A DNA stretch of 46,508 bases from a virus. This document shows positions 1-46,508 of this stretch, in pieces. The notes beneath the pieces are model-generated. The model searched no databases, was not told the origin of the DNA, and saw only the letters and a program-made list of their open reading frames with translations. The DNA is taken from positions 1 to 46,508 of the IMG/VR virus record IMGVR_UViG_3300032315_000791; one strand, 5' to 3'. The translations under genes and the position numbers were made by a program. Every line of letters starts with the position of its first letter. Within the stretch, counting starts at the first letter, position 1.

Positions 1-239
1 GCAAGACATGAAGTACCGTCATCATCATTCCACTGATCTAGTACATGATAAACCATGCTTAGACTACGAATTATAGTGCGTCTCTCACTGTAGGGTAAAA
101 AGAAAGTACCTTTCTTACGTGTTAGCCACGCGTCGCTATTTAACGCAACGATCAGTTTACCAAGACTAGCAGCCTTATTGAAGGCTGCTATATGTCCAGA
201 ATGAATAGGATCAAACCCTCCAGTTATTAAGACGTACAT
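1..239 (-). CDS. HldE/RfaE-type sugar nucleotidyltransferase, partial
   Basis: Incomplete gene: it starts at ATG 239 and runs off the left edge after 79 codons. The N-terminus contains GGFDPIHSGHI, the nucleotide-binding loop of cytidylyltransferase-like enzymes. The next segments, LIVALNSDAWL and a KG...P...ERRTII stretch, line up with the adenylyltransferase domain of HldE (heptose-1-phosphate to ADP-heptose; LIVAVN, RLKG, P, EQR). Enzymes of this fold couple a sugar or alcohol phosphate to an NTP and release pyrophosphate. The start overlaps the end of the upstream gene by 13 bases, so it is translated as part of the leftward operon. Inference: it is the partner of the HldE-like kinase at 19351-20241, two activities fused in one protein in E. 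coli. Other family members (TagD, NadD, CoaD) are possible; NTP and sugar specificity are unknown. Confidence 0.78.
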   Translation of the reverse strand, partial: MYVLITGGFDPIHSGHIAAFNKAASLGKLIVALNSDAWLTRKKGTFFLPYSERRTIIRSLSMVYHVLDQWNDDDGTSCL

Positions 240-493
240 AGATCAATGATCTCTTGAATTGCTTTTGTCTTCTCGTCAATTTCATCGACTGCTTGTTTTT
301 TAATAGCAGTTGCTGCAGCCCTAACATAGGTTGAGTTTAAGCCGTAAGTATCTTTTAGATATTTTACTTTTGCATTAATCATCTCACGGCTGGCGTCCAC
401 GCTTTCCATTAGGCTGACAACGGTATCAATAGTTGATGCTACGTCTGCAGGATCAATAGGTTTTACGGATTTTACTTCTTTTTCTTTTGCCAT
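227..493 (-). CDS. Small DsbA-like DNA-binding protein (tentative)
   Basis: Protein of 88 aa starting MAKEKEVKSVKP with a GAGAT-type ribosome site before ATG 493. After a charged N-terminal 20 residues it is predicted helical. The C-terminal half (INAKVKYLKDTYGLNSTYVR, then AIKKQAVDEIDEKTKAIQEI) resembles in pattern the T4 double-strand DNA-binding protein DsbA: an Arg/Lys-rich helix, a D-x-(L/Y)-G turn, an aromatic helix and an acidic tail. T4 DsbA is a late-transcription helper. The match is from memory and weak, so function is tentative. The stop codon lies inside the start of the nucleotidyltransferase gene, indicating translational coupling. Confidence 0.5.
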   Translation of the reverse strand: MAKEKEVKSVKPIDPADVASTIDTVVSLMESVDASREMINAKVKYLKDTYGLNSTYVRAAATAIKKQAVDEIDEKTKAIQEIIDLCTS

Positions 494-816
494 AGTTGTA
501 TCTCTTTAAAAAAGTGTTGAGTTAAGGTTCTTACCTCTAAGGGTAAAATACCGGGTTCAAATTGCAAACTTACTATGTTTGTAATCTTATTATACTTGTA
601 TCTAACAGTAGTGAGCAAGGGTAAATCTCCAAAAGATATTTTATAAGGATCTAAAATAATTCTATAATTAGACCAATCCTCTGGCTCCCCTATAGTATCT
701 AATTTAGGATATCGTCTTTTTATGTCTACATAAAATCTTCTACCTAATATTTCTTCATTTCTTAAGTCTCTAGGAAGTTCTATAATTTCCTCGAAACCTT
801 TATTTAACAAATCCAT
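472..816 (-). CDS. Hypothetical protein, 114 aa
   Basis: Not recognised. ATG 816 is preceded by a good ribosome site (AGGAGAT, about 9 bases upstream). The N-terminus is acidic, the middle is beta-rich with several Tyr (YRIILDPYKISFGD), and the protein ends in a run of lysines (QLWQKKKK). No signal peptide or membrane segment is visible. It overlaps the upstream glycosyltransferase by 17 bases and the downstream 88-aa gene by 22 bases, so it is an operon member. The position among sugar and structural-type genes gives no clear role. Confidence 0.6.
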   Translation of the reverse strand: MDLLNKGFEEIIELPRDLRNEEILGRRFYVDIKRRYPKLDTIGEPEDWSNYRIILDPYKISFGDLPLLTTVRYKYNKITNIVSLQFEPGILPLEVRTLTQHFFKEIQLWQKKKK

Positions 817-1573
817 ATTTTAAAAATCTCCTGTATTCTATCTCGCTTGGAAACATTGAAATGTCTCCATATACGTTTTTTATTCTTTGTGTTATTGGTA
901 AGAAGTTAAGTGGAAGTCCTTTTTGCTCTTGGGCAAAAGGAGTTCTATTAACAAATGGCGGTTGGTAATCTGCTCTAGCTGCTGGGTTAGGATGCACACT
1001 ATCACCCCATTTAAAATATAAATATTGCCTATTATAATTTATTCTGTCTATACTAGGATCATTTTTAATAGAAGCGCTGTCATTAACGTCTTTATTTTCT
1101 ATGTAAAGAGAGTTTATAACTACGCTGTGTAACATACAACGTTGTTTGTAATCAGCGTCTTCGCTGTATACATAGATAAAATTTTCATCAAACTCACCGA
1201 CAGTCTCCCATACATCGCGAGTAATTACAAAAGTACTAAATTCAAAGAATGGTTGTATAACACCAGTTATACAAAGACCCGTAGTTTCTTCTAAGGCTTG
1301 CTCTATTAAATTGGGCGATATTCTAGCGTCATCTTGAGTTATAACTATTTTATCTAGATCCATTTCATCAAAAGCTATTTTACAAATTAGGTTCCAACCT
1401 CCGGCGCAACCTATGTTGCGCTCAGTAGTGAAAAAATTGCAACCAAAAGTAGGTGTATACTTTTGGTTGCCATTATCTATAAAATAATAGATAGAGTTTT
1501 TTAATGTATCTGTACTATCAAAGAAACTTTGAGCAGCTGAATAGCTTAATACAAATATGTTGTTTTTGGTCAT
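800..1573 (-). CDS. GT2-like (GT-A fold) glycosyltransferase
   Basis: Protein of 257 aa. GT-A features in order: an N-terminal beta strand (NIFVLSYSAAQ), the segment ERNIGCAGGWN around residues 50-60 (the N-x-G-x-(A/G)-x-(G/A)-x-N donor-site motif of GT2 enzymes), a QDDA acidic pair acting as the DxD-type metal/nucleotide-sugar site, then a GEFDENFIYVYSEDADY segment typical of the GT2 acceptor/catalytic region. It would transfer a sugar from a nucleotide donor to an unknown acceptor. It lies three genes upstream of the HldE-like nucleotidyltransferase in the same leftward operon, which suggests a common sugar pathway. The ribosome site is weak. Family assignment is firm; substrate is unknown. 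Confidence 0.8.
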   Translation of the reverse strand: MTKNNIFVLSYSAAQSFFDSTDTLKNSIYYFIDNGNQKYTPTFGCNFFTTERNIGCAGGWNLICKIAFDEMDLDKIVITQDDARISPNLIEQALEETTGLCITGVIQPFFEFSTFVITRDVWETVGEFDENFIYVYSEDADYKQRCMLHSVVINSLYIENKDVNDSASIKNDPSIDRINYNRQYLYFKWGDSVHPNPAARADYQPPFVNRTPFAQEQKGLPLNFLPITQRIKNVYGDISMFPSEIEYRRFLKYGFVK

Positions 1574-1610
1574 AGTTTAAACAGTCTGGTTAAAAACTTA
1601 TTGTTATCTT

Positions 1611-1832
1611 TTATACAGAACTTGGATCTTGTGGTTCTACTTCATTAGTTGGAACTTCAATAGGTGCTACAACTGGTTCATTGAACAGTGCTTCTATTTC
1701 TTCTGCAGTCCAGTATTGTTCTTTTTTCCAAAGATGGGCTGGAACATTAACAGAGATGGCAGTTCCATCTTCTTTTATTTTAACCCAGTCATATACTTCG
1801 CCTGTATTAGTGTCTTTAAATGCTCTAAACAT
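1611..1832 (-). CDS. Hypothetical small acidic protein, 73 aa
   Basis: Not recognised. ATG 1832 has a strong ribosome site (AAGGAG, spacing about 7). The first 30 residues look like a beta-hairpin domain (FRAFKDTNTGEVYDWVKI), followed by a short helix with W-T-A-E-E-I-E, and a Pro/Val/Glu-rich unstructured tail (about residues 50-73). No membrane segment. It follows uvsE by 10 bases and is probably co-transcribed from the uvsE promoter. Confidence 0.6.
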   Translation of the reverse strand: MFRAFKDTNTGEVYDWVKIKEDGTAISVNVPAHLWKKEQYWTAEEIEALFNEPVVAPIEVPTNEVEPQDPSSV

Positions 1833-1842
1833 AATAGTCTCC

Positions 1843-2865
1843 TTATTGCTGGACAGCTAATATAGGCTCTCCTGCATACGTCTCTTCTTCTTTAATAAAG
1901 TTATAGCAGTGATTTACTGCGTGTTCTTTGTTTTTTGCTTCAATGTCAAAATCTGCGTACTGCAGCATAGGTACCATATCTGCCAACCTATCTAGGTCGT
2001 GTAGAATTTCGCTATGCTCTAGTGCTTTTGAAACGTCTACTCCATTTTCTTGACGAGTATGACTGACGTGAAACAGAGGTCGTATGTTGCCCCAAGTTTT
2101 TACTGCTTCATGAAACTCTGACAGATTTACCGTTGGGTACTGACGCTGTTTACGAGCCCAGCAATCATAGTGGTGAATATCAAAAGTAGAACGGGTAGGT
2201 ATGCGACTGCACAAGTCCAGTACATGTTCAATATCATAACCGTTAGGTTTGTCTTCGTTTTCTACTGCTAAACACTGTTGAGCATAATCGCTGAGATACT
2301 GAAAATTAGCTGCAAAGCGGCTAATACCTTCTTCACGAGTACCTTTGTACACACCTTGAAGATGTATGTTTACTACGAACTCTCTAGGCTCAAGACCCAT
2401 ATACTTACCGAGCATTGAATGATATTCAACGTCTTCAATAGAGTTCTTAACTACTTCAGCATTATTAGATGCAAGAACAGTATACTGTCCTGGGTGCATT
2501 GATAGTCTTATTTCATTATCTTTTGCAACTTTACCAATACGTTCCAGCTTGATCCGTATCTTATCGTCAATTTCTTGATACCAAGGTTTAGCTTCATCAA
2601 CAGTGAACACTGGAAGAAGTGTGGTACTGATACGAAAACTACGAAGATTTACAGGCTGCTTGGCAAAATACTCAGATAGAGTTTTGTAAAGCTTGTCTAA
2701 ATTAGCTAGTGCTTTTTCTTGAACTTTTTGTTTTCCAGTCGGCCCTAGTGCAGTTGTCTTGGTAGTTGTACCAACGTTGTATAGTTTTACCATTTTTGGA
2801 TCAAAAAATTGACAACATTGAGATATACGCCAAGAGCGCATGGTTTTGTTGAAATACTCAGTCAT
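1843..2865 (-). CDS. uvsE: UV damage endonuclease UvsE/UvdE
   Basis: Protein of 340 aa, normal family length. A TIM-barrel nuclease that nicks 5' of UV photoproducts and abasic sites to start repair independently of UvrABC. Visible hallmarks: the N-terminal QCCQFFDPKM region, NLRSFRISTTLLPVF (RxS), LSMHPGQYTVLAS near residues 121-133 with a metal-binding His, a conserved IHLQG, VENED, and FDIHHYDCW near residue 230, supplying His/Asp/Glu ligands of the three-metal centre. It has its own near-consensus promoter at 2896-2924. The gene is common in phages of sunlit waters and would protect or repair phage DNA. Confidence 0.93.
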   Translation of the reverse strand: MTEYFNKTMRSWRISQCCQFFDPKMVKLYNVGTTTKTTALGPTGKQKVQEKALANLDKLYKTLSEYFAKQPVNLRSFRISTTLLPVFTVDEAKPWYQEIDDKIRIKLERIGKVAKDNEIRLSMHPGQYTVLASNNAEVVKNSIEDVEYHSMLGKYMGLEPREFVVNIHLQGVYKGTREEGISRFAANFQYLSDYAQQCLAVENEDKPNGYDIEHVLDLCSRIPTRSTFDIHHYDCWARKQRQYPTVNLSEFHEAVKTWGNIRPLFHVSHTRQENGVDVSKALEHSEILHDLDRLADMVPMLQYADFDIEAKNKEHAVNHCYNFIKEEETYAGEPILAVQQ

Positions 2866-2895
2866 ATTTTATCTTTCTGTTAAGGTTCAGATTAG

Positions 2896-2924
2896 ATAAT
2901 ACCTGATGAATAGGCATAAGTCAA
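2896..2924 (-). promoter_or_regulatory. Sigma-70-type promoter for uvsE
   Basis: On the minus strand: -35 TTGACT (2924-2919), 17-bp spacer, -10 TATTAT (2901-2896). It sits in the 74-base gap ahead of uvsE, so transcription would begin about 25 bases before ATG 2865. One mismatch in each hexamer from consensus. Confidence 0.7.
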
Positions 2925-2939
2925 CAGAAAAGTTACTTA

Positions 2940-3206
2940 TTATGGTCTAGGAAACTCATCCATAGAGATTACAACACGACCATCATCTTCCATTTCCATA
3001 TCTTCACCATTTTCTGACTCATCATATTCGTCATCACCGAATTTATAGTAGCCGTAAACTGCCTCTATATTATGGTCCATATCTGAAATTTTAGTTTGAA
3101 TCCAAGCTTCTACTTCATCATCTTTACCTATCATGGTTAATAGTTCAGTTGCATAAGCTACTGTCTTTTTTAGGCTTGTGCGAGCCATTTTTGCTTCATC
3201 ACTCAT
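2940..3206 (-). CDS. Hypothetical acidic protein, 88 aa
   Basis: Starts MSDEAKMARTS at ATG 3206, chosen because GGAGAT lies 6 bases upstream and because longer versions would run deep into the preceding gene in another frame. Two helices (residues 1-50) contain EVEAWIQTKISDMDHNIEAVYGY, a W-(I/V)-Q-x-K-I...V-x-x-Y pattern I remember from small domains in marine myovirus proteins. The tail is strongly acidic (DDEYDESENGEDMEMEDDG) and could bind the basic proteins encoded just upstream. Function unknown. Confidence 0.65.
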   Translation of the reverse strand: MSDEAKMARTSLKKTVAYATELLTMIGKDDEVEAWIQTKISDMDHNIEAVYGYYKFGDDEYDESENGEDMEMEDDGRVVISMDEFPRP

Positions 3207-3219
3207 AGTTATATCTCCG

Positions 3220-3579
3220 TTATTTTCTTGGTCCGCCAGGCTTAGGATTTGCTTTAGATCCGCCTGGCCCTGCCCATAATTTTTTTCTTGCCCAGTAATT
3301 TGCACTGAACTTATCATCTTTTGTAAGATTACCAGAACCATCTCGAATACCAGCGCTTCTTTCTAGGTAGTTCTTTCTAGCCTCAGAGGAGTAGTTATGG
3401 CCGTAGTCTTTGTGACCAAATTTTACAACCTTTACCTCTTCGCCTTTTTTAGCTAAGACTACTTGTTTATGTTGAGAAGAGCTAGTATTTCTTTTAGGTT
3501 TGTTGAATCCTGGATACGTTTCTCCACGATACTCAAGCTTTCCGCTTGGCAATCTTTTTACGTCTTTTGTTGTTGCCAT
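3220..3579 (-). CDS. Basic DUF5754-like protein, 119 aa (function unknown)
   Basis: Lys/Arg/Gly-rich protein. N-terminal basic region with SGKLEYRGETYPGFNKPKR, central VKVVKFGHKDYGHNY, then EARKNYLERSAGIRD and SANYWARKKLWAGPGG. The order (K)VVxFG-x(2-3)-Y, xxRKxYxxR, xWxxxxLW is that of small proteins found in many aquatic phages and large DNA viruses (remembered as DUF5754-like; not verified). Probably nucleic-acid-binding given the charge. Starts at ATG 3579, inside the 42-aa frame at 3533-3661; co-transcribed with the basic cassette. Confidence 0.65.
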   Translation of the reverse strand: MATTKDVKRLPSGKLEYRGETYPGFNKPKRNTSSSQHKQVVLAKKGEEVKVVKFGHKDYGHNYSSEARKNYLERSAGIRDGSGNLTKDDKFSANYWARKKLWAGPGGSKANPKPGGPRK

Positions 3580-3661
3580 TTTTTACTTCAGCCTTTTGCT
3601 TTTTAATTTTAGGTTTAGGTTGTCCTAAGAATGTAGATTGAAACGCTGGAGCTACTGTCAT
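3533..3661 (-). CDS. Tiny basic protein, 42 aa
   Basis: Short frame reading MTVAPAFQSTFLGQPKPK and continuing with a Lys/Arg-rich tail (KKQKAEVKNGNNKRRKKIAKRKA, shown here only in part as motif: KNGNNKRRKK). Support: its ATG (3661-3659) overlaps the TGA of the upstream gene in an ATGA arrangement, the coupling seen between other genes here, and it fills the otherwise empty 78 bases between genes. Its last third overlaps the next gene in a different frame. No domain recognised. A chance frame remains possible. Confidence 0.45.
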   Translation of the reverse strand: MTVAPAFQSTFLGQPKPKIKKQKAEVKNGNNKRRKKIAKRKA

Positions 3662-3915
3662 TTCATTTTCCTAAATCGTTTTACTTTTTTGGCAACTGTT
3701 TCTGGCTGAGCAACAAACTGCTTACCTTCTTTTGTGCCTTCTCTTTTAGCTCTATTAGTAGCAGCTTTTTCGCCTCTAGACAGAGCTTTCCAAGCTTTCT
3801 CAGGTAGATATCTTCCACGCTGAGATTTTGGCTTATCATCTTCTTTATCAGAAGAGTATTGCCATTTCTGTTCTGTCCATTTTTTTAATGAACGTTGAGG
3901 CGCTTTAAGTGCCAT
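3658..3915 (-). CDS. Basic DUF5872-like protein, 85 aa (function unknown)
   Basis: Very basic (MALKAPQRSLKKWTEQKW at the N-terminus). Contains GRYLPEKAWKALSRGEKAA, then TNRAKREGTKEGKQFVAQP and AKKVKRFRK at the end. This LPxxAxxxLSxxExAATxRxKRxGTxxGKQ layout recurs in small phage and giant-virus proteins (remembered as DUF5872-like; not verified here). Likely binds nucleic acid or a structural partner. The start codon overlaps the stop of the 60-aa gene upstream (TAATG), so translation is coupled. Confidence 0.68.
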   Translation of the reverse strand: MALKAPQRSLKKWTEQKWQYSSDKEDDKPKSQRGRYLPEKAWKALSRGEKAATNRAKREGTKEGKQFVAQPETVAKKVKRFRKMK

Positions 3916-4097
3916 TATTTTTTCTTCATCTTCTTTAGGATTGCAGCTTGTAGTGCTGGGGGTAATTTTTTCTGAGCATCAGTTAATCCTGTTGCTTTAT
4001 CCTTAGACATTTCTTCTTTTTTCATATCAGAATTTTTCATCATCGTACCATCAGGCATACGATGCATTCCGTCTTTTTTCATAGTTTTTTTAGCCAT
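3915..4097 (-). CDS. Met/Lys-rich small protein, 60 aa
   Basis: MAKKTMKKDGMHRMPDGTMM followed by a charged linker and a C-terminal helix LPPALQAAILKKMKKK. About a sixth of residues are Met and a third Lys, with no cysteine, signal peptide or clear membrane segment. Such Met/Lys-rich proteins are common beside structural genes of aquatic phages (family knowledge; role unknown). AGGAG lies upstream of ATG 4097. Co-operonic with the other basic proteins. Confidence 0.65.
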   Translation of the reverse strand: MAKKTMKKDGMHRMPDGTMMKNSDMKKEEMSKDKATGLTDAQKKLPPALQAAILKKMKKK

Positions 4098-4108
4098 TTA
4101 AGGTCTCC

Positions 4109-4288
4109 TTATTTTTTATATCCGCCGCCTGCTTTTTTATATTCAACAGCAAGTAATTGAGCTTTTCTAGCACTCCACTGACCAGGAGATCCACCTTTAT
4201 CACCTGCTTTTATTCTTTCAAATAGCTGCTTGCGTAGAGTTGGTTTTGTATACACTCCGGCTTCGTTAACTCTTGACTTGGTTACCAT
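4109..4288 (-). CDS. Small basic conserved viral protein, 59 aa
   Basis: Reads MVTKSRVNEAGVYTKPTLRK, then QLFERIKAGDKGGSPGQWSA, ending RKAQLLAVEYKKAGGGYKK. The KSRVNxAGxYTKPxxRxxLFxxIKAGxKGGxPGxWSARKAQxLAxxYKxxGGGY layout is one I remember as widespread in phages and giant viruses, so this is almost certainly a real gene. It starts one base after the preceding stop (TAA-A-ATG). Function unknown; the charge and conserved G-x-W suggest binding to nucleic acid or virion protein. Confidence 0.75.
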   Translation of the reverse strand: MVTKSRVNEAGVYTKPTLRKQLFERIKAGDKGGSPGQWSARKAQLLAVEYKKAGGGYKK

Positions 4289-4289
4289 T

Positions 4290-4514
4290 TTATTTCTTCT
4301 TTGCGGCTCGCGCTTTTATCATTGCTGCAGCCGCTACTCTTCTGCCAGCTTCTTCACTGCCATATTTTAAAGCAGCACTCTCAGCTACGCGTGAGAACAT
4401 TTTACCTTTTTTGCCAATATCTTTACCTGCTACTGCTCTTTTAGCTAAAGAACTACGTTCTTTTCCTGTTAACAATTTCATTCCAGGTTTTGTGGATTTA
4501 ACTTCTTTTACCAT
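4290..4514 (-). CDS. Small basic conserved phage protein, 74 aa
   Basis: MVKEVKSTKPGMKLLTGKER, then a helix LAKRAVAGKDIGKKGKMF and an Ala-rich helix with GSEEAGRRVAAAAMIKARAAKKK. The KSTKPGMKLLTGKERSSLAKRA...GSxEAGRRVAAAAM pattern is a recurring small-protein family in phages as far as I remember. No membrane segment despite the alanines, since charged residues are interspersed. Member of the basic cassette; role unknown. Confidence 0.72.
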   Translation of the reverse strand: MVKEVKSTKPGMKLLTGKERSSLAKRAVAGKDIGKKGKMFSRVAESAALKYGSEEAGRRVAAAAMIKARAAKKK

Positions 4515-4525
4515 GCCTAATTCCT

Positions 4526-4720
4526 TTATTTTTTGATCTTGCCAGCGGCAGATAAAGCTATAGCTATAGACTGTTTTCTTTCTGCATCTTGTCTGCTTAT
4601 GCCTTGCTTTTTTGCAATACTAGCAATAGCTTTTTTTCGTGTTTTACCTGGATTATCTTTAATAAGTTCGCGTATATTAGAAGATATTGTTTTTTGGCTA
4701 GAGCCTCTTTTTAAGGGCAT
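4526..4720 (-). CDS. Small basic conserved phage protein, 64 aa
   Basis: Starts MPLKRGSSQKTISSNIRELI at ATG 4720, with AAGGAAG upstream; the N-terminus exactly fits the MPLKKGxSxKTIxxNIRELxxxG family of short phage and viral proteins. The last 25 residues, QDAERKQSIAIALSAAGKIK, match its usual ending KQAIAIALSxA. Between them sits an insertion with two basic helices (NPGKTRKKAIASIAKKQG) absent from the shortest relatives. Starting 21 codons further upstream would add an unrelated leader, so ATG 4720 is preferred. Function unknown. Confidence 0.75.
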   Translation of the reverse strand: MPLKRGSSQKTISSNIRELIKDNPGKTRKKAIASIAKKQGISRQDAERKQSIAIALSAAGKIKK

Positions 4721-4721
4721 A

Positions 4722-5015
4722 TTATTTCTTCCTTTTGGAGTAATCAAAATGCAGCGAGTTAACGGGTTTTTCACTAAATACATATACAGGTACAGTGTCG
4801 CTATACTCTAACTCTACAATTGGTAGGTACTTATTGTGTATAGTCCAAAAATACGCGTATTTTCTTTTTGTTAGAAGACCAAATTTACGTTGGGCTTCTA
4901 TAAAAGATATAACTAGCTGCTTGTGCTCAGGAGTCAATGGTTCCTGTAATAAAGCTTGGAAGGTCTCCAACGGTATCTTCCTGACTATCGGGTAAATCGT
5001 TACTGTATTTTTCAT
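4722..5015 (-). CDS. Hypothetical protein, 97 aa
   Basis: Not recognised. Reads MKNTVTIYPIVRKIPLETFQ, with a helical N-terminal half (LTPEHKQLVISFIEAQRKFG) and a beta-rich C-terminal half with many Tyr/Phe/Trp (KYAYFWTIHNKYLPIV), ending in KRKK. It overlaps the end of phoH by 89 bases in another frame; no alternative ATG exists inside, so either the overlap is real or a non-ATG start is used. Ends 1 base before the next ATG, supporting operon membership. Confidence 0.5.
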   Translation of the reverse strand: MKNTVTIYPIVRKIPLETFQALLQEPLTPEHKQLVISFIEAQRKFGLLTKRKYAYFWTIHNKYLPIVELEYSDTVPVYVFSEKPVNSLHFDYSKRKK

Positions 5016-5646
5016 TTTTCTCTAAATAATGTAGTATATCACGTACTAAGGCACTTCTTACTACATCTTTGTTTTCGTATTGAATAACGGCTATACTTTT
5101 ACAATGTTTTAGCTTTTTTACAGCCCATTGTAATCCATTCTCTCCAGTAATATCGCTTTGAGTAGGGTCTCCAGTTATTACAACTTTTACGTTTTCACCA
5201 AATCTAGTTAAAAACATCTTCATCTGGTCTATTGTCGTATTTTGAGCTTCGTCTAAGATTATAAAAGCATTATTAAAGGTTCTACCTCTCATGAATGCTA
5301 GAGCTGCTACTTCTATTGCACCTTCCTGTACAAGATCTTGTACCATTTTAGGGTTAGACAAGTCGTTAAAAGCATCTATCAAAGGTAGTAAGTATGGGTC
5401 TAACTTTTCTTTCATGTCTCCAGGTAGATAACCTAAATCTTCTGTGGCGACAGCTGGTCTAACGATGATAACCCTATCTACAAATCCAAAAGATAGATAA
5501 TGATAGGCTTGAGACGCTGCTAAGAAAGTTTTTCCGCTACCTGCACTGCCTACCGCAAATACTACTGGAAGTTCTGCTACGGCGTTAAGAAATTCTTTTT
5601 GTTTTTTATTTTTTGGCTCTATTGGTTTAATTCTTTTTTTGTTCAT
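4927..5646 (-). CDS. phoH: PhoH-like ATPase
   Basis: Protein of 239 aa. P-loop NTPase of the PhoH family: Walker A GSAGSGKT at residues 33-40, RVIIVRPAV, the GYLPGDMKEKLDPY motif typical of PhoH, Walker B IILDEAQNTT near residue 130, and VVITGDPTQSD sensor region. PhoH-like proteins are RNA/DNA-dependent ATPases; in phages the role is unsettled (phosphate stress, RNA metabolism and nuclease-coupled functions are proposed). It overlaps the downstream 97-aa gene and starts inside the end of the nuclease gene, within a leftward operon. Family call is firm, role is not. Confidence 0.92.
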   Translation of the reverse strand: MNKKRIKPIEPKNKKQKEFLNAVAELPVVFAVGSAGSGKTFLAASQAYHYLSFGFVDRVIIVRPAVATEDLGYLPGDMKEKLDPYLLPLIDAFNDLSNPKMVQDLVQEGAIEVAALAFMRGRTFNNAFIILDEAQNTTIDQMKMFLTRFGENVKVVITGDPTQSDITGENGLQWAVKKLKHCKSIAVIQYENKDVVRSALVRDILHYLEKNEKYSNDLPDSQEDTVGDLPSFITGTIDS

Positions 5647-6322
5647 AGAATTTTTTTACCCTGTAGCGCAAGTCTGGTATGTATGTTTTTGGCGTTCCTG
5701 TAAATAATTGGAATCCTCCCTGTTCGTTTGCAATCAAAATAACAAATCTAGATATTTGTTCTGGAAACATTCTGTTGTGTGCTTTGCAATATGCAGTTGC
5801 CTGCAAAAAATAATCTTTAACATATGCTAAGGGTTTTTCTTTTCTTGCAGTTTTAAAGTCTACTAGAGTTAATTTTCCCATCCAGTATCCTAGACTATCA
5901 CAACGTCCCGCTAATTTTAATTCATCATCCCACACAACAAATTCTTGAGCTATGCTCTCGTATTTATGAAGTAATAATTGCTTCATTAATGATTTTACCA
6001 TTTGTTGTATGAACAGCGGTTCATTTTCTAAGCCGCTATATTTAATAAAGTGGCGAGCATCATCTATAGTAGGTTTTGAATATTCTATAAAAAAATTCTC
6101 TAAGTATTTGTGGAGTATAGTGCCTCGTAATGATGCCGCCTCAAGAATTCGATCTGCTTCTTCCTCACCAACTTTAGCTCTCCAAGCGTCAATACCACTC
6201 ATATTGGCAGTTGCTTTAAGGACGGTAGTTACGCTAGGATATAAACCAGGGGGAATGTCGTATACTCTACCACTAGGATGGTCTATATTTCTGAAATCTT
6301 TACATTGATTATATGTTAACAT
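5627..6322 (-). CDS. PD-(D/E)XK nuclease (RecB/Cas4-like)
   Basis: Protein of 231 aa from ATG 6322 (MLTYNQCKDF). Motifs: GTILHKYLE at residues 67-75 (motif I with His/Glu), GRCDSLG with Asp142, LVDFKTARK with Asp155 and Lys157 (the D-x-K core), and QATAYCKAH after it (motif QxxxY). This is the RecB-type exonuclease core, also used by Cas4 and MGME1, cutting single-stranded or flapped DNA. No four-cysteine Fe-S ligand set is seen. A TTG start eight codons upstream falls in the T-tract of the terminator at 6345-6386 and has no ribosome site, so ATG was chosen. Followed by phoH with a 20-base overlap. Confidence 0.85.
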   Translation of the reverse strand: MLTYNQCKDFRNIDHPSGRVYDIPPGLYPSVTTVLKATANMSGIDAWRAKVGEEEADRILEAASLRGTILHKYLENFFIEYSKPTIDDARHFIKYSGLENEPLFIQQMVKSLMKQLLLHKYESIAQEFVVWDDELKLAGRCDSLGYWMGKLTLVDFKTARKEKPLAYVKDYFLQATAYCKAHNRMFPEQISRFVILIANEQGGFQLFTGTPKTYIPDLRYRVKKFYEQKKN

Positions 6323-6344
6323 ATTAAATTTTATTTGGCAATAC

Positions 6345-6386
6345 AAAAAATTTAAAGAACCAAGAAAGCAAACACTCTCTTGGTTC
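6345..6386 (-). terminator. Rho-independent terminator after hsp20
   Basis: Minus strand: a 9-bp perfect stem GAACCAAGA / TCTTGGTTC (6386-6378 with 6365-6357), 12-base loop, then TTTAAATTTTTT. It ends the hsp20 transcript just before the nuclease gene; some read-through or a separate promoter must supply the nuclease/phoH mRNA. Confidence 0.65.
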
Positions 6387-6394
6387 CGTAACTG

Positions 6395-6790
6395 TTAGCT
6401 AACAGGTATTGTCTTTACTTTCTTGGTTTCAGGCACTTTATTTTCTAGTGTTATTTTCAACATGCCATCCTCGTAGACGGCCTTTGACACTTCTATAGTT
6501 TCGGCAACTGTAAAAGTTCTGGAAAATGATCTAGACGATATACCTTTGTGTAAGTATTTTTTAGAATCTTCTGGTTTTTTTGTACCAGACACTTCTAACA
6601 CGCCATTTCCTAAGGATATTGAAATTTCTTCTTTTGAATAGCCAGCTACAGCCAGTTCTATGCCGTAAGAAATATCATTTACTTTATAGATATTGTAAGG
6701 CGGGAAGTTTACTACCGATTTTGCATTTAGTTTAGATAGTAAGTCTTCAAATCCAATAAAAAATGGATCGTATTGTGTTAAATTAGTCAT
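6395..6790 (-). CDS. Small heat-shock protein (Hsp20/alpha-crystallin)
   Basis: Protein of 131 aa. The N-terminal 30 residues (YDPFFIGFEDLLSKL) resemble IbpA/Hsp20 starts. The alpha-crystallin domain spans about 28-120: YNIYKVNDISYGIELAVAGY, ISISLGNGVLEVSG, KYLHKGISSRSFSRTF (the (Y/H)xGIxxRxFxRxF motif) and the GMLKITL signature at about 107-113. It ends with VKTIPVS, an I-x-I/V-type tail. These ATP-independent holdases prevent protein aggregation and assist virion assembly in aquatic phages. It has its own extended -10 promoter and terminator, so it is a single-gene unit. Confidence 0.95.
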   Translation of the reverse strand: MTNLTQYDPFFIGFEDLLSKLNAKSVVNFPPYNIYKVNDISYGIELAVAGYSKEEISISLGNGVLEVSGTKKPEDSKKYLHKGISSRSFSRTFTVAETIEVSKAVYEDGMLKITLENKVPETKKVKTIPVS

Positions 6791-6803
6791 CTGCTTTTCT
6801 CCT

Positions 6804-6812
6804 ATTATAGCA
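6804..6812 (-). promoter_or_regulatory. Extended -10 promoter for hsp20
   Basis: Minus strand TGC-TATAAT (6812-6804) in the 39-base gap upstream of hsp20. The -10 is consensus and carries the TGn extension; no good -35 is found at 16-18 bp, as is usual for extended -10 promoters. AGGAG follows 8 bases before ATG 6790. Confidence 0.5.
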
Positions 6813-6829
6813 AGAATTTTAAAGTCCCA

Positions 6830-7201
6830 TTACAGCAACTTTGTGTTATCTACTACTACCTTTATGTTATTTTTAGATAGTAGTCCAATTTCTCTTATAA
6901 ACCTTTCCTTCTTGAGAACTTCTACTACGTCTTTCCAGACTAAGTAAAATTCATTTAACTCTTCCTCACTGAGATCATCTATTGTAGCAAAGTCAAAATA
7001 ATCATAGCACACTAAGCTAGCGGCAATAAACATATTAGCACTTCCTACGTACCTATCTTCTTCTGATAGCGAATCTTTAGTAAATCTAGAAGCTACTAAT
7101 TCAAAATTAGCTTCATTTACAGTGTCAGACTCCTCTGAGTATATATCTAAAGGTGTAGACATTAGTATTTCTTTTATTTTTTCTATTAACTGTTCTGACA
7201 T
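6830..7201 (-). CDS. Hypothetical acidic protein, 123 aa
   Basis: Not recognised. MSEQLIEKIKEILMSTPLDI at the N-terminus, then an acidic stretch, a mid-helix with GSANMFIAASLVCYDYFDFA (a moderately hydrophobic segment of about 15 residues, possibly a buried helix), a strongly acidic loop (DDLSEEELNEF) and a C-terminal basic segment. No motif of a known enzyme. It starts 2 bases after the stop of the coiled-coil membrane protein, so it is in the same transcript. Confidence 0.6.
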   Translation of the reverse strand: MSEQLIEKIKEILMSTPLDIYSEESDTVNEANFELVASRFTKDSLSEEDRYVGSANMFIAASLVCYDYFDFATIDDLSEEELNEFYLVWKDVVEVLKKERFIREIGLLSKNNIKVVVDNTKLL

Positions 7202-7203
7202 TG

Positions 7204-7530
7204 TTATTTAAATAATAAATCTGACCAAGTAGCAATAGCCGCCCCAACAGCAGCTACCAAACCTCCTATAAACCACAATGTCCTTAAACTAGTCTTTCCT
7301 TGATTAGCCAGATTATTTAATTGATCTACTTTTTCTAGTAAAGAGCTCATTTCAGAGTCAAAGCGATTGTTAAGCCTTTCTATATCATTGGTAAGTTTTT
7401 CAATTTTCTCCATTAAGGCTAGGTGTCTTTCATCAAATTTTGTCTGAAGTACTTTTACTTCAGTTTTTGTATTCTGTGATCTCTCATGTAGTTGTCTTAT
7501 CTCTTCTCGTATACTAGATAAATCTTCCAT
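7204..7530 (-). CDS. Coiled-coil membrane protein (XhlA/holin-like)
   Basis: Protein of 108 aa. Residues 1-75 form a long coiled coil with Leu/Ile heptads (IREEIRQLHERSQN, IEKLTNDIERLNNRFD, LEKVDQLNNLA). Residues about 82-103 (RTLWFIGGLVAAVGAAIATW) are a single membrane-spanning helix, followed by DLLFK. The arrangement (coil, RTLW..., one C-terminal helix) is that of XhlA-type proteins linked to host lysis, or of small phage membrane anchors. It is preceded by a textbook promoter (7558-7586), so it is probably well expressed. Lysis role is an inference; spanins lie 30 kb away. Confidence 0.6.
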   Translation of the reverse strand: MEDLSSIREEIRQLHERSQNTKTEVKVLQTKFDERHLALMEKIEKLTNDIERLNNRFDSEMSSLLEKVDQLNNLANQGKTSLRTLWFIGGLVAAVGAAIATWSDLLFK

Positions 7531-7557
7531 AGTGGTATTCTCCGGCCCCTCTATACT

Positions 7558-7586
7558 AGTATACTGGAGTATGTATTCTTTGTCAA
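7558..7586 (-). promoter_or_regulatory. Strong sigma-70 promoter for 7204-7530
   Basis: Minus strand: -35 TTGACA (7586-7581), 17-bp spacer, -10 TATACT (7563-7558). One mismatch in twelve. The -10 is one half of a perfect 12-bp palindrome TATACTAGTATA at 7552-7563, a possible regulator contact. Confidence 0.8.
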
Positions 7587-7595
7587 AATAAAAAA

Positions 7596-7925
7596 TTACA
7601 AATTGACTGCCGAGTATTTAGGGTAGTTATTAAATGCCCACGCAAACTCCGTTTGCAGCTGTTTAGAAGCTAAGGATAGGTTTTGTTCTGTTTTTAAAAT
7701 CTGAATCATATTAGCAATAGCAACTAAAACTGGATTTATTGTTCGGTTAGTAACGTATCCATGAAGTTCTATTGGATTCTTTTTTACATGCTTATAGAAA
7801 TAAGTAGGGTTATTCAGTTTTAATAATGATTTAATGATATTTTTCTTTGTATCTTCAGTTAGGTTTTTCTTTAAAACGCTGCTCAGTTCAAAAAACTCTA
7901 TGTCAAAAGGTGTTAGCTTAGTCAT
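7596..7925 (-). CDS. Hypothetical protein, 109 aa
   Basis: Not recognised. Start ATG 7925 (MTKLTPFDIEFFELSSVLKK) was chosen because AGAGGA lies 5 bases upstream; an extension to 7973 would cross the promoter palindrome and lacks a ribosome site. The protein is mainly helical, with basic patches (KKNLTEDTKKNIIKSLLK) and a conserved-looking GYVTNRTINPVLVAIANMIQ segment. No signal or membrane segment. It is the first leftward gene beside the divergent promoter region, a typical place for an early phage gene. Confidence 0.6.
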   Translation of the reverse strand: MTKLTPFDIEFFELSSVLKKNLTEDTKKNIIKSLLKLNNPTYFYKHVKKNPIELHGYVTNRTINPVLVAIANMIQILKTEQNLSLASKQLQTEFAWAFNNYPKYSAVNL

Positions 7926-7940
7926 TTTTCCTCTTATGGG

Positions 7941-7964
7941 TTGATTATACTTATATATAATCAA
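7941..7964. repeat. Inverted repeat in the divergent promoter region
   Basis: Perfect 9-bp arms TTGATTATA (7941-7949) and TATAATCAA (7956-7964) separated by CTTATA. Each arm contains TATAAT on one strand, so the repeat overlaps a possible -10 for the leftward gene 7596-7925 (minus strand 7949-7944). The matching -35 is poor, so the promoter may need an activator or the repeat may be an operator. Confidence 0.5.
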
Positions 7965-8045
7965 ATTATGCACCTAAAGGCAAGATAAAAATTAAAGCAG
8001 ATGCTCTATACTTATAGCCGTAAACTAATTATGAAATTTTTTAAA

Positions 8046-8073
8046 TTGACACTAAGCAAAGTTATAGTATACT
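8046..8073 (+). promoter_or_regulatory. Strong rightward sigma-70 promoter
   Basis: TTGACA (8046-8051), 16-bp spacer, TATACT (8068-8073), 21 bases before ATG 8095, with GAGGGAT as the ribosome site. Same hexamers as the leftward promoter at 7558-7586. It drives the thioredoxin-like and bS21-like genes. Confidence 0.8.
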
Positions 8074-8094
8074 AAATGTAAATCGAGGGATAAA

Positions 8095-8343
8095 ATGGAA
8101 ATAGTAATAATATACAACGAGCAGCTAAAAAATTATACATCTAAAACTTCTGACTACTTAACAGATAGAGGCTATAGAGTGACAATTCAAAATGTTGCAG
8201 AGTATGAAGGCGCTATGCCTATAACTACTGTGCCGACTTTTTTAATTAGAAAAGCTGGAAAAGAAGGATATTTGCTTAGAGGTAAACAGCCACTAGACGT
8301 AATATTGAATTGGGCAAAAAACTCAGGAATAGGAAACGATTAA
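8095..8343 (+). CDS. Thioredoxin/glutaredoxin-fold protein without cysteines
   Basis: Protein of 82 aa with the order of a short glutaredoxin: first strand MEIVIIY, a helix with SKTSDYLTDRGYRV, then ITTVPTFLIRK, where Val46-Pro47 is the cis-proline motif that faces the active site, a beta hairpin (GYLLRGKQP) and a C-terminal helix. The place where CxxC should be (residues about 8-14, NEQLKNY) has no cysteine, and none exists in the protein, so it cannot do dithiol chemistry. It may be a protein-binding relative. First gene behind the strong rightward promoter, overlapping the bS21-like gene by one base (TAATG). Confidence 0.65.
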   Translation: MEIVIIYNEQLKNYTSKTSDYLTDRGYRVTIQNVAEYEGAMPITTVPTFLIRKAGKEGYLLRGKQPLDVILNWAKNSGIGND

Positions 8344-8603
8344 TGCAATTAAAAACTAAAAAATACGGAGGAGATCCATTAAGAACTTATAAGGTTCTTA
8401 TGAGAAAACTCAGTAAAGAAGGACATTACCAAGAGGTAAAAGAAAAAGAGTTCTTCAAAAGCAAGAGCGAAAAACGCAGAGAAGACAAAGTTCGCAATAC
8501 TGCTAGGACAAAAAAGAAACTTCGAATCATACATGAGCGGTTAGTTAAAGAACTGCCAATAAAAAATTCAAATCAGAAAATAAGCGGTAAGCAAAAAAAT
8601 TAA
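8343..8603 (+). CDS. Ribosomal protein bS21 homologue
   Basis: Protein of 86 aa from ATG 8343. Residues about 11-62 align with bacterial bS21: DPLRTYKVLMRKLSKEGHY corresponds to the EPFDVALRRFKRSCEKAGV segment, QEVKEKEFFKSKSEKRRED to AEVRRREFYEKPTTERKRA, followed by the basic KVRNTARTKKKLR helix. bS21 binds the 30S platform next to the anti-Shine-Dalgarno site and helps initiation. A tail of about 24 extra residues (KELPIKNSNQKISG) is not in E. coli bS21. Phage bS21 genes are known in some aquatic phages; a role in steering host ribosomes to phage mRNA is inference. Coupled to the preceding gene by TAATG. Confidence 0.75.
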   Translation: MQLKTKKYGGDPLRTYKVLMRKLSKEGHYQEVKEKEFFKSKSEKRREDKVRNTARTKKKLRIIHERLVKELPIKNSNQKISGKQKN

Positions 8604-8611
8604 AATAATTC

Positions 8612-8640
8612 TTGCATGGTACCCTATTAGCAGTTATTAT
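8612..8640 (+). promoter_or_regulatory. Promoter of the sugar-modification operon
   Basis: TTGCAT (8612-8617), 17-bp spacer, TATTAT (8635-8640). Predicted start near 8647, only a few bases before the hairpin 8654-8672. Lies between the bS21-like gene and the glycosyltransferase cluster. Confidence 0.6.
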
Positions 8641-8653
8641 AAAAGATAATAAG

Positions 8654-8680
8654 GCCCTTAATTGCTAAGGGCTTTTTTAT
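8654..8680 (+). terminator. Terminator-like hairpin before the glycosyltransferase operon
   Basis: Stem GCCCTTA / TAAGGGC (8654-8660 with 8666-8672), loop ATTGC, then TTTTTTATTT. It can end transcripts from the promoter at 8046. Because a promoter lies just upstream, the same hairpin would also be the 5' end of the operon mRNA, directly ahead of ATG 8685. Confidence 0.75.
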
Positions 8681-8684
8681 TTAC

Positions 8685-9398
8685 ATGGAGTTAAGATTGT
8701 TTATATATTTTAGAGCTTGTGAAAAGCAAGAGACAATAAGTTACGTTAAAAGATTTAAAGATACTAGTAAAACTACTATATTAAAAAAATGTTGGTTATC
8801 ATTACAGGAAAGTGTTAATGAAACAGACCATATTATAGTTATACACGATGATGTTAGTGAAGATACATTAATTTGGTTAGAAAATACTGCTATGACAGAT
8901 GTTAGTTTTATTGCAGTTCCTAAGCACGATTGGTCATACCATCAGCATACAGTTACTCTAGTAGAGACTCTACGGGCTAAGTGCATTGAGTTTCCAGCTG
9001 AACTGCACTATATTGTAGAAGATGATTATTTACATACTCCAAATGCTATTAGAGTTATGCAAGATACATTAGCTCTATGGCCTAATTTTGCAGTTAGTTA
9101 TGATTACCCAGACAGATATACTACTCCAGTACCTTCTTATATTATACTAGGCAAGGACAGACATTGGAGAACTATAAACAGCTGCACTATGACATTAGCA
9201 GCTATTGGAAAGCGTTGGTTAGACGTAATGCCAGAACTAGAAAAATATGCACCTACTAGCAACGACAAAGTGTTTGAAGAAATATTTAAGCAAATACCTT
9301 GTTTAAGCCCAATGCCGGGTCTTTCTAGTCATATGACAGATCATCACCTAACTCCATTAGTAGACTGGAATAACATATGGGAATCATATAATGTCTGA
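8685..9398 (+). CDS. GT-A fold glycosyltransferase
   Basis: Protein of 237 aa. Begins with a beta strand (MELRLFIYFRAC) and a helix; HIIVIHDDVSED near residue 50 and LHYIVEDDYLHTP near residue 106 are acidic strand-end motifs as in GT-A enzymes (the second is the likely DxD-type metal/nucleotide-sugar site). Near the C-terminus PGLSSHMTDHHLTPL supplies His residues that may complete the metal site. No signal or membrane segment. First gene of the operon; no Shine-Dalgarno site is visible before its ATG, only the U-rich tail of the hairpin. Overlaps the next gene by 8 bases. Substrate unknown. Confidence 0.7.
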   Translation: MELRLFIYFRACEKQETISYVKRFKDTSKTTILKKCWLSLQESVNETDHIIVIHDDVSEDTLIWLENTAMTDVSFIAVPKHDWSYHQHTVTLVETLRAKCIEFPAELHYIVEDDYLHTPNAIRVMQDTLALWPNFAVSYDYPDRYTTPVPSYIILGKDRHWRTINSCTMTLAAIGKRWLDVMPELEKYAPTSNDKVFEEIFKQIPCLSPMPGLSSHMTDHHLTPLVDWNNIWESYNV

Positions 9399-9957
9399 TA
9401 AGCTGTATTATGAACATTTAGAGACCTTTAAATCTACAGAAGGATATTGGAGTACTACAGCCTGTGTAGACGTAGCTAAAGATATACTAAGCGCAACTAA
9501 CTCTAAGATTATGCTTGAAATAGGATTTAACATAGGCTATAGCGCTTCCACATGGTTAGAGCAAGGTATAGAGCATCTGATAGTATTAGATATTGGCTAC
9601 CATACCGATACATTACCCGCTATTAAAGCTACTGCTAGCCACTACTCTAATAAGAGTGTAGAATGGTGGATAGGCGATAGCACTTCTCCAGACGCAAAAG
9701 AGTTAGACATTCCAAAAGTAGACATATCATTTATAGATGGAGAACATTCATACAGAGCTGCACTAAGCGATAGTTTGTTATCTATAGCTTATGGTGCAGA
9801 CTGGTTAGTGTATGATGATGTTATTGAATATCATTCAAATGGTATAGATTCGGCAATACGAGAACTTGTAAATACTAACAAAATAGAAATAGTAAAACGT
9901 TACTTTATGTCTTGGATAGGCCAAGGTGAAGTAATTTTGTGTAAGGTAGTAAAATGA
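9391..9957 (+). CDS. SAM-dependent methyltransferase (Methyltransf_24 type)
   Basis: Protein of 188 aa, class I Rossmann methyltransferase. Motif I is MLEIGFNIGYSAS (E-x-G-x-x-x-G-x-S), an acidic end of strand 2 in HLIVLDIGYH, strand 4 VDISFIDGEHSYRAALSD, and LVYDDV. The FIDGxHxYxxxxxD and DD motifs are typical of the Methyltransf_24 group that O-methylates sugars in glycan clusters. Coupled to neighbours by 4-8 base overlaps (ATGA at 9954), so it probably works on the same sugar product as the surrounding transferases. Substrate not determinable. Confidence 0.8.
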   Translation: MSDKLYYEHLETFKSTEGYWSTTACVDVAKDILSATNSKIMLEIGFNIGYSASTWLEQGIEHLIVLDIGYHTDTLPAIKATASHYSNKSVEWWIGDSTSPDAKELDIPKVDISFIDGEHSYRAALSDSLLSIAYGADWLVYDDVIEYHSNGIDSAIRELVNTNKIEIVKRYFMSWIGQGEVILCKVVK

Positions 9958-10457
9958 AGACGGTATCATTTAGAGGTAGAGACTATCCAGATTTTATAAG
10001 TCACGGACATCACTCTAGATTTATAATGCCAGTAGCTGAAGAGATTATAGGTGTAGGCAGGCTAGGTGTTGATGTTGGGTGCAAGAGAAGAGAATGGGCT
10101 TATCCAGGATCTATTTGTGTAGACTCTTCTTTTGATGATGGATATCATGCCGCAGATCTACCACACTACGGTGCTCTGGAATATATTTTTAGCTCTCACT
10201 GTTTAGAACATATAGTGGGCTGGAGAGAGATATTAAAATATTGGTATGATGCGTTGGATGAAGATGGAATATTATTCCTATATCTGCCTCACACAGATAA
10301 TGAGTACTGGGATGTGCGGTTTATGCCTACAGAGCGTCACGTAAACAACCTAGTACCGGAAGTTTTAGCTGAGGAAATGAAAAAGTTAGGTTTTAGAAAC
10401 GTATTTAATTCTGAGAGAGATGCGGCATACAGCTTTTGTGTGTATGGTGAAAAATGA
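9954..10457 (+). CDS. SAM-dependent methyltransferase, divergent
   Basis: Protein of 167 aa. Motif I is reduced (RLGVDVGCKRREWAYP), followed by a short loop SICVDSS, then ALEYIFSSHCLEHIVGWREI (the S-x-x-x-LEH(I/V) motif of Methyltransf_11/23) and GILFLYLPHTDNEYW. The protein is shorter than usual, so the SAM pocket may be trimmed. ATGA overlaps on both sides show tight coupling to the Methyltransf_24 gene and the epimerase. Probably a sugar or lipid O-methyltransferase; substrate unknown. Confidence 0.72.
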   Translation: MKTVSFRGRDYPDFISHGHHSRFIMPVAEEIIGVGRLGVDVGCKRREWAYPGSICVDSSFDDGYHAADLPHYGALEYIFSSHCLEHIVGWREILKYWYDALDEDGILFLYLPHTDNEYWDVRFMPTERHVNNLVPEVLAEEMKKLGFRNVFNSERDAAYSFCVYGEK

Positions 10458-11491
10458 AAACAGTAGCAATAACAGGTAGCGCAGGGCTTATAGGAAGTCA
10501 CTTATGTTACCGATTTATACAAATGGGTTATCGAGTAATAGGCATAGATAATTTAATAGGTGGATACGCCACAAATATGCCAGATCAAAGCAACTCATTT
10601 GTATATTTTAACGAAAACATAATCAACAACAAAAAACTTGCTGAAATATTCAACTTTTATAAGCCAGAACTAGTAATTCACTGCGCTGCACTGGCCCATG
10701 AAGGTCTTAGCGTATTCAGTCCTAAAACTATTGTTGAAAATATATATTCTGGAACAGCTAGTGTAATAAGTGCAGCAGTATCGGCACACGTAAAAACATT
10801 TATTAATACTAGTTCTATGGCAAGATATGGTAATGCTGCTCCACCCTTCAGAGAAGATTATACACCTCCAACACCAGTAGACCCTTATGGGCTGGCTAAA
10901 CTACATGCAGAACAGCACGTAAACTTAATCAGTGATATACATGGTATACAAGTATTTCATATGGTACCTCACAACGTATGCGGACCTAACCAGTGCTATA
11001 GCGATCCTTTTAGAAACGTAATGAGCATTTTTGCAAACAGAGTGTTACAAGAAAAACCTGTATATGTGTATGGAGACGGTACTCAGAAAAGAAGTTTTTC
11101 TCACATAGAAGATTGTGTTGATGCTTATGTAGCTCTATACAAAAATAGAGATAGCATAAAGAATACTAGCGTATTCAACATAGGCCCTGATGATGGATCT
11201 GAAATAACAATTAATGAACTTGCTATCTTAGTTCACAAGTATTTTAATACGGAACCTAATATACTTCACATACCAGAAAGACCTAGAGAAGTAAAAGATG
11301 CATGGGTTAGTACTGATAAAGCAAAAGACCTATTAAGCTATGCTACACATAACACTGTTGAAGATACTGTAAGAGATACGATTACTTGGATTAAGACAAG
11401 CCCACTAAGACAATTCAATTATCATATAGAACTAGAAATAGTTAATGATAAAACCCCTAAAACTTGGACCGATAAGTTATTTAATAAATGA
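10454..11491 (+). CDS. NAD-dependent sugar epimerase/dehydratase (extended SDR)
   Basis: Protein of 345 aa, normal length. Rossmann glycine motif TGSAGLIGSHL at residues 7-17, GIDNLIGGYATN as in UDP-glucose 4-epimerases, HCAALAHEG, then the catalytic set: SSMARYGN (Ser) and DPYGLAKLHAEQ (Tyr-x-x-x-Lys). PHNVCGPNQ and VYGDGTQKRSFSHIEDCVDAY are the substrate-binding segments of nucleotide-sugar epimerases. It changes a nucleotide sugar in situ (4-epimerase or dehydratase/reductase; SDR of the HldD ADP-heptose 6-epimerase type is an alternative). Overlaps both neighbours by 4 bases, and the next gene is a GT9 enzyme. Confidence 0.85.
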   Translation: MKTVAITGSAGLIGSHLCYRFIQMGYRVIGIDNLIGGYATNMPDQSNSFVYFNENIINNKKLAEIFNFYKPELVIHCAALAHEGLSVFSPKTIVENIYSGTASVISAAVSAHVKTFINTSSMARYGNAAPPFREDYTPPTPVDPYGLAKLHAEQHVNLISDIHGIQVFHMVPHNVCGPNQCYSDPFRNVMSIFANRVLQEKPVYVYGDGTQKRSFSHIEDCVDAYVALYKNRDSIKNTSVFNIGPDDGSEITINELAILVHKYFNTEPNILHIPERPREVKDAWVSTDKAKDLLSYATHNTVEDTVRDTITWIKTSPLRQFNYHIELEIVNDKTPKTWTDKLFNK

Positions 11492-12456
11492 AATATGTAG
11501 GAATTATAAACACACAAGCATTGGGAGACTGCCTATTAGGTACTCATACAGCCAAGCTATACAAGCAAAAATTTCCAGACTCACACATAACATTCTTTGT
11601 CAGAGACGGACTAGTGCCAACCACTGGAGAGAGTGATATAAATGATGGTATAGCACTAAAACTAATATCCATGCAAGAAGGAATAGATGCTGTAGGAGTA
11701 GTTAGACGAGATGGATCACTAGTATCATCTGATCCTAGTATAACTAAATTGGATGAGATTGTTGAGCAGAGAGCATGGTTTAGTGATTTAGGCATTGCTA
11801 AAAGTCAACATCACGTTTTGCTATCTAGGTATAGAGATAATCTATTTACAGACAGCGAAATATCATTTAATGTAGGTTCTGAGAAAGAATTACCAAGTGA
11901 TAAATTAATCATAGCTACTAGTGGTCCGTTAGACTGGAATAGAAAAACTAAAAACGAATATATGCGAGTTACGATATTGCAAAAGTTAAAAGACTTTTTA
12001 GTTAAGAATAATGTAAATGCTCAAATAATGATGTTGGGTAGAGATGTAGAGCGCGAAGATCTTATAACATCATTACAAAGACTAAATAACAGTCATATCT
12101 ATATAGGCCCTATGGGATTGCCAGTACATGCTGCCGCAGGATTAGGAGTTGATACTATACATGTCACAAGCGTGTTCCCAGCTTCATACGACAGCCCATC
12201 ATTTTATCATTCAGGTTGGCACCGACCAATAAAATCAAAAATTCATTGTGGAACGTATGCGTGTGTTTCTGAGAAAGTGTTTTCAGGACAAGTCTATGCG
12301 GAAGAGGGGCCAGGTACAGCATTTGGATTTTGGCCCAAACAATGCCCACACACAGAGAATTTTATGAGTTGTGTGTATAACACGGAACCTGAAGCTGTTA
12401 TACAAGCTTTTTCTGAGTGGTATCAGGAGAAAGGTATAAAGTTATGGAGCCGATAA
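11488..12456 (+). CDS. GT9-family glycosyltransferase (heptosyltransferase-like)
   Basis: Protein of 322 aa. N-terminus NTQALGDCLLGTHTAKLYKQ is the GDxLLxTPxxxxLK motif of GT9 (ADP-heptose:LPS heptosyltransferases) with the catalytic Asp, followed by SHITFFV. The C-terminal Rossmann half has IGPMGLPVHAAAGLGVDTIH, corresponding to D/G-S-x-x-x-HxAAxxGxPTI. A Cys-rich end (CGTYACV, QCPHTENFMSC) is an addition of unknown role. Together with the HldE-like kinase and nucleotidyltransferase it suggests an activated heptose donor; GT9 also includes enzymes for other sugars. ATGA overlap with the epimerase gene. Confidence 0.75.
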   Translation: MKYVGIINTQALGDCLLGTHTAKLYKQKFPDSHITFFVRDGLVPTTGESDINDGIALKLISMQEGIDAVGVVRRDGSLVSSDPSITKLDEIVEQRAWFSDLGIAKSQHHVLLSRYRDNLFTDSEISFNVGSEKELPSDKLIIATSGPLDWNRKTKNEYMRVTILQKLKDFLVKNNVNAQIMMLGRDVEREDLITSLQRLNNSHIYIGPMGLPVHAAAGLGVDTIHVTSVFPASYDSPSFYHSGWHRPIKSKIHCGTYACVSEKVFSGQVYAEEGPGTAFGFWPKQCPHTENFMSCVYNTEPEAVIQAFSEWYQEKGIKLWSR

Positions 12457-13193
12457 TAGTAGTACCATATGTTAATGAAACAGAAATTTTCCAACTTAAG
12501 CAAGCATTAGGGCATAAACTACCTGTATTTTTTTGGAAAGATGCAGGTAAAATAGGTAGTGATCTGGCGTATCAAACTCTATGGAATATGTTCCCAGATA
12601 AAGACGTTATAATACTTCATGCCGACATGCTGCCTATGCCGGAAGACACAAACAATCAATGGTATCAAGATTTATTGAACTACGTTCAAGCACATCCAGA
12701 AGCTGGTATGTTTGGTACTACATTATTATACCCTGCTAAAAGTGAAGCAGGAAACTATTACATACAACATGCAGGAGGCCGATTCGTAAATGGAGAAGCG
12801 ATACATTTCGGAGGAGGACTTGAGCTATTTAGTTCAAGCGCATCTAGAGAGCTGGAGGAAGACAAAGGACAGTACGATAGAGTCAGGGAAGTATCCTGGA
12901 TTACATTTGGCGGGTTATATATCCGCAGGGCTCTTATCCGTGATTGTGGTTCCTTTGACCCTGCTTATTATTGGACTTACTATCGTGATGTGGATTACTG
13001 TCTTACTGCCCGCAGCCTTGGCTGGAAGCTATATCAAACACCAGTTAAGTTACTACATTTCGAAGGCAAAGACAACAAGAGAATCCAAAATCAAGACCCA
13101 ACAAAAAGAGAACAAGCAGGAATAAATCATACTATCTTTTTAGAGAAATGGAAAGATAGTGAGCTTGCAAAGACTATAGACGTGTTGGTGTGA
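12444..13193 (+). CDS. GT2 glycosyltransferase
   Basis: Protein of 249 aa from ATG 12444, with AGGAGAAAGG upstream; an earlier in-frame GTG at 12417 was not chosen. Starts MEPIIVVPYVNETEIF. KDVIILHADMLPMPED carries the D-x-x-x acidic loop in place of DxD, MFGTTLLYP, SWITFGGLYIRRALI, then FDPAYYWTYYRDVDYCLTAR, the (E/D)D-x-D-(Y/F)-(C/S)xR acceptor motif of GT2 enzymes. Transfers a sugar from an NDP donor. Overlaps the GT9 gene by 13 bases. Substrate unknown. Confidence 0.8.
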   Translation: MEPIIVVPYVNETEIFQLKQALGHKLPVFFWKDAGKIGSDLAYQTLWNMFPDKDVIILHADMLPMPEDTNNQWYQDLLNYVQAHPEAGMFGTTLLYPAKSEAGNYYIQHAGGRFVNGEAIHFGGGLELFSSSASRELEEDKGQYDRVREVSWITFGGLYIRRALIRDCGSFDPAYYWTYYRDVDYCLTARSLGWKLYQTPVKLLHFEGKDNKRIQNQDPTKREQAGINHTIFLEKWKDSELAKTIDVLV

Positions 13194-13194
13194 T

Positions 13195-13365
13195 ATGAAG
13201 AAAGCTAAAATAAGTCAGCAACAAGAACAGCAAAAACACAAAAGAGCATTAAAAGCAGCTAAAAGAAGAAAAGCTTTTAATAGACTAAAAGAACAATGGA
13301 AGTTGGGGATAGGATTATATGAAACATATACGCAAGAAGAGCGTGATAAGTCTGATAAGTTATGA
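13195..13365 (+). CDS. Small basic helical protein, 56 aa
   Basis: Short gene starting one base after the stop of the GT2 gene (TGA-T-ATG). MKKAKISQQQEQQKHKRALK, then AAKRRKAFNRLKEQWKLG and a charged tail ending ERDKSDKL. It is one long Lys/Arg/Gln-rich helix, with no hydrophobic segment. It fills an otherwise empty 125-base gap and overlaps the next gene by 47 bases in a different frame. Codon choice is like the neighbours. No family recognised; could bind nucleic acid or a transferase. Confidence 0.5.
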   Translation: MKKAKISQQQEQQKHKRALKAAKRRKAFNRLKEQWKLGIGLYETYTQEERDKSDKL

Positions 13366-14152
13366 TGCAGAGTATCTACCAGAGAGTATTAAAAGCTACT
13401 ATGAATATGTAGATGAGATAGTACTGGGGCTAGACAAAGATAGGATTAGCTGGAGTAATAACAGCTTTTCGTTTGATGAAGCGAAGTTATGGAAAGAATT
13501 ACGAGAGATAGACTATGACAATAAAATATGCATTATTGAAGATAACTTTCACAGAAGCCGTGTACCTATTGAGAATGACACACACGAAAGAAATTTTTTA
13601 AAAGCTAAATGCGAACACGATTGGGTATTTAGTTTTGATGCAGATGAAGTATTAGTAAACGCTCGGGAGTTCTTTATAGATTTTTGTCCTACAGTACAAG
13701 ATTATAAAGATGTAGAGTTAATGTTTACCTGGTATCTAATGTACAAGGAATTTGAAGATGGATATCTGTTAATTGCTGAAGATAACAGACAACGTGCATT
13801 CAAGAAAGATATACAAGGATTTACTGCCGACAGAGATGTGCATACCTTTACTTACTGCAGATGGACTAACAGCCAAAAGAAGATACTAAGCCCTCTAGCA
13901 ATAAAACATTTTAGCTTTTGCAGAACACAACAACAGTTAGACAAAAAAATAAATAACTTCGGACACTCAATAGAAAGCAAACAAGACCCGTTTTATGATG
14001 TACAAAGACAGGTTACTAAGGACAACTATCACACTATGACTAATTTTAAAACTCACGGTTCTGGTGCACAATGGCCCACTCTTAAGTTTGTAGCTAAAAC
14101 TGAAATAGATAACTATCTAAAACAAGAATCGAGATACATATATGAAAATTGA
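13319..14152 (+). CDS. GT-A (GT2-like) glycosyltransferase
   Basis: Protein of 277 aa. N-terminal segment VISLISYDAEYLPESIKSYY is like the start of GT2 enzymes (xSYNxxxxLxxxIxSxL). The pattern HDWVFSFDADEVL around residues 99-111 is the D-x-D motif of this class, preceded by NFLKAKCEHD (the E/N-x-A-x-x-x... stretch). RQRAFKKDIQGFTADRDVH and FSFCRT follow at the place of the acceptor/His motifs. Ribosome site GGGGATAGG precedes ATG 13319. Overlaps the GT4 gene by 11 bases. Substrate unknown. Confidence 0.75.
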   Translation: MKHIRKKSVISLISYDAEYLPESIKSYYEYVDEIVLGLDKDRISWSNNSFSFDEAKLWKELREIDYDNKICIIEDNFHRSRVPIENDTHERNFLKAKCEHDWVFSFDADEVLVNAREFFIDFCPTVQDYKDVELMFTWYLMYKEFEDGYLLIAEDNRQRAFKKDIQGFTADRDVHTFTYCRWTNSQKKILSPLAIKHFSFCRTQQQLDKKINNFGHSIESKQDPFYDVQRQVTKDNYHTMTNFKTHGSGAQWPTLKFVAKTEIDNYLKQESRYIYEN

Positions 14153-15245
14153 AATATTAGGTAAGTTTTACGACAATCAATCTCTGTCTATAATAAACAG
14201 AAATATAGCTCTTAATCTATCACAAAAGTATGACGTGGCTATAGTACCTCTAGATAGGCCAGATCCTTCATTTAAAGTAGATTCTAATTATGTAATCGAG
14301 CTGCTGTCTTTGGAGAAAAACATAACACCAGATGTACAAGTAAGACACTCTTATCCCCCAATATGGAACTGGCCTGAGAATGAACATACTAAAGTGGCGT
14401 ATATACAGCCGTGGGAATACTCCTCTATGCCTAGCGAATGGCAATACAAGTTTGATACGTTTGCGGATGCTGTTATTGTTCCTAGCAAATGGAATGCTTC
14501 AGTATATAGATCTGCAGGTATAGATCCTTCTAAGATACATGTTGTTCAGAACGGATATGATGAGCTAGTATTTTACAAGGATAAGAATAAAAACAAAGAT
14601 ACTGTGAGATTTCTATATGTAGGATGTGCACAATTTAGAAAAGGTATAGACGTTCTATTACGAGTTTGGTCTCAAGTAACTAAAAAGCATGAAAACATAG
14701 AGCTAGTAGTAAAAGATACTCCTCAGGTTTACGGACAGAGTAACTTATTACAAGATATAGTATCACTTCAATACAAAACTGGGTGTGCTAAAATAACTTA
14801 TATTGATAGTACTCTTAACGAACTAGAAGTAGCTGATTTATATAGATCTTGTGATATAGTAGTTCATCCATACAGAGGAGAAGGGTTTGGTATGCACGTA
14901 CAAGAAGCTATGGCGTGTGGGTGCATACCTATAGTAACTGGTGGCGGACCTACTGATGAATTTGTAGAAGACTATAGAATAAAAAGCAGCACACGAGTTG
15001 TTAACCCTTATGAAATATTCGCCTTAAAGCAAAGCGATAGCATGAGTAATATGGGACAACACCGTTGGGTTTTAGAACCTGATGTTCAAGACCTAGCTAA
15101 TCTAATAAGGAAAGCCATAGTAGAGTACAAGAGTAAAACTGTAAATACTGCAAGGCTTACTACTTGGACAGAAGCAGTCAATAAATATGAAGAAGTGCTT
15201 ACAAAGATTAATTCTATTGAAGGTACTAGGAGAGCGAGACGATGA
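14142..15245 (+). CDS. GT4-family glycosyltransferase (GT-B fold)
   Basis: Protein of 367 aa. GT-B fold: acceptor-side N-terminal domain (about 1-150), VIVPSKWNASVYRSAGI and HVVQNGYDELVF at the domain hinge, VRFLYVGCAQFRKGIDVLL at the start of the donor domain, IVVHPYRGEGFGMHVQEAMA near residue 245, where the E-x-G-x-x-x-x-E motif binds the nucleotide sugar, and GCIPIVTGGGPTDEFV. A retaining transferase. Last gene of the sugar-modification operon; its TGA is immediately followed by the GTG start of the PC4-like gene. Substrate unknown. Confidence 0.88.
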   Translation: MKIEILGKFYDNQSLSIINRNIALNLSQKYDVAIVPLDRPDPSFKVDSNYVIELLSLEKNITPDVQVRHSYPPIWNWPENEHTKVAYIQPWEYSSMPSEWQYKFDTFADAVIVPSKWNASVYRSAGIDPSKIHVVQNGYDELVFYKDKNKNKDTVRFLYVGCAQFRKGIDVLLRVWSQVTKKHENIELVVKDTPQVYGQSNLLQDIVSLQYKTGCAKITYIDSTLNELEVADLYRSCDIVVHPYRGEGFGMHVQEAMACGCIPIVTGGGPTDEFVEDYRIKSSTRVVNPYEIFALKQSDSMSNMGQHRWVLEPDVQDLANLIRKAIVEYKSKTVNTARLTTWTEAVNKYEEVLTKINSIEGTRRARR

Positions 15246-15560
15246 GTGTCAGAATATGACTTTGGATTTGTATCTCCACCACAAAATGGAAAAGGTATAA
15301 AAGTAACAGTAAATCAATTTAGAAACCAATGGTATGTTCATCTAAGAGAGTACATGGAAGATCAAGATGAAGGCACATGGTTTCCAACTAAAAAAGGTAT
15401 TGCTATTAAAGCCGAATATGTAGATATACTAGCATATATATTTACCGATGCAGGAAGGCTACTAACTCAACTGTATTACGATGAGATAGCGGGGATAGTA
15501 ACTGAGAAGCAATTAGACTTATTTGAGGATGTAAACGATGAACGTAAGAGTTTGGGATAA
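15246..15560 (+). CDS. PC4/p15-like ssDNA-binding protein (tentative)
   Basis: Protein of 104 aa. Starts GTG directly after the preceding TGA; no in-frame ATG is near. Residues about 18-60 read KVTVNQFRNQWYVHLREYME, DEGTWFPTKKGIAIKAEYVD, ILAYIF. This is the PC4 fold pattern: beta strands with a (V/I)-x-(I/L)-R-x-(Y/F)-x-(D/E) stretch, a (K)PTKKG(I/V)xL segment and a helix. PC4-like proteins bind single-stranded DNA and act as transcription coactivators or at replication. A C-terminal tail of 35 residues is acidic. The gene begins a block of DNA-binding genes. Confidence 0.6.
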   Translation: MSEYDFGFVSPPQNGKGIKVTVNQFRNQWYVHLREYMEDQDEGTWFPTKKGIAIKAEYVDILAYIFTDAGRLLTQLYYDEIAGIVTEKQLDLFEDVNDERKSLG

Positions 15561-15864
15561 AGAAGAAGAGGAAGAACTAGTAAAGCTCTACTGCAATGAT
15601 GGTATGGAAGTGCTAGATATTGCAGAGTATTTTGGAAAAAATAATAGAAGTATAATTAGTAAACTAGTACAGCTTAAGGTATATAAAAAGCCTGAAGTAG
15701 ACAAGAGTGGTAAACGCAGCGTAAAGAGCATGATAATAGATCTAGAACACATGCTGGACATAACACTGGACGGAGTAAACTTGTCAAAAAAATCTAATCT
15801 GGAAATACTGGTAGACGCGGTAAAACTTCGTTTTGAGCAAAGCACTCTGCAGAATAAAAATTAA
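15538..15864 (+). CDS. HTH protein (Myb-like single domain), 108 aa
   Basis: Ribosome site GAGGAT lies before ATG 15538. Residues about 4-50: VWDKEEEEELVKLYCNDGME, VLDIAEYFGKNNRSIISKLV, QLKVYKKP. The layout W-(S/D)-x-EEExxLxxLYxxGxxxxDIAxxxGKxxxSIxxKLxxLKVY is a helix-turn-helix domain of Myb/SANT type common in phages. The C-terminal half has the helical IIDLEHMLDITL and a KSNLEILVDAVKLR segment, perhaps for dimerisation. Very similar domains occur in 16064-16750. Role: DNA binding, site unknown. Overlaps the PC4-like gene by 23 bases. Confidence 0.7.
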   Translation: MNVRVWDKEEEEELVKLYCNDGMEVLDIAEYFGKNNRSIISKLVQLKVYKKPEVDKSGKRSVKSMIIDLEHMLDITLDGVNLSKKSNLEILVDAVKLRFEQSTLQNKN

Positions 15865-15963
15865 ACTTGCTGGCTGCTCAGTTTGATCGTATATTAGATC
15901 ATCAAGACAGAAAACAAGAAAAAACTGAAAAAGCAATAAACAAAAATTAAATCAAATTTTTTC

Positions 15964-15992
15964 TTGCTAAGTTGATCTTGTTTTGATAGATT
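15964..15992 (+). promoter_or_regulatory. Promoter for the four-HTH protein (tentative)
   Basis: TTGCTA (15964-15969), 17-bp spacer ending TGA, TAGATT (15987-15992): an extended -10 with a moderate -35, 72 bases before ATG 16064. Supports separate expression of that gene. Confidence 0.45.
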
Positions 15993-15999
15993 AAATGAA

Positions 16000-16020
16000 G
16001 TTGTTGAGAGACAACTCAAC
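16000..16020 (+). promoter_or_regulatory. Two overlapping small hairpins in the 16064 leader
   Basis: GTTGT / ACAAC (16000-16004 with 16011-16015) and GTTGAG / CTCAAC (16003-16008 with 16015-16020) share bases and cannot form together. They lie in the leader transcribed from the promoter at 15964. A regulatory switch or operator is possible; chance is also possible. The rest of the 199-base gap (15865-16063) shows nothing else clear. Confidence 0.3.
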
Positions 16021-16063
16021 AGTAATAAAACTGAACCTAACAATATATAGAGGATTATAAAAA

Positions 16064-16750
16064 ATGGCAAAATTTGAATACACAGAAGAAATGGTAGCAC
16101 GTATGGAAACAGCTTGCGCTAATGGCGTAACTGAGGAAATTATCGAACAGCTTTGCGCTGAGTTCGAGTTCCCACGTCGCTCAGTCACTGCTAAGCTACG
16201 CAAGCAGGGCTTTGACGTTCCACACAAGCCAAAAGCTGCTCCAACTTTCACTGAATCTGAGACCGAAGAACTACGCGAGTTCCTAGAAGCAAACGACGGC
16301 ACGCACACTGCTGAAGAAATCGCCGAAGCAATTGCTGACGGTAAGTTCACCGCTCGCCAAATCAATGGCAAGGCTCTTAGCCTAGAACTAACCGGCGCTA
16401 TCAAGCCAGCAGAAAAGAAAACTGCTCCACGTACCTACTCTGCAGAAGAAGAAGCCCGCATTTCCGAGCTAGTGGAAGGGGGTGCTTTCATTGAGGATAT
16501 CGCTGCAGAACTAGATAAAACTGTTCAACAAATCCGTGGAAAACTACTTTCCATGAAAATGACAGCCCCACAGCGCGACAAGAAAACTGCTAAAACTGAC
16601 GCGTATGAAGGCATCGAAGAAATGGCTGCAAACAGCACTGTTGCTGAATTGGCTGCTCACTTCGACAAGAGCGAGCGCGGTGTTAAGACTGTTCTTTCTC
16701 GTCGTAAACTTTCTGCAAAAGACTACACACCAAAGTCCGTTGCTGAGTAA
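16064..16750 (+). CDS. Four-repeat HTH DNA-binding protein
   Basis: Protein of 228 aa with four helical units of about 45-50 residues: residues 4-52 (FEYTEEMVARMETACANGV, RRSVTAKLRKQGFDVP), about 60-115 (FTESETEELREFLEANDGTH, ARQINGKALSLELTG), about 122-165 (YSAEEEARISELVEGGAF, QQIRGKLLSMKM) and about 175-225 (GIEEMAANSTVAELAAHFDK, GVKTVLSRRKLSA). Units share (Y/F)(T/S)xEEExxxxELVxxGxxxxDIAxxLxKxxxxIxxKLxxxK, also seen in the protein at 15538. Base composition is far more GC-rich than the neighbours (two 60-base lines counted by eye: 45% and 53%), suggesting codon optimisation for high expression. Own promoter and strong terminator. Probably an abundant DNA-binding or genome-organising protein; function unproven. 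Confidence 0.7.
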   Translation: MAKFEYTEEMVARMETACANGVTEEIIEQLCAEFEFPRRSVTAKLRKQGFDVPHKPKAAPTFTESETEELREFLEANDGTHTAEEIAEAIADGKFTARQINGKALSLELTGAIKPAEKKTAPRTYSAEEEARISELVEGGAFIEDIAAELDKTVQQIRGKLLSMKMTAPQRDKKTAKTDAYEGIEEMAANSTVAELAAHFDKSERGVKTVLSRRKLSAKDYTPKSVAE

Positions 16751-16764
16751 TTAAAGTTATGTAG

Positions 16765-16797
16765 GGAGGCAACTAGTTAGTTGCCTCCTTATTTTTT
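16765..16797 (+). terminator. Strong terminator after the four-HTH gene
   Basis: Perfect 10-bp stem GGAGGCAACT / AGTTGCCTCC (16765-16774 with 16779-16788), AGTT loop, then TTATTTTTT. Located 15 bases after the stop at 16750. Confidence 0.92.
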
Positions 16798-16807
16798 GAG
16801 AGAGCAT

Positions 16808-17125
16808 TTGAACACAGATAGTTATTTCTATCTACATGAACTAGAAGATGAAGTTTTAAACGAAATCTTACAACTACCATTTGAAGAGCTAGATAGTTAT
16901 ATCTATGCTCTTATTTGTCGTTTCTACTCTAATATTCCAAAAGGCAGTGATAGGTATGTTAAGATGTCAAATGCTTATAAGTCTAGTTTCATACTAGAAA
17001 AGCTATATAGAAGTAATCCTATGTTGCACGAAAACTATACTGCAATCTACACTAAAACAGGTCTCATACGAGAGATAGTAAATGACTTATATGCAATAGG
17101 AACAGAAAAGGTTGCAATACATTAA
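16808..17125 (+). CDS. Hypothetical protein, 105 aa
   Basis: Not recognised. Start TTG 16808 is preferred (GAGAGAG just upstream); earlier TTG codons lie in the terminator stem or tail. Reads (M)NTDSYFYLHELEDEVLNEIL and is helical and acidic in the first half, with LPFEELDSYIYALICRFYSN, then GSDRYVKMSNAYKSSFILEK, and a C-terminal helix. The start is uncertain: no ATG occurs before about residue 51. The gene lies alone between two terminators. Confidence 0.5.
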   Translation: MNTDSYFYLHELEDEVLNEILQLPFEELDSYIYALICRFYSNIPKGSDRYVKMSNAYKSSFILEKLYRSNPMLHENYTAIYTKTGLIREIVNDLYAIGTEKVAIH

Positions 17126-17135
17126 AAAATTTATC

Positions 17136-17164
17136 TTGCCAGGTGCTAGTTTTTATGCTAACAT
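17136..17164 (+). promoter_or_regulatory. Promoter for 17199-17972 and helicase
   Basis: TTGCCA (17136-17141), 17-bp spacer ending in TGC, TAACAT (17159-17164): extended -10. Predicted start near 17171, inside the terminator hairpin 17166-17192. Confidence 0.55.
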
Positions 17165-17165
17165 T

Positions 17166-17198
17166 AACCCATCATTAACATTTTGATGGGTTTTATTT
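17166..17198 (+). terminator. Terminator hairpin overlapping a promoter start
   Basis: Stem AACCCATC / GATGGGTT (17166-17173 with 17185-17192), 11-base loop, TTATTT tail ending directly at ATG 17199. It stops transcripts of 16808-17125; transcripts from the promoter at 17136 would start inside its left arm and escape it. Confidence 0.75.
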
Positions 17199-17972
17199 AT
17201 GGCAAAAGCAGTTACTACTAAAGAAAAAGAAGAGATTCCAGAAGCTAAAATCAGGCAAGTTATCTGGATGATTAAGTCTGGTAAAACCAAGAAGGCTTGT
17301 TGCGAGCACCTAGGTATCGCATATAACACTACTAGACTTACTAAGATTATTGAGGATTTTAGGGCAAAAGAACAACGCGTCAAAGACCTCAAAGAAAAAG
17401 CTAAGACCATGGAGATCACTCCAGCCATCCGTAAACAAATAGCAACTAGCTATATAAACGGAGAAGCCCAGAGTGCTATTGCGACTAGATATTACATATC
17501 GCCGCAAAAAGTAAAAAGCATTCTTATGGAAATGAATGTGCCTATTAGGGCACGGGCTAAGAATGCCGCAGCTAAAACAGAACATATCGTACAAGATCTA
17601 GATGTAAAGTTCAGTGTGAACGATAGGGTTTTTTACGGCCCTGAAAATGCGTTTGCTATTATTACTGAAGTCTACGACGAAGAATATGCAGAACAATTAC
17701 GTCAGGGAAGGCAGCGATGGGTAGAGCTGTTTCCTTGGACAGAAAAAAGTAAACACCCAGAACCAGTTTTAGATATTCATTACCAAATCTATTGGGAGCT
17801 TGAGGACGGCTCTCAATGGAAGTTAGAATCTTTAAAAAACCATATCAAACGAGTGGAAGATATTATTGCTGAAACTGGCAGAGAAACGTATGGCGTATGG
17901 GTTGATACAGACTACGCCTTTAAGAAAACATTCGTCCCAAGATCAGATTTATTCCCGGTGGTACATAAATAA
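17199..17972 (+). CDS. Two-HTH DNA-binding protein
   Basis: Protein of 257 aa. Two helix-turn-helix-like units: about residues 15-50 (RQVIWMIKSGKTKKACCEHL, GIAYNTTRLTKIIEDF) and about 75-115 (RKQIATSYINGEAQSAIATR, YYISPQKVKSILMEMNVP). The C-terminal 120 residues are a separate beta-rich domain (VNDRVFYGPENAFAIITEVY, HYQIYWELEDGSQWKLESLK) with many aromatics, not recognised. It has its own promoter, ends 2 bases before the helicase gene, and may bind an origin or regulate the replication operon; that is inference. Confidence 0.65.
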   Translation: MAKAVTTKEKEEIPEAKIRQVIWMIKSGKTKKACCEHLGIAYNTTRLTKIIEDFRAKEQRVKDLKEKAKTMEITPAIRKQIATSYINGEAQSAIATRYYISPQKVKSILMEMNVPIRARAKNAAAKTEHIVQDLDVKFSVNDRVFYGPENAFAIITEVYDEEYAEQLRQGRQRWVELFPWTEKSKHPEPVLDIHYQIYWELEDGSQWKLESLKNHIKRVEDIIAETGRETYGVWVDTDYAFKKTFVPRSDLFPVVHK

Positions 17973-17974
17973 TA

Positions 17975-19354
17975 ATGGCAATTGATATTCAAAAATCATC
18001 AATCAGGAGACTCTTAGATACTCAAAGTACTGACTTCTACAATAAGTTAGTAAACAAATTCTTTACTGATACAAACTTAATTCTGTTTAAGAAGATTCAA
18101 AAGTTCTACGAACAGCACATGCGTATCCCAACTACGCAAGAGTTTTATGAACTACAGAAAAGCGGACATACTAGAGAGTATCTAGAATCCCAAATCCTTA
18201 CAGAAACAGCAAAGGCACAAGAGCTTTCTAGTGAGTTCCTGGCTGAGCAGCTACAAGACTACTATATTAGAGAAGAGACAATAACCTGGCTAGATAATTT
18301 TATTGGTCAGCTAGAATCACTTGAGCGTACTGAAATTATTGATAAGATTCAGACGCACATACTAGACTTGCATAAGTATATGCCAGACGGTGAAGAACTA
18401 TTTGACGTAGCTAAAATAGATCTTACACAAGACGGGGAACGTTTTGTTACTTTTACTAGCGGTCTTTCTGCTGAGTATGACGCTGTTAACGGAGGTTTTG
18501 GCCTTCAAGAACTTATCATGTTTGGTGGCCGTAGAGGTTCTGGTAAATCAATTATCACACTCAATGCTGCTAAGCATCAGTTCTTAAACAACAATAACTC
18601 AGTTGCATTTTTCTCTATTGAAATGCGCTTTGTAGAAGTATATTATCGACTTATGAGTATGCTCAGCGGAGTTCCGTTTATGAGGTTCTTTAAAAATGAG
18701 CTGACTCAAGCTGATAAACTAGTAATAGCTAAGACAAAGATTGATACGTTCTATGAGAAATGCGATGAAGGTGTAGCTTTGTATGACAAACTTATCAAGG
18801 ACGGAAACGTAAAAGACTTTGACTTTGCTTTAAAGAGCGGAAGAGTGCCTTTTAAAGCTAAGCGTTTTCACATCATCGACGATGTTAACCTGTCAATTCC
18901 TAAAATTGACCACTATCTTAACATGCTAACAAAGAAATACGATGTTCGTGCTACAGTAGTAGATTATCTAAACATTATCAAAGTTGAAGATAGGATGGAT
19001 TGGAAAAGCCAGATTGGGTTAGCTGATAGTTTAAAAGTGTTAAGCCGTAAATACGATCAGATGGTTATTAGCCCCTATCAGATTGATGCTACTGGTGAAG
19101 CACGATTTGCTAAAGGTGTTCTAGACTCAGCAGATAGAAGCTTTAGGTTTACTCCAGCAGACCTAAATGAGGATCCAAATATTCTACCGTTTGAAATTAC
19201 TAAGATTCGTAACGGTAAAAGCATGAAATTTGATGTGCACATAGATTGGGAATGCCTAAGAGTTATACCAGAAAAAAGCACTGAGGTAATTGGCGGTAAG
19301 ATTTTAAACAAGTATGGAAACGACACTAAAGAAAGTGTAGGCGATTTAGGATGA
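17975..19354 (+). CDS. DnaB-like replicative helicase
   Basis: Protein of 459 aa. N-terminal helical domain (about 1-150) with FEEQHMRIPTTQEFYEL-type segment (DQE-rich), then the RecA-like core: Walker A GGRRGSGKSIITLNAAK near residues 183-195, SVAFFSIEMRFVEVYYRLMS (motif H1a with Glu and Met), HIIDDVNLSIP, Walker B TVVDYLNIIK, and QIDATGEARF (H3/H4 region). A 5'-3' hexameric helicase at the fork. Followed by a 4-base ATGA overlap with the heptose-kinase-like gene. Belongs with the primase and PolA downstream. Confidence 0.88.
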   Translation: MAIDIQKSSIRRLLDTQSTDFYNKLVNKFFTDTNLILFKKIQKFYEQHMRIPTTQEFYELQKSGHTREYLESQILTETAKAQELSSEFLAEQLQDYYIREETITWLDNFIGQLESLERTEIIDKIQTHILDLHKYMPDGEELFDVAKIDLTQDGERFVTFTSGLSAEYDAVNGGFGLQELIMFGGRRGSGKSIITLNAAKHQFLNNNNSVAFFSIEMRFVEVYYRLMSMLSGVPFMRFFKNELTQADKLVIAKTKIDTFYEKCDEGVALYDKLIKDGNVKDFDFALKSGRVPFKAKRFHIIDDVNLSIPKIDHYLNMLTKKYDVRATVVDYLNIIKVEDRMDWKSQIGLADSLKVLSRKYDQMVISPYQIDATGEARFAKGVLDSADRSFRFTPADLNEDPNILPFEITKIRNGKSMKFDVHIDWECLRVIPEKSTEVIGGKILNKYGNDTKESVGDLG

Positions 19355-20241
19355 TAGCAGTAATTGGCGATATAATGTTAGATGAATACATTTACGGTAG
19401 CTCAACGAGACAATCTCCTGAGTGTGCTACTGCACCTGTAGTAGTCATAAACTCTCCAATCAGAACACTTGGAGGAGCAGGCAACACAGCACTTAACATA
19501 TTACATTTAGGCGGAGAAGTAAAGCTATATTGTGCCGTAAACCACGAAAGCTCATTGTTTGACAAATTAAAGACGTCTGAAGTATCTTACTTCTGTACTA
19601 ACAATACGGCCCCTGACGTAGTGAAGACTCGCATATACAGCAATGGAATGTACATAGCGAGGTTAGACATAGACTCTGCTATTAAACATTATGAAGCTAG
19701 ACTAGTAGCGAGTATGATAGATGAAAATCCTAACATAGTTATAATAAGTGATTATGGCAAAGGAACTATTAAAAAACCGCAGGAAATTATTACTAAGGCT
19801 AAAGAAATAGGTGCTACAGTATTAGTAGACTCAAAGAGTAATCTATCGGATTTTAAAGGTGCTACAGTACTAAAACCTAATTTAAAAGAATTTTATGAGT
19901 GGATAGGGATGGACCTACCAAATGACGTGTATGACGCAGTTAACAAGCTACACATAGGGCTACTAGAAGATGCTATTAAGCAGTTACAAGTAGATAACTT
20001 AATAATTACTCTTGGTGAGTTGGGTTGCATACATGCCTCCACTAATTCAATTAATATGTATCCAGCACTACCAATACAGGCAATAGATGTAACTGGCGCT
20101 GGAGACACTTTTATAGCGGGACTGGCAGTGGCGCTATCAGAAGGAAAAGATATAAAAAGATCTATACAATTTGCTAATAGAGCAGCATCTATAGCAGTAA
20201 CCAAGAAAGGCACGCAATATGTCGAACGTAACGAGGTTTAG
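19351..20241 (+). CDS. HldE/RfaE-like sugar kinase (PfkB family)
   Basis: Protein of 296 aa. PfkB/ribokinase fold. N-terminus IAVIGDIMLDEYIYGSSTRQ matches the kinase domain of HldE (VMVVGDVMLDRYWYG-x-x-R-x-SPEAPVPV), followed by SPECATAPVVVIN and the first PfkB signature LGGAGNTALNILHLGG. Second signature at the C-terminus: DVTGAGDTFIAGLAVAL, with the catalytic Asp, and the anion hole GAGD. HldE kinase phosphorylates heptose 7-phosphate at O-1. The gene sits inside the replication operon between helicase and cupin (23-base overlap with the cupin gene). Sugar specificity is inferred from similarity; other sugar 1-kinases are possible. Confidence 0.82.
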   Translation: MIAVIGDIMLDEYIYGSSTRQSPECATAPVVVINSPIRTLGGAGNTALNILHLGGEVKLYCAVNHESSLFDKLKTSEVSYFCTNNTAPDVVKTRIYSNGMYIARLDIDSAIKHYEARLVASMIDENPNIVIISDYGKGTIKKPQEIITKAKEIGATVLVDSKSNLSDFKGATVLKPNLKEFYEWIGMDLPNDVYDAVNKLHIGLLEDAIKQLQVDNLIITLGELGCIHASTNSINMYPALPIQAIDVTGAGDTFIAGLAVALSEGKDIKRSIQFANRAASIAVTKKGTQYVERNEV

Positions 20242-20602
20242 TGGGTTTGTTAAGAAAGGCTGGGGATATGAGTATATATTTGCCACAAATGATTTGTATT
20301 GTGGCAAGCTTTTACACTTTTATAAAAAAGGTAATAAGTTCTCTATGCACTTCCACGCTCAGAAAGATGAGAGCTGGTATGTAACCAACGGTAGTTTTAT
20401 ACTAAGACTGTTGGATCACAGGGACGCAACTGTAAAAGAATGTGTACTAAATAAAGGCGATAGTATTAGAATCTATCCTCTTACAATGCACCAAGTAGAG
20501 GCACTAGAAGATGATAGTGAGTTGTTTGAAGTAAGCACTGCCGACTCTGATGAAGATAATTATAGAGTAAGACCCGGAGATAATCAAGTTGCACGAGATT
20601 GA
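20219..20602 (+). CDS. Cupin sugar-isomerase-like protein
   Basis: Protein of 127 aa, a single cupin beta-barrel. KGWGYEYIFATNDLYCGKLL, then HFHAQKDESWYVTNGSFILR, whose two His and Glu form the metal site, GDSIRIYPLTMHQVEALED with the third His, and FEVSTADSDEDNYRVRPG. This WGYExW-x-NDLYCGKxL/HxHxxKDExxYV/GDxIxIxPxTxH layout is the small mannose-6-phosphate-isomerase-like group found next to heptose and other nucleotide-sugar genes. Likely isomerises a phosphosugar. It follows the sugar kinase by overlap and the primase starts inside its last 14 bases. Confidence 0.72.
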   Translation: MSNVTRFSGFVKKGWGYEYIFATNDLYCGKLLHFYKKGNKFSMHFHAQKDESWYVTNGSFILRLLDHRDATVKECVLNKGDSIRIYPLTMHQVEALEDDSELFEVSTADSDEDNYRVRPGDNQVARD

Positions 20603-21476
20603 ACAGGTTCTTATTGATAGAGGTATGGAGTATAAGATAAACCCAAATAACCCATACGAAATTAATTTGAAATGTTTTAGCGGTGAGCATGAAGATACTA
20701 ATCCAAGTTTGTCTTACAACCTTGAAAAGGGAGTATTTAATTGTTTTGCGTGCGGTTTCAAAGGGGATACTACCAAGCTCATGAAAGAACTTGGTATTAT
20801 TTTTACTGTTGAGCCTCTATCCAAGCAAGGCTTTAAGATAAAAAGACTTCAAAAAAAGTTAGAAGATCTTCGTGGAGATAAACCTGTATTTATGCCCGAA
20901 CCTAGGTTTCCAGTAAAACATTCTTTTAAAGGTATCAGTCAAAGCACACTAACTAAGTTTGGTGCGTTTATGACTACTCACGATAGTATGGATGATTATA
21001 TATGTATACCCGTACATCAAAGTGGTAAGTTAAAGTTCATAGAAGGTAGACACACTCTTCTAAATACAAAAAACTTATCAATGCCTAAATATATGCGTAG
21101 ACCTGCAGGAGCTGATGTAAGTTCTGTGTTGTATCCTTTAGACGTTGTAAAAGATTTTACTCAAGTAATTCTAGTAGAAGGAATATTTGATGCCTTAAAT
21201 ATGCACGATATGGGATACTCTAGCACTCTGTGCATATTTGGTACTAACAATTTTAATGCAGGTAAAGCTAAACTACTAGACGAGTACGGATGTAGGCATG
21301 TAATAATCATGATGGACGGAGATAGTCCCGGTAGGCAAGCAGCTGTCAAGATACAAAAGCTTCTATCTCAGCGTTCTATACACACCTCAATAATTAATAT
21401 GGAAGATGGCAAAGACCCTGGTTCTATCGACGAGATGGAAGCAGAGGCCTATTTATCTGAATTTCTTGTTGACTAA
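20589..21476 (+). CDS. DNA primase (DnaG-type, CHC2 + Toprim)
   Basis: Protein of 295 aa. Starts at TTG 20589; GGAGAT lies 9 bases upstream and the residues just after fit the usual N-terminal helix. Zinc-binding module: Cys in NLKCFSGEHED with its His, then the CFAC pair (GVFNCFACGFKGD). Toprim domain: VILVEGIFDALNMHD (Glu) and HVIIMMDGDSPGRQAA (DxD). No helicase domain, since a separate helicase is encoded. Makes RNA primers for PolA. The promoter of polA is embedded in its 3' end. Confidence 0.88.
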   Translation: MHEIEQVLIDRGMEYKINPNNPYEINLKCFSGEHEDTNPSLSYNLEKGVFNCFACGFKGDTTKLMKELGIIFTVEPLSKQGFKIKRLQKKLEDLRGDKPVFMPEPRFPVKHSFKGISQSTLTKFGAFMTTHDSMDDYICIPVHQSGKLKFIEGRHTLLNTKNLSMPKYMRRPAGADVSSVLYPLDVVKDFTQVILVEGIFDALNMHDMGYSSTLCIFGTNNFNAGKAKLLDEYGCRHVIIMMDGDSPGRQAAVKIQKLLSQRSIHTSIINMEDGKDPGSIDEMEAEAYLSEFLVD

Positions 21477-21497
21477 TGCCTAAAAAGATACTATATT
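21469..21497 (+). promoter_or_regulatory. Promoter for polA
   Basis: TTGACT (21469-21474), 17-bp spacer, TATATT (21492-21497), about 30 bases before ATG 21528. The -35 hexamer consists of the last two bases of the primase Val codon, its Asp codon and the first base of the stop codon TAA. Confidence 0.75.
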
Positions 21498-21527
21498 TAA
21501 CATTGGCAATAAACAAGTGAGTAAACA

Positions 21528-23774
21528 ATGAAACTAGCAATCGTACTAAGTTCACCATTAAAAAATAACATTCCAGCCTTATTTAGAGAATATGCTGGTA
21601 ATATTAAGTTTGAGACAATCTATCTAAGTTCAGAACCTAGAGAGAAAATTCTAAAGAAAGACGTAGATCTAACTATGTCTGTTCTTGATGAGTTTGATGT
21701 GGTGTGCCCTATCGGGGCAGAACCTCTTAAATATGTGTGCGGTCTTACAGGTATTACTAAGTACAACGGTATAGTTGTAAAAGAAAAGTATTTACCTATC
21801 CTAGACCCAAACATGACATTTATCAAACCACAGTATCGTGATGACATTCAAAAGGCGTTTGATCGTCTGAAAAAACTTATTAATGGCGAAGAGGCTATCG
21901 CACATGAGAAGAAGTACCATCACTATACAGATGAACTAGAGTTTCTACCATACCTACGTAAACTGCAGGATCCTGAAGTTAAAGTAATTTCAGTCGATAC
22001 TGAAACTACCTCGCTATCTTCACGCAAAGGTAATATTCTAGGCTTTGTGTTTAGTACGGCAGCCCATGAAGGTGTATATGTAGACGCACACATCATCGAA
22101 CATTACTATGATGAGTTTGAGGAAATATTCAGAACTAAGAAGTGCGTGTTTCACAACAGCAAGTTCGATATTCAATTCATTCGCTATGAGTTTGGGTTTG
22201 ACTTCCCAGACTTTGAAGACACTATGCTTATGCACTACTGCTTGGATGAGAGTGTAGGTACTCACGGTCTAAAAGCTCTAGCACTAAAGTTTACTGATCT
22301 TGGTGACTACGAACGTGAACTTGACGAGTACAAAAAGAATTGGTGCCGTCAACACAAGATCAAGCTAGAAGATTTTAATTATGGAATGCTTCCTCCAGAG
22401 ATTCTGGCTCCTTACGGTTGTAAGGACGGGGATGCCACTATGCAGCTATTCCAAAAGTTCAGCCCTAAGATTTGGGGCAGCAAGGAATTTACTAAGCTGT
22501 ATGAGACGATTCTAAAACCAGTAACGCGCGCTATCATTCATATTGAGAATAATGGCGGCCCTATTGATATGAACGTGCTAGATGATCTAATTGAAGATTA
22601 CAAGATTGACATTGAAGAGACCCTACATGAACTTGCTTTTCATCCAGCAGTTCAAGAGTTTGAAGATAGCCAAGGCAAGACTTTCAATCCTAACAGCGTA
22701 TTTCATCTACGTGAAATCCTGTTCAATATTCTCAAGCTTAAACCTATCAAGAAAACTGATACCGGCGCATTCAGCACAGATGCAGAAGTTCTTGAGAGTT
22801 TAAAGCATCCTATTACAGAGGCGATCCTTGATCTACGTAAGAAAGTAAAACTTAGCCAGACCTACCTAAAGAATATTCGTGAAGGTCTTGATAAGGATAA
22901 TCGTCTTCGCAGTAGCTTTAACGTTACTGGTACTACCAGTGGTCGACTAAGCTCTAGCGGTGTTTTGAATTATCAGAACCTTCCTCGTGATAAAGATGCG
23001 GGTATCAAAAAAGTGTTCAAGGCCCGTCCTGGATACAAGATCATTCAGGCCGACCTTGGTACTGCCGAAGTGTATATTGCTGCAGCATTGAGTAATGATA
23101 AGTTTTTACAACGAGCTTTCATCGAGAAGATGGACTTCCACTCGTATGTTGCTAAGAACATGTTTAAACTTACTTGCTCTGTTGATGAAGTAAAGAAACT
23201 TTATCCTAACGAACGTCAGTGGGCAAAAGCTATTACGTTCGGTATTCTTTATGGTGCTGGACCTAGTAAAATTGCTGAAACTGCTAATGTTACTATGGAA
23301 GAAGCTAAAGACTTTATTCAAAAATACTTCAAAGAGGCCAATGCTCTTAAGCGTTGGATTGATACATGCCTTGGCATGATTAACTCAAGCTACTTTATCT
23401 ACAGTGCTTTTGGCCGTAAGAGAAGACTTCCAGAAGCTAAAGCCGATAATCGTGCAACAGCAACTCACGCTGCTCGAAGCGGCCTAAACTTCCTAGTGCA
23501 GAGCGTTGCCAGTGATGTTAACCTACTAGGACTGATTGACACGATCGACTGGATTGAAAAAAATAGTCTCAAAGATAAGATCGTTGTGTTTGCAACAGTA
23601 CACGACTCTGTTGTTGCAGAAGTGGCAGATGAATATGTAGATGAGTATGTGCGACAGCTAAAATCAAATCTACAAAAAGACCGTGGCGTTAATATTGCTA
23701 ACTGTCCTATCGTTGTAGACGTAGAAATTGGTACGTCGTGGGGAGAACTGTATCCATATGAAGGCCCGCAGTAA
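21528..23774 (+). CDS. DNA polymerase I (family A)
   Basis: Protein of 748 aa. N-terminal domain (about 1-145) of unknown fold, then a 3'-5' exonuclease: SVDTETTSLSS (Asp157, Glu159), KCVFHNSKFDIQFI and APYGCKDGDATM. Polymerase: motif A IIQADLGTAEVYIAAAL (Asp near 508, Glu), motif B RQWAKAITFGILYGAG near 563-578 with Lys and Tyr, motif C VHDSVVAEV near 691. The Tyr at the end of motif B is as in T7 and other phage enzymes, allowing dideoxynucleotides. No 5'-3' exonuclease domain is fused; a separate FEN gene is at 35231. Codons are more GC-rich than the sugar genes. Confidence 0.95.
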   Translation: MKLAIVLSSPLKNNIPALFREYAGNIKFETIYLSSEPREKILKKDVDLTMSVLDEFDVVCPIGAEPLKYVCGLTGITKYNGIVVKEKYLPILDPNMTFIKPQYRDDIQKAFDRLKKLINGEEAIAHEKKYHHYTDELEFLPYLRKLQDPEVKVISVDTETTSLSSRKGNILGFVFSTAAHEGVYVDAHIIEHYYDEFEEIFRTKKCVFHNSKFDIQFIRYEFGFDFPDFEDTMLMHYCLDESVGTHGLKALALKFTDLGDYERELDEYKKNWCRQHKIKLEDFNYGMLPPEILAPYGCKDGDATMQLFQKFSPKIWGSKEFTKLYETILKPVTRAIIHIENNGGPIDMNVLDDLIEDYKIDIEETLHELAFHPAVQEFEDSQGKTFNPNSVFHLREILFNILKLKPIKKTDTGAFSTDAEVLESLKHPITEAILDLRKKVKLSQTYLKNIREGLDKDNRLRSSFNVTGTTSGRLSSSGVLNYQNLPRDKDAGIKKVFKARPGYKIIQADLGTAEVYIAAALSNDKFLQRAFIEKMDFHSYVAKNMFKLTCSVDEVKKLYPNERQWAKAITFGILYGAGPSKIAETANVTMEEAKDFIQKYFKEANALKRWIDTCLGMINSSYFIYSAFGRKRRLPEAKADNRATATHAARSGLNFLVQSVASDVNLLGLIDTIDWIEKNSLKDKIVVFATVHDSVVAEVADEYVDEYVRQLKSNLQKDRGVNIANCPIVVDVEIGTSWGELYPYEGPQ

Positions 23775-24264
23775 GTTTTACAGTATAGAGTTCCCCATAT
23801 TTGGACTAAAGCGTAAGCCATATGACTTTTCTATACGATTAAACTCTATCAGCATAAAGAAAAAAGAAACAGACGATTGGCATGTAGTTGACGAGTACAA
23901 AGAAAAAACATCTTTACTAAAACGTTATGTTTCTGTTAAAGATGATTTTTTCTTTTTTGACTACACCTGCACTAACCTAACTCAACTTATTTCTAAAAAT
24001 ATAGAGTGGGGTATTGACGCAAACGCTAAGATATATGATATGCGTCAGAAACAAAAATTTAAAGCAAGGACAGTACAGGTAGTAAAAGTAAGAGACAACC
24101 TAATATGGGTAAGCACAGTAAGCTATCCGTTTAAATTATCAAAAAACATATTAGACACTAAAACTATACTAGAGCAGTATATAACTATTGTATATATTGA
24201 TGAGGTGTGGCATTTATACAGATTCTCAAGTTTTAACGAGCCAGTACATGAATTAATATTATGA
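23758..24264 (+). CDS. Hypothetical protein, 168 aa
   Basis: Not recognised. Starts MKARSKFYSIEFPIFGLKRK at ATG 23758, overlapping the end of polA by 17 bases. Alternating Tyr/Phe/Ile strands (FFFFDYTCTN, LIWVSTVSYPFKLS) and a basic middle region (RQKQKFKARTVQVVKVR). No membrane segment or catalytic motif. Ends in an ATGA overlap with the UvsW-like helicase, so it probably serves replication or recombination. Confidence 0.55.
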   Translation: MKARSKFYSIEFPIFGLKRKPYDFSIRLNSISIKKKETDDWHVVDEYKEKTSLLKRYVSVKDDFFFFDYTCTNLTQLISKNIEWGIDANAKIYDMRQKQKFKARTVQVVKVRDNLIWVSTVSYPFKLSKNILDTKTILEQYITIVYIDEVWHLYRFSSFNEPVHELIL

Positions 24265-25565
24265 ACAGCAAAGTTAAGTATACCGTCAAAAAAGCTACAA
24301 TATCTGACAAGATATACTTTCATAAATCAGATCTAGTAGACATAGACCTGCATACGCTAAGATATGTATTGTTTACTTATAATCTTGTAGAATCTTTTCA
24401 CTCTACTATAGACTATAATGAGGAAACAGGTATGTGTAGCGTACCTAGCGGGGCTTGGCACAAGCTAAATATACTAGAGCTAACGGATACTAGATTTGTT
24501 GCTGACAAGCAAGATTGGACCTTTAACGGAGCGTTAAGACCTTCACAGCAAGAGACAGTAGATAAGCTACTTACAGAAGATAAACTTTATAGCGGCCTCA
24601 TACAAGCTCCTTGTGGCTGGGGTAAGACTTTTGCAGGCACTTATATAGTAGGTACTTATAAAAAACCTACTCTCATTGTATGCCACACCAAGCTGCTTGC
24701 AGAGCAGTGGCATAAAGAACTAAAAACATTAATCTCTGGAACAGAGATTGGTTTTATAGGTGACGGTAGAGAAGTTATAAAACCTATAACTGTTGGAATA
24801 TATAAAAGCCTAATAAAGAGACTAGATAAAATACAAGATACTTTTGAAGTTATGTTTGTTGATGAAGCACACCTATGTCCCGCCGATATGTTTGGGAGAG
24901 TAGTAAATGGAATTAATGCAAAAGTAAAGATAGCACTGAGCGCTACTCCTTGGAGAAAAGACGGTCTACATGTAATACTGCCAGATTATTTTGGTCCTAA
25001 TAAAGTTATTGCAAAAGATACTTCTAAGCTGATTCCTAGCGTAGAAATAGTCAAGACATCTATACCTTTTCCTATAATAAATCCTAATAGAGACTGGACT
25101 AAACAATTAACTAAGCTAGGAACTAATACTGCTTACCTAAATTTAATATCTGCTCACGCAAGAGACAAAATAGCTTCTGGTAGATGTTTATTAATTTTAA
25201 GTGAAAGAATAGACATGTTAGAGCAGCTAAAAACTCTAATACCCAATAGTATACTTTTGGTAGGAGCTACTAAAAATAGAGACGACATACTAAATAATGC
25301 AGGCATAAAATATAGCGCTATACTTACAACAAAAATATTTGATGAAGGTATAAGTTGTCATCGCTTAGATACTATATATTTTACTTGCCCAAATAATAAT
25401 GCAGCTAAGTTAGAACAAAGAATTGGCAGAATACAGAGAGAGCATCCAGATAAAAAATCACCTCTTATTGTAGATTTTTGGCTATCCGGCGCAATAGTAC
25501 AAGCCCAACAGAGAAATAGATTAGAATGGTACATAAGAAACAACTTTCCCACACTAAACGTTTAG
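24261..25565 (+). CDS. UvsW-like DEAH helicase (SF2)
   Basis: Protein of 434 aa. N-terminal region of about 95 residues, LRPSQQETVDKLL (Q-type motif), Walker A QAPCGWGKTFAGT near residue 118, motif II FVDEAHLCPADMF (DEAH) near 200, motif III ALSATPWRKDG near 226, motif V region ILTTKIFDEGISCHRLDTI and motif VI QRIGRIQREH. T4 UvsW-type helicases unwind branched DNA and switch origin-dependent to recombination-dependent replication. The following gene overlaps its end by 40 bases. Confidence 0.88.
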   Translation: MNSKVKYTVKKATISDKIYFHKSDLVDIDLHTLRYVLFTYNLVESFHSTIDYNEETGMCSVPSGAWHKLNILELTDTRFVADKQDWTFNGALRPSQQETVDKLLTEDKLYSGLIQAPCGWGKTFAGTYIVGTYKKPTLIVCHTKLLAEQWHKELKTLISGTEIGFIGDGREVIKPITVGIYKSLIKRLDKIQDTFEVMFVDEAHLCPADMFGRVVNGINAKVKIALSATPWRKDGLHVILPDYFGPNKVIAKDTSKLIPSVEIVKTSIPFPIINPNRDWTKQLTKLGTNTAYLNLISAHARDKIASGRCLLILSERIDMLEQLKTLIPNSILLVGATKNRDDILNNAGIKYSAILTTKIFDEGISCHRLDTIYFTCPNNNAAKLEQRIGRIQREHPDKKSPLIVDFWLSGAIVQAQQRNRLEWYIRNNFPTLNV

Positions 25566-27154
25566 CGGCAAATAAGATAATAGATCTTATATACGGCGGT
25601 AAATTATCTACTGCTAGAACGCTACTTCGAAAGAACTACAAGTCAGGTAGTGAGCTTTATCATTTCTTTGATGGGTGGCTTCATCAGTTAGAGGGTAACT
25701 ATATTAAATCAATTCAAGCATTTGAAAGAGCGCTAATAGCTAATCCTCTAAATGAAGAGGTGTTGATAGGACTGGCTGGATCATACCTAGAGTTAGGCGA
25801 CTTTGAAAGAGCCGAAGAATGCGCTAGCCATGCACTTACGATAAATAGTAGCGAACCTAAGAACCTACTCACTATGGCTACTGTGCTTAGCAAATCAAAA
25901 CCTACCGACAAGAAAGTACAGCTACAGGCTGACTCTCTGTTTGAGAAAGCATTTGATAATTACGTAGCTAGTCTTACCCTCAACACTAAGCTACTAGTAG
26001 ATATACTATCAGGATGGGGTGGTTGTCTACTAAACCTAGAACAAATACCTCAAGCTAGAATTATACTAGAAAAAGCTCTTTTATACGATCAGTATAATTC
26101 AATAGCTCATAAAAATTTAGTATCCGTGTATGCCAATCTGAATATGGTAGATGAAGCCATAAATAGCTGTAAGATAGCCGAAATGAGTTCTGATAAATCT
26201 ATGGTGCTTGATACAATATATCAAGAAGGTATGTTAGAAATACTAAGAGGTAACTTTTCTAGAGGCTGGAGATTGCACGAAGCTAGACTAGAAACTGATA
26301 AATATGCATATAAAGACCTACTATCATTAAGTAAGAAACGCTTTTCTGAATTGACCGAGTATGACAGTCTACTACTATTTCAAGAGCAAGGAATAGGAGA
26401 CCTACTGCAGTTCTCGCACCTAATACCTGATGTATTTAAACATTGTAAGAATATAGATATTATGGTGTTGCCTAATACATTTTTACCAATGTCGGATGGT
26501 GCTGTTAAGTCTCCAAAAGAATTTATAGAACATAACCTATCAGACTACGTTAGAGACGTATTTGTTAGAAGCGTAGACCGAATATCTAAAGACTATGACT
26601 GTGTAATGCCTATTATGAGTCTAGGGTACCAATTAAAGATTAAACCGCATAATACTACAATACTACCATTTAAGGCGGAGCCTACAGGTAAGTACGAAAA
26701 TAAAGTTGGGCTATTCTGGAAAGGCTCAGTTCATCATGCAAATGATTCTTTAAGATCTGCTCCAACAGACTATATAAACACATTAATATCTGAACACCCA
26801 GATATAAAATTTGTATCACTACAGATTGATAGAGACGAGGATCTTATTCAGGCGCCCAATATAGTATCAGCTAAGTCTGATATGCAAGGGCTGCTAGCTA
26901 CATGTAGCGTTATACAGGACTGCTCATTGGTTATAACTGTAGACTCAATGGTAGCACATCTAGCCGCAGGACTAGGTAAACCAGTTTTAATGCTGCACGC
27001 TTGGTCAGCCGATTGGCGGTGGGGGCTATATGATAGTGAAAATAGGTGGTATAGCACTGTAACAGACGTTAGACAAAAATCCTATAAGGATTGGGATAGC
27101 GTATTTAACAGTTTAAACAATAGACTAGAACTCTTAAAAATGTCTGTTGACTGA
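25526..27154 (+). CDS. TPR protein fused to GT9/OGT-like glycosyltransferase
   Basis: Protein of 542 aa. About residues 15-250 are TPR repeats: FDGWLHQLEGNYIKSIQAFE, RALIANPLNEEVLIGLAGSY, LELGDFERAEECASHALTI, LSGWGGCLLNLEQIPQARII, KNLVSVYANLNMVDEAI. From about 280: LLLFQEQGIGDLLQFSHLIP (GT9 N-terminal motif), VGLFWKGSVHHANDSLRS and LVITVDSMVAHLAAGLGKP, with the D-S-x-x-x-H-x-A-x-x-x-G-x-P motif, then the W-rich GLYDSENRWY. Domain order resembles bacterial TPR-glycosyltransferases that act on proteins. It may glycosylate a protein or another acceptor. An insertion between recombination and SSB genes. Confidence 0.75.
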   Translation: MVHKKQLSHTKRLAANKIIDLIYGGKLSTARTLLRKNYKSGSELYHFFDGWLHQLEGNYIKSIQAFERALIANPLNEEVLIGLAGSYLELGDFERAEECASHALTINSSEPKNLLTMATVLSKSKPTDKKVQLQADSLFEKAFDNYVASLTLNTKLLVDILSGWGGCLLNLEQIPQARIILEKALLYDQYNSIAHKNLVSVYANLNMVDEAINSCKIAEMSSDKSMVLDTIYQEGMLEILRGNFSRGWRLHEARLETDKYAYKDLLSLSKKRFSELTEYDSLLLFQEQGIGDLLQFSHLIPDVFKHCKNIDIMVLPNTFLPMSDGAVKSPKEFIEHNLSDYVRDVFVRSVDRISKDYDCVMPIMSLGYQLKIKPHNTTILPFKAEPTGKYENKVGLFWKGSVHHANDSLRSAPTDYINTLISEHPDIKFVSLQIDRDEDLIQAPNIVSAKSDMQGLLATCSVIQDCSLVITVDSMVAHLAAGLGKPVLMLHAWSADWRWGLYDSENRWYSTVTDVRQKSYKDWDSVFNSLNNRLELLKMSVD

Positions 27155-27175
27155 TGGTTAAAAAGAACATATTAT
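27147..27175 (+). promoter_or_regulatory. Promoter ahead of the ssb gene
   Basis: TTGACT (27147-27152), 17-bp spacer, TATTAT (27170-27175). The -35 overlaps the Val-Asp-TGA end of the TPR-GT9 gene. The predicted start (about 27182) lies after the ATG of 27174, so this promoter mainly serves ssb at 27620 rather than the upstream frame from its first ATG. Confidence 0.65.
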
Positions 27176-27623
27176 GATAATACAGTTTAATTGGTATGAA
27201 TTAAATAGTATAACTAGAATTCCCGACAGTCAAGTTATACTTATGTTCTGCCTTTTTATTAACAAAAGTAATCCGTTAGTTCCTCGTATAGCTGGCAGTC
27301 ATCAAATACTACAGAAAAAACTAAACATAGGTAATAACTACTATGCGTTAATACATAGTAAGCTGATATTAGAGAGTAAAAACGGTATTTTTTCTAACTT
27401 TCGATGTGAAGAGCCACAGAGTTACCTGACAAACTCTTCTTTTCTACATTCAAAAACTTCACCATATTTAAAATCAGAATACCTATATATTCTGTCACAG
27501 CGTAACCTAGGTAATAAAAACTGCTGGATACCTGAAAATTACGTAGAGACTGAATGCTGGAAAAATCCCTTTATTACACACAACAAATCAAAATTAAATT
27601 TCACACTGGAGAAACAACTATGA
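27174..27623 (+). CDS. Hypothetical protein, 149 aa
   Basis: Not recognised. MIIQFNWYELNSITRIPDSQ at ATG 27174, without a good ribosome site. Contains the hydrophobic VILMFCLFINK, a Ser/Asn-rich middle, and a C-terminal half with a YLYILSQRNLGNKNCW segment. The start codon lies in the -10 of the ssb promoter, so it could be expressed only from upstream transcripts, or start at a later codon. Overlaps ssb by 4 bases (ATGA). May be an early untranslated or weakly translated frame. Confidence 0.4.
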   Translation: MIIQFNWYELNSITRIPDSQVILMFCLFINKSNPLVPRIAGSHQILQKKLNIGNNYYALIHSKLILESKNGIFSNFRCEEPQSYLTNSSFLHSKTSPYLKSEYLYILSQRNLGNKNCWIPENYVETECWKNPFITHNKSKLNFTLEKQL

Positions 27624-28288
27624 CAACTAAAGCAATAGGTCGCGATTGGTCACAACTAAAAAAGCCACAGAGTGGCGGAGGAGATCGTACTGAGATTGTA
27701 CGTATCAAACTAGATAAAGATAGTACTAAGGTAAGAATTATCGGCAACGTTATGCCTAGGTATGTTCGTTGGGTAGTAACTAATGAAGGCAAAAAGCACC
27801 CACTAGAGTGCCTAAGCTTTGATAGGGATGCCGAAGAGTTCAATAATGCCCGTGATCCTTTTCGTGAACTAGATGAAGCTGTTTATGGCGAAAAACCACA
27901 GTTTGCCTATGTAGTTAATGTTATTGACCGCGCCGACGGTAAGCTAAAGCTTATGGATCTGAAAACCACTATCTTCAAGCAGATTATTGATTATGCTCGT
28001 GACCCTGATTACGGATCACCAGCAGACGAAGATAACGGATACGACGTAACAATACGCAAAGAAAAGACTGGCCCACTACCTCAGAACGTAAAGTATAGTG
28101 TAATGCCTAGCCGTAGCACTGTGCCTCTAACAAGTGCTGAAAAGGCAATTGAGATGTATAACTTAGATTCTATTTTCAAACGTCAGACCTATGAAGAACA
28201 GAAAAAGTGGCTACTAGAGAATACCTCACTGTTTACTGAAGAAACAGCAGAAGACCTAAGAAGCACTGAAAGCATGGAAGATCTATAA
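27620..28288 (+). CDS. Single-stranded DNA-binding protein (gp32-like)
   Basis: Protein of 222 aa from ATG 27620; GGAG lies about 9 bases upstream, and an in-frame start 22 codons earlier has none. Order: charged N-terminal cooperative region, core with EIVRIKLDKDSTKVRIIGNV, PRYVRWVVTNEGKKHPLECL, PQFAYVVNVIDRADGKLKLM, then TTIFKQIIDYARDPDYGSP, a helix with aromatic residues, and an acidic tail (ENTSLFTEETAEDLRSTESM). This matches T4 gp32-type SSBs, acidic C-terminus binding replication partners. No CxxC-type zinc site is seen. The codons are GC-rich, indicating high expression. Confidence 0.8.
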   Translation: MTTKAIGRDWSQLKKPQSGGGDRTEIVRIKLDKDSTKVRIIGNVMPRYVRWVVTNEGKKHPLECLSFDRDAEEFNNARDPFRELDEAVYGEKPQFAYVVNVIDRADGKLKLMDLKTTIFKQIIDYARDPDYGSPADEDNGYDVTIRKEKTGPLPQNVKYSVMPSRSTVPLTSAEKAIEMYNLDSIFKRQTYEEQKKWLLENTSLFTEETAEDLRSTESMEDL

Positions 28289-29172
28289 TGACGAAGAAGA
28301 AACTATCCGATATACACTCAGATGAGGGGCAGGACAAACCTGCCCCAAAGCCATTAAATCTACCGGCAGGATTTAAATCTGTTGACGGCGATAAAATAGA
28401 AGTAAATCTAGATTATCTAAGAACTTTAAATGTATTTTTTGCTACTCCTTGCTATGGCGGCCTTGTAACAGACCAATATTTTTTGAGTATGTTTAGGCTA
28501 AGTCAAGCTCTAATGCAATACGGTATTAAATTTAGAATTACGACTCTTAGGAATGAGAGTCTTATACCGAGAGCAAGAAATATACTAACAGCCATGTTTC
28601 TAGAAGATCAAAGTTCTACTCACCTAATGTTCATTGACGCCGACATAGAATTTGACCCTGAGAGCGTTATACGCATGTTAGCTATGGATAAGGATGTAAT
28701 TGCGGCTGCCTACCCAAAGAAAACTATAAATTGGGGTATGGTAAAAGCTGCTGCGCAAAGAGGTGAAGATAACTTAGCTACTTTTGGTGCAGACTACGCC
28801 ATTAACTTAAAAGTAGAACCAGGCACAAATCGAGTTAGATCTCATATGGGCGCAGTTGAGGTACTAGATGCTTCTACGGGTTTCTTCCTAGTAAAAAAAG
28901 AAGTAGTACAGAAGATGGCTAAGCATCACCCAGAACTTCACTATAGGAATGATAGCTCTATAGATCCTAAATTTAATCCTCATTGTTATGCTCTTTGGGA
29001 TACAATGATAGATCCAAAAGATAGACGTTATCTGAGCGAAGATTATACTTTTTGCAGACGTTGGCAAGATATGGGTGGAGAAATATGGGTAGACCCTAAC
29101 ACCAAATTAAGTCATGTAGGAAGTTATACTTTTGAAGGAAACCTAAACAACTTACTAAGACCGGGACCATGA
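28288..29172 (+). CDS. GT-A glycosyltransferase in the replication operon
   Basis: Protein of 294 aa. N-terminal 40 residues are linker-like. NVFFATPCYGGLVTDQYFLS, RITTLRNESLIPRARNIL, THLMFIDADIEFDPESVIRM (D-x-D near residue 113), VIAAAYPKK, LDASTGFFLVKKEVV, SEDYTFCRRWQDMGGEIWV and LSHVGSYTF. It is the phage-typical GT2-like family (FFATPCYGG...NESLIxRARN...FIDADI). Overlaps ssb at 28288 and sbcD by 4 bases. Placement inside the replication block suggests a DNA- or replication-linked acceptor, but that is inference. Confidence 0.82.
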   Translation: MTKKKLSDIHSDEGQDKPAPKPLNLPAGFKSVDGDKIEVNLDYLRTLNVFFATPCYGGLVTDQYFLSMFRLSQALMQYGIKFRITTLRNESLIPRARNILTAMFLEDQSSTHLMFIDADIEFDPESVIRMLAMDKDVIAAAYPKKTINWGMVKAAAQRGEDNLATFGADYAINLKVEPGTNRVRSHMGAVEVLDASTGFFLVKKEVVQKMAKHHPELHYRNDSSIDPKFNPHCYALWDTMIDPKDRRYLSEDYTFCRRWQDMGGEIWVDPNTKLSHVGSYTFEGNLNNLLRPGP

Positions 29173-30131
29173 AAATACTTAGCGTAGCTGATATACATAT
29201 AAATCTCCATAAGAAAAAAATACCATACGACTGGCAAGTTAATAGGTTTACTAAACTATTTAATAAATTGCTTGATCTAGAAAAAGACTGTGACGTAACT
29301 GTCATATCTGGAGATATTTTTGACAAGAAGCCAGAACCAGATGAGATTTGCTTGTTTCTCAGCTACGCTAATGCAGTAAAAAAACCAACATTGGCTATAC
29401 CTGGAAATCATGAAGCATCTACTAAAGGTAAGAGTTTTTTAGAATACTTTGAGCAAGAGAATGTAATAAACAACGATAACTTTTATCTGTCTACTGCTAA
29501 TAAGAGAATTGTTATAAACGGTCAAGGATTTCAGTTATTTCCTTATGGAGAAATGCAAACTAAAAACATACCTGAGTACGTAAAAGGCGACATACTAGTA
29601 ACTCACATACGTGGAGAGGTGCCGCCGCACATAACTCCAGAGTTTGATTTTGAAAAGATAAGACAATGGCAGTTAGTATTACTTGGAGACTTACACTTTA
29701 ATCATAAATATAAAGACTATCCAGTATATTATCCGGGCAGTCCACTAAATACAACCTTTGACAGAGATGACAGACGAGAGTATGGTGTAGACATTATAAA
29801 GTTAAATAGCGATACAGATTATGCCGTAGAGTTTGTAAACTTAAAACTACCCAAGCTTGTTAGAAAAACAGTAGAGGCTGGAACAGAACTAAAATCAGAT
29901 CCTATAAATCATGTAGTATATGAAGTGACAGGCAGTATTGATAAGTTAAGTAAAGTTCAAAGTCATGAGCTTCTAGACAAGAAAATAGCAGATAAGCCAC
30001 AAGAAAACTCTAAATTAAATCTAGTTAACAAGACGCTTCCCGAAGAATTAACTATGTATCTAGATTTTATAAAGATCAACAATAAAGAAGAAGTTCTTCA
30101 ACTGTTCGGCAGCCTAGGGATAAAAATATGA
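29169..30131 (+). CDS. SbcD/Mre11-like nuclease subunit
   Basis: Protein of 320 aa. Calcineurin-type metallophosphoesterase: motif I SVADIHINLH, motif II VISGDIFDKKP, motif III AIPGNHEAST, motif IV LVTHIRGEVPP (His), motif V GDLHFNHKYKDYPVYYPGS. Binds the SbcC ATPase encoded next (4-base ATGA overlap). Cleaves hairpins and processes DNA ends in T4 gp47/T5 D12 fashion. C-terminal 100 residues are the partner-binding region. Confidence 0.92.
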   Translation: MKILSVADIHINLHKKKIPYDWQVNRFTKLFNKLLDLEKDCDVTVISGDIFDKKPEPDEICLFLSYANAVKKPTLAIPGNHEASTKGKSFLEYFEQENVINNDNFYLSTANKRIVINGQGFQLFPYGEMQTKNIPEYVKGDILVTHIRGEVPPHITPEFDFEKIRQWQLVLLGDLHFNHKYKDYPVYYPGSPLNTTFDRDDRREYGVDIIKLNSDTDYAVEFVNLKLPKLVRKTVEAGTELKSDPINHVVYEVTGSIDKLSKVQSHELLDKKIADKPQENSKLNLVNKTLPEELTMYLDFIKINNKEEVLQLFGSLGIKI

Positions 30132-31957
30132 GTGTAGTATTAAAACGATTATCATTTAGCAATATGTTTAGTTATGGGTCTAACAACGTATTAGAGCTAA
30201 GCAACACTCCTATCACACAACTACTAGCTAGTAACGGCAGCGGTAAAAGTTCTTTAGCAATTATAATACAGGAGTTACTGTACAATAAAAATATAAAAGG
30301 TCTAAAGAAATCTGACATCTTAAATAGATACTCCAAGGCAAAAAACTGGGAAGGTAAGATAGAGTTTAGCGTAGAAGGTACTGAGTATGAAGTAATTAGT
30401 AAACGTTCTGGTGCTAGTACCCATGTAACTCTGTTGAAAGATGGAAAAGACGTAAGTGAGCATAAAGTATTAGACACTTATAAAAAGATTGCAGATATCA
30501 TTGGTAGAGATTTTGAAACATTTAGTCAACTAACCTATCAGAGTAGTACAGATAGCCTAGAGTTTCTTAAAGCTACTGACACCAATCGTAAAAAATTCTT
30601 AGTAAACCTATTTAACTTTTCCAGATACCTAGAAATAGGCGACGAACTTAAGGTAATACAATCCGCAAAGGAAAAAGAATTAGCCTCCAAATCTGGAGAG
30701 CTAAAAACAGTAGTGGATTTTATAGCTAAGAATGTAATACCTGATAAAGCAGTAGAGCAAAAGGTACCTGAGGTAGATACTAGTTTATACAGCAAGATTG
30801 AAGAACTGAAAAACAAACTAGCACAAGAGAAGAGCATCTGCGATAAGATAGATAGGAATAATCTTAACATTGAAGAACGGAACCGTTTAAAATTTAATCT
30901 ATCTCTAGAAGAACCGATACTAGTAGACAATTTACTAACGGACATAGAACTAGTAAAGTCTAGCATAACCAGATATGAAACAGCAGTAAACAATGCAAAT
31001 AGGGATTTAAAATCTCTTGATACTTCAGATCACTGTTATGCTTGTAAGCAGGCCATTGACAACTCAAGATCAGTATCTCTAAGTGAAACCTTAAGAAATA
31101 ATATAGTTGAATTAACAGTAAATGTTATAAGCAACAAAAAACGTTTAGCAGAGCTAACAACTGAATTATCAGAATATTCAAAAGCTAAAACTGCATTTGA
31201 ACAAAATCAACGAGCAATTGATAAGTTCACTCAGCTATCACAAGTAATAGATCCAGATCTACCAAAAGAATATCCAGATTACAAAGCAATTCAAAACGAA
31301 TTAAAAGATTGCGAAAAAGAACTAGCTTGGCAAGAAAAAGAAAATTCAGATGTACGTAAGCACAACGATAGTGTTAAGATAAGAAACGCCAAAATAGATG
31401 GCCTAGTAGAGCAACTTAGAGATTTTAAAGCTCGACAAGAACTACTAAATGATGATATAATTAAACTTCAGGATGAGGTAGCAAACATAGCTATACTCAG
31501 AAAAGCCTTCTCTACTAGTGGTATAGTTGCATACAAACTAGAAAATGTTGCAAAACAGCTAGAAGATAATATCAATCATTATCTAGCATTGCTTAGTGAC
31601 GGACAGTTTCAAGTTATTTTCAGACTTACTGGAGATAAACTAAACGTTGTAGTAGTAAATAATGGTGAAGAAGTCAGTATTGACTCTTTATCTGGTGGCG
31701 AGTTCTCTAGAGTTCAAACCTCTGTACTGTTAGCAGTAAGAGGTACATTATCTAATATAGGCGGTAAGAGCATAAACTTGTTGTTCCTAGATGAAATAAC
31801 AGGAGTTCTAGATGAGCCCGGAAAAGAAAGACTATTCGAAGTCCTGCAAGATGAGAAAGATTTAAATGTGTTTCTTATCTCTCATGACTATTCGCACCCA
31901 CTTATACCACGGATTGAGATAGCTAAAACAAACAATATTAGCTCTATCAATAGCTGA
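30128..31957 (+). CDS. SbcC/Rad50-like ATPase
   Basis: Protein of 609 aa. Walker A ASNGSGKSSLAII near residues 34-46, coiled coil (about 170-470), the zinc-hook C-Y-A-C near residue 302 (DHCYACKQAI), ABC signature SLSGGEFSRVQTS near 518-530, Walker B NLLFLDEITGVLDEPG near 552, and the SHDYSH switch. Length is half that of E. coli SbcC because the coil is short, as in T4 gp46. With SbcD it makes a DNA-end processing complex. Stop codon lies in the loop of the hairpin 31942-31971. Confidence 0.93.
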   Translation: MSVVLKRLSFSNMFSYGSNNVLELSNTPITQLLASNGSGKSSLAIIIQELLYNKNIKGLKKSDILNRYSKAKNWEGKIEFSVEGTEYEVISKRSGASTHVTLLKDGKDVSEHKVLDTYKKIADIIGRDFETFSQLTYQSSTDSLEFLKATDTNRKKFLVNLFNFSRYLEIGDELKVIQSAKEKELASKSGELKTVVDFIAKNVIPDKAVEQKVPEVDTSLYSKIEELKNKLAQEKSICDKIDRNNLNIEERNRLKFNLSLEEPILVDNLLTDIELVKSSITRYETAVNNANRDLKSLDTSDHCYACKQAIDNSRSVSLSETLRNNIVELTVNVISNKKRLAELTTELSEYSKAKTAFEQNQRAIDKFTQLSQVIDPDLPKEYPDYKAIQNELKDCEKELAWQEKENSDVRKHNDSVKIRNAKIDGLVEQLRDFKARQELLNDDIIKLQDEVANIAILRKAFSTSGIVAYKLENVAKQLEDNINHYLALLSDGQFQVIFRLTGDKLNVVVVNNGEEVSIDSLSGGEFSRVQTSVLLAVRGTLSNIGGKSINLLFLDEITGVLDEPGKERLFEVLQDEKDLNVFLISHDYSHPLIPRIEIAKTNNISSINS

Positions 31958-31971
31958 GGCTATTGGTAGAG
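31942..31971 (+). promoter_or_regulatory. 13-bp stem-loop spanning the sbcC stop codon
   Basis: Arms CTCTATCAATAGC (31942-31954) and GCTATTGGTAGAG (31959-31971) pair in all 13 positions (one G-U). The 4-base loop is TGAG, containing the sbcC TGA (31955-31957). No T-run follows, so it is not a standard terminator. It precedes the strong AAAGGAG site of the RNR gene and may be a processing or stability element. Confidence 0.5.
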
Positions 31972-31997
31972 ATATTTATGCGTAAAGGAGAAATTAC

Positions 31998-34121
31998 ATG
32001 CTAACTTTGGGAAAGAACCCCATTAAATTCCATTTGAAAAAGGAATTTAAAGAAAAACTACAGTCTAGACAAGTTGAATGGGGTTATGGTGGGCTATCAG
32101 CATTCACATACTACAGAACATATGCTCGTAAAAAAGACAACGGAAAGCTAGAAACCTGGCAAGAATGTATCATACGAGTAATTGAAGGTATGTTCTCAAT
32201 ACTCAAGACACACTCTATTACGAGTGGACATAGCTGGGATGAAAAAAGAGGACACAAACTAGCAGAAGAAGCTGCTGAACGCCTATTCCAATTCAAGTGG
32301 ACACCTCCAGGTCGTGGCTTATGGATGATGGGAACACCTTTCGTCTATGAAAAGGGTGGTGCTGCTCTAAATAACTGTGGATTTGTATCTACTGAAAACA
32401 TAGATGCTGAACTTAGCAAACCATTTGCATTCCTAATGGACATGAGTATGGTTGGGGTTGGAGTAGGTTTTGATACAAAAGGCGCTGGAAAGATAGCGGC
32501 TGTTGAGCCTTCTGGATCACCAGAACTCATAGTAGTAGAAGATAGTCGTGAAGGTTGGGTAGAACTAATAGCTTGCCTAATTGATAGCTATCTAGAGGAA
32601 GGAAGCGCGCCAGTAGAGCCAGACACTAGTCTTGTACGTGCGTATGGAGAACCAATTGTTGGGTTCGGAGGTGTGGCAAGCGGCCCAGAACCTCTAGTTC
32701 AGGGTTTCTATGCTATACGCGATATTCTAAGTAATCGTGCTCGTAGTGCAAATACACTACTAACCAGCGTAGACATTACTGACGTAATGAATATTATTGG
32801 TAAGATAGTAGTTGCAGGTAACGTCCGTCGTACTGCTGAGATTGCTTTTGGTGAGCCTGACGATGAAGAATTTGCTAACATGAAAAACTGGGAGCAGTTC
32901 GGAGTAGAGACTGGAAGTATTGCCCCTCCAGAATTAAAAGAGATCAGTGAAGCAGATTATGACGAGTATAATAGTGACTGGGATAGTCGAGCTAAGATCG
33001 CTAAAAAATATACTGAGCATACTTGGGCATATAAATTTGGTGGTTGGCGTTGGGCTTCTAACAACTCAATCTTTGCAAAACTAGGCATGGACTATACTGA
33101 AGTAGCAAAGAAAGTTGCAACAAACGGTGAACCTGGATTTGCTTGGTTAGATAATATGCAGGCTTATGGCCGTATGAAAGATCCAGCAGACCATAAAGAT
33201 CACCGTGTTCGTGGCGGCAATCCATGCTTAGAACAGTCACTAGAACCGTATGAGCTGTGCTGTCTCGTAGAGACCTATCCAGGTAAGCACGCAGATTATT
33301 GGGATTTCCAACGCACACTAAAGTTTGCTTATCTGTACGCTAAAACAGTAACTCTTGTTCCTACTCACTGGAGAGAAACTAACGACGTTATCAAGCGTAA
33401 TCGTCGTATTGGTACTAGCCAGAGTGGTATTCAAGAAGCTATTCTAAAATTTGGTCGTAGAAAGTATCTTGAAGAGTTCTGTGATCATGCGTATAACTAT
33501 ATTAACTATCTAGATAAGAAATATAGCGAATGGTTAGGTGTTCCACTAAGTATCAAGAAAACAAGTGTAAAACCTAGTGGAACTGTATCTCTAGTAGTAG
33601 GTGCTCTTCCAGGTATTCACTACGCAGAATCTGAAAGCTATTACAGACTTGTGCGCGTATCTAACACAAGCCACTTACTACCAATACTAGAAGAAGCTGG
33701 ATACAAGATTGAGCCAGCAGTAAGTGACCCGCTAAGAACTAGTGTTGTATACTTCCCTGTATTGCATGATGTAGGCACTGTTAGTAAGAATGATGTCTCT
33801 ATTTGGGAACAGTTTACTAACGCAGTAGACTTACAACACTACTGGGCAGATAACCAGGTTTCTATTACTATCACCTTCAGTGAGCGTGAGAAATCACAAA
33901 TTGCTCGTGCTCTGAGTTGTTTTGATACTAGACTAAAGGGTGTAAGTCTGCTTCCAATATCCGATCACGGATATGCACAAGCTCCTTATACTCCTGCATC
34001 AAGAGAAGAAATTGAAACATACAAGAACACTCTTAAACCTCTTGACTTCTCTGTCTTAACAGAAGAGGGCGAGGATGCAGATAGTAATAAGTTCTGTGAC
34101 AGTTCTGGTTGTGCTATATGA
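31998..34121 (+). CDS. nrdJ: Class II (B12-dependent) ribonucleotide reductase
   Basis: Protein of 707 aa, the monomeric NrdJ type. Ribosome site AAAGGAG before ATG 31998. NNCGFVSTENID with the first redox cysteine, SMVGVGVGFDTKGAG, VAGNVRRTAEIAFGE, GGNPCLEQSLEPYELCCLVE near residue 407 containing the active-site Cys, the Glu and the second redox Cys, KPSGTVSLVVGALPGIHYA, and the C-terminal shuttle cysteines in FCDSSGCAI (C-x4-C). It reduces ribonucleotides using adenosylcobalamin and works without oxygen. It depends on host B12. Electron donor is probably the adjacent glutaredoxin (ATGA overlap). Confidence 0.93.
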   Translation: MLTLGKNPIKFHLKKEFKEKLQSRQVEWGYGGLSAFTYYRTYARKKDNGKLETWQECIIRVIEGMFSILKTHSITSGHSWDEKRGHKLAEEAAERLFQFKWTPPGRGLWMMGTPFVYEKGGAALNNCGFVSTENIDAELSKPFAFLMDMSMVGVGVGFDTKGAGKIAAVEPSGSPELIVVEDSREGWVELIACLIDSYLEEGSAPVEPDTSLVRAYGEPIVGFGGVASGPEPLVQGFYAIRDILSNRARSANTLLTSVDITDVMNIIGKIVVAGNVRRTAEIAFGEPDDEEFANMKNWEQFGVETGSIAPPELKEISEADYDEYNSDWDSRAKIAKKYTEHTWAYKFGGWRWASNNSIFAKLGMDYTEVAKKVATNGEPGFAWLDNMQAYGRMKDPADHKDHRVRGGNPCLEQSLEPYELCCLVETYPGKHADYWDFQRTLKFAYLYAKTVTLVPTHWRETNDVIKRNRRIGTSQSGIQEAILKFGRRKYLEEFCDHAYNYINYLDKKYSEWLGVPLSIKKTSVKPSGTVSLVVGALPGIHYAESESYYRLVRVSNTSHLLPILEEAGYKIEPAVSDPLRTSVVYFPVLHDVGTVSKNDVSIWEQFTNAVDLQHYWADNQVSITITFSEREKSQIARALSCFDTRLKGVSLLPISDHGYAQAPYTPASREEIETYKNTLKPLDFSVLTEEGEDADSNKFCDSSGCAI

Positions 34122-34342
34122 CCGAAGCAGTCATCTACTCTAAAAAACCATGTCCATATTGTGAGCAGGCAAAAAACCTGCTCACAATAAAAAATATCTC
34201 TTATAGAGAATTAGACGTAACCAGGCCCGAAGTACTAGATCAATTAAGAGAACTAGTACCAGGGGCAAAGACGGTGCCACATATATTTATAGACGGCACA
34301 CACATAGGTGGCTATACAGAGTTAGTAGAGCACTTTAAATAA
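34118..34342 (+). CDS. Glutaredoxin (CPYC)
   Basis: Protein of 74 aa from ATG 34118. MTEAVIYSKKPCPYCEQAKN gives a classic Cys12-Pro-Tyr-Cys15 site; KTVPHIFIDGTHIGGYTE supplies the cis-proline and the GG-Y-x glutathione-binding motif. Likely reduces the RNR C-terminal cysteines. Start overlaps the RNR stop by 4 bases (ATGA). Confidence 0.93.
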   Translation: MTEAVIYSKKPCPYCEQAKNLLTIKNISYRELDVTRPEVLDQLRELVPGAKTVPHIFIDGTHIGGYTELVEHFK

Positions 34343-34352
34343 GGAAAGAAAG

Positions 34353-34508
34353 ATGAAAACTATTAGACACATACTCACACAGATTGCTAATTTTTTCGAC
34401 GTAGAAAAAAGAGAGCGAGAAGCAGACTACAAATACCTAGAACAATCTACAAGCCGTGCGGATTTAGAAAGACGTATGCGCGAACTAGAAATGAGAGGTA
34501 AAATATAA
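34353..34508 (+). CDS. DUF3563-like small protein, 51 aa
   Basis: Short gene: GGAAAGAAAG precedes ATG 34353. MKTIRHILTQIANFFDVEKR, then READYKYLEQSTSRADLERR, ending MRELEMRGKI. The pattern WF/NFF...RREAYLxxSxDxADLExRMRxLE is that of the bacterial DUF3563 family (from memory). It fills most of the 363-base stretch after the glutaredoxin. Function unknown; the amphipathic N-terminal helix may touch the membrane. Confidence 0.65.
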   Translation: MKTIRHILTQIANFFDVEKREREADYKYLEQSTSRADLERRMRELEMRGKI

Positions 34509-34654
34509 TGCTTGCAAGATTAATACGATCACTATGTTGGAATAGCAATAGCGTACAGAAAGATCTACGCAGATTTGCTGAAATAGAATATAAAAAAGAA
34601 AGCCCAGATTACATAATAAACCTTATTAATTCTGGACAAATATTTAGAAATTAA
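34508..34654 (+). CDS. Small basic protein, 48 aa
   Basis: Starts by TAATG overlap with the 51-aa gene. MLARLIRSLCWNSNSVQKDL, then RRFAEIEYKKESPDYIINLI and NSGQIFRN. Domain layout (N-terminal amphipathic helix, then a charged helix) parallels the preceding gene. No family named with confidence. The coupled overlap and correct spacing to the promoter at 34658 support it. Confidence 0.55.
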   Translation: MLARLIRSLCWNSNSVQKDLRRFAEIEYKKESPDYIINLINSGQIFRN

Positions 34655-34657
34655 TGA

Positions 34658-34686
34658 TTGACTTTTCGTACCATCAAAGTTATCTT
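34658..34686 (+). promoter_or_regulatory. Promoter for resolvase gene
   Basis: TTGACT (34658-34663), 17-bp spacer, TATCTT (34681-34686), 19 bases before ATG 34706, with CAGGAGAT as ribosome site. Confidence 0.7.
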
Positions 34687-34705
34687 CTAAGTACAGGAGA
34701 TAACA

Positions 34706-35158
34706 ATGACAAACGCAAGTAAGAATAAAGGAAGAGCGTTCGAATACGTAGTCCGAGACAAATTGACTGAGACCTTTAACTCTCAATTTGAGCGGGTTCC
34801 GTTATCGGGCGCTCTTACCTATTTAAAAGGTGATGTGTATCCACCGTGGCTTCCAGACTTTCCATGGACAGTAGAAGCCAAGCACCACAAAGAAGTAGAG
34901 TGGAATAATGTACTAACTGCAAAAACAAGTCTAATACTAGAGTTTTGGGATCAGACAACTAGAGAAGCGCTGGTAATGAAAAAGAAACCTTTACTAATAT
35001 ACAAGTGGGATAGAAGTAAAATTTATGCCTGCTGGTTTGACGATATGGTAAAGACTAGAAATTTTGTACACATAAGATCAGGTACAAGAGAGTTTTATAT
35101 GTCACTACTAGATGACTGGTTGTTAGAGGCATCGCAAGCGTATACCAAGCCTAATTAA
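34706..35158 (+). CDS. PD-(D/E)XK Holliday-junction-resolvase-like endonuclease
   Basis: Protein of 150 aa. ASKNKGRAFEYVVRDKLTET (basic start, Glu of motif I), FERVPLSGALTYLKGDVY (Ser, Gly, Asp of motif II) and WTVEAKHHKEVEW (E-x-K of motif III) are the Hjc/archaeal-type resolvase core: E...D...ExK. It cuts four-way DNA junctions in recombination and packaging; related families include other phage endonucleases. C-terminal half adds a separate region with KKPLLIYKWDRSKIYACWFD. Its own promoter is at 34658. Confidence 0.78.
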   Translation: MTNASKNKGRAFEYVVRDKLTETFNSQFERVPLSGALTYLKGDVYPPWLPDFPWTVEAKHHKEVEWNNVLTAKTSLILEFWDQTTREALVMKKKPLLIYKWDRSKIYACWFDDMVKTRNFVHIRSGTREFYMSLLDDWLLEASQAYTKPN

Positions 35159-35166
35159 AAATATAG

Positions 35167-35195
35167 TTGCTAACAATCAAAAAATAAGGTATATT
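35167..35195 (+). promoter_or_regulatory. Promoter for the FEN exonuclease
   Basis: TTGCTA (35167-35172), 17-bp spacer, TATATT (35190-35195), about 35 bases before ATG 35231, with AAGGA as ribosome site. Confidence 0.65.
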
Positions 35196-35230
35196 ATAAG
35201 TATGTTAAAAATAAACTTTAAGGAAAAACA

Positions 35231-36082
35231 ATGAGTGTAAGTTGGGACGACCTATCTGACCTGGTTCAGGCAAAAGAACAAGATAATAATGCTGATAACC
35301 TACTGCTAATTGATGGAGTTAACCTAGCTTTTCGTTATCTACAACGTAAAAACTACGATAACTTTAGTGAAGATTATATCCGTACAGTTACCAGCCTAGG
35401 TAAAAGTTACGAAGCAAAAAGAATTATTTGTTGCTTTGACAGTGGTGCCAGTGCGTATCGTAAGGCAATATTTCCAGAATACAAAGACAACCGTAAAGTA
35501 GAGCGTAGCGAAGAAGAACAAGAACGTTTTACAGCTTTCTTCAACTGCCTAAATGATACTATTGACGCCCTTCCGTGCGAGCATTTCAAATTTAAAGGTA
35601 TTGAAGCAGACGATGTTATTGCATACTTTGTAAAAAATCTAAATGATAAATATACCCATACGTGGGTAGTGTCAAGCGACCGAGATCTTTACCAACTTCT
35701 TCGTGATAACGTAAGTATCTTTAATATGTATTCTCGTAAAGAGATCACTATTGATAGCCTACTAGAAACTACGGGCATGACTCCACGTGAATATGCCTTC
35801 TCAAGAATGATTGAGGGCGATACTGGAGACAATATTAAAGGCATTGACGGTATTGGCCCTAAGCGAGCGGCGGAGCTTGTAAAAGAGTATAAAACACTAG
35901 ATAACCTACTTGCATCTCTACCCATCAAAGGTAAAGCTAAGTATATTCAAAATCTCAATGCAGGTGCAGATATTCTTACTAGGAATGAACGACTAATCAA
36001 CTTACTGTCTTACACTTCAGAAGCTATTATGAGCGTAGAGAAACGAGAGACAGTAATTGAACTATTAGAAAAGGCGATTTAA
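35231..36082 (+). CDS. 5'-3' exonuclease / flap endonuclease
   Basis: Protein of 283 aa. LLIDGVNLAFRYLQRK (Asp28), ICCFDSGASAYRKAIFPEYK with the R/K-x-x-x-(Y)-K-x-x-R helical-arch stretch, GIEADDVIAYFV (Glu, Asp, Asp), VSSDRDLYQLL, and EGDTGDNIKGIDGIGPKRAA (Asp, Asp and the helix-hairpin-helix). Full metal set of T5 D15 and T4 RNase H; it removes RNA primers and flaps. PolA has no such domain, so this supplies it. GC-rich codons. Coupled to thyX (TAATG). Confidence 0.93.
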   Translation: MSVSWDDLSDLVQAKEQDNNADNLLLIDGVNLAFRYLQRKNYDNFSEDYIRTVTSLGKSYEAKRIICCFDSGASAYRKAIFPEYKDNRKVERSEEEQERFTAFFNCLNDTIDALPCEHFKFKGIEADDVIAYFVKNLNDKYTHTWVVSSDRDLYQLLRDNVSIFNMYSRKEITIDSLLETTGMTPREYAFSRMIEGDTGDNIKGIDGIGPKRAAELVKEYKTLDNLLASLPIKGKAKYIQNLNAGADILTRNERLINLLSYTSEAIMSVEKRETVIELLEKAI

Positions 36083-36813
36083 TGTATAAACACTATGAAG
36101 ACTATGCGGCGGTGCAATTAGTTGCATACACCCAACCAGACAAAGCGTTTGTTGATAAAATTAGGCAAGAAGAACTTGGAGATATAAAATCAGTACAAGA
36201 CTTTATTGCGTTTTGTGCACGAGTATCTAATCCCGGTAATCAGTTTAATAGTCTAACAAGTGAAAAACTTATCAAGACGTTGATTAAATACCAGCATTGG
36301 AGTCCGCTAGAAATGGCTGACGCAATACTGGAAATTGATACCACTCGCGATATTGGCAGGCAGGTAATCAGACATAAAAGCTTTACCCCTCAAGAGTTTA
36401 GTCAACGATATGAAGATGTAACTAAAAGTTTTGATGGTCGGGGTATGCAATTTGTACTTAGACAGGCTAGACGACAAGACGAAAAGAATCGCCAAAACTC
36501 TATTGATGATATACCGGAAGACGTACAACGCCAATGGCTGGCTAAGCAGAGTCAGATAATTCATGAAGTAGAGATGGCATACAAGTGGGCTATATCCCAA
36601 GGCATCGCTAAAGAGTGTGCAAGAGTTATACTACCTGAAGGTAACACTACCACTAGGCTGTATTTTAAAGGATCTCTACGTTCGTGGATTCATTATGTAG
36701 CCCTAAGGTCAGGTAATGGAACTCAGCTAGAGCATATACTGATAGCTAAAGCGTGTGCAGAAGTTATTGCTAAGATATTCCCAATGATAGATGATTTTGT
36801 AGAAAGAGAGTAA
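36082..36813 (+). CDS. thyX: FAD-dependent thymidylate synthase ThyX
   Basis: Protein of 243 aa. ThyX signature region: QVIRHKSFTPQEFSQRY, the RH(R/K)-x7-S motif, with Lys in the third place where Arg is usual. QWLAKQSQ and ECARVILPEGNTTTRLYFKG (ARxxLP), SWIHYVALRSGNGTQLEHI (the R...QxE motif) complete the fold. It makes dTMP from dUMP with FAD and methylenetetrahydrofolate, or a related hydroxymethylation in some phages. Follows FEN by TAATG. The Lys substitution may be conservative. Confidence 0.88.
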   Translation: MYKHYEDYAAVQLVAYTQPDKAFVDKIRQEELGDIKSVQDFIAFCARVSNPGNQFNSLTSEKLIKTLIKYQHWSPLEMADAILEIDTTRDIGRQVIRHKSFTPQEFSQRYEDVTKSFDGRGMQFVLRQARRQDEKNRQNSIDDIPEDVQRQWLAKQSQIIHEVEMAYKWAISQGIAKECARVILPEGNTTTRLYFKGSLRSWIHYVALRSGNGTQLEHILIAKACAEVIAKIFPMIDDFVERE

Positions 36814-36817
36814 ATAA

Positions 36818-37168
36818 ATGACAATAGAACCAAAAACAACCCCACAAAAAACAATAGCGGCAACTAGTGCCGCTGTTAAAAAAGAAGTAAATCCTTTGAG
36901 ACTACGTGATGTTACCTCAAACTATCTATGGACAGTTATAGGTATGAGCGACTGTGAGTGGACCCAAAAAGCAATGGAATTGCTTAAGGAACATGGAGAG
37001 CAGATTAAGTATATAGAACTTAATGGAGAGTGGCAACGCAGAATTGTAGTAGAATACGGTACTCGCAGAGTGCCTGCAATATTTAGAGGAAGCCTGTACG
37101 TAGGATCATATGATGTTTTAGAGAGTTATTATAAAGCATCGTTCATATCTGATAGTGAACGCTTCTAA
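36818..37168 (+). CDS. Glutaredoxin-like protein with CxxT site
   Basis: Protein of 116 aa. The first 35 residues (MTIEPKTTPQKTIAATSAAV) are unstructured. A glutaredoxin domain follows: LWTVIGMSDCEWTQKAMELL with Cys46 and Thr49 in place of the second Cys, IKYIELNG, TRRVPAIFRGSLYVGSYDVL with cis-proline. A monothiol site of this kind uses glutathione and may be for deglutathionylation or Fe-S transfer. Last rightward gene before the bidirectional terminator. Confidence 0.75.
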   Translation: MTIEPKTTPQKTIAATSAAVKKEVNPLRLRDVTSNYLWTVIGMSDCEWTQKAMELLKEHGEQIKYIELNGEWQRRIVVEYGTRRVPAIFRGSLYVGSYDVLESYYKASFISDSERF

Positions 37169-37171
37169 TAG

Positions 37172-37200
37172 AAAAGCCCCTGCTAGAGGGGCTTTTTTAT
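37172..37200. terminator. Bidirectional terminator between converging operons
   Basis: Stem AAAAGCCCCT / AGGGGCTTTT (37172-37181 with 37187-37196), loop GCTAG; T-run on the plus strand and A-run on the left for the minus strand. The + gene ends at 37168 and the - gene ends at 37200. Confidence 0.92.
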
Positions 37201-37553
37201 TATTTTCTTTGAATAGGCTTCATTGGGTTAATTCCGCCCACTGGATTTCTCATTGGAGCATTAGTGCCTATTTTTGCACCTTTTGCGCCTTGAGGAACAT
37301 TAGCCATGTTGTCATTTATGGAATTTCTTATGCCATCTACGTTAGAATTAGCATAGTCTAGACCAACTCCATACATTGCTGGTGTTCCGCCTACTGGTAG
37401 TGTATCTTTGATAACTCTACCGCCAGTACCTCTACCAGAATTATCTGATGCTGGGTATTGGATATCGCCGCCTCCAGTAGTCATTTCATAATATTCTGCA
37501 GGGTTTCCTGGAATAGTATGATCGCCACTAGCCATATTTTGTAATTTAACCAT
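37200..37553 (-). CDS. Small Gly/Pro-rich virion-type protein, 117 aa
   Basis: Not recognised. MVKLQNMASGDHTIPGNPAE, with Gly/Asn/Pro-rich low-complexity regions (TTGGGDIQYPASDNSGRGTG) and a C-terminus ending NPVGGINPMKPIQRK. No membrane helix. Ends with a PIQ-K motif also at the end of the next protein (37569-37868). Transcribed from 37890-37917. Probably a structural or scaffolding-associated protein. Confidence 0.6.
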   Translation of the reverse strand: MVKLQNMASGDHTIPGNPAEYYEMTTGGGDIQYPASDNSGRGTGGRVIKDTLPVGGTPAMYGVGLDYANSNVDGIRNSINDNMANVPQGAKGAKIGTNAPMRNPVGGINPMKPIQRK

Positions 37554-37568
37554 ATTATATCTCCTATC

Positions 37569-37868
37569 TTATCTTTTTGGTTTGCCTTGAATAGGTACCA
37601 TTCCGCCTGGAGCTGGGCTGTGACGGAATCTTACTGGGCCACTTATTGCATTTACTTTTGGAAAGTCGCCACTCTCTTGATGATGAACCATAGTATGTAA
37701 TAACTCTCTTGTAGGAGTTATAAATGTATGGTCATCATTTGCTAAAAACACTAACCCATCTATAACTCTATGTTTTGAGTTAGGATGAAATATGTAATCA
37801 TCATTGTTAGTCGGGGTTGAGCTTCTTTCTACGGTTGTTTTTTGGTTGTTTGGTATTTGTTCTGACAT
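37569..37868 (-). CDS. Small virion-type protein, 99 aa
   Basis: Not recognised. MSEQIPNNQKTTVERSSTPT (unstructured), a middle domain with DGLVFLANDDHTFITPTREL and LHTMVHHQESGDF, and a Pro/Gly-rich tail ending GGMVPIQGKPKR. The tail end PIQ-(G)-K resembles the neighbouring 117-aa protein. AGGAG precedes the start. First gene behind the consensus promoter 37890-37917. Confidence 0.6.
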   Translation of the reverse strand: MSEQIPNNQKTTVERSSTPTNNDDYIFHPNSKHRVIDGLVFLANDDHTFITPTRELLHTMVHHQESGDFPKVNAISGPVRFRHSPAPGGMVPIQGKPKR

Positions 37869-37889
37869 TTATAAACTCCTCATGCTATA

Positions 37890-37917
37890 ATTATACTACT
37901 AACCGTGATAATGTCAA
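37890..37917 (-). promoter_or_regulatory. Full-consensus sigma-70 promoter
   Basis: Minus strand: TTGACA (37917-37912), 16-bp spacer, TATAAT (37895-37890). Both hexamers perfect. It lies in the 69-base gap between the spanin gene and the two small proteins. Confidence 0.85.
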
Positions 37918-37937
37918 TCTTTATTTTTTAAGAAGTA

Positions 37938-38261
37938 TCAGTTAGTGTCTATGTACAGTCCTTCATAGTAATTTATAGCAGCTTTTTGTTCTCTTATAAC
38001 TCTCAATAGCTCTTGAGTGTTATACGCTAGATTTTCATAACTCTTAACAGTTATAGCATACCACACTCTCTGACTATCTAATGATTCGCGTGTTTTTTCT
38101 GTTATAACCTTAAACTCAACTGGCTTTAAGGATACTGGTGAAGGCTTTGGCGCAGGCGCTACTGTAATAGTTGTTTTAACAGGCTCTAATGGTACTATTT
38201 CGGGACTAGAAGCACAGGCTGTTAAAAGCGACAATGCTAAGATACTAGTTATTAACTTCAT
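37938..38261 (-). CDS. Outer-membrane spanin lipoprotein (Rz1-like)
   Basis: Protein of 107 aa. Lipoprotein signal MKLITSILALSLLTACASS with a lipobox LTAC (Cys at residue 16). After it a Pro-rich stretch (VPLEPVKTTITVAPAPKPSP) as in o-spanins, then a helical end LLRVIREQKAAINYYEGL. It overlaps the i-spanin gene by 17 bases, the usual Rz/Rz1 genetic arrangement. Together they fuse inner and outer membranes in the last step of lysis. Confidence 0.8.
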   Translation of the reverse strand: MKLITSILALSLLTACASSPEIVPLEPVKTTITVAPAPKPSPVSLKPVEFKVITEKTRESLDSQRVWYAITVKSYENLAYNTQELLRVIREQKAAINYYEGLYIDTN

Positions 38262-38604
38262 TTTCTATTCCTTCAAAAAGTTTCTTGGTAGCTGAATTAA
38301 CCCGTCTTTCTACTAGACCGGGTTTGGAAAAACTTAAAAGCTCTAAATTATTGTCATCTATAGAAGCTAAGGCTTCATTAGCTAGTTTTTGAGCTTCTCT
38401 TGATTCTTCGCTATACTGAGCTGCCATTTGACTTTGTCTTCTCATAGCACCCTCTAATTCAGATACTGCCAGTTTATATTGCTCGTTCTGTTGGGTTAGT
38501 TGTGCATTTAGTGTGGTTAGTGACTGTATTTTATTTTGTGTATAGTAAAAGTATCCTACAGCCGCAGATACTATTAATCCTATTATTATTAATTTTAGTT
38601 GCAT
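38245..38604 (-). CDS. Inner-membrane spanin (Rz-like)
   Basis: Protein of 119 aa. MQLKLIIIGLIVSAAVGYFY is an N-terminal signal-anchor helix with a short cytosolic tip, followed by a coiled coil (LTTLNAQLTQQNEQYKLAVS, ELEGAMRRQSQMAAQYSEES) and the end KPGLVERRVNSATKKLFEG, typical of i-spanins of aquatic phages. Partner of the lipoprotein gene that overlaps its end. No holin or endolysin is beside it. Confidence 0.82.
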   Translation of the reverse strand: MQLKLIIIGLIVSAAVGYFYYTQNKIQSLTTLNAQLTQQNEQYKLAVSELEGAMRRQSQMAAQYSEESREAQKLANEALASIDDNNLELLSFSKPGLVERRVNSATKKLFEGIENEVNN

Positions 38605-41600
38605 TTATATACCTATAGCACTTACTGAGACGTTATATCCAGAAACTGCAGTTCCATTATTAGATTGATATACTCTGACATTACATCCTATACTAGAAAC
38701 GTTAGACACTGATACTAAAAATCCACCAGAAGTTCCATACATAGTAGCCGATATTTTAGGAGATTCTATATAATCTTTAAAACTGTAATCTACATATGAG
38801 CCAGAAACGCTAGTTACTTGTTTAACCGTAGTGAAAGTCTTTTCACGAACATCTACCTCATAGGTTAGGTTTTCTAGTACTAAACTAGATAAAGTAGGTT
38901 CTTTATTTGAGTATTGTAATTTTATCTGGAAATATCTGAAATCTAGTTCTCCTGCTATATACCTAGTAAACCCAAGAGAGGAATTATCAGATGCGCCCAC
39001 AAAAGAATTAGGATTAGTATTGCCATGTCCTGGAAATCCTGGAACACCGTTTGAAGCGGCAGAATAAAATACATTATCTGTAGCATATCTTACGTATATA
39101 TTCTGTAATATGTCTCTAGTAGGACCTAAGTAGGTCAGTGAACCCGCAGTATCAATGTATTGTGCTAGATCAACTAATTCGTATGCGTTACCTGAAATAG
39201 TTAAATTACTAAAATTATTAGAACCAGTGCTCATACCGTTAGCATAGAAAACCTCGCCCAGTCTTATTGCATTATTGTTGATTACTCCAGCTATGAAAGC
39301 AAACATATTAGCATTTGCAAAATCATTAGCAAACTGACCTGGATTTCTTATTGCAAAAACATTTCCTGATTGACCGCCACTAGTTAGAGTATTTGCATAA
39401 ACATTATAGCTAGTTGGGGCAGCACTGATATTTGAGAAACCTAATATATGTCCTAGACCGCCAAAAGCGTTATCTACTAGTATGCTAGTGTTTACTGTTA
39501 CATTTGCACTAACGTGATAATCCGAAACTCCTGCTTGAATTAATCTATATTCATCATTATAAGTAATCGAAGATGCTATTGATATTACAGGTTTTATTCG
39601 TATAGCACCTTTTATTACTGCTCCTACGTCTCGTATTTGGGTAGTATACTCACCGTAGCCCTCAGTAGTAGTGCTAATGGCAGATGGATTATTGGCATCT
39701 ACAGAAAATCCAATAGAGGATCCGTTAGCATTGTCTACATTGGTACTATCTACGTACACAAACCCATTATATATCGAATCTGAAAAACTAGGAAAAGATA
39801 GTTCAGGATAGACATTAGAGTTAGGGAATATCTGTCCATCCTGAGTTATAAAATTAGTTCCTGGAGATCCTTCATTATATGCTTTAAATACTCTAGACTG
39901 AGTACGTTCTAATTGTATTACTGATGCGTTTATTTTATCACTTTCATTATTGCTGGTATCTCTTACTCTTATTAAGTAGGTATAAGTTCCATACTTTGAT
40001 ACTGGGGACGTATATGTAGTATTTGGAAAAGGTATTCTATTAACTACAAGTGATATACCCCATGTAGCCTCTATACTTTCTAGATCTGCAATGTTTATAG
40101 TTCCTGGATACTCTCTTATTTCTACTTCTTTAGTGTCAATATCTAATATAAAACCGTCAGAAGTCTGAGCAAACTGCCAACTATAAATTATAGTATCATT
40201 TTGTTGAGTTACGTTAAAGTCAGAAAGACCAGAGGGGTTCGTTAACTTACCTAATAAAGGCTCTATTTTAATACTAGGAAATCCTTTAGTACCTCCATTA
40301 AGTGGTGTTACTATTACTTCTAAAGAGTTTGATCCAGAGGATGCTCCTCTATTTATGCTATTTATTGTGTGTCTTATAGACGCAGCTGACTCTTCTTGAT
40401 TGACAAGAACTCTTGTATACTCTGGTACTGTAGTTATGTCGTTAGACAATATTCTATATAGTATCTCATAACTAGTAACGTCTCGCCCTACTATAGGAGG
40501 AAACTCTATAGTTGCACTTATTGATGCACCTCCAGTAGTATCAATAAATATTCTTTCAGTTATTGTTATGTCTGATACTTTACTGAGTCTAATTCCTTCT
40601 ACCTGTAGAAGTCCTTTGACAGTTGCACTAGTTCTATTATATCTATTAATAGTAGTTGCTTCTACTAAGTAGTTCTGTGGCGATAATCCAGCTATACTTC
40701 CATACTCGTCAAGCTTAGCAGTAGTATACTTAACTTTATTCTTCTGATACAGGTAGTATATACCAGAATTAGCTAATGAATAAGAGTATGGGTATGAATC
40801 TTCATAGTCTATAGTAAAAGAGTTTGAAGTTAGATTACCTACATAACCTTCTAAATCTTGTGATATATTTATTATATAGTAATTTAGCGGATCAGAATAG
40901 ATAGGTTTATCTAAATATATCTTATAAAAGGCGTTAGAAGTCAAATTACTATTGTATTTACTACTAGTTGTTTCGTAGCTAGTAGAGACCACAGAATAGT
41001 TATTATTAAATGTTGAGAACGATATTAGATCATTACTCTCTATAGAAGGCGCTGTATATATGTTTACTAGTACTAATGCTTGAGTAGAGTTTAAAGTAGA
41101 AGGTAGCAGCACTCTTCTAGGATTGCTACTAGACCAAACAAAATTAGTGCTAGGTATGTCATCTAGATATACTTTTATGTCTGTTGCGTTTCTAGGAGAA
41201 GTATTCAATAATACCTCATACGAGGTAGTATTAGTAATGTTAGCATAGTGGGGTATAGATTTATAAGAACCTACTACATATAGGCAGTTAGCGGAAAAGC
41301 TATTAGACAATATAGGCTGATTTATAATTGCTTGAAAGGGGACATCCAATATTAAAGAACTTATAGCTCCTCCAGATATTGGAGAGTTAATAACAGTAAT
41401 ACTATTGCTACGTAAGTTGAATGATACTATTTCCAAAGTAACATTTGATTGCTTACTATAATAACCAGAAGACCCCTCTTGACTTGCAGTATCTGAATAC
41501 TGTGTTATAGGAGTCTTAATAAATACGTTACCTGTTCCGACATTACTAGCTACGTTTAGTATGTGATCATTAAAATTATCGTCTACTAGCAGGTATAAGT

Positions 41601-41763
41601 TATCTAGTTGCATAACTATAAAATTAGCATTAGATGTTATAGATGTACAACGTATAGGTATAGAACCTATTTGTGTGGTAAACCCATTTTTTCCTGCATA
41701 TACAACAGTCTCATTGTTAGATAGAAAAGCTGTATTTGAGGTATTTATAGTATAGTATGACAT
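38605..41763 (-). CDS. Large tail protein (central tail fibre / J C-terminal type)
   Basis: Protein of 1052 aa, no catalytic motif. Beta-rich with many Ser/Asn/Thr repeats; about residues 400-640 look like FN3-type domains (TSYEILYRILSNDITTVPEY, YGTYTYLIRVRDTSNNESDK). Starts MSYYTINTSNTAFLSNNETV directly after the J-like gene, 3 bases apart. In lambda the fibre C-terminus of J follows its baseplate-hub part; here the two appear as separate proteins. Probably the distal tail protein that meets the receptor. Region is AT-rich. Confidence 0.72.
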   Translation of the reverse strand: MSYYTINTSNTAFLSNNETVVYAGKNGFTTQIGSIPIRCTSITSNANFIVMQLDNLYLLVDDNFNDHILNVASNVGTGNVFIKTPITQYSDTASQEGSSGYYSKQSNVTLEIVSFNLRSNSITVINSPISGGAISSLILDVPFQAIINQPILSNSFSANCLYVVGSYKSIPHYANITNTTSYEVLLNTSPRNATDIKVYLDDIPSTNFVWSSSNPRRVLLPSTLNSTQALVLVNIYTAPSIESNDLISFSTFNNNYSVVSTSYETTSSKYNSNLTSNAFYKIYLDKPIYSDPLNYYIINISQDLEGYVGNLTSNSFTIDYEDSYPYSYSLANSGIYYLYQKNKVKYTTAKLDEYGSIAGLSPQNYLVEATTINRYNRTSATVKGLLQVEGIRLSKVSDITITERIFIDTTGGASISATIEFPPIVGRDVTSYEILYRILSNDITTVPEYTRVLVNQEESAASIRHTINSINRGASSGSNSLEVIVTPLNGGTKGFPSIKIEPLLGKLTNPSGLSDFNVTQQNDTIIYSWQFAQTSDGFILDIDTKEVEIREYPGTINIADLESIEATWGISLVVNRIPFPNTTYTSPVSKYGTYTYLIRVRDTSNNESDKINASVIQLERTQSRVFKAYNEGSPGTNFITQDGQIFPNSNVYPELSFPSFSDSIYNGFVYVDSTNVDNANGSSIGFSVDANNPSAISTTTEGYGEYTTQIRDVGAVIKGAIRIKPVISIASSITYNDEYRLIQAGVSDYHVSANVTVNTSILVDNAFGGLGHILGFSNISAAPTSYNVYANTLTSGGQSGNVFAIRNPGQFANDFANANMFAFIAGVINNNAIRLGEVFYANGMSTGSNNFSNLTISGNAYELVDLAQYIDTAGSLTYLGPTRDILQNIYVRYATDNVFYSAASNGVPGFPGHGNTNPNSFVGASDNSSLGFTRYIAGELDFRYFQIKLQYSNKEPTLSSLVLENLTYEVDVREKTFTTVKQVTSVSGSYVDYSFKDYIESPKISATMYGTSGGFLVSVSNVSSIGCNVRVYQSNNGTAVSGYNVSVSAIGI

Positions 41764-41766
41764 ATC

Positions 41767-44322
41767 TTATCCCTGGCTTATTACGTCTATAACATTAGTT
41801 ATAGAACCATAGTTTATAGAAGTAGTTACTGGAACATTATAATTTGCACTGTCAGATGTAGCACTTATAGTAGCCCTATACGACACTACACCTTCTCTAC
41901 TTCTTGAAGGTATTGCCCTAAGCGATAGAACTGGAGGAGGTGGAGTTACATAGTTTAAGTTAACAGAAGTTATACTGTCTGAGGTTAGAGCAGCATTATC
42001 AGATGAATATAGTATTGACTGATCGTATTCTGTAGCTGTTATACTGACTTTACCATCATTTAAAATACCTAGTTGTTCTACTTTAAATAGTTTATCTGCG
42101 GTTTGATTAAATACATTATTAACATCTACTTCTCCTAAGGCCCATAGATCACCTTGCTTAGGGGTGTTATTTGCTGTAAAAGATGTATACGGTGTAAACA
42201 CTTTAGTAAAAGGATTTAACTTTGCAACGACATTAACATCTATTATGTCTGATCCTGTATAAGAAAAGCCCGTGCTAGATAAAGAATAACTTGTGTTACT
42301 TAGCAAGTAATAGTCTAACAAGTTATCCGACTGACTGAATACCTTTAAAGATAATGGTCTCGTATTAGCGGTAAACACTGAAGAAGTTACTGGAGGACTA
42401 GTATAATATTCTAATCTAATACCTGCTGTAGCTACTGTAGAGTTACTATATACCACACCTCCATATCCATAAGACGTATTAGATATTTGCTGAGACACTG
42501 AAATAATATCTCCAATTTCTAAGTCTGAAGCATCTGAATATGCTGTGAATTGCAACTTTCTTTTAAGTAAACTATTTGAATCTAATATATACTTTGCTAA
42601 TCTTAGAGCTTGGCTTTTTCTAGTACAACCTACTGCGTCAATAGCTATCTTTTTTTCAAAATCTATCTGGGAAGGGTCTTCTCTATCTAGAGTAACTGTC
42701 TCTTTTTTAAAGTGATCGTTGAAGTTAATAAAAGATACATCCACTCCCGTAACTACGTCTTCTTCTCGTATTCCTGATAATTTAAATGATCCTTGCTCTA
42801 TATTTGATTCATTAAACATAGCTACAGGCAAGGTCTCAGGCCTATCAATAACTAATCTTATTCTACCAGAAGAATAAGATATCACACCTCTAAAGGAACT
42901 AGCAATACCAGAAAGTAGAGTATATGCATCTGTATTATCTGTAATGCTCATGCCAAATACAAAACGACGCTCCCTAACAGGAGTATCTGTAGGCAGTCCT
43001 AGTAAGGTTTCTACAGTACCCGTTAGATAGTTATTAGGTTTAAACCTAAAACCACCGTCTGAAAAACCTCCAACACCTACAAATCTGCCAGTAGCAGGAT
43101 CTACCGCATCGCAGTATTGAGCCACTGAGTAAAAATTATATTTGTCTATAGCAGAGTTAGGTATGTTCAATATGTCGGTTAGTATATGCTTAATAATCCA
43201 CACAGGATTTTCTGTCCAGTCTTTTTTGTAGGTGCCGTCCCAAGGACCTACATATACTTGCGGGCCAGTTTCGTTTAGTACAGTGCTACCAGATCTTTGA
43301 AGTCTATATCCTCTAGTGATATAAGAGTCAGCGCCGCTTGAAGGTACTTCAATTTGCCTCCAGTCTACCTGACCGTTTGGTAAGATAGGCTGATTATAAT
43401 TACTTGGAACATCTACTATTAAACCTTTAATTAATGACGTGAAGGTTGGTATAGAATCTTTTCTAAAATCTGTAGACTTTACTGCATAACCGGCTATAGC
43501 CGTTCTTGGATATGCGAAAGGACTTTTTCGAACCTCATCAAAGCCTACTACTTCAATTTCGCTGGAATAACCATCCTCAGCTACGTCATCGCTTACTTTA
43601 AGTACAGAAACTCTATACCCAGCAATAGATTTTTTACTGTCGGGTATTTTAATTTCTAATTCAGTAGCCATACCTCCAACAACTAAACTAGTTATAATCA
43701 TACCCCCACCAGTTAAGTAATTATTAATATTAGATATCTCATTAAAAGGATGTACCAATGCTGCTATACTTAATTGACTAGACTGATCACCGTCAGTACC
43801 TGTTGTCTTTAATTCAGTAACATTAAATTTTACTCTTATACTGTCTATAGGATTTAACCCATCAGAAGGACTCGTAGGAAAAAACAAAACAGAGGTTTCA
43901 GTAGGTGCAGGAATTTCTGGGTTAGAAGATAGCCCACTCTTTAAAATAATAGGACTATTAAATCTTACACTATTAATTATCTCCCTGCCAAAAGATGGCA
44001 TACTAGGTTGAGTTAATGTTCCTGTTTGGTAGGAATAACCAAAAACTTCAGGTTTGACATTATTTGTAGTAAAATCTATTAGATCGTCTATATATCTGTC
44101 ATCTATCTCTATATCTTGTGGCCCGTTAGGATTTATCCTATATATAGGACCTTCTCCTAGCGCTAATTGAATAAACAGTATATCAGAGCTCTTACTAGTA
44201 TTAGGATTGTTTGCTATAGAGCCATCAAAGCTAACAGATAATGTAGATCCTACACTCTCAACACTTCCACCCTCAATTAGTGGTACTTTAATATTATTTA
44301 TTACTATATACTTTTTTATCAT
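41767..44322 (-). CDS. Tail tip protein J-like (hub/host specificity)
   Basis: Protein of 851 aa. LALGEGPIYRINPNGPQDI and the DIEIDDRYIDD region mirror the start of lambda gpJ-like proteins (GEGPIxG). The mid-section NPVWIIKHILTDILNIPNSA, matching the P-x-x-I/L-x-D-x-L of J, SITDNTDAYTLLSGIASSFR, GVISYSSGRIRLVIDRPET (G-x-I-x-x-x-D) and later IGDIISVSQQ are typical tail-hub segments. It lacks the long fibre C-terminus, which the next gene appears to supply. Overlaps gpI-like gene by 4 bases. Confidence 0.82.
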   Translation of the reverse strand: MIKKYIVINNIKVPLIEGGSVESVGSTLSVSFDGSIANNPNTSKSSDILFIQLALGEGPIYRINPNGPQDIEIDDRYIDDLIDFTTNNVKPEVFGYSYQTGTLTQPSMPSFGREIINSVRFNSPIILKSGLSSNPEIPAPTETSVLFFPTSPSDGLNPIDSIRVKFNVTELKTTGTDGDQSSQLSIAALVHPFNEISNINNYLTGGGMIITSLVVGGMATELEIKIPDSKKSIAGYRVSVLKVSDDVAEDGYSSEIEVVGFDEVRKSPFAYPRTAIAGYAVKSTDFRKDSIPTFTSLIKGLIVDVPSNYNQPILPNGQVDWRQIEVPSSGADSYITRGYRLQRSGSTVLNETGPQVYVGPWDGTYKKDWTENPVWIIKHILTDILNIPNSAIDKYNFYSVAQYCDAVDPATGRFVGVGGFSDGGFRFKPNNYLTGTVETLLGLPTDTPVRERRFVFGMSITDNTDAYTLLSGIASSFRGVISYSSGRIRLVIDRPETLPVAMFNESNIEQGSFKLSGIREEDVVTGVDVSFINFNDHFKKETVTLDREDPSQIDFEKKIAIDAVGCTRKSQALRLAKYILDSNSLLKRKLQFTAYSDASDLEIGDIISVSQQISNTSYGYGGVVYSNSTVATAGIRLEYYTSPPVTSSVFTANTRPLSLKVFSQSDNLLDYYLLSNTSYSLSSTGFSYTGSDIIDVNVVAKLNPFTKVFTPYTSFTANNTPKQGDLWALGEVDVNNVFNQTADKLFKVEQLGILNDGKVSITATEYDQSILYSSDNAALTSDSITSVNLNYVTPPPPVLSLRAIPSRSREGVVSYRATISATSDSANYNVPVTTSINYGSITNVIDVISQG

Positions 44323-44906
44323 AAATAGTCTACTACTCTTATGTTATCTAATCCACCACGTTGTATGTGTTTAACATATGTATTAATTACTGCACCACTG
44401 GTTCTAACCATGCCAAAATGCAAAGCTACTGGTAAGCCAAATCCAGAAGTAGAAGCAATACTGCCAAATCCAGTAGTAGGATCTTCTATGTTTTCCAAAC
44501 TACCGTTAGCTCTATTAGTTCTTCTTTGTGCGATATCGAAAGCTGTTTGTCCCTGCCCAAATAAAGAAGATTCTGTAACTCGTTTAGCAAGTCCAGTAAG
44601 TGCTACTGCCTGATTGCTTATAGTACTACTAGTACCATAAAATACATTTAAATTACCTAGACTATCAAAACCCACACCACCAGATATCATAGGCCCTATA
44701 GTTATATTACCTCGAACCTTAAACTTTAACATATCTGAAGTTATAATCTTGCCTGAATCAATTATGAATATATTTTTAATCTTTGATACTATATGGGTAT
44801 ATTGATTTTTTATAAGAGACACTATGTCTTCATAGGTATCTACTTCTAATGTAATAGTATTTTTACTATTAGTTATGGGCGGCATTATAGTTAATGTGAT
44901 GTTCAT
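44319..44906 (-). CDS. Tail assembly protein I-like
   Basis: Protein of 195 aa. A ubiquitin-like N-terminus (NITLTIMPPITNSKNTITLE) is followed by a hydrophobic Gly-rich region (GNITIGPMISGGVGFDSLGN), and the C-terminus GFGLPVALHFGMVRTSGAVI matches the (P)xxYGxxRxGxxVIS of lambda gpI. Acts in tail-tip assembly next to L, K and J. ATG 44906 overlaps the end of the MPN-domain gene by 38 bases. Confidence 0.75.
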   Translation of the reverse strand: MNITLTIMPPITNSKNTITLEVDTYEDIVSLIKNQYTHIVSKIKNIFIIDSGKIITSDMLKFKVRGNITIGPMISGGVGFDSLGNLNVFYGTSSTISNQAVALTGLAKRVTESSLFGQGQTAFDIAQRRTNRANGSLENIEDPTTGFGSIASTSGFGLPVALHFGMVRTSGAVINTYVKHIQRGGLDNIRVVDYL

Positions 44907-45249
44907 TTAGTCTCTCAAACCTCAATTCTTCGTTCACAGACCAGTACTTATAGAAGTTATTTCCAAACCCAACTATAAAATTGTATTCAGTAAAACTAGT
45001 ACTAGCTAAATCTTTTCTACTCGGTATCGGATCAACACTGCCAGGATGTGAATGAAAAAATCCCCATATATTATCATAATGCTCTACTATGGATATGGGG
45101 TCTATTATAAAAGAATTTTTTGGGTTTTTACTTATATTTTTAGTAGGAATATACTTTAAATTTTTAGTAATTATTCCACAGGCTTCTTTGGGGTATTCAG
45201 CTAAGGAGTGATTGCCCATACTACTAACCAGCTGTTCAAACTTATTCAT
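44869..45249 (-). CDS. Tail assembly protein K-like (JAMM/MPN domain)
   Basis: Protein of 126 aa. YPKEACGIITKN with Glu22 (MPN start), GFFHSHPGSVDPIPSRKD with His66, His68 and Asp80, the JAMM zinc site H-x-H-P...S-x-x-D. This is the MPN half of lambda gpK; the NlpC/P60 half is absent. It probably cleaves or modifies a peptide bond during tail-tip assembly. Overlaps gpL-like gene by 8 bases. Confidence 0.85.
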   Translation of the reverse strand: MNKFEQLVSSMGNHSLAEYPKEACGIITKNLKYIPTKNISKNPKNSFIIDPISIVEHYDNIWGFFHSHPGSVDPIPSRKDLASTSFTEYNFIVGFGNNFYKYWSVNEELRFERLNEHHINYNAAHN

Positions 45250-46508
45250 TTTTCAAACCTATAAATCCGCCAAAATTAGTTAGGTTTCTTCTAAGAGAGC
45301 AGGCGGTTATAGTTTTAGAACATACGTCTAAAGAAGTTGAGGCAGCAGTTTCATTAGAGTACGTAAAAAAACCGTTTGCAGTAATAAGAGGATTAGATCC
45401 TACTATATTGCCCGTACCAGACGAGGGGTATTTACACTCTGCTCCCTTATATCTCCAAGGACATGTGGTTGATACATATTTTCTTTTTGGTACCTTCATT
45501 TTAAAATATTGTAACCAGTTAGTCAAATTAAATTTTGCTACAAACTCATCTAGTTCATCTAACCTATTTACTGTGTATACATACTCTACATAAGAAGAGT
45601 TGTCTGCATCAGGATTTACTATAAGTAGTTTAGAGCCTGCTATCAACCCAGACAAACTAGTACTGCTGAATGATACGTTACTTCCATCTATAGCTTGTAC
45701 AGTAGTTCTAGCAGAAGTATTATTAGAGGTAACAGTATCTCCAATTCTATAAGGTATTGAGGAGTAAACATTAGCAGAATTAGCAGTAGAAGATCTAACA
45801 ATAGAATACTCAGGCCAGTGGTCTAAAAACTTAGCATAAGTTAGCTTTACTTCTACTACGGCACCTAGTAAGTCTCTAGTATCTTGCTTTAAAGATGTCC
45901 AAGTTTCTCTTCTAGCAACCGTAGAAGAATAGTCCCAAGCAGCATTTATACCTCTGGCAGTAGCAATAGAACTGCTGAAATGAACATTTCCAGGTACTGT
46001 TCTTGGATCTATATTTTGTACTAGCTCTCCATTTACAAAGGCTAGTGCACTATTTGAAGCGTTATATCCTACTATATTTTTATTCTCTACTATAGACGCC
46101 ATAACTCCGTCGAAATTAGATATGGACAGTGAAAGTTCTCCAATTCGTCCAGTAGAGTCTATATTTATGTCTCCACTTTCACTACTGACAACTCTGTATA
46201 CTACGTTATCTAAAGATACCGAATAGTTAAAATCACTATAAGATTCACCAACCACTTCTGCATATCTAAGTGGAAACTCATAAGGCCAGGGAAAAGTTTC
46301 TCCACTTTGTCCTGGATTACCATTTGCGGTTCCCGGATACCACTCTCCTGGATAGTAAATTGTATATAGTTTTACTAGAGGAGTTTGTTGAGTGGAGTTT
46401 TTCTCTGCTATGTAAGGATTGTCTGCAATTGTAGATATAGTACTAGTAGCTGTAGTAGCTGCACTAGAGTAATTAGCAGATACAAAAGAAGCAGCAAAGG
46501 TATTACCA
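45242..46508 (-). CDS. Minor tail protein L-like, N-terminus beyond window
   Basis: Open to the right edge: the frame has no stop up to 46508, so the start lies outside; a GTG at 46255 is only an internal codon. The part seen (about 422 codons) includes VKLYTIYYPGEWYPG, the FPWPYEF stretch and, near the C-terminus, four Cys in STTCPWRYKGAEC and CSKTITACSLRR, the 4Fe-4S ligands of lambda gpL (BR0599-like). Connects the tail tube to the tip with K and I. N-terminal portion missing. Confidence 0.82.
   Translation of the reverse strand, partial: GNTFAASFVSANYSSAATTATSTISTIADNPYIAEKNSTQQTPLVKLYTIYYPGEWYPGTANGNPGQSGETFPWPYEFPLRYAEVVGESYSDFNYSVSLDNVVYRVVSSESGDINIDSTGRIGELSLSISNFDGVMASIVENKNIVGYNASNSALAFVNGELVQNIDPRTVPGNVHFSSSIATARGINAAWDYSSTVARRETWTSLKQDTRDLLGAVVEVKLTYAKFLDHWPEYSIVRSSTANSANVYSSIPYRIGDTVTSNNTSARTTVQAIDGSNVSFSSTSLSGLIAGSKLLIVNPDADNSSYVEYVYTVNRLDELDEFVAKFNLTNWLQYFKMKVPKRKYVSTTCPWRYKGAECKYPSSGTGNIVGSNPLITANGFFTYSNETAASTSLDVCSKTITACSLRRNLTNFGGFIGLKNE

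Follow-up and report, generated by a model that had tools for sequence, protein, structure and literature searches.

Few key proteins of bacteriophage T5 are understood as poorly as D5. The T5 record describes it as a DNA-binding protein that is needed for both replication and late transcription and that has a part in the shutoff of expression, a picture that dates to studies of the late 1970s. In T5, the D5 gene overlaps ligB, and the promoters that serve it lie ahead of ligB. By mass spectrometry, one of the major virion-associated proteins in T5-like Yersinia phage phiR2-01 is the D5 homolog (PMC8624392). The protein has now also been reported as a trigger of retron defense. According to a 2026 preprint, T5 D5 triggers retron-Kva2, one escaper carries mutations in D5, and D5 remodels the retron-Kva2 complex; binding to the msdDNA stem was predicted by AlphaFold3, and the contact with the msdDNA was assigned to one D5 helix-turn-helix (HTH) (PMC13405049).

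D5-like genes in uncultivated viruses

We analyzed a 46.5-kb virus record (the window), whose genes run rightward from about 8 to 37 kb. An open reading frame on the plus strand (16064..16750, ATG to TAA) encodes a protein of 228 amino acids with four tandem HTH units. A Shine-Dalgarno-like GAGG, read directly from the sequence, lies at 16050..16053 (+), 10 nt before the ATG. The preliminary description of this stretch knew no name for the protein, but there is one. The ORF matches PHROG_323 ("transcriptional regulator, D5-like") with an E value of 7.7e-30 over residues 1 to 221, and all 36 aligned relatives match the same family. A tblastn search found 898 phage records, in 895 of which a single place covers 80% or more of the query. 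These are mostly T5-like phages of Vibrio, Salmonella, Escherichia, and Klebsiella, and identity is 36 to 45% in nearly all of the matches listed; they are annotated as D5 protein or late gene transcription factor, and some as sigma 70. T5 D5 itself (T5.118, AAS77164.1) is about 39% identical over the whole length. The family proteins, T5 D5 and other Demerecviridae D5-like proteins among them, share full-length homology with the window protein at 38 to 42% identity in the alignment, as well as the four HTH units and the recognition-helix residues; the window protein differs from T5 D5 in being 27 amino acids shorter. By structure, the window protein matches a Vibrio phage D5 in BFVD (E = 1e-19). 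Judged by its sequence, then, the ORF is a full-length D5 homolog, a real and important gene of a protein family that was already known.

The family extends well beyond the isolated T5-like phages into many uncultivated viruses. Searching IMG/VR with the single protein gave 23 loci at 59 to 96% identity, and searching with the alignment gave at least 158 loci carrying D5 relatives, 80 of which were kept. In bacterial and archaeal genomes there were 16 pattern matches and none was confirmed, so that no host clue emerged. The PDB searched by sequence held no credible relative, DNA-level comparison of the 14- to 34-kb region with phage records returned no match, and an Rfam scan found nothing in the window. 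PADLOC gave weak, chance-like matches only (E > 0.003), and a toxin or defense gene was dropped as an identity for the ORF.

Fold, constraint, and possible function of the four units

We predicted the structure with AlphaFold2 from 36 sequences. The model has twelve helices, three in each of four HTH units (approximately residues 8 to 47, 64 to 106, 127 to 163, and 184 to 213 of the window protein), with a mean pLDDT of 87.6. Values within the HTH blocks are mostly 88 to 96, and the linkers are low-confidence and flexible. With a pTM of 0.38, the units are well predicted and the mutual arrangement of the four is not. Profiles built from sub-alignments of the repeats match in register for repeats 1 and 3, 2 and 3, and 3 and 4 (E = 2e-5 to 4e-5), and for repeats 2 and 4 over 20 columns only; these four comparisons together span 2e-5 to 7e-5, and those of repeat 1 with repeats 2 and 4 are weak. 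The four homologous HTH-like units of the preliminary description are thus borne out both by aligning the repeats and by structure prediction, which shows an HTH in every one of them.

The recognition helices are the conserved part of this protein. Among the 36 relatives, 32 of the 43 recognition-helix positions are invariant, compared to 36 of 185 elsewhere (p = 1.4e-11); with the T5, Vibrio, and Klebsiella proteins added, 21 of the 43 are still invariant (p = 7e-8). Each repeat supplies 6 to 11 of the invariant recognition-helix residues, and none of the four therefore looks degenerate. Strong constraint thus applies to all of the recognition helices. The trigger of retron-Kva2 belongs to the same family, and the HTH recognition helices are what is conserved here; triggering itself was shown for T5 D5 only. 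The recognition helices carry a charge of +2 to +5, while the whole protein is acidic (net charge of -8, pI 5.2), and for that reason a histone-like basic protein was dropped from the candidates.

It is probable, largely by analogy with T5, that this D5, carried by an uncultivated tailed phage within a T5-related replication module, is an abundant double-stranded DNA-binding protein that loads onto phage DNA, supports replication, and drives the early-to-late switch. D5 would be made in large amounts early in infection, and several of its HTH units would bind double-stranded phage DNA together, with avidity arising from four weak contacts, joined by flexible linkers, and not from one specific site. 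The protein may in this manner coat or organize replicating phage DNA and change the template for both replication and host RNA polymerase; DNA replication, the turning-off of early genes, and the start of late transcription could follow, as recorded for T5 D5. The acidity of the protein, which is ill-suited to plain electrostatic coating, counts against this explanation, and at about 39% identity to T5 D5 the function could have drifted. A very abundant chromatin-like or global regulatory protein, as first proposed, fits the T5 record and the codon usage described below; the acidity of the protein calls for caution with the word "chromatin-like" alone.

The main rival is a sequence-specific activator of late genes, one or more of whose HTH units would read a late-promoter site and recruit or redirect host RNA polymerase with no general coating of DNA. 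We regard this as possible, if rather unlikely. Sigma70_r4_2 is matched by 24 of the 36 members (best E = 2e-6), there is a weak match to PHROG_836, "late transcriptional activator" (0.0087), and both nearly invariant recognition helices and an acidic protein agree with such a role; the sigma-70 region 4 matches in some members could point to a more specific promoter function. Yet the sigma region 4 hits are weak ones to a generic HTH, replication also needs D5 according to the T5 record, and four units are unusual in a simple activator. A whole sigma factor was dropped: Pfam scans returned region 4-like and region 3-like HTH matches only, and region 2 was absent, so regions 2 and 4, the pair expected for core RNAP binding, were not found together.

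In the PDB, the model resembles tandem Myb repeats (mini-SNAPc and Reb1), GcrA for repeat 3, and homeodomains for repeat 1, at a level that shows the fold only (Z < 8, Foldseek E > 0.007). Units of these DNA-binding kinds agree with the main reading of D5. The three-helix HTH fold is shared with the GcrA domain, the Myb repeats of SNAPC4 and Reb1, and homeodomains, and Myb proteins likewise carry tandem repeats on linkers; unlike the D5 relatives, however, these proteins resemble the window protein in fold without a convincing sequence match. In the Pfam scan of the D5 relatives, one matches Myb_DNA-binding (6e-4) and none matches GcrA within an E value of 0.01. A Myb- or GcrA-like regulator of host takeover, which would bind host DNA such as host promoters and not phage DNA, would accord with the GcrA DNA-binding domain ranking near the top of the fold matches for repeat 3 (Z = 7.2) and with the mild toxicity of T5 D5 alone to E. 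coli (PMC13405049). We think this very unlikely: by the tool's own warning, Z below 8 may reflect a common arrangement only, the gene sits inside the phage replication module and is conserved with it, and nothing host-specific was found.

Codon choice and the D5 transcription unit

The D5 gene has a GC content of 0.479, compared to about 0.36 around it, in line with the early remark that it is much more GC-rich than its neighbors; relatives average 11.5 points higher. GC is raised at all codon positions. At synonymous third positions, G+C is 0.39, where the remainder of the window would predict 0.25 (z = 4.9), and among window genes this shift is second only to that of the polymerase gene at 21528..23774 (z = 5.7). 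All 13 Arg codons are CGU or CGC, compared to 31% CGY in the flanking genes; AUA is used for none of 11 Ile (50% in the flanks) and UUA for none of 14 Leu (25%). Totals over 21 loci, D5 versus flanks, are 82% versus 28% for CGY, 2% versus 38% for AUA, and 8% versus 36% for UUA. T5 D5 makes the same optimal choice (CGY 12/12, AUA 0/10, UUA 0/19), as does the retrieved portion of the T5 capsid gene (CGY 11/11, AUA 0/3, UUA 0/11), and the D5 genes of the Vibrio and Klebsiella phages have the bias of the window gene. Two relatives, L065 and L072, lack the Arg and Leu bias and still avoid AUA. Codon bias of this type usually signals selection for high translation, and it is no measure of amounts. 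High expression of D5 is supported by codon usage, whose similarity to that of the T5 capsid gene suggests a copy number far above what the specific late-gene activator discussed above would require.

A promoter of the form TTGCTA-N17-TAGATT precedes the gene (15964..15992, +). It matches the consensus at 8 of 12 positions and is conserved in nearly all of 44 leaders: TTGC and T....T boxes stand 57 to 79 nt upstream of the ATG in 42, counted as the bases between the -10 box and the ATG, and the spacer is 17 nt in 43, a length that the scoring favored. A generic promoter scan did not call this site and found no excess of sites over shuffles; we therefore base the call on conservation among leaders, which upholds the earlier claim that the gene has its own promoter. 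A best-score scan chose the wrong promoter at several loci, and the scan was therefore anchored. The anchored rule in turn gave a wrong promoter for L075 and L097, both of which have TATAAT followed by a 10- to 11-bp hairpin. The pattern in the window and its relatives is TTGC-N17-TANNNT, a hairpin, an A-rich leader, and then the Shine-Dalgarno sequence.

The 5'-proximal hairpin of the window, GTTGTTGAG-agacaa-CTCAACAGT, occupies 16000..16023 (+) and starts 8 nt behind the -10 box; other pairings are possible, and the dG is about -10. Nearly all loci have a hairpin of 5 to 11 pairs, 6 to 13 bases behind the -10 box, with a loop of 4 to 10 nt; for L036, L038, and L053 the anchored rule gave a weak hairpin or none. 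In 18 distinct stems the first six pairs all form, while re-dealt 3' arms pair at 56% on average and 76% at most. At least 8 stem sequences are clearly different, and the relatives are not independent. Since the hairpins were chosen by pairing, the fair control is to shuffle each leader: p is at most 0.02 in most loci, and L036, L038, L053, and L007 fail or are marginal. Among other promoter-like sites in the window, only the one at 8612 has such a hairpin, and its T-run makes it terminator-like.

The palindrome lies where transcription of this gene for a multi-HTH DNA-binding protein should begin, and D5 might repress its promoter by using it as a DNA operator. This seems quite improbable to us, for stem sequences are very different from phage to phage although the recognition helices hardly change; both this contrast and the variation in loop length are what an RNA hairpin predicts. 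Pairing that is kept while stem sequence and loop change favors an RNA element over an operator bound by D5. Leaders of the T4 gene 32 and ompA type combine an abundant product with structure near the mRNA 5' end. D5 would share this combination, and a stabilizing effect is our inference: in the simplest reading, the D5 mRNA would start at a strong promoter and fold into a hairpin near its 5' end that most likely guards it from 5'-end-dependent decay.

T4 gp32 controls its own mRNA. By a similar logic, D5 might limit its own synthesis by binding its leader hairpin, as a multi-HTH protein that reads structure and not sequence. We give this idea little credence; it would explain why the hairpin is kept in shape and not in sequence, and, if true, it would tie in with T5 D5 acting on a retron whose msdDNA is a stem-loop.

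An intrinsic terminator begins 10 bases after the D5 stop (16761..16792, +), with a stem of 14 pairs followed by a T-run (dG = -21.9, z = -5.2). The strong terminator first noted with a 10-bp stem is therefore present and somewhat longer than described. By a strict rule, a terminator follows D5 in 32 of 40 relatives, and in most of the 8 missed the stem is strong and the T-run poor. A strong stem and T-run also stand behind D5 in T5, two Vibrio phages, and one Klebsiella phage, which makes the terminator a family feature. In T5 (AY543070), the terminator-like stem and T-run lie at 68078-68130 (L105 1879-1930); no terminator is annotated between D5 and D6 in the T5 GenBank record. In the window, the terminator would separate D5 from the downstream replication genes.

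Unlike the T5 gene, the window gene is monocistronic, with its own promoter and hairpin. No ligB lies directly upstream, and T5-type cotranscription with ligB is not found here; that cotranscription is a T5 arrangement and no defining feature of the D5 protein. The leader is the new, lineage-specific part of this D5: the lineage of the window has given the gene a strongly marked expression unit of its own. Four recognition helices and one leader hairpin thereby become targets for the study of a T5-type late-transcription switch.

The replication module and neighboring genes

As in T5, D5 adjoins the helicase, primase, and polymerase genes, being located in the D-gene replication module before them, and the gene order from the DnaB helicase to the flap nuclease follows that of T5. 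On the plus strand, the module comprises a DnaB-like replicative helicase in the position of T5 D6 (17975..19354), a DNA primase (20589..21476), the DNA polymerase, whose best phage matches are T5-like at about 40%, a helicase in the D10 position (24261..25565), a gp32-like single-stranded DNA-binding protein (27620..28288, approximate start), the SbcD-like subunit D12 (29169..30131), the SbcC-like subunit D13 (30128..31957), a PDDEXK endonuclease or Holliday resolvase-like protein in the D14 position (34706..35158), and the 5'-3' exonuclease/flap endonuclease D15 (35231..36082). Between the DnaB helicase and the primase, sugar kinase-like and small cupin-like genes were seen by eye (19351-20602); they are present in L002 to L005 and absent from the other relatives.

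Two genes lie between D5 and the DnaB helicase. A small ORF after the terminator (16808..17125, +, approximate start) is conserved in relatives and belongs to no family. Behind it is a D2-like gene (17199..17972, +), which is 33% identical to T5 D2 over 109 amino acids and matches PHROG_3611, "helicase" (2e-22). T5 D2 is a helicase (PMC5180179). The preliminary description had a different two-HTH protein in this place. Two HTH-like stretches are indeed present inside, and the protein itself is D2-like. The gene is just after D5 in the window and upstream of D5 in T5. At 17136-17198, before the D2-like gene, there is a promoter-like TTGCCA-N17-TAACAT, followed by an inverted repeat, ACCCATCA...TGATGGGT and TTTTATTT, which may be a terminator or a leader hairpin.

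Upstream, and outside the D5 unit, a gene with a GTG start (15246..15560, +) encodes a protein with a PC4 domain of the single-stranded DNA-binding type (PF02229, 3e-13) that is 33% identical to T5.115 over 57 amino acids. Its end is overlapped by a gene for a single-HTH, Myb/GcrA-like protein (15538..15864, +). A single copy of the D5 unit had been noted in this protein, and its family profile does align to D5 repeat 3 (E = 9e-5); the protein itself matches PHROG_323 (1.7e-6), and one family member matches GcrA (0.0018). The C-terminal half is conserved, with the consensus TVKxMLRxLExxLxIxIEGTNLNKKENL in loci L002 to L104. In nearly all relatives in which both are seen, the single-HTH gene immediately follows the PC4 gene, and the pair stays together, often 2 to 4 kb upstream of D5. 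The two proteins likely form a functional pair.

Further upstream of the replication module, genes resembling those for methyltransferases, epimerases, and glycosyltransferases were recognized by eye (8685-15245), and the last two of this block adjoin the PC4 gene in many relatives. Near the start of the window, at 1843-2865, a protein resembles the UV damage endonuclease UvdE, again by eye only.
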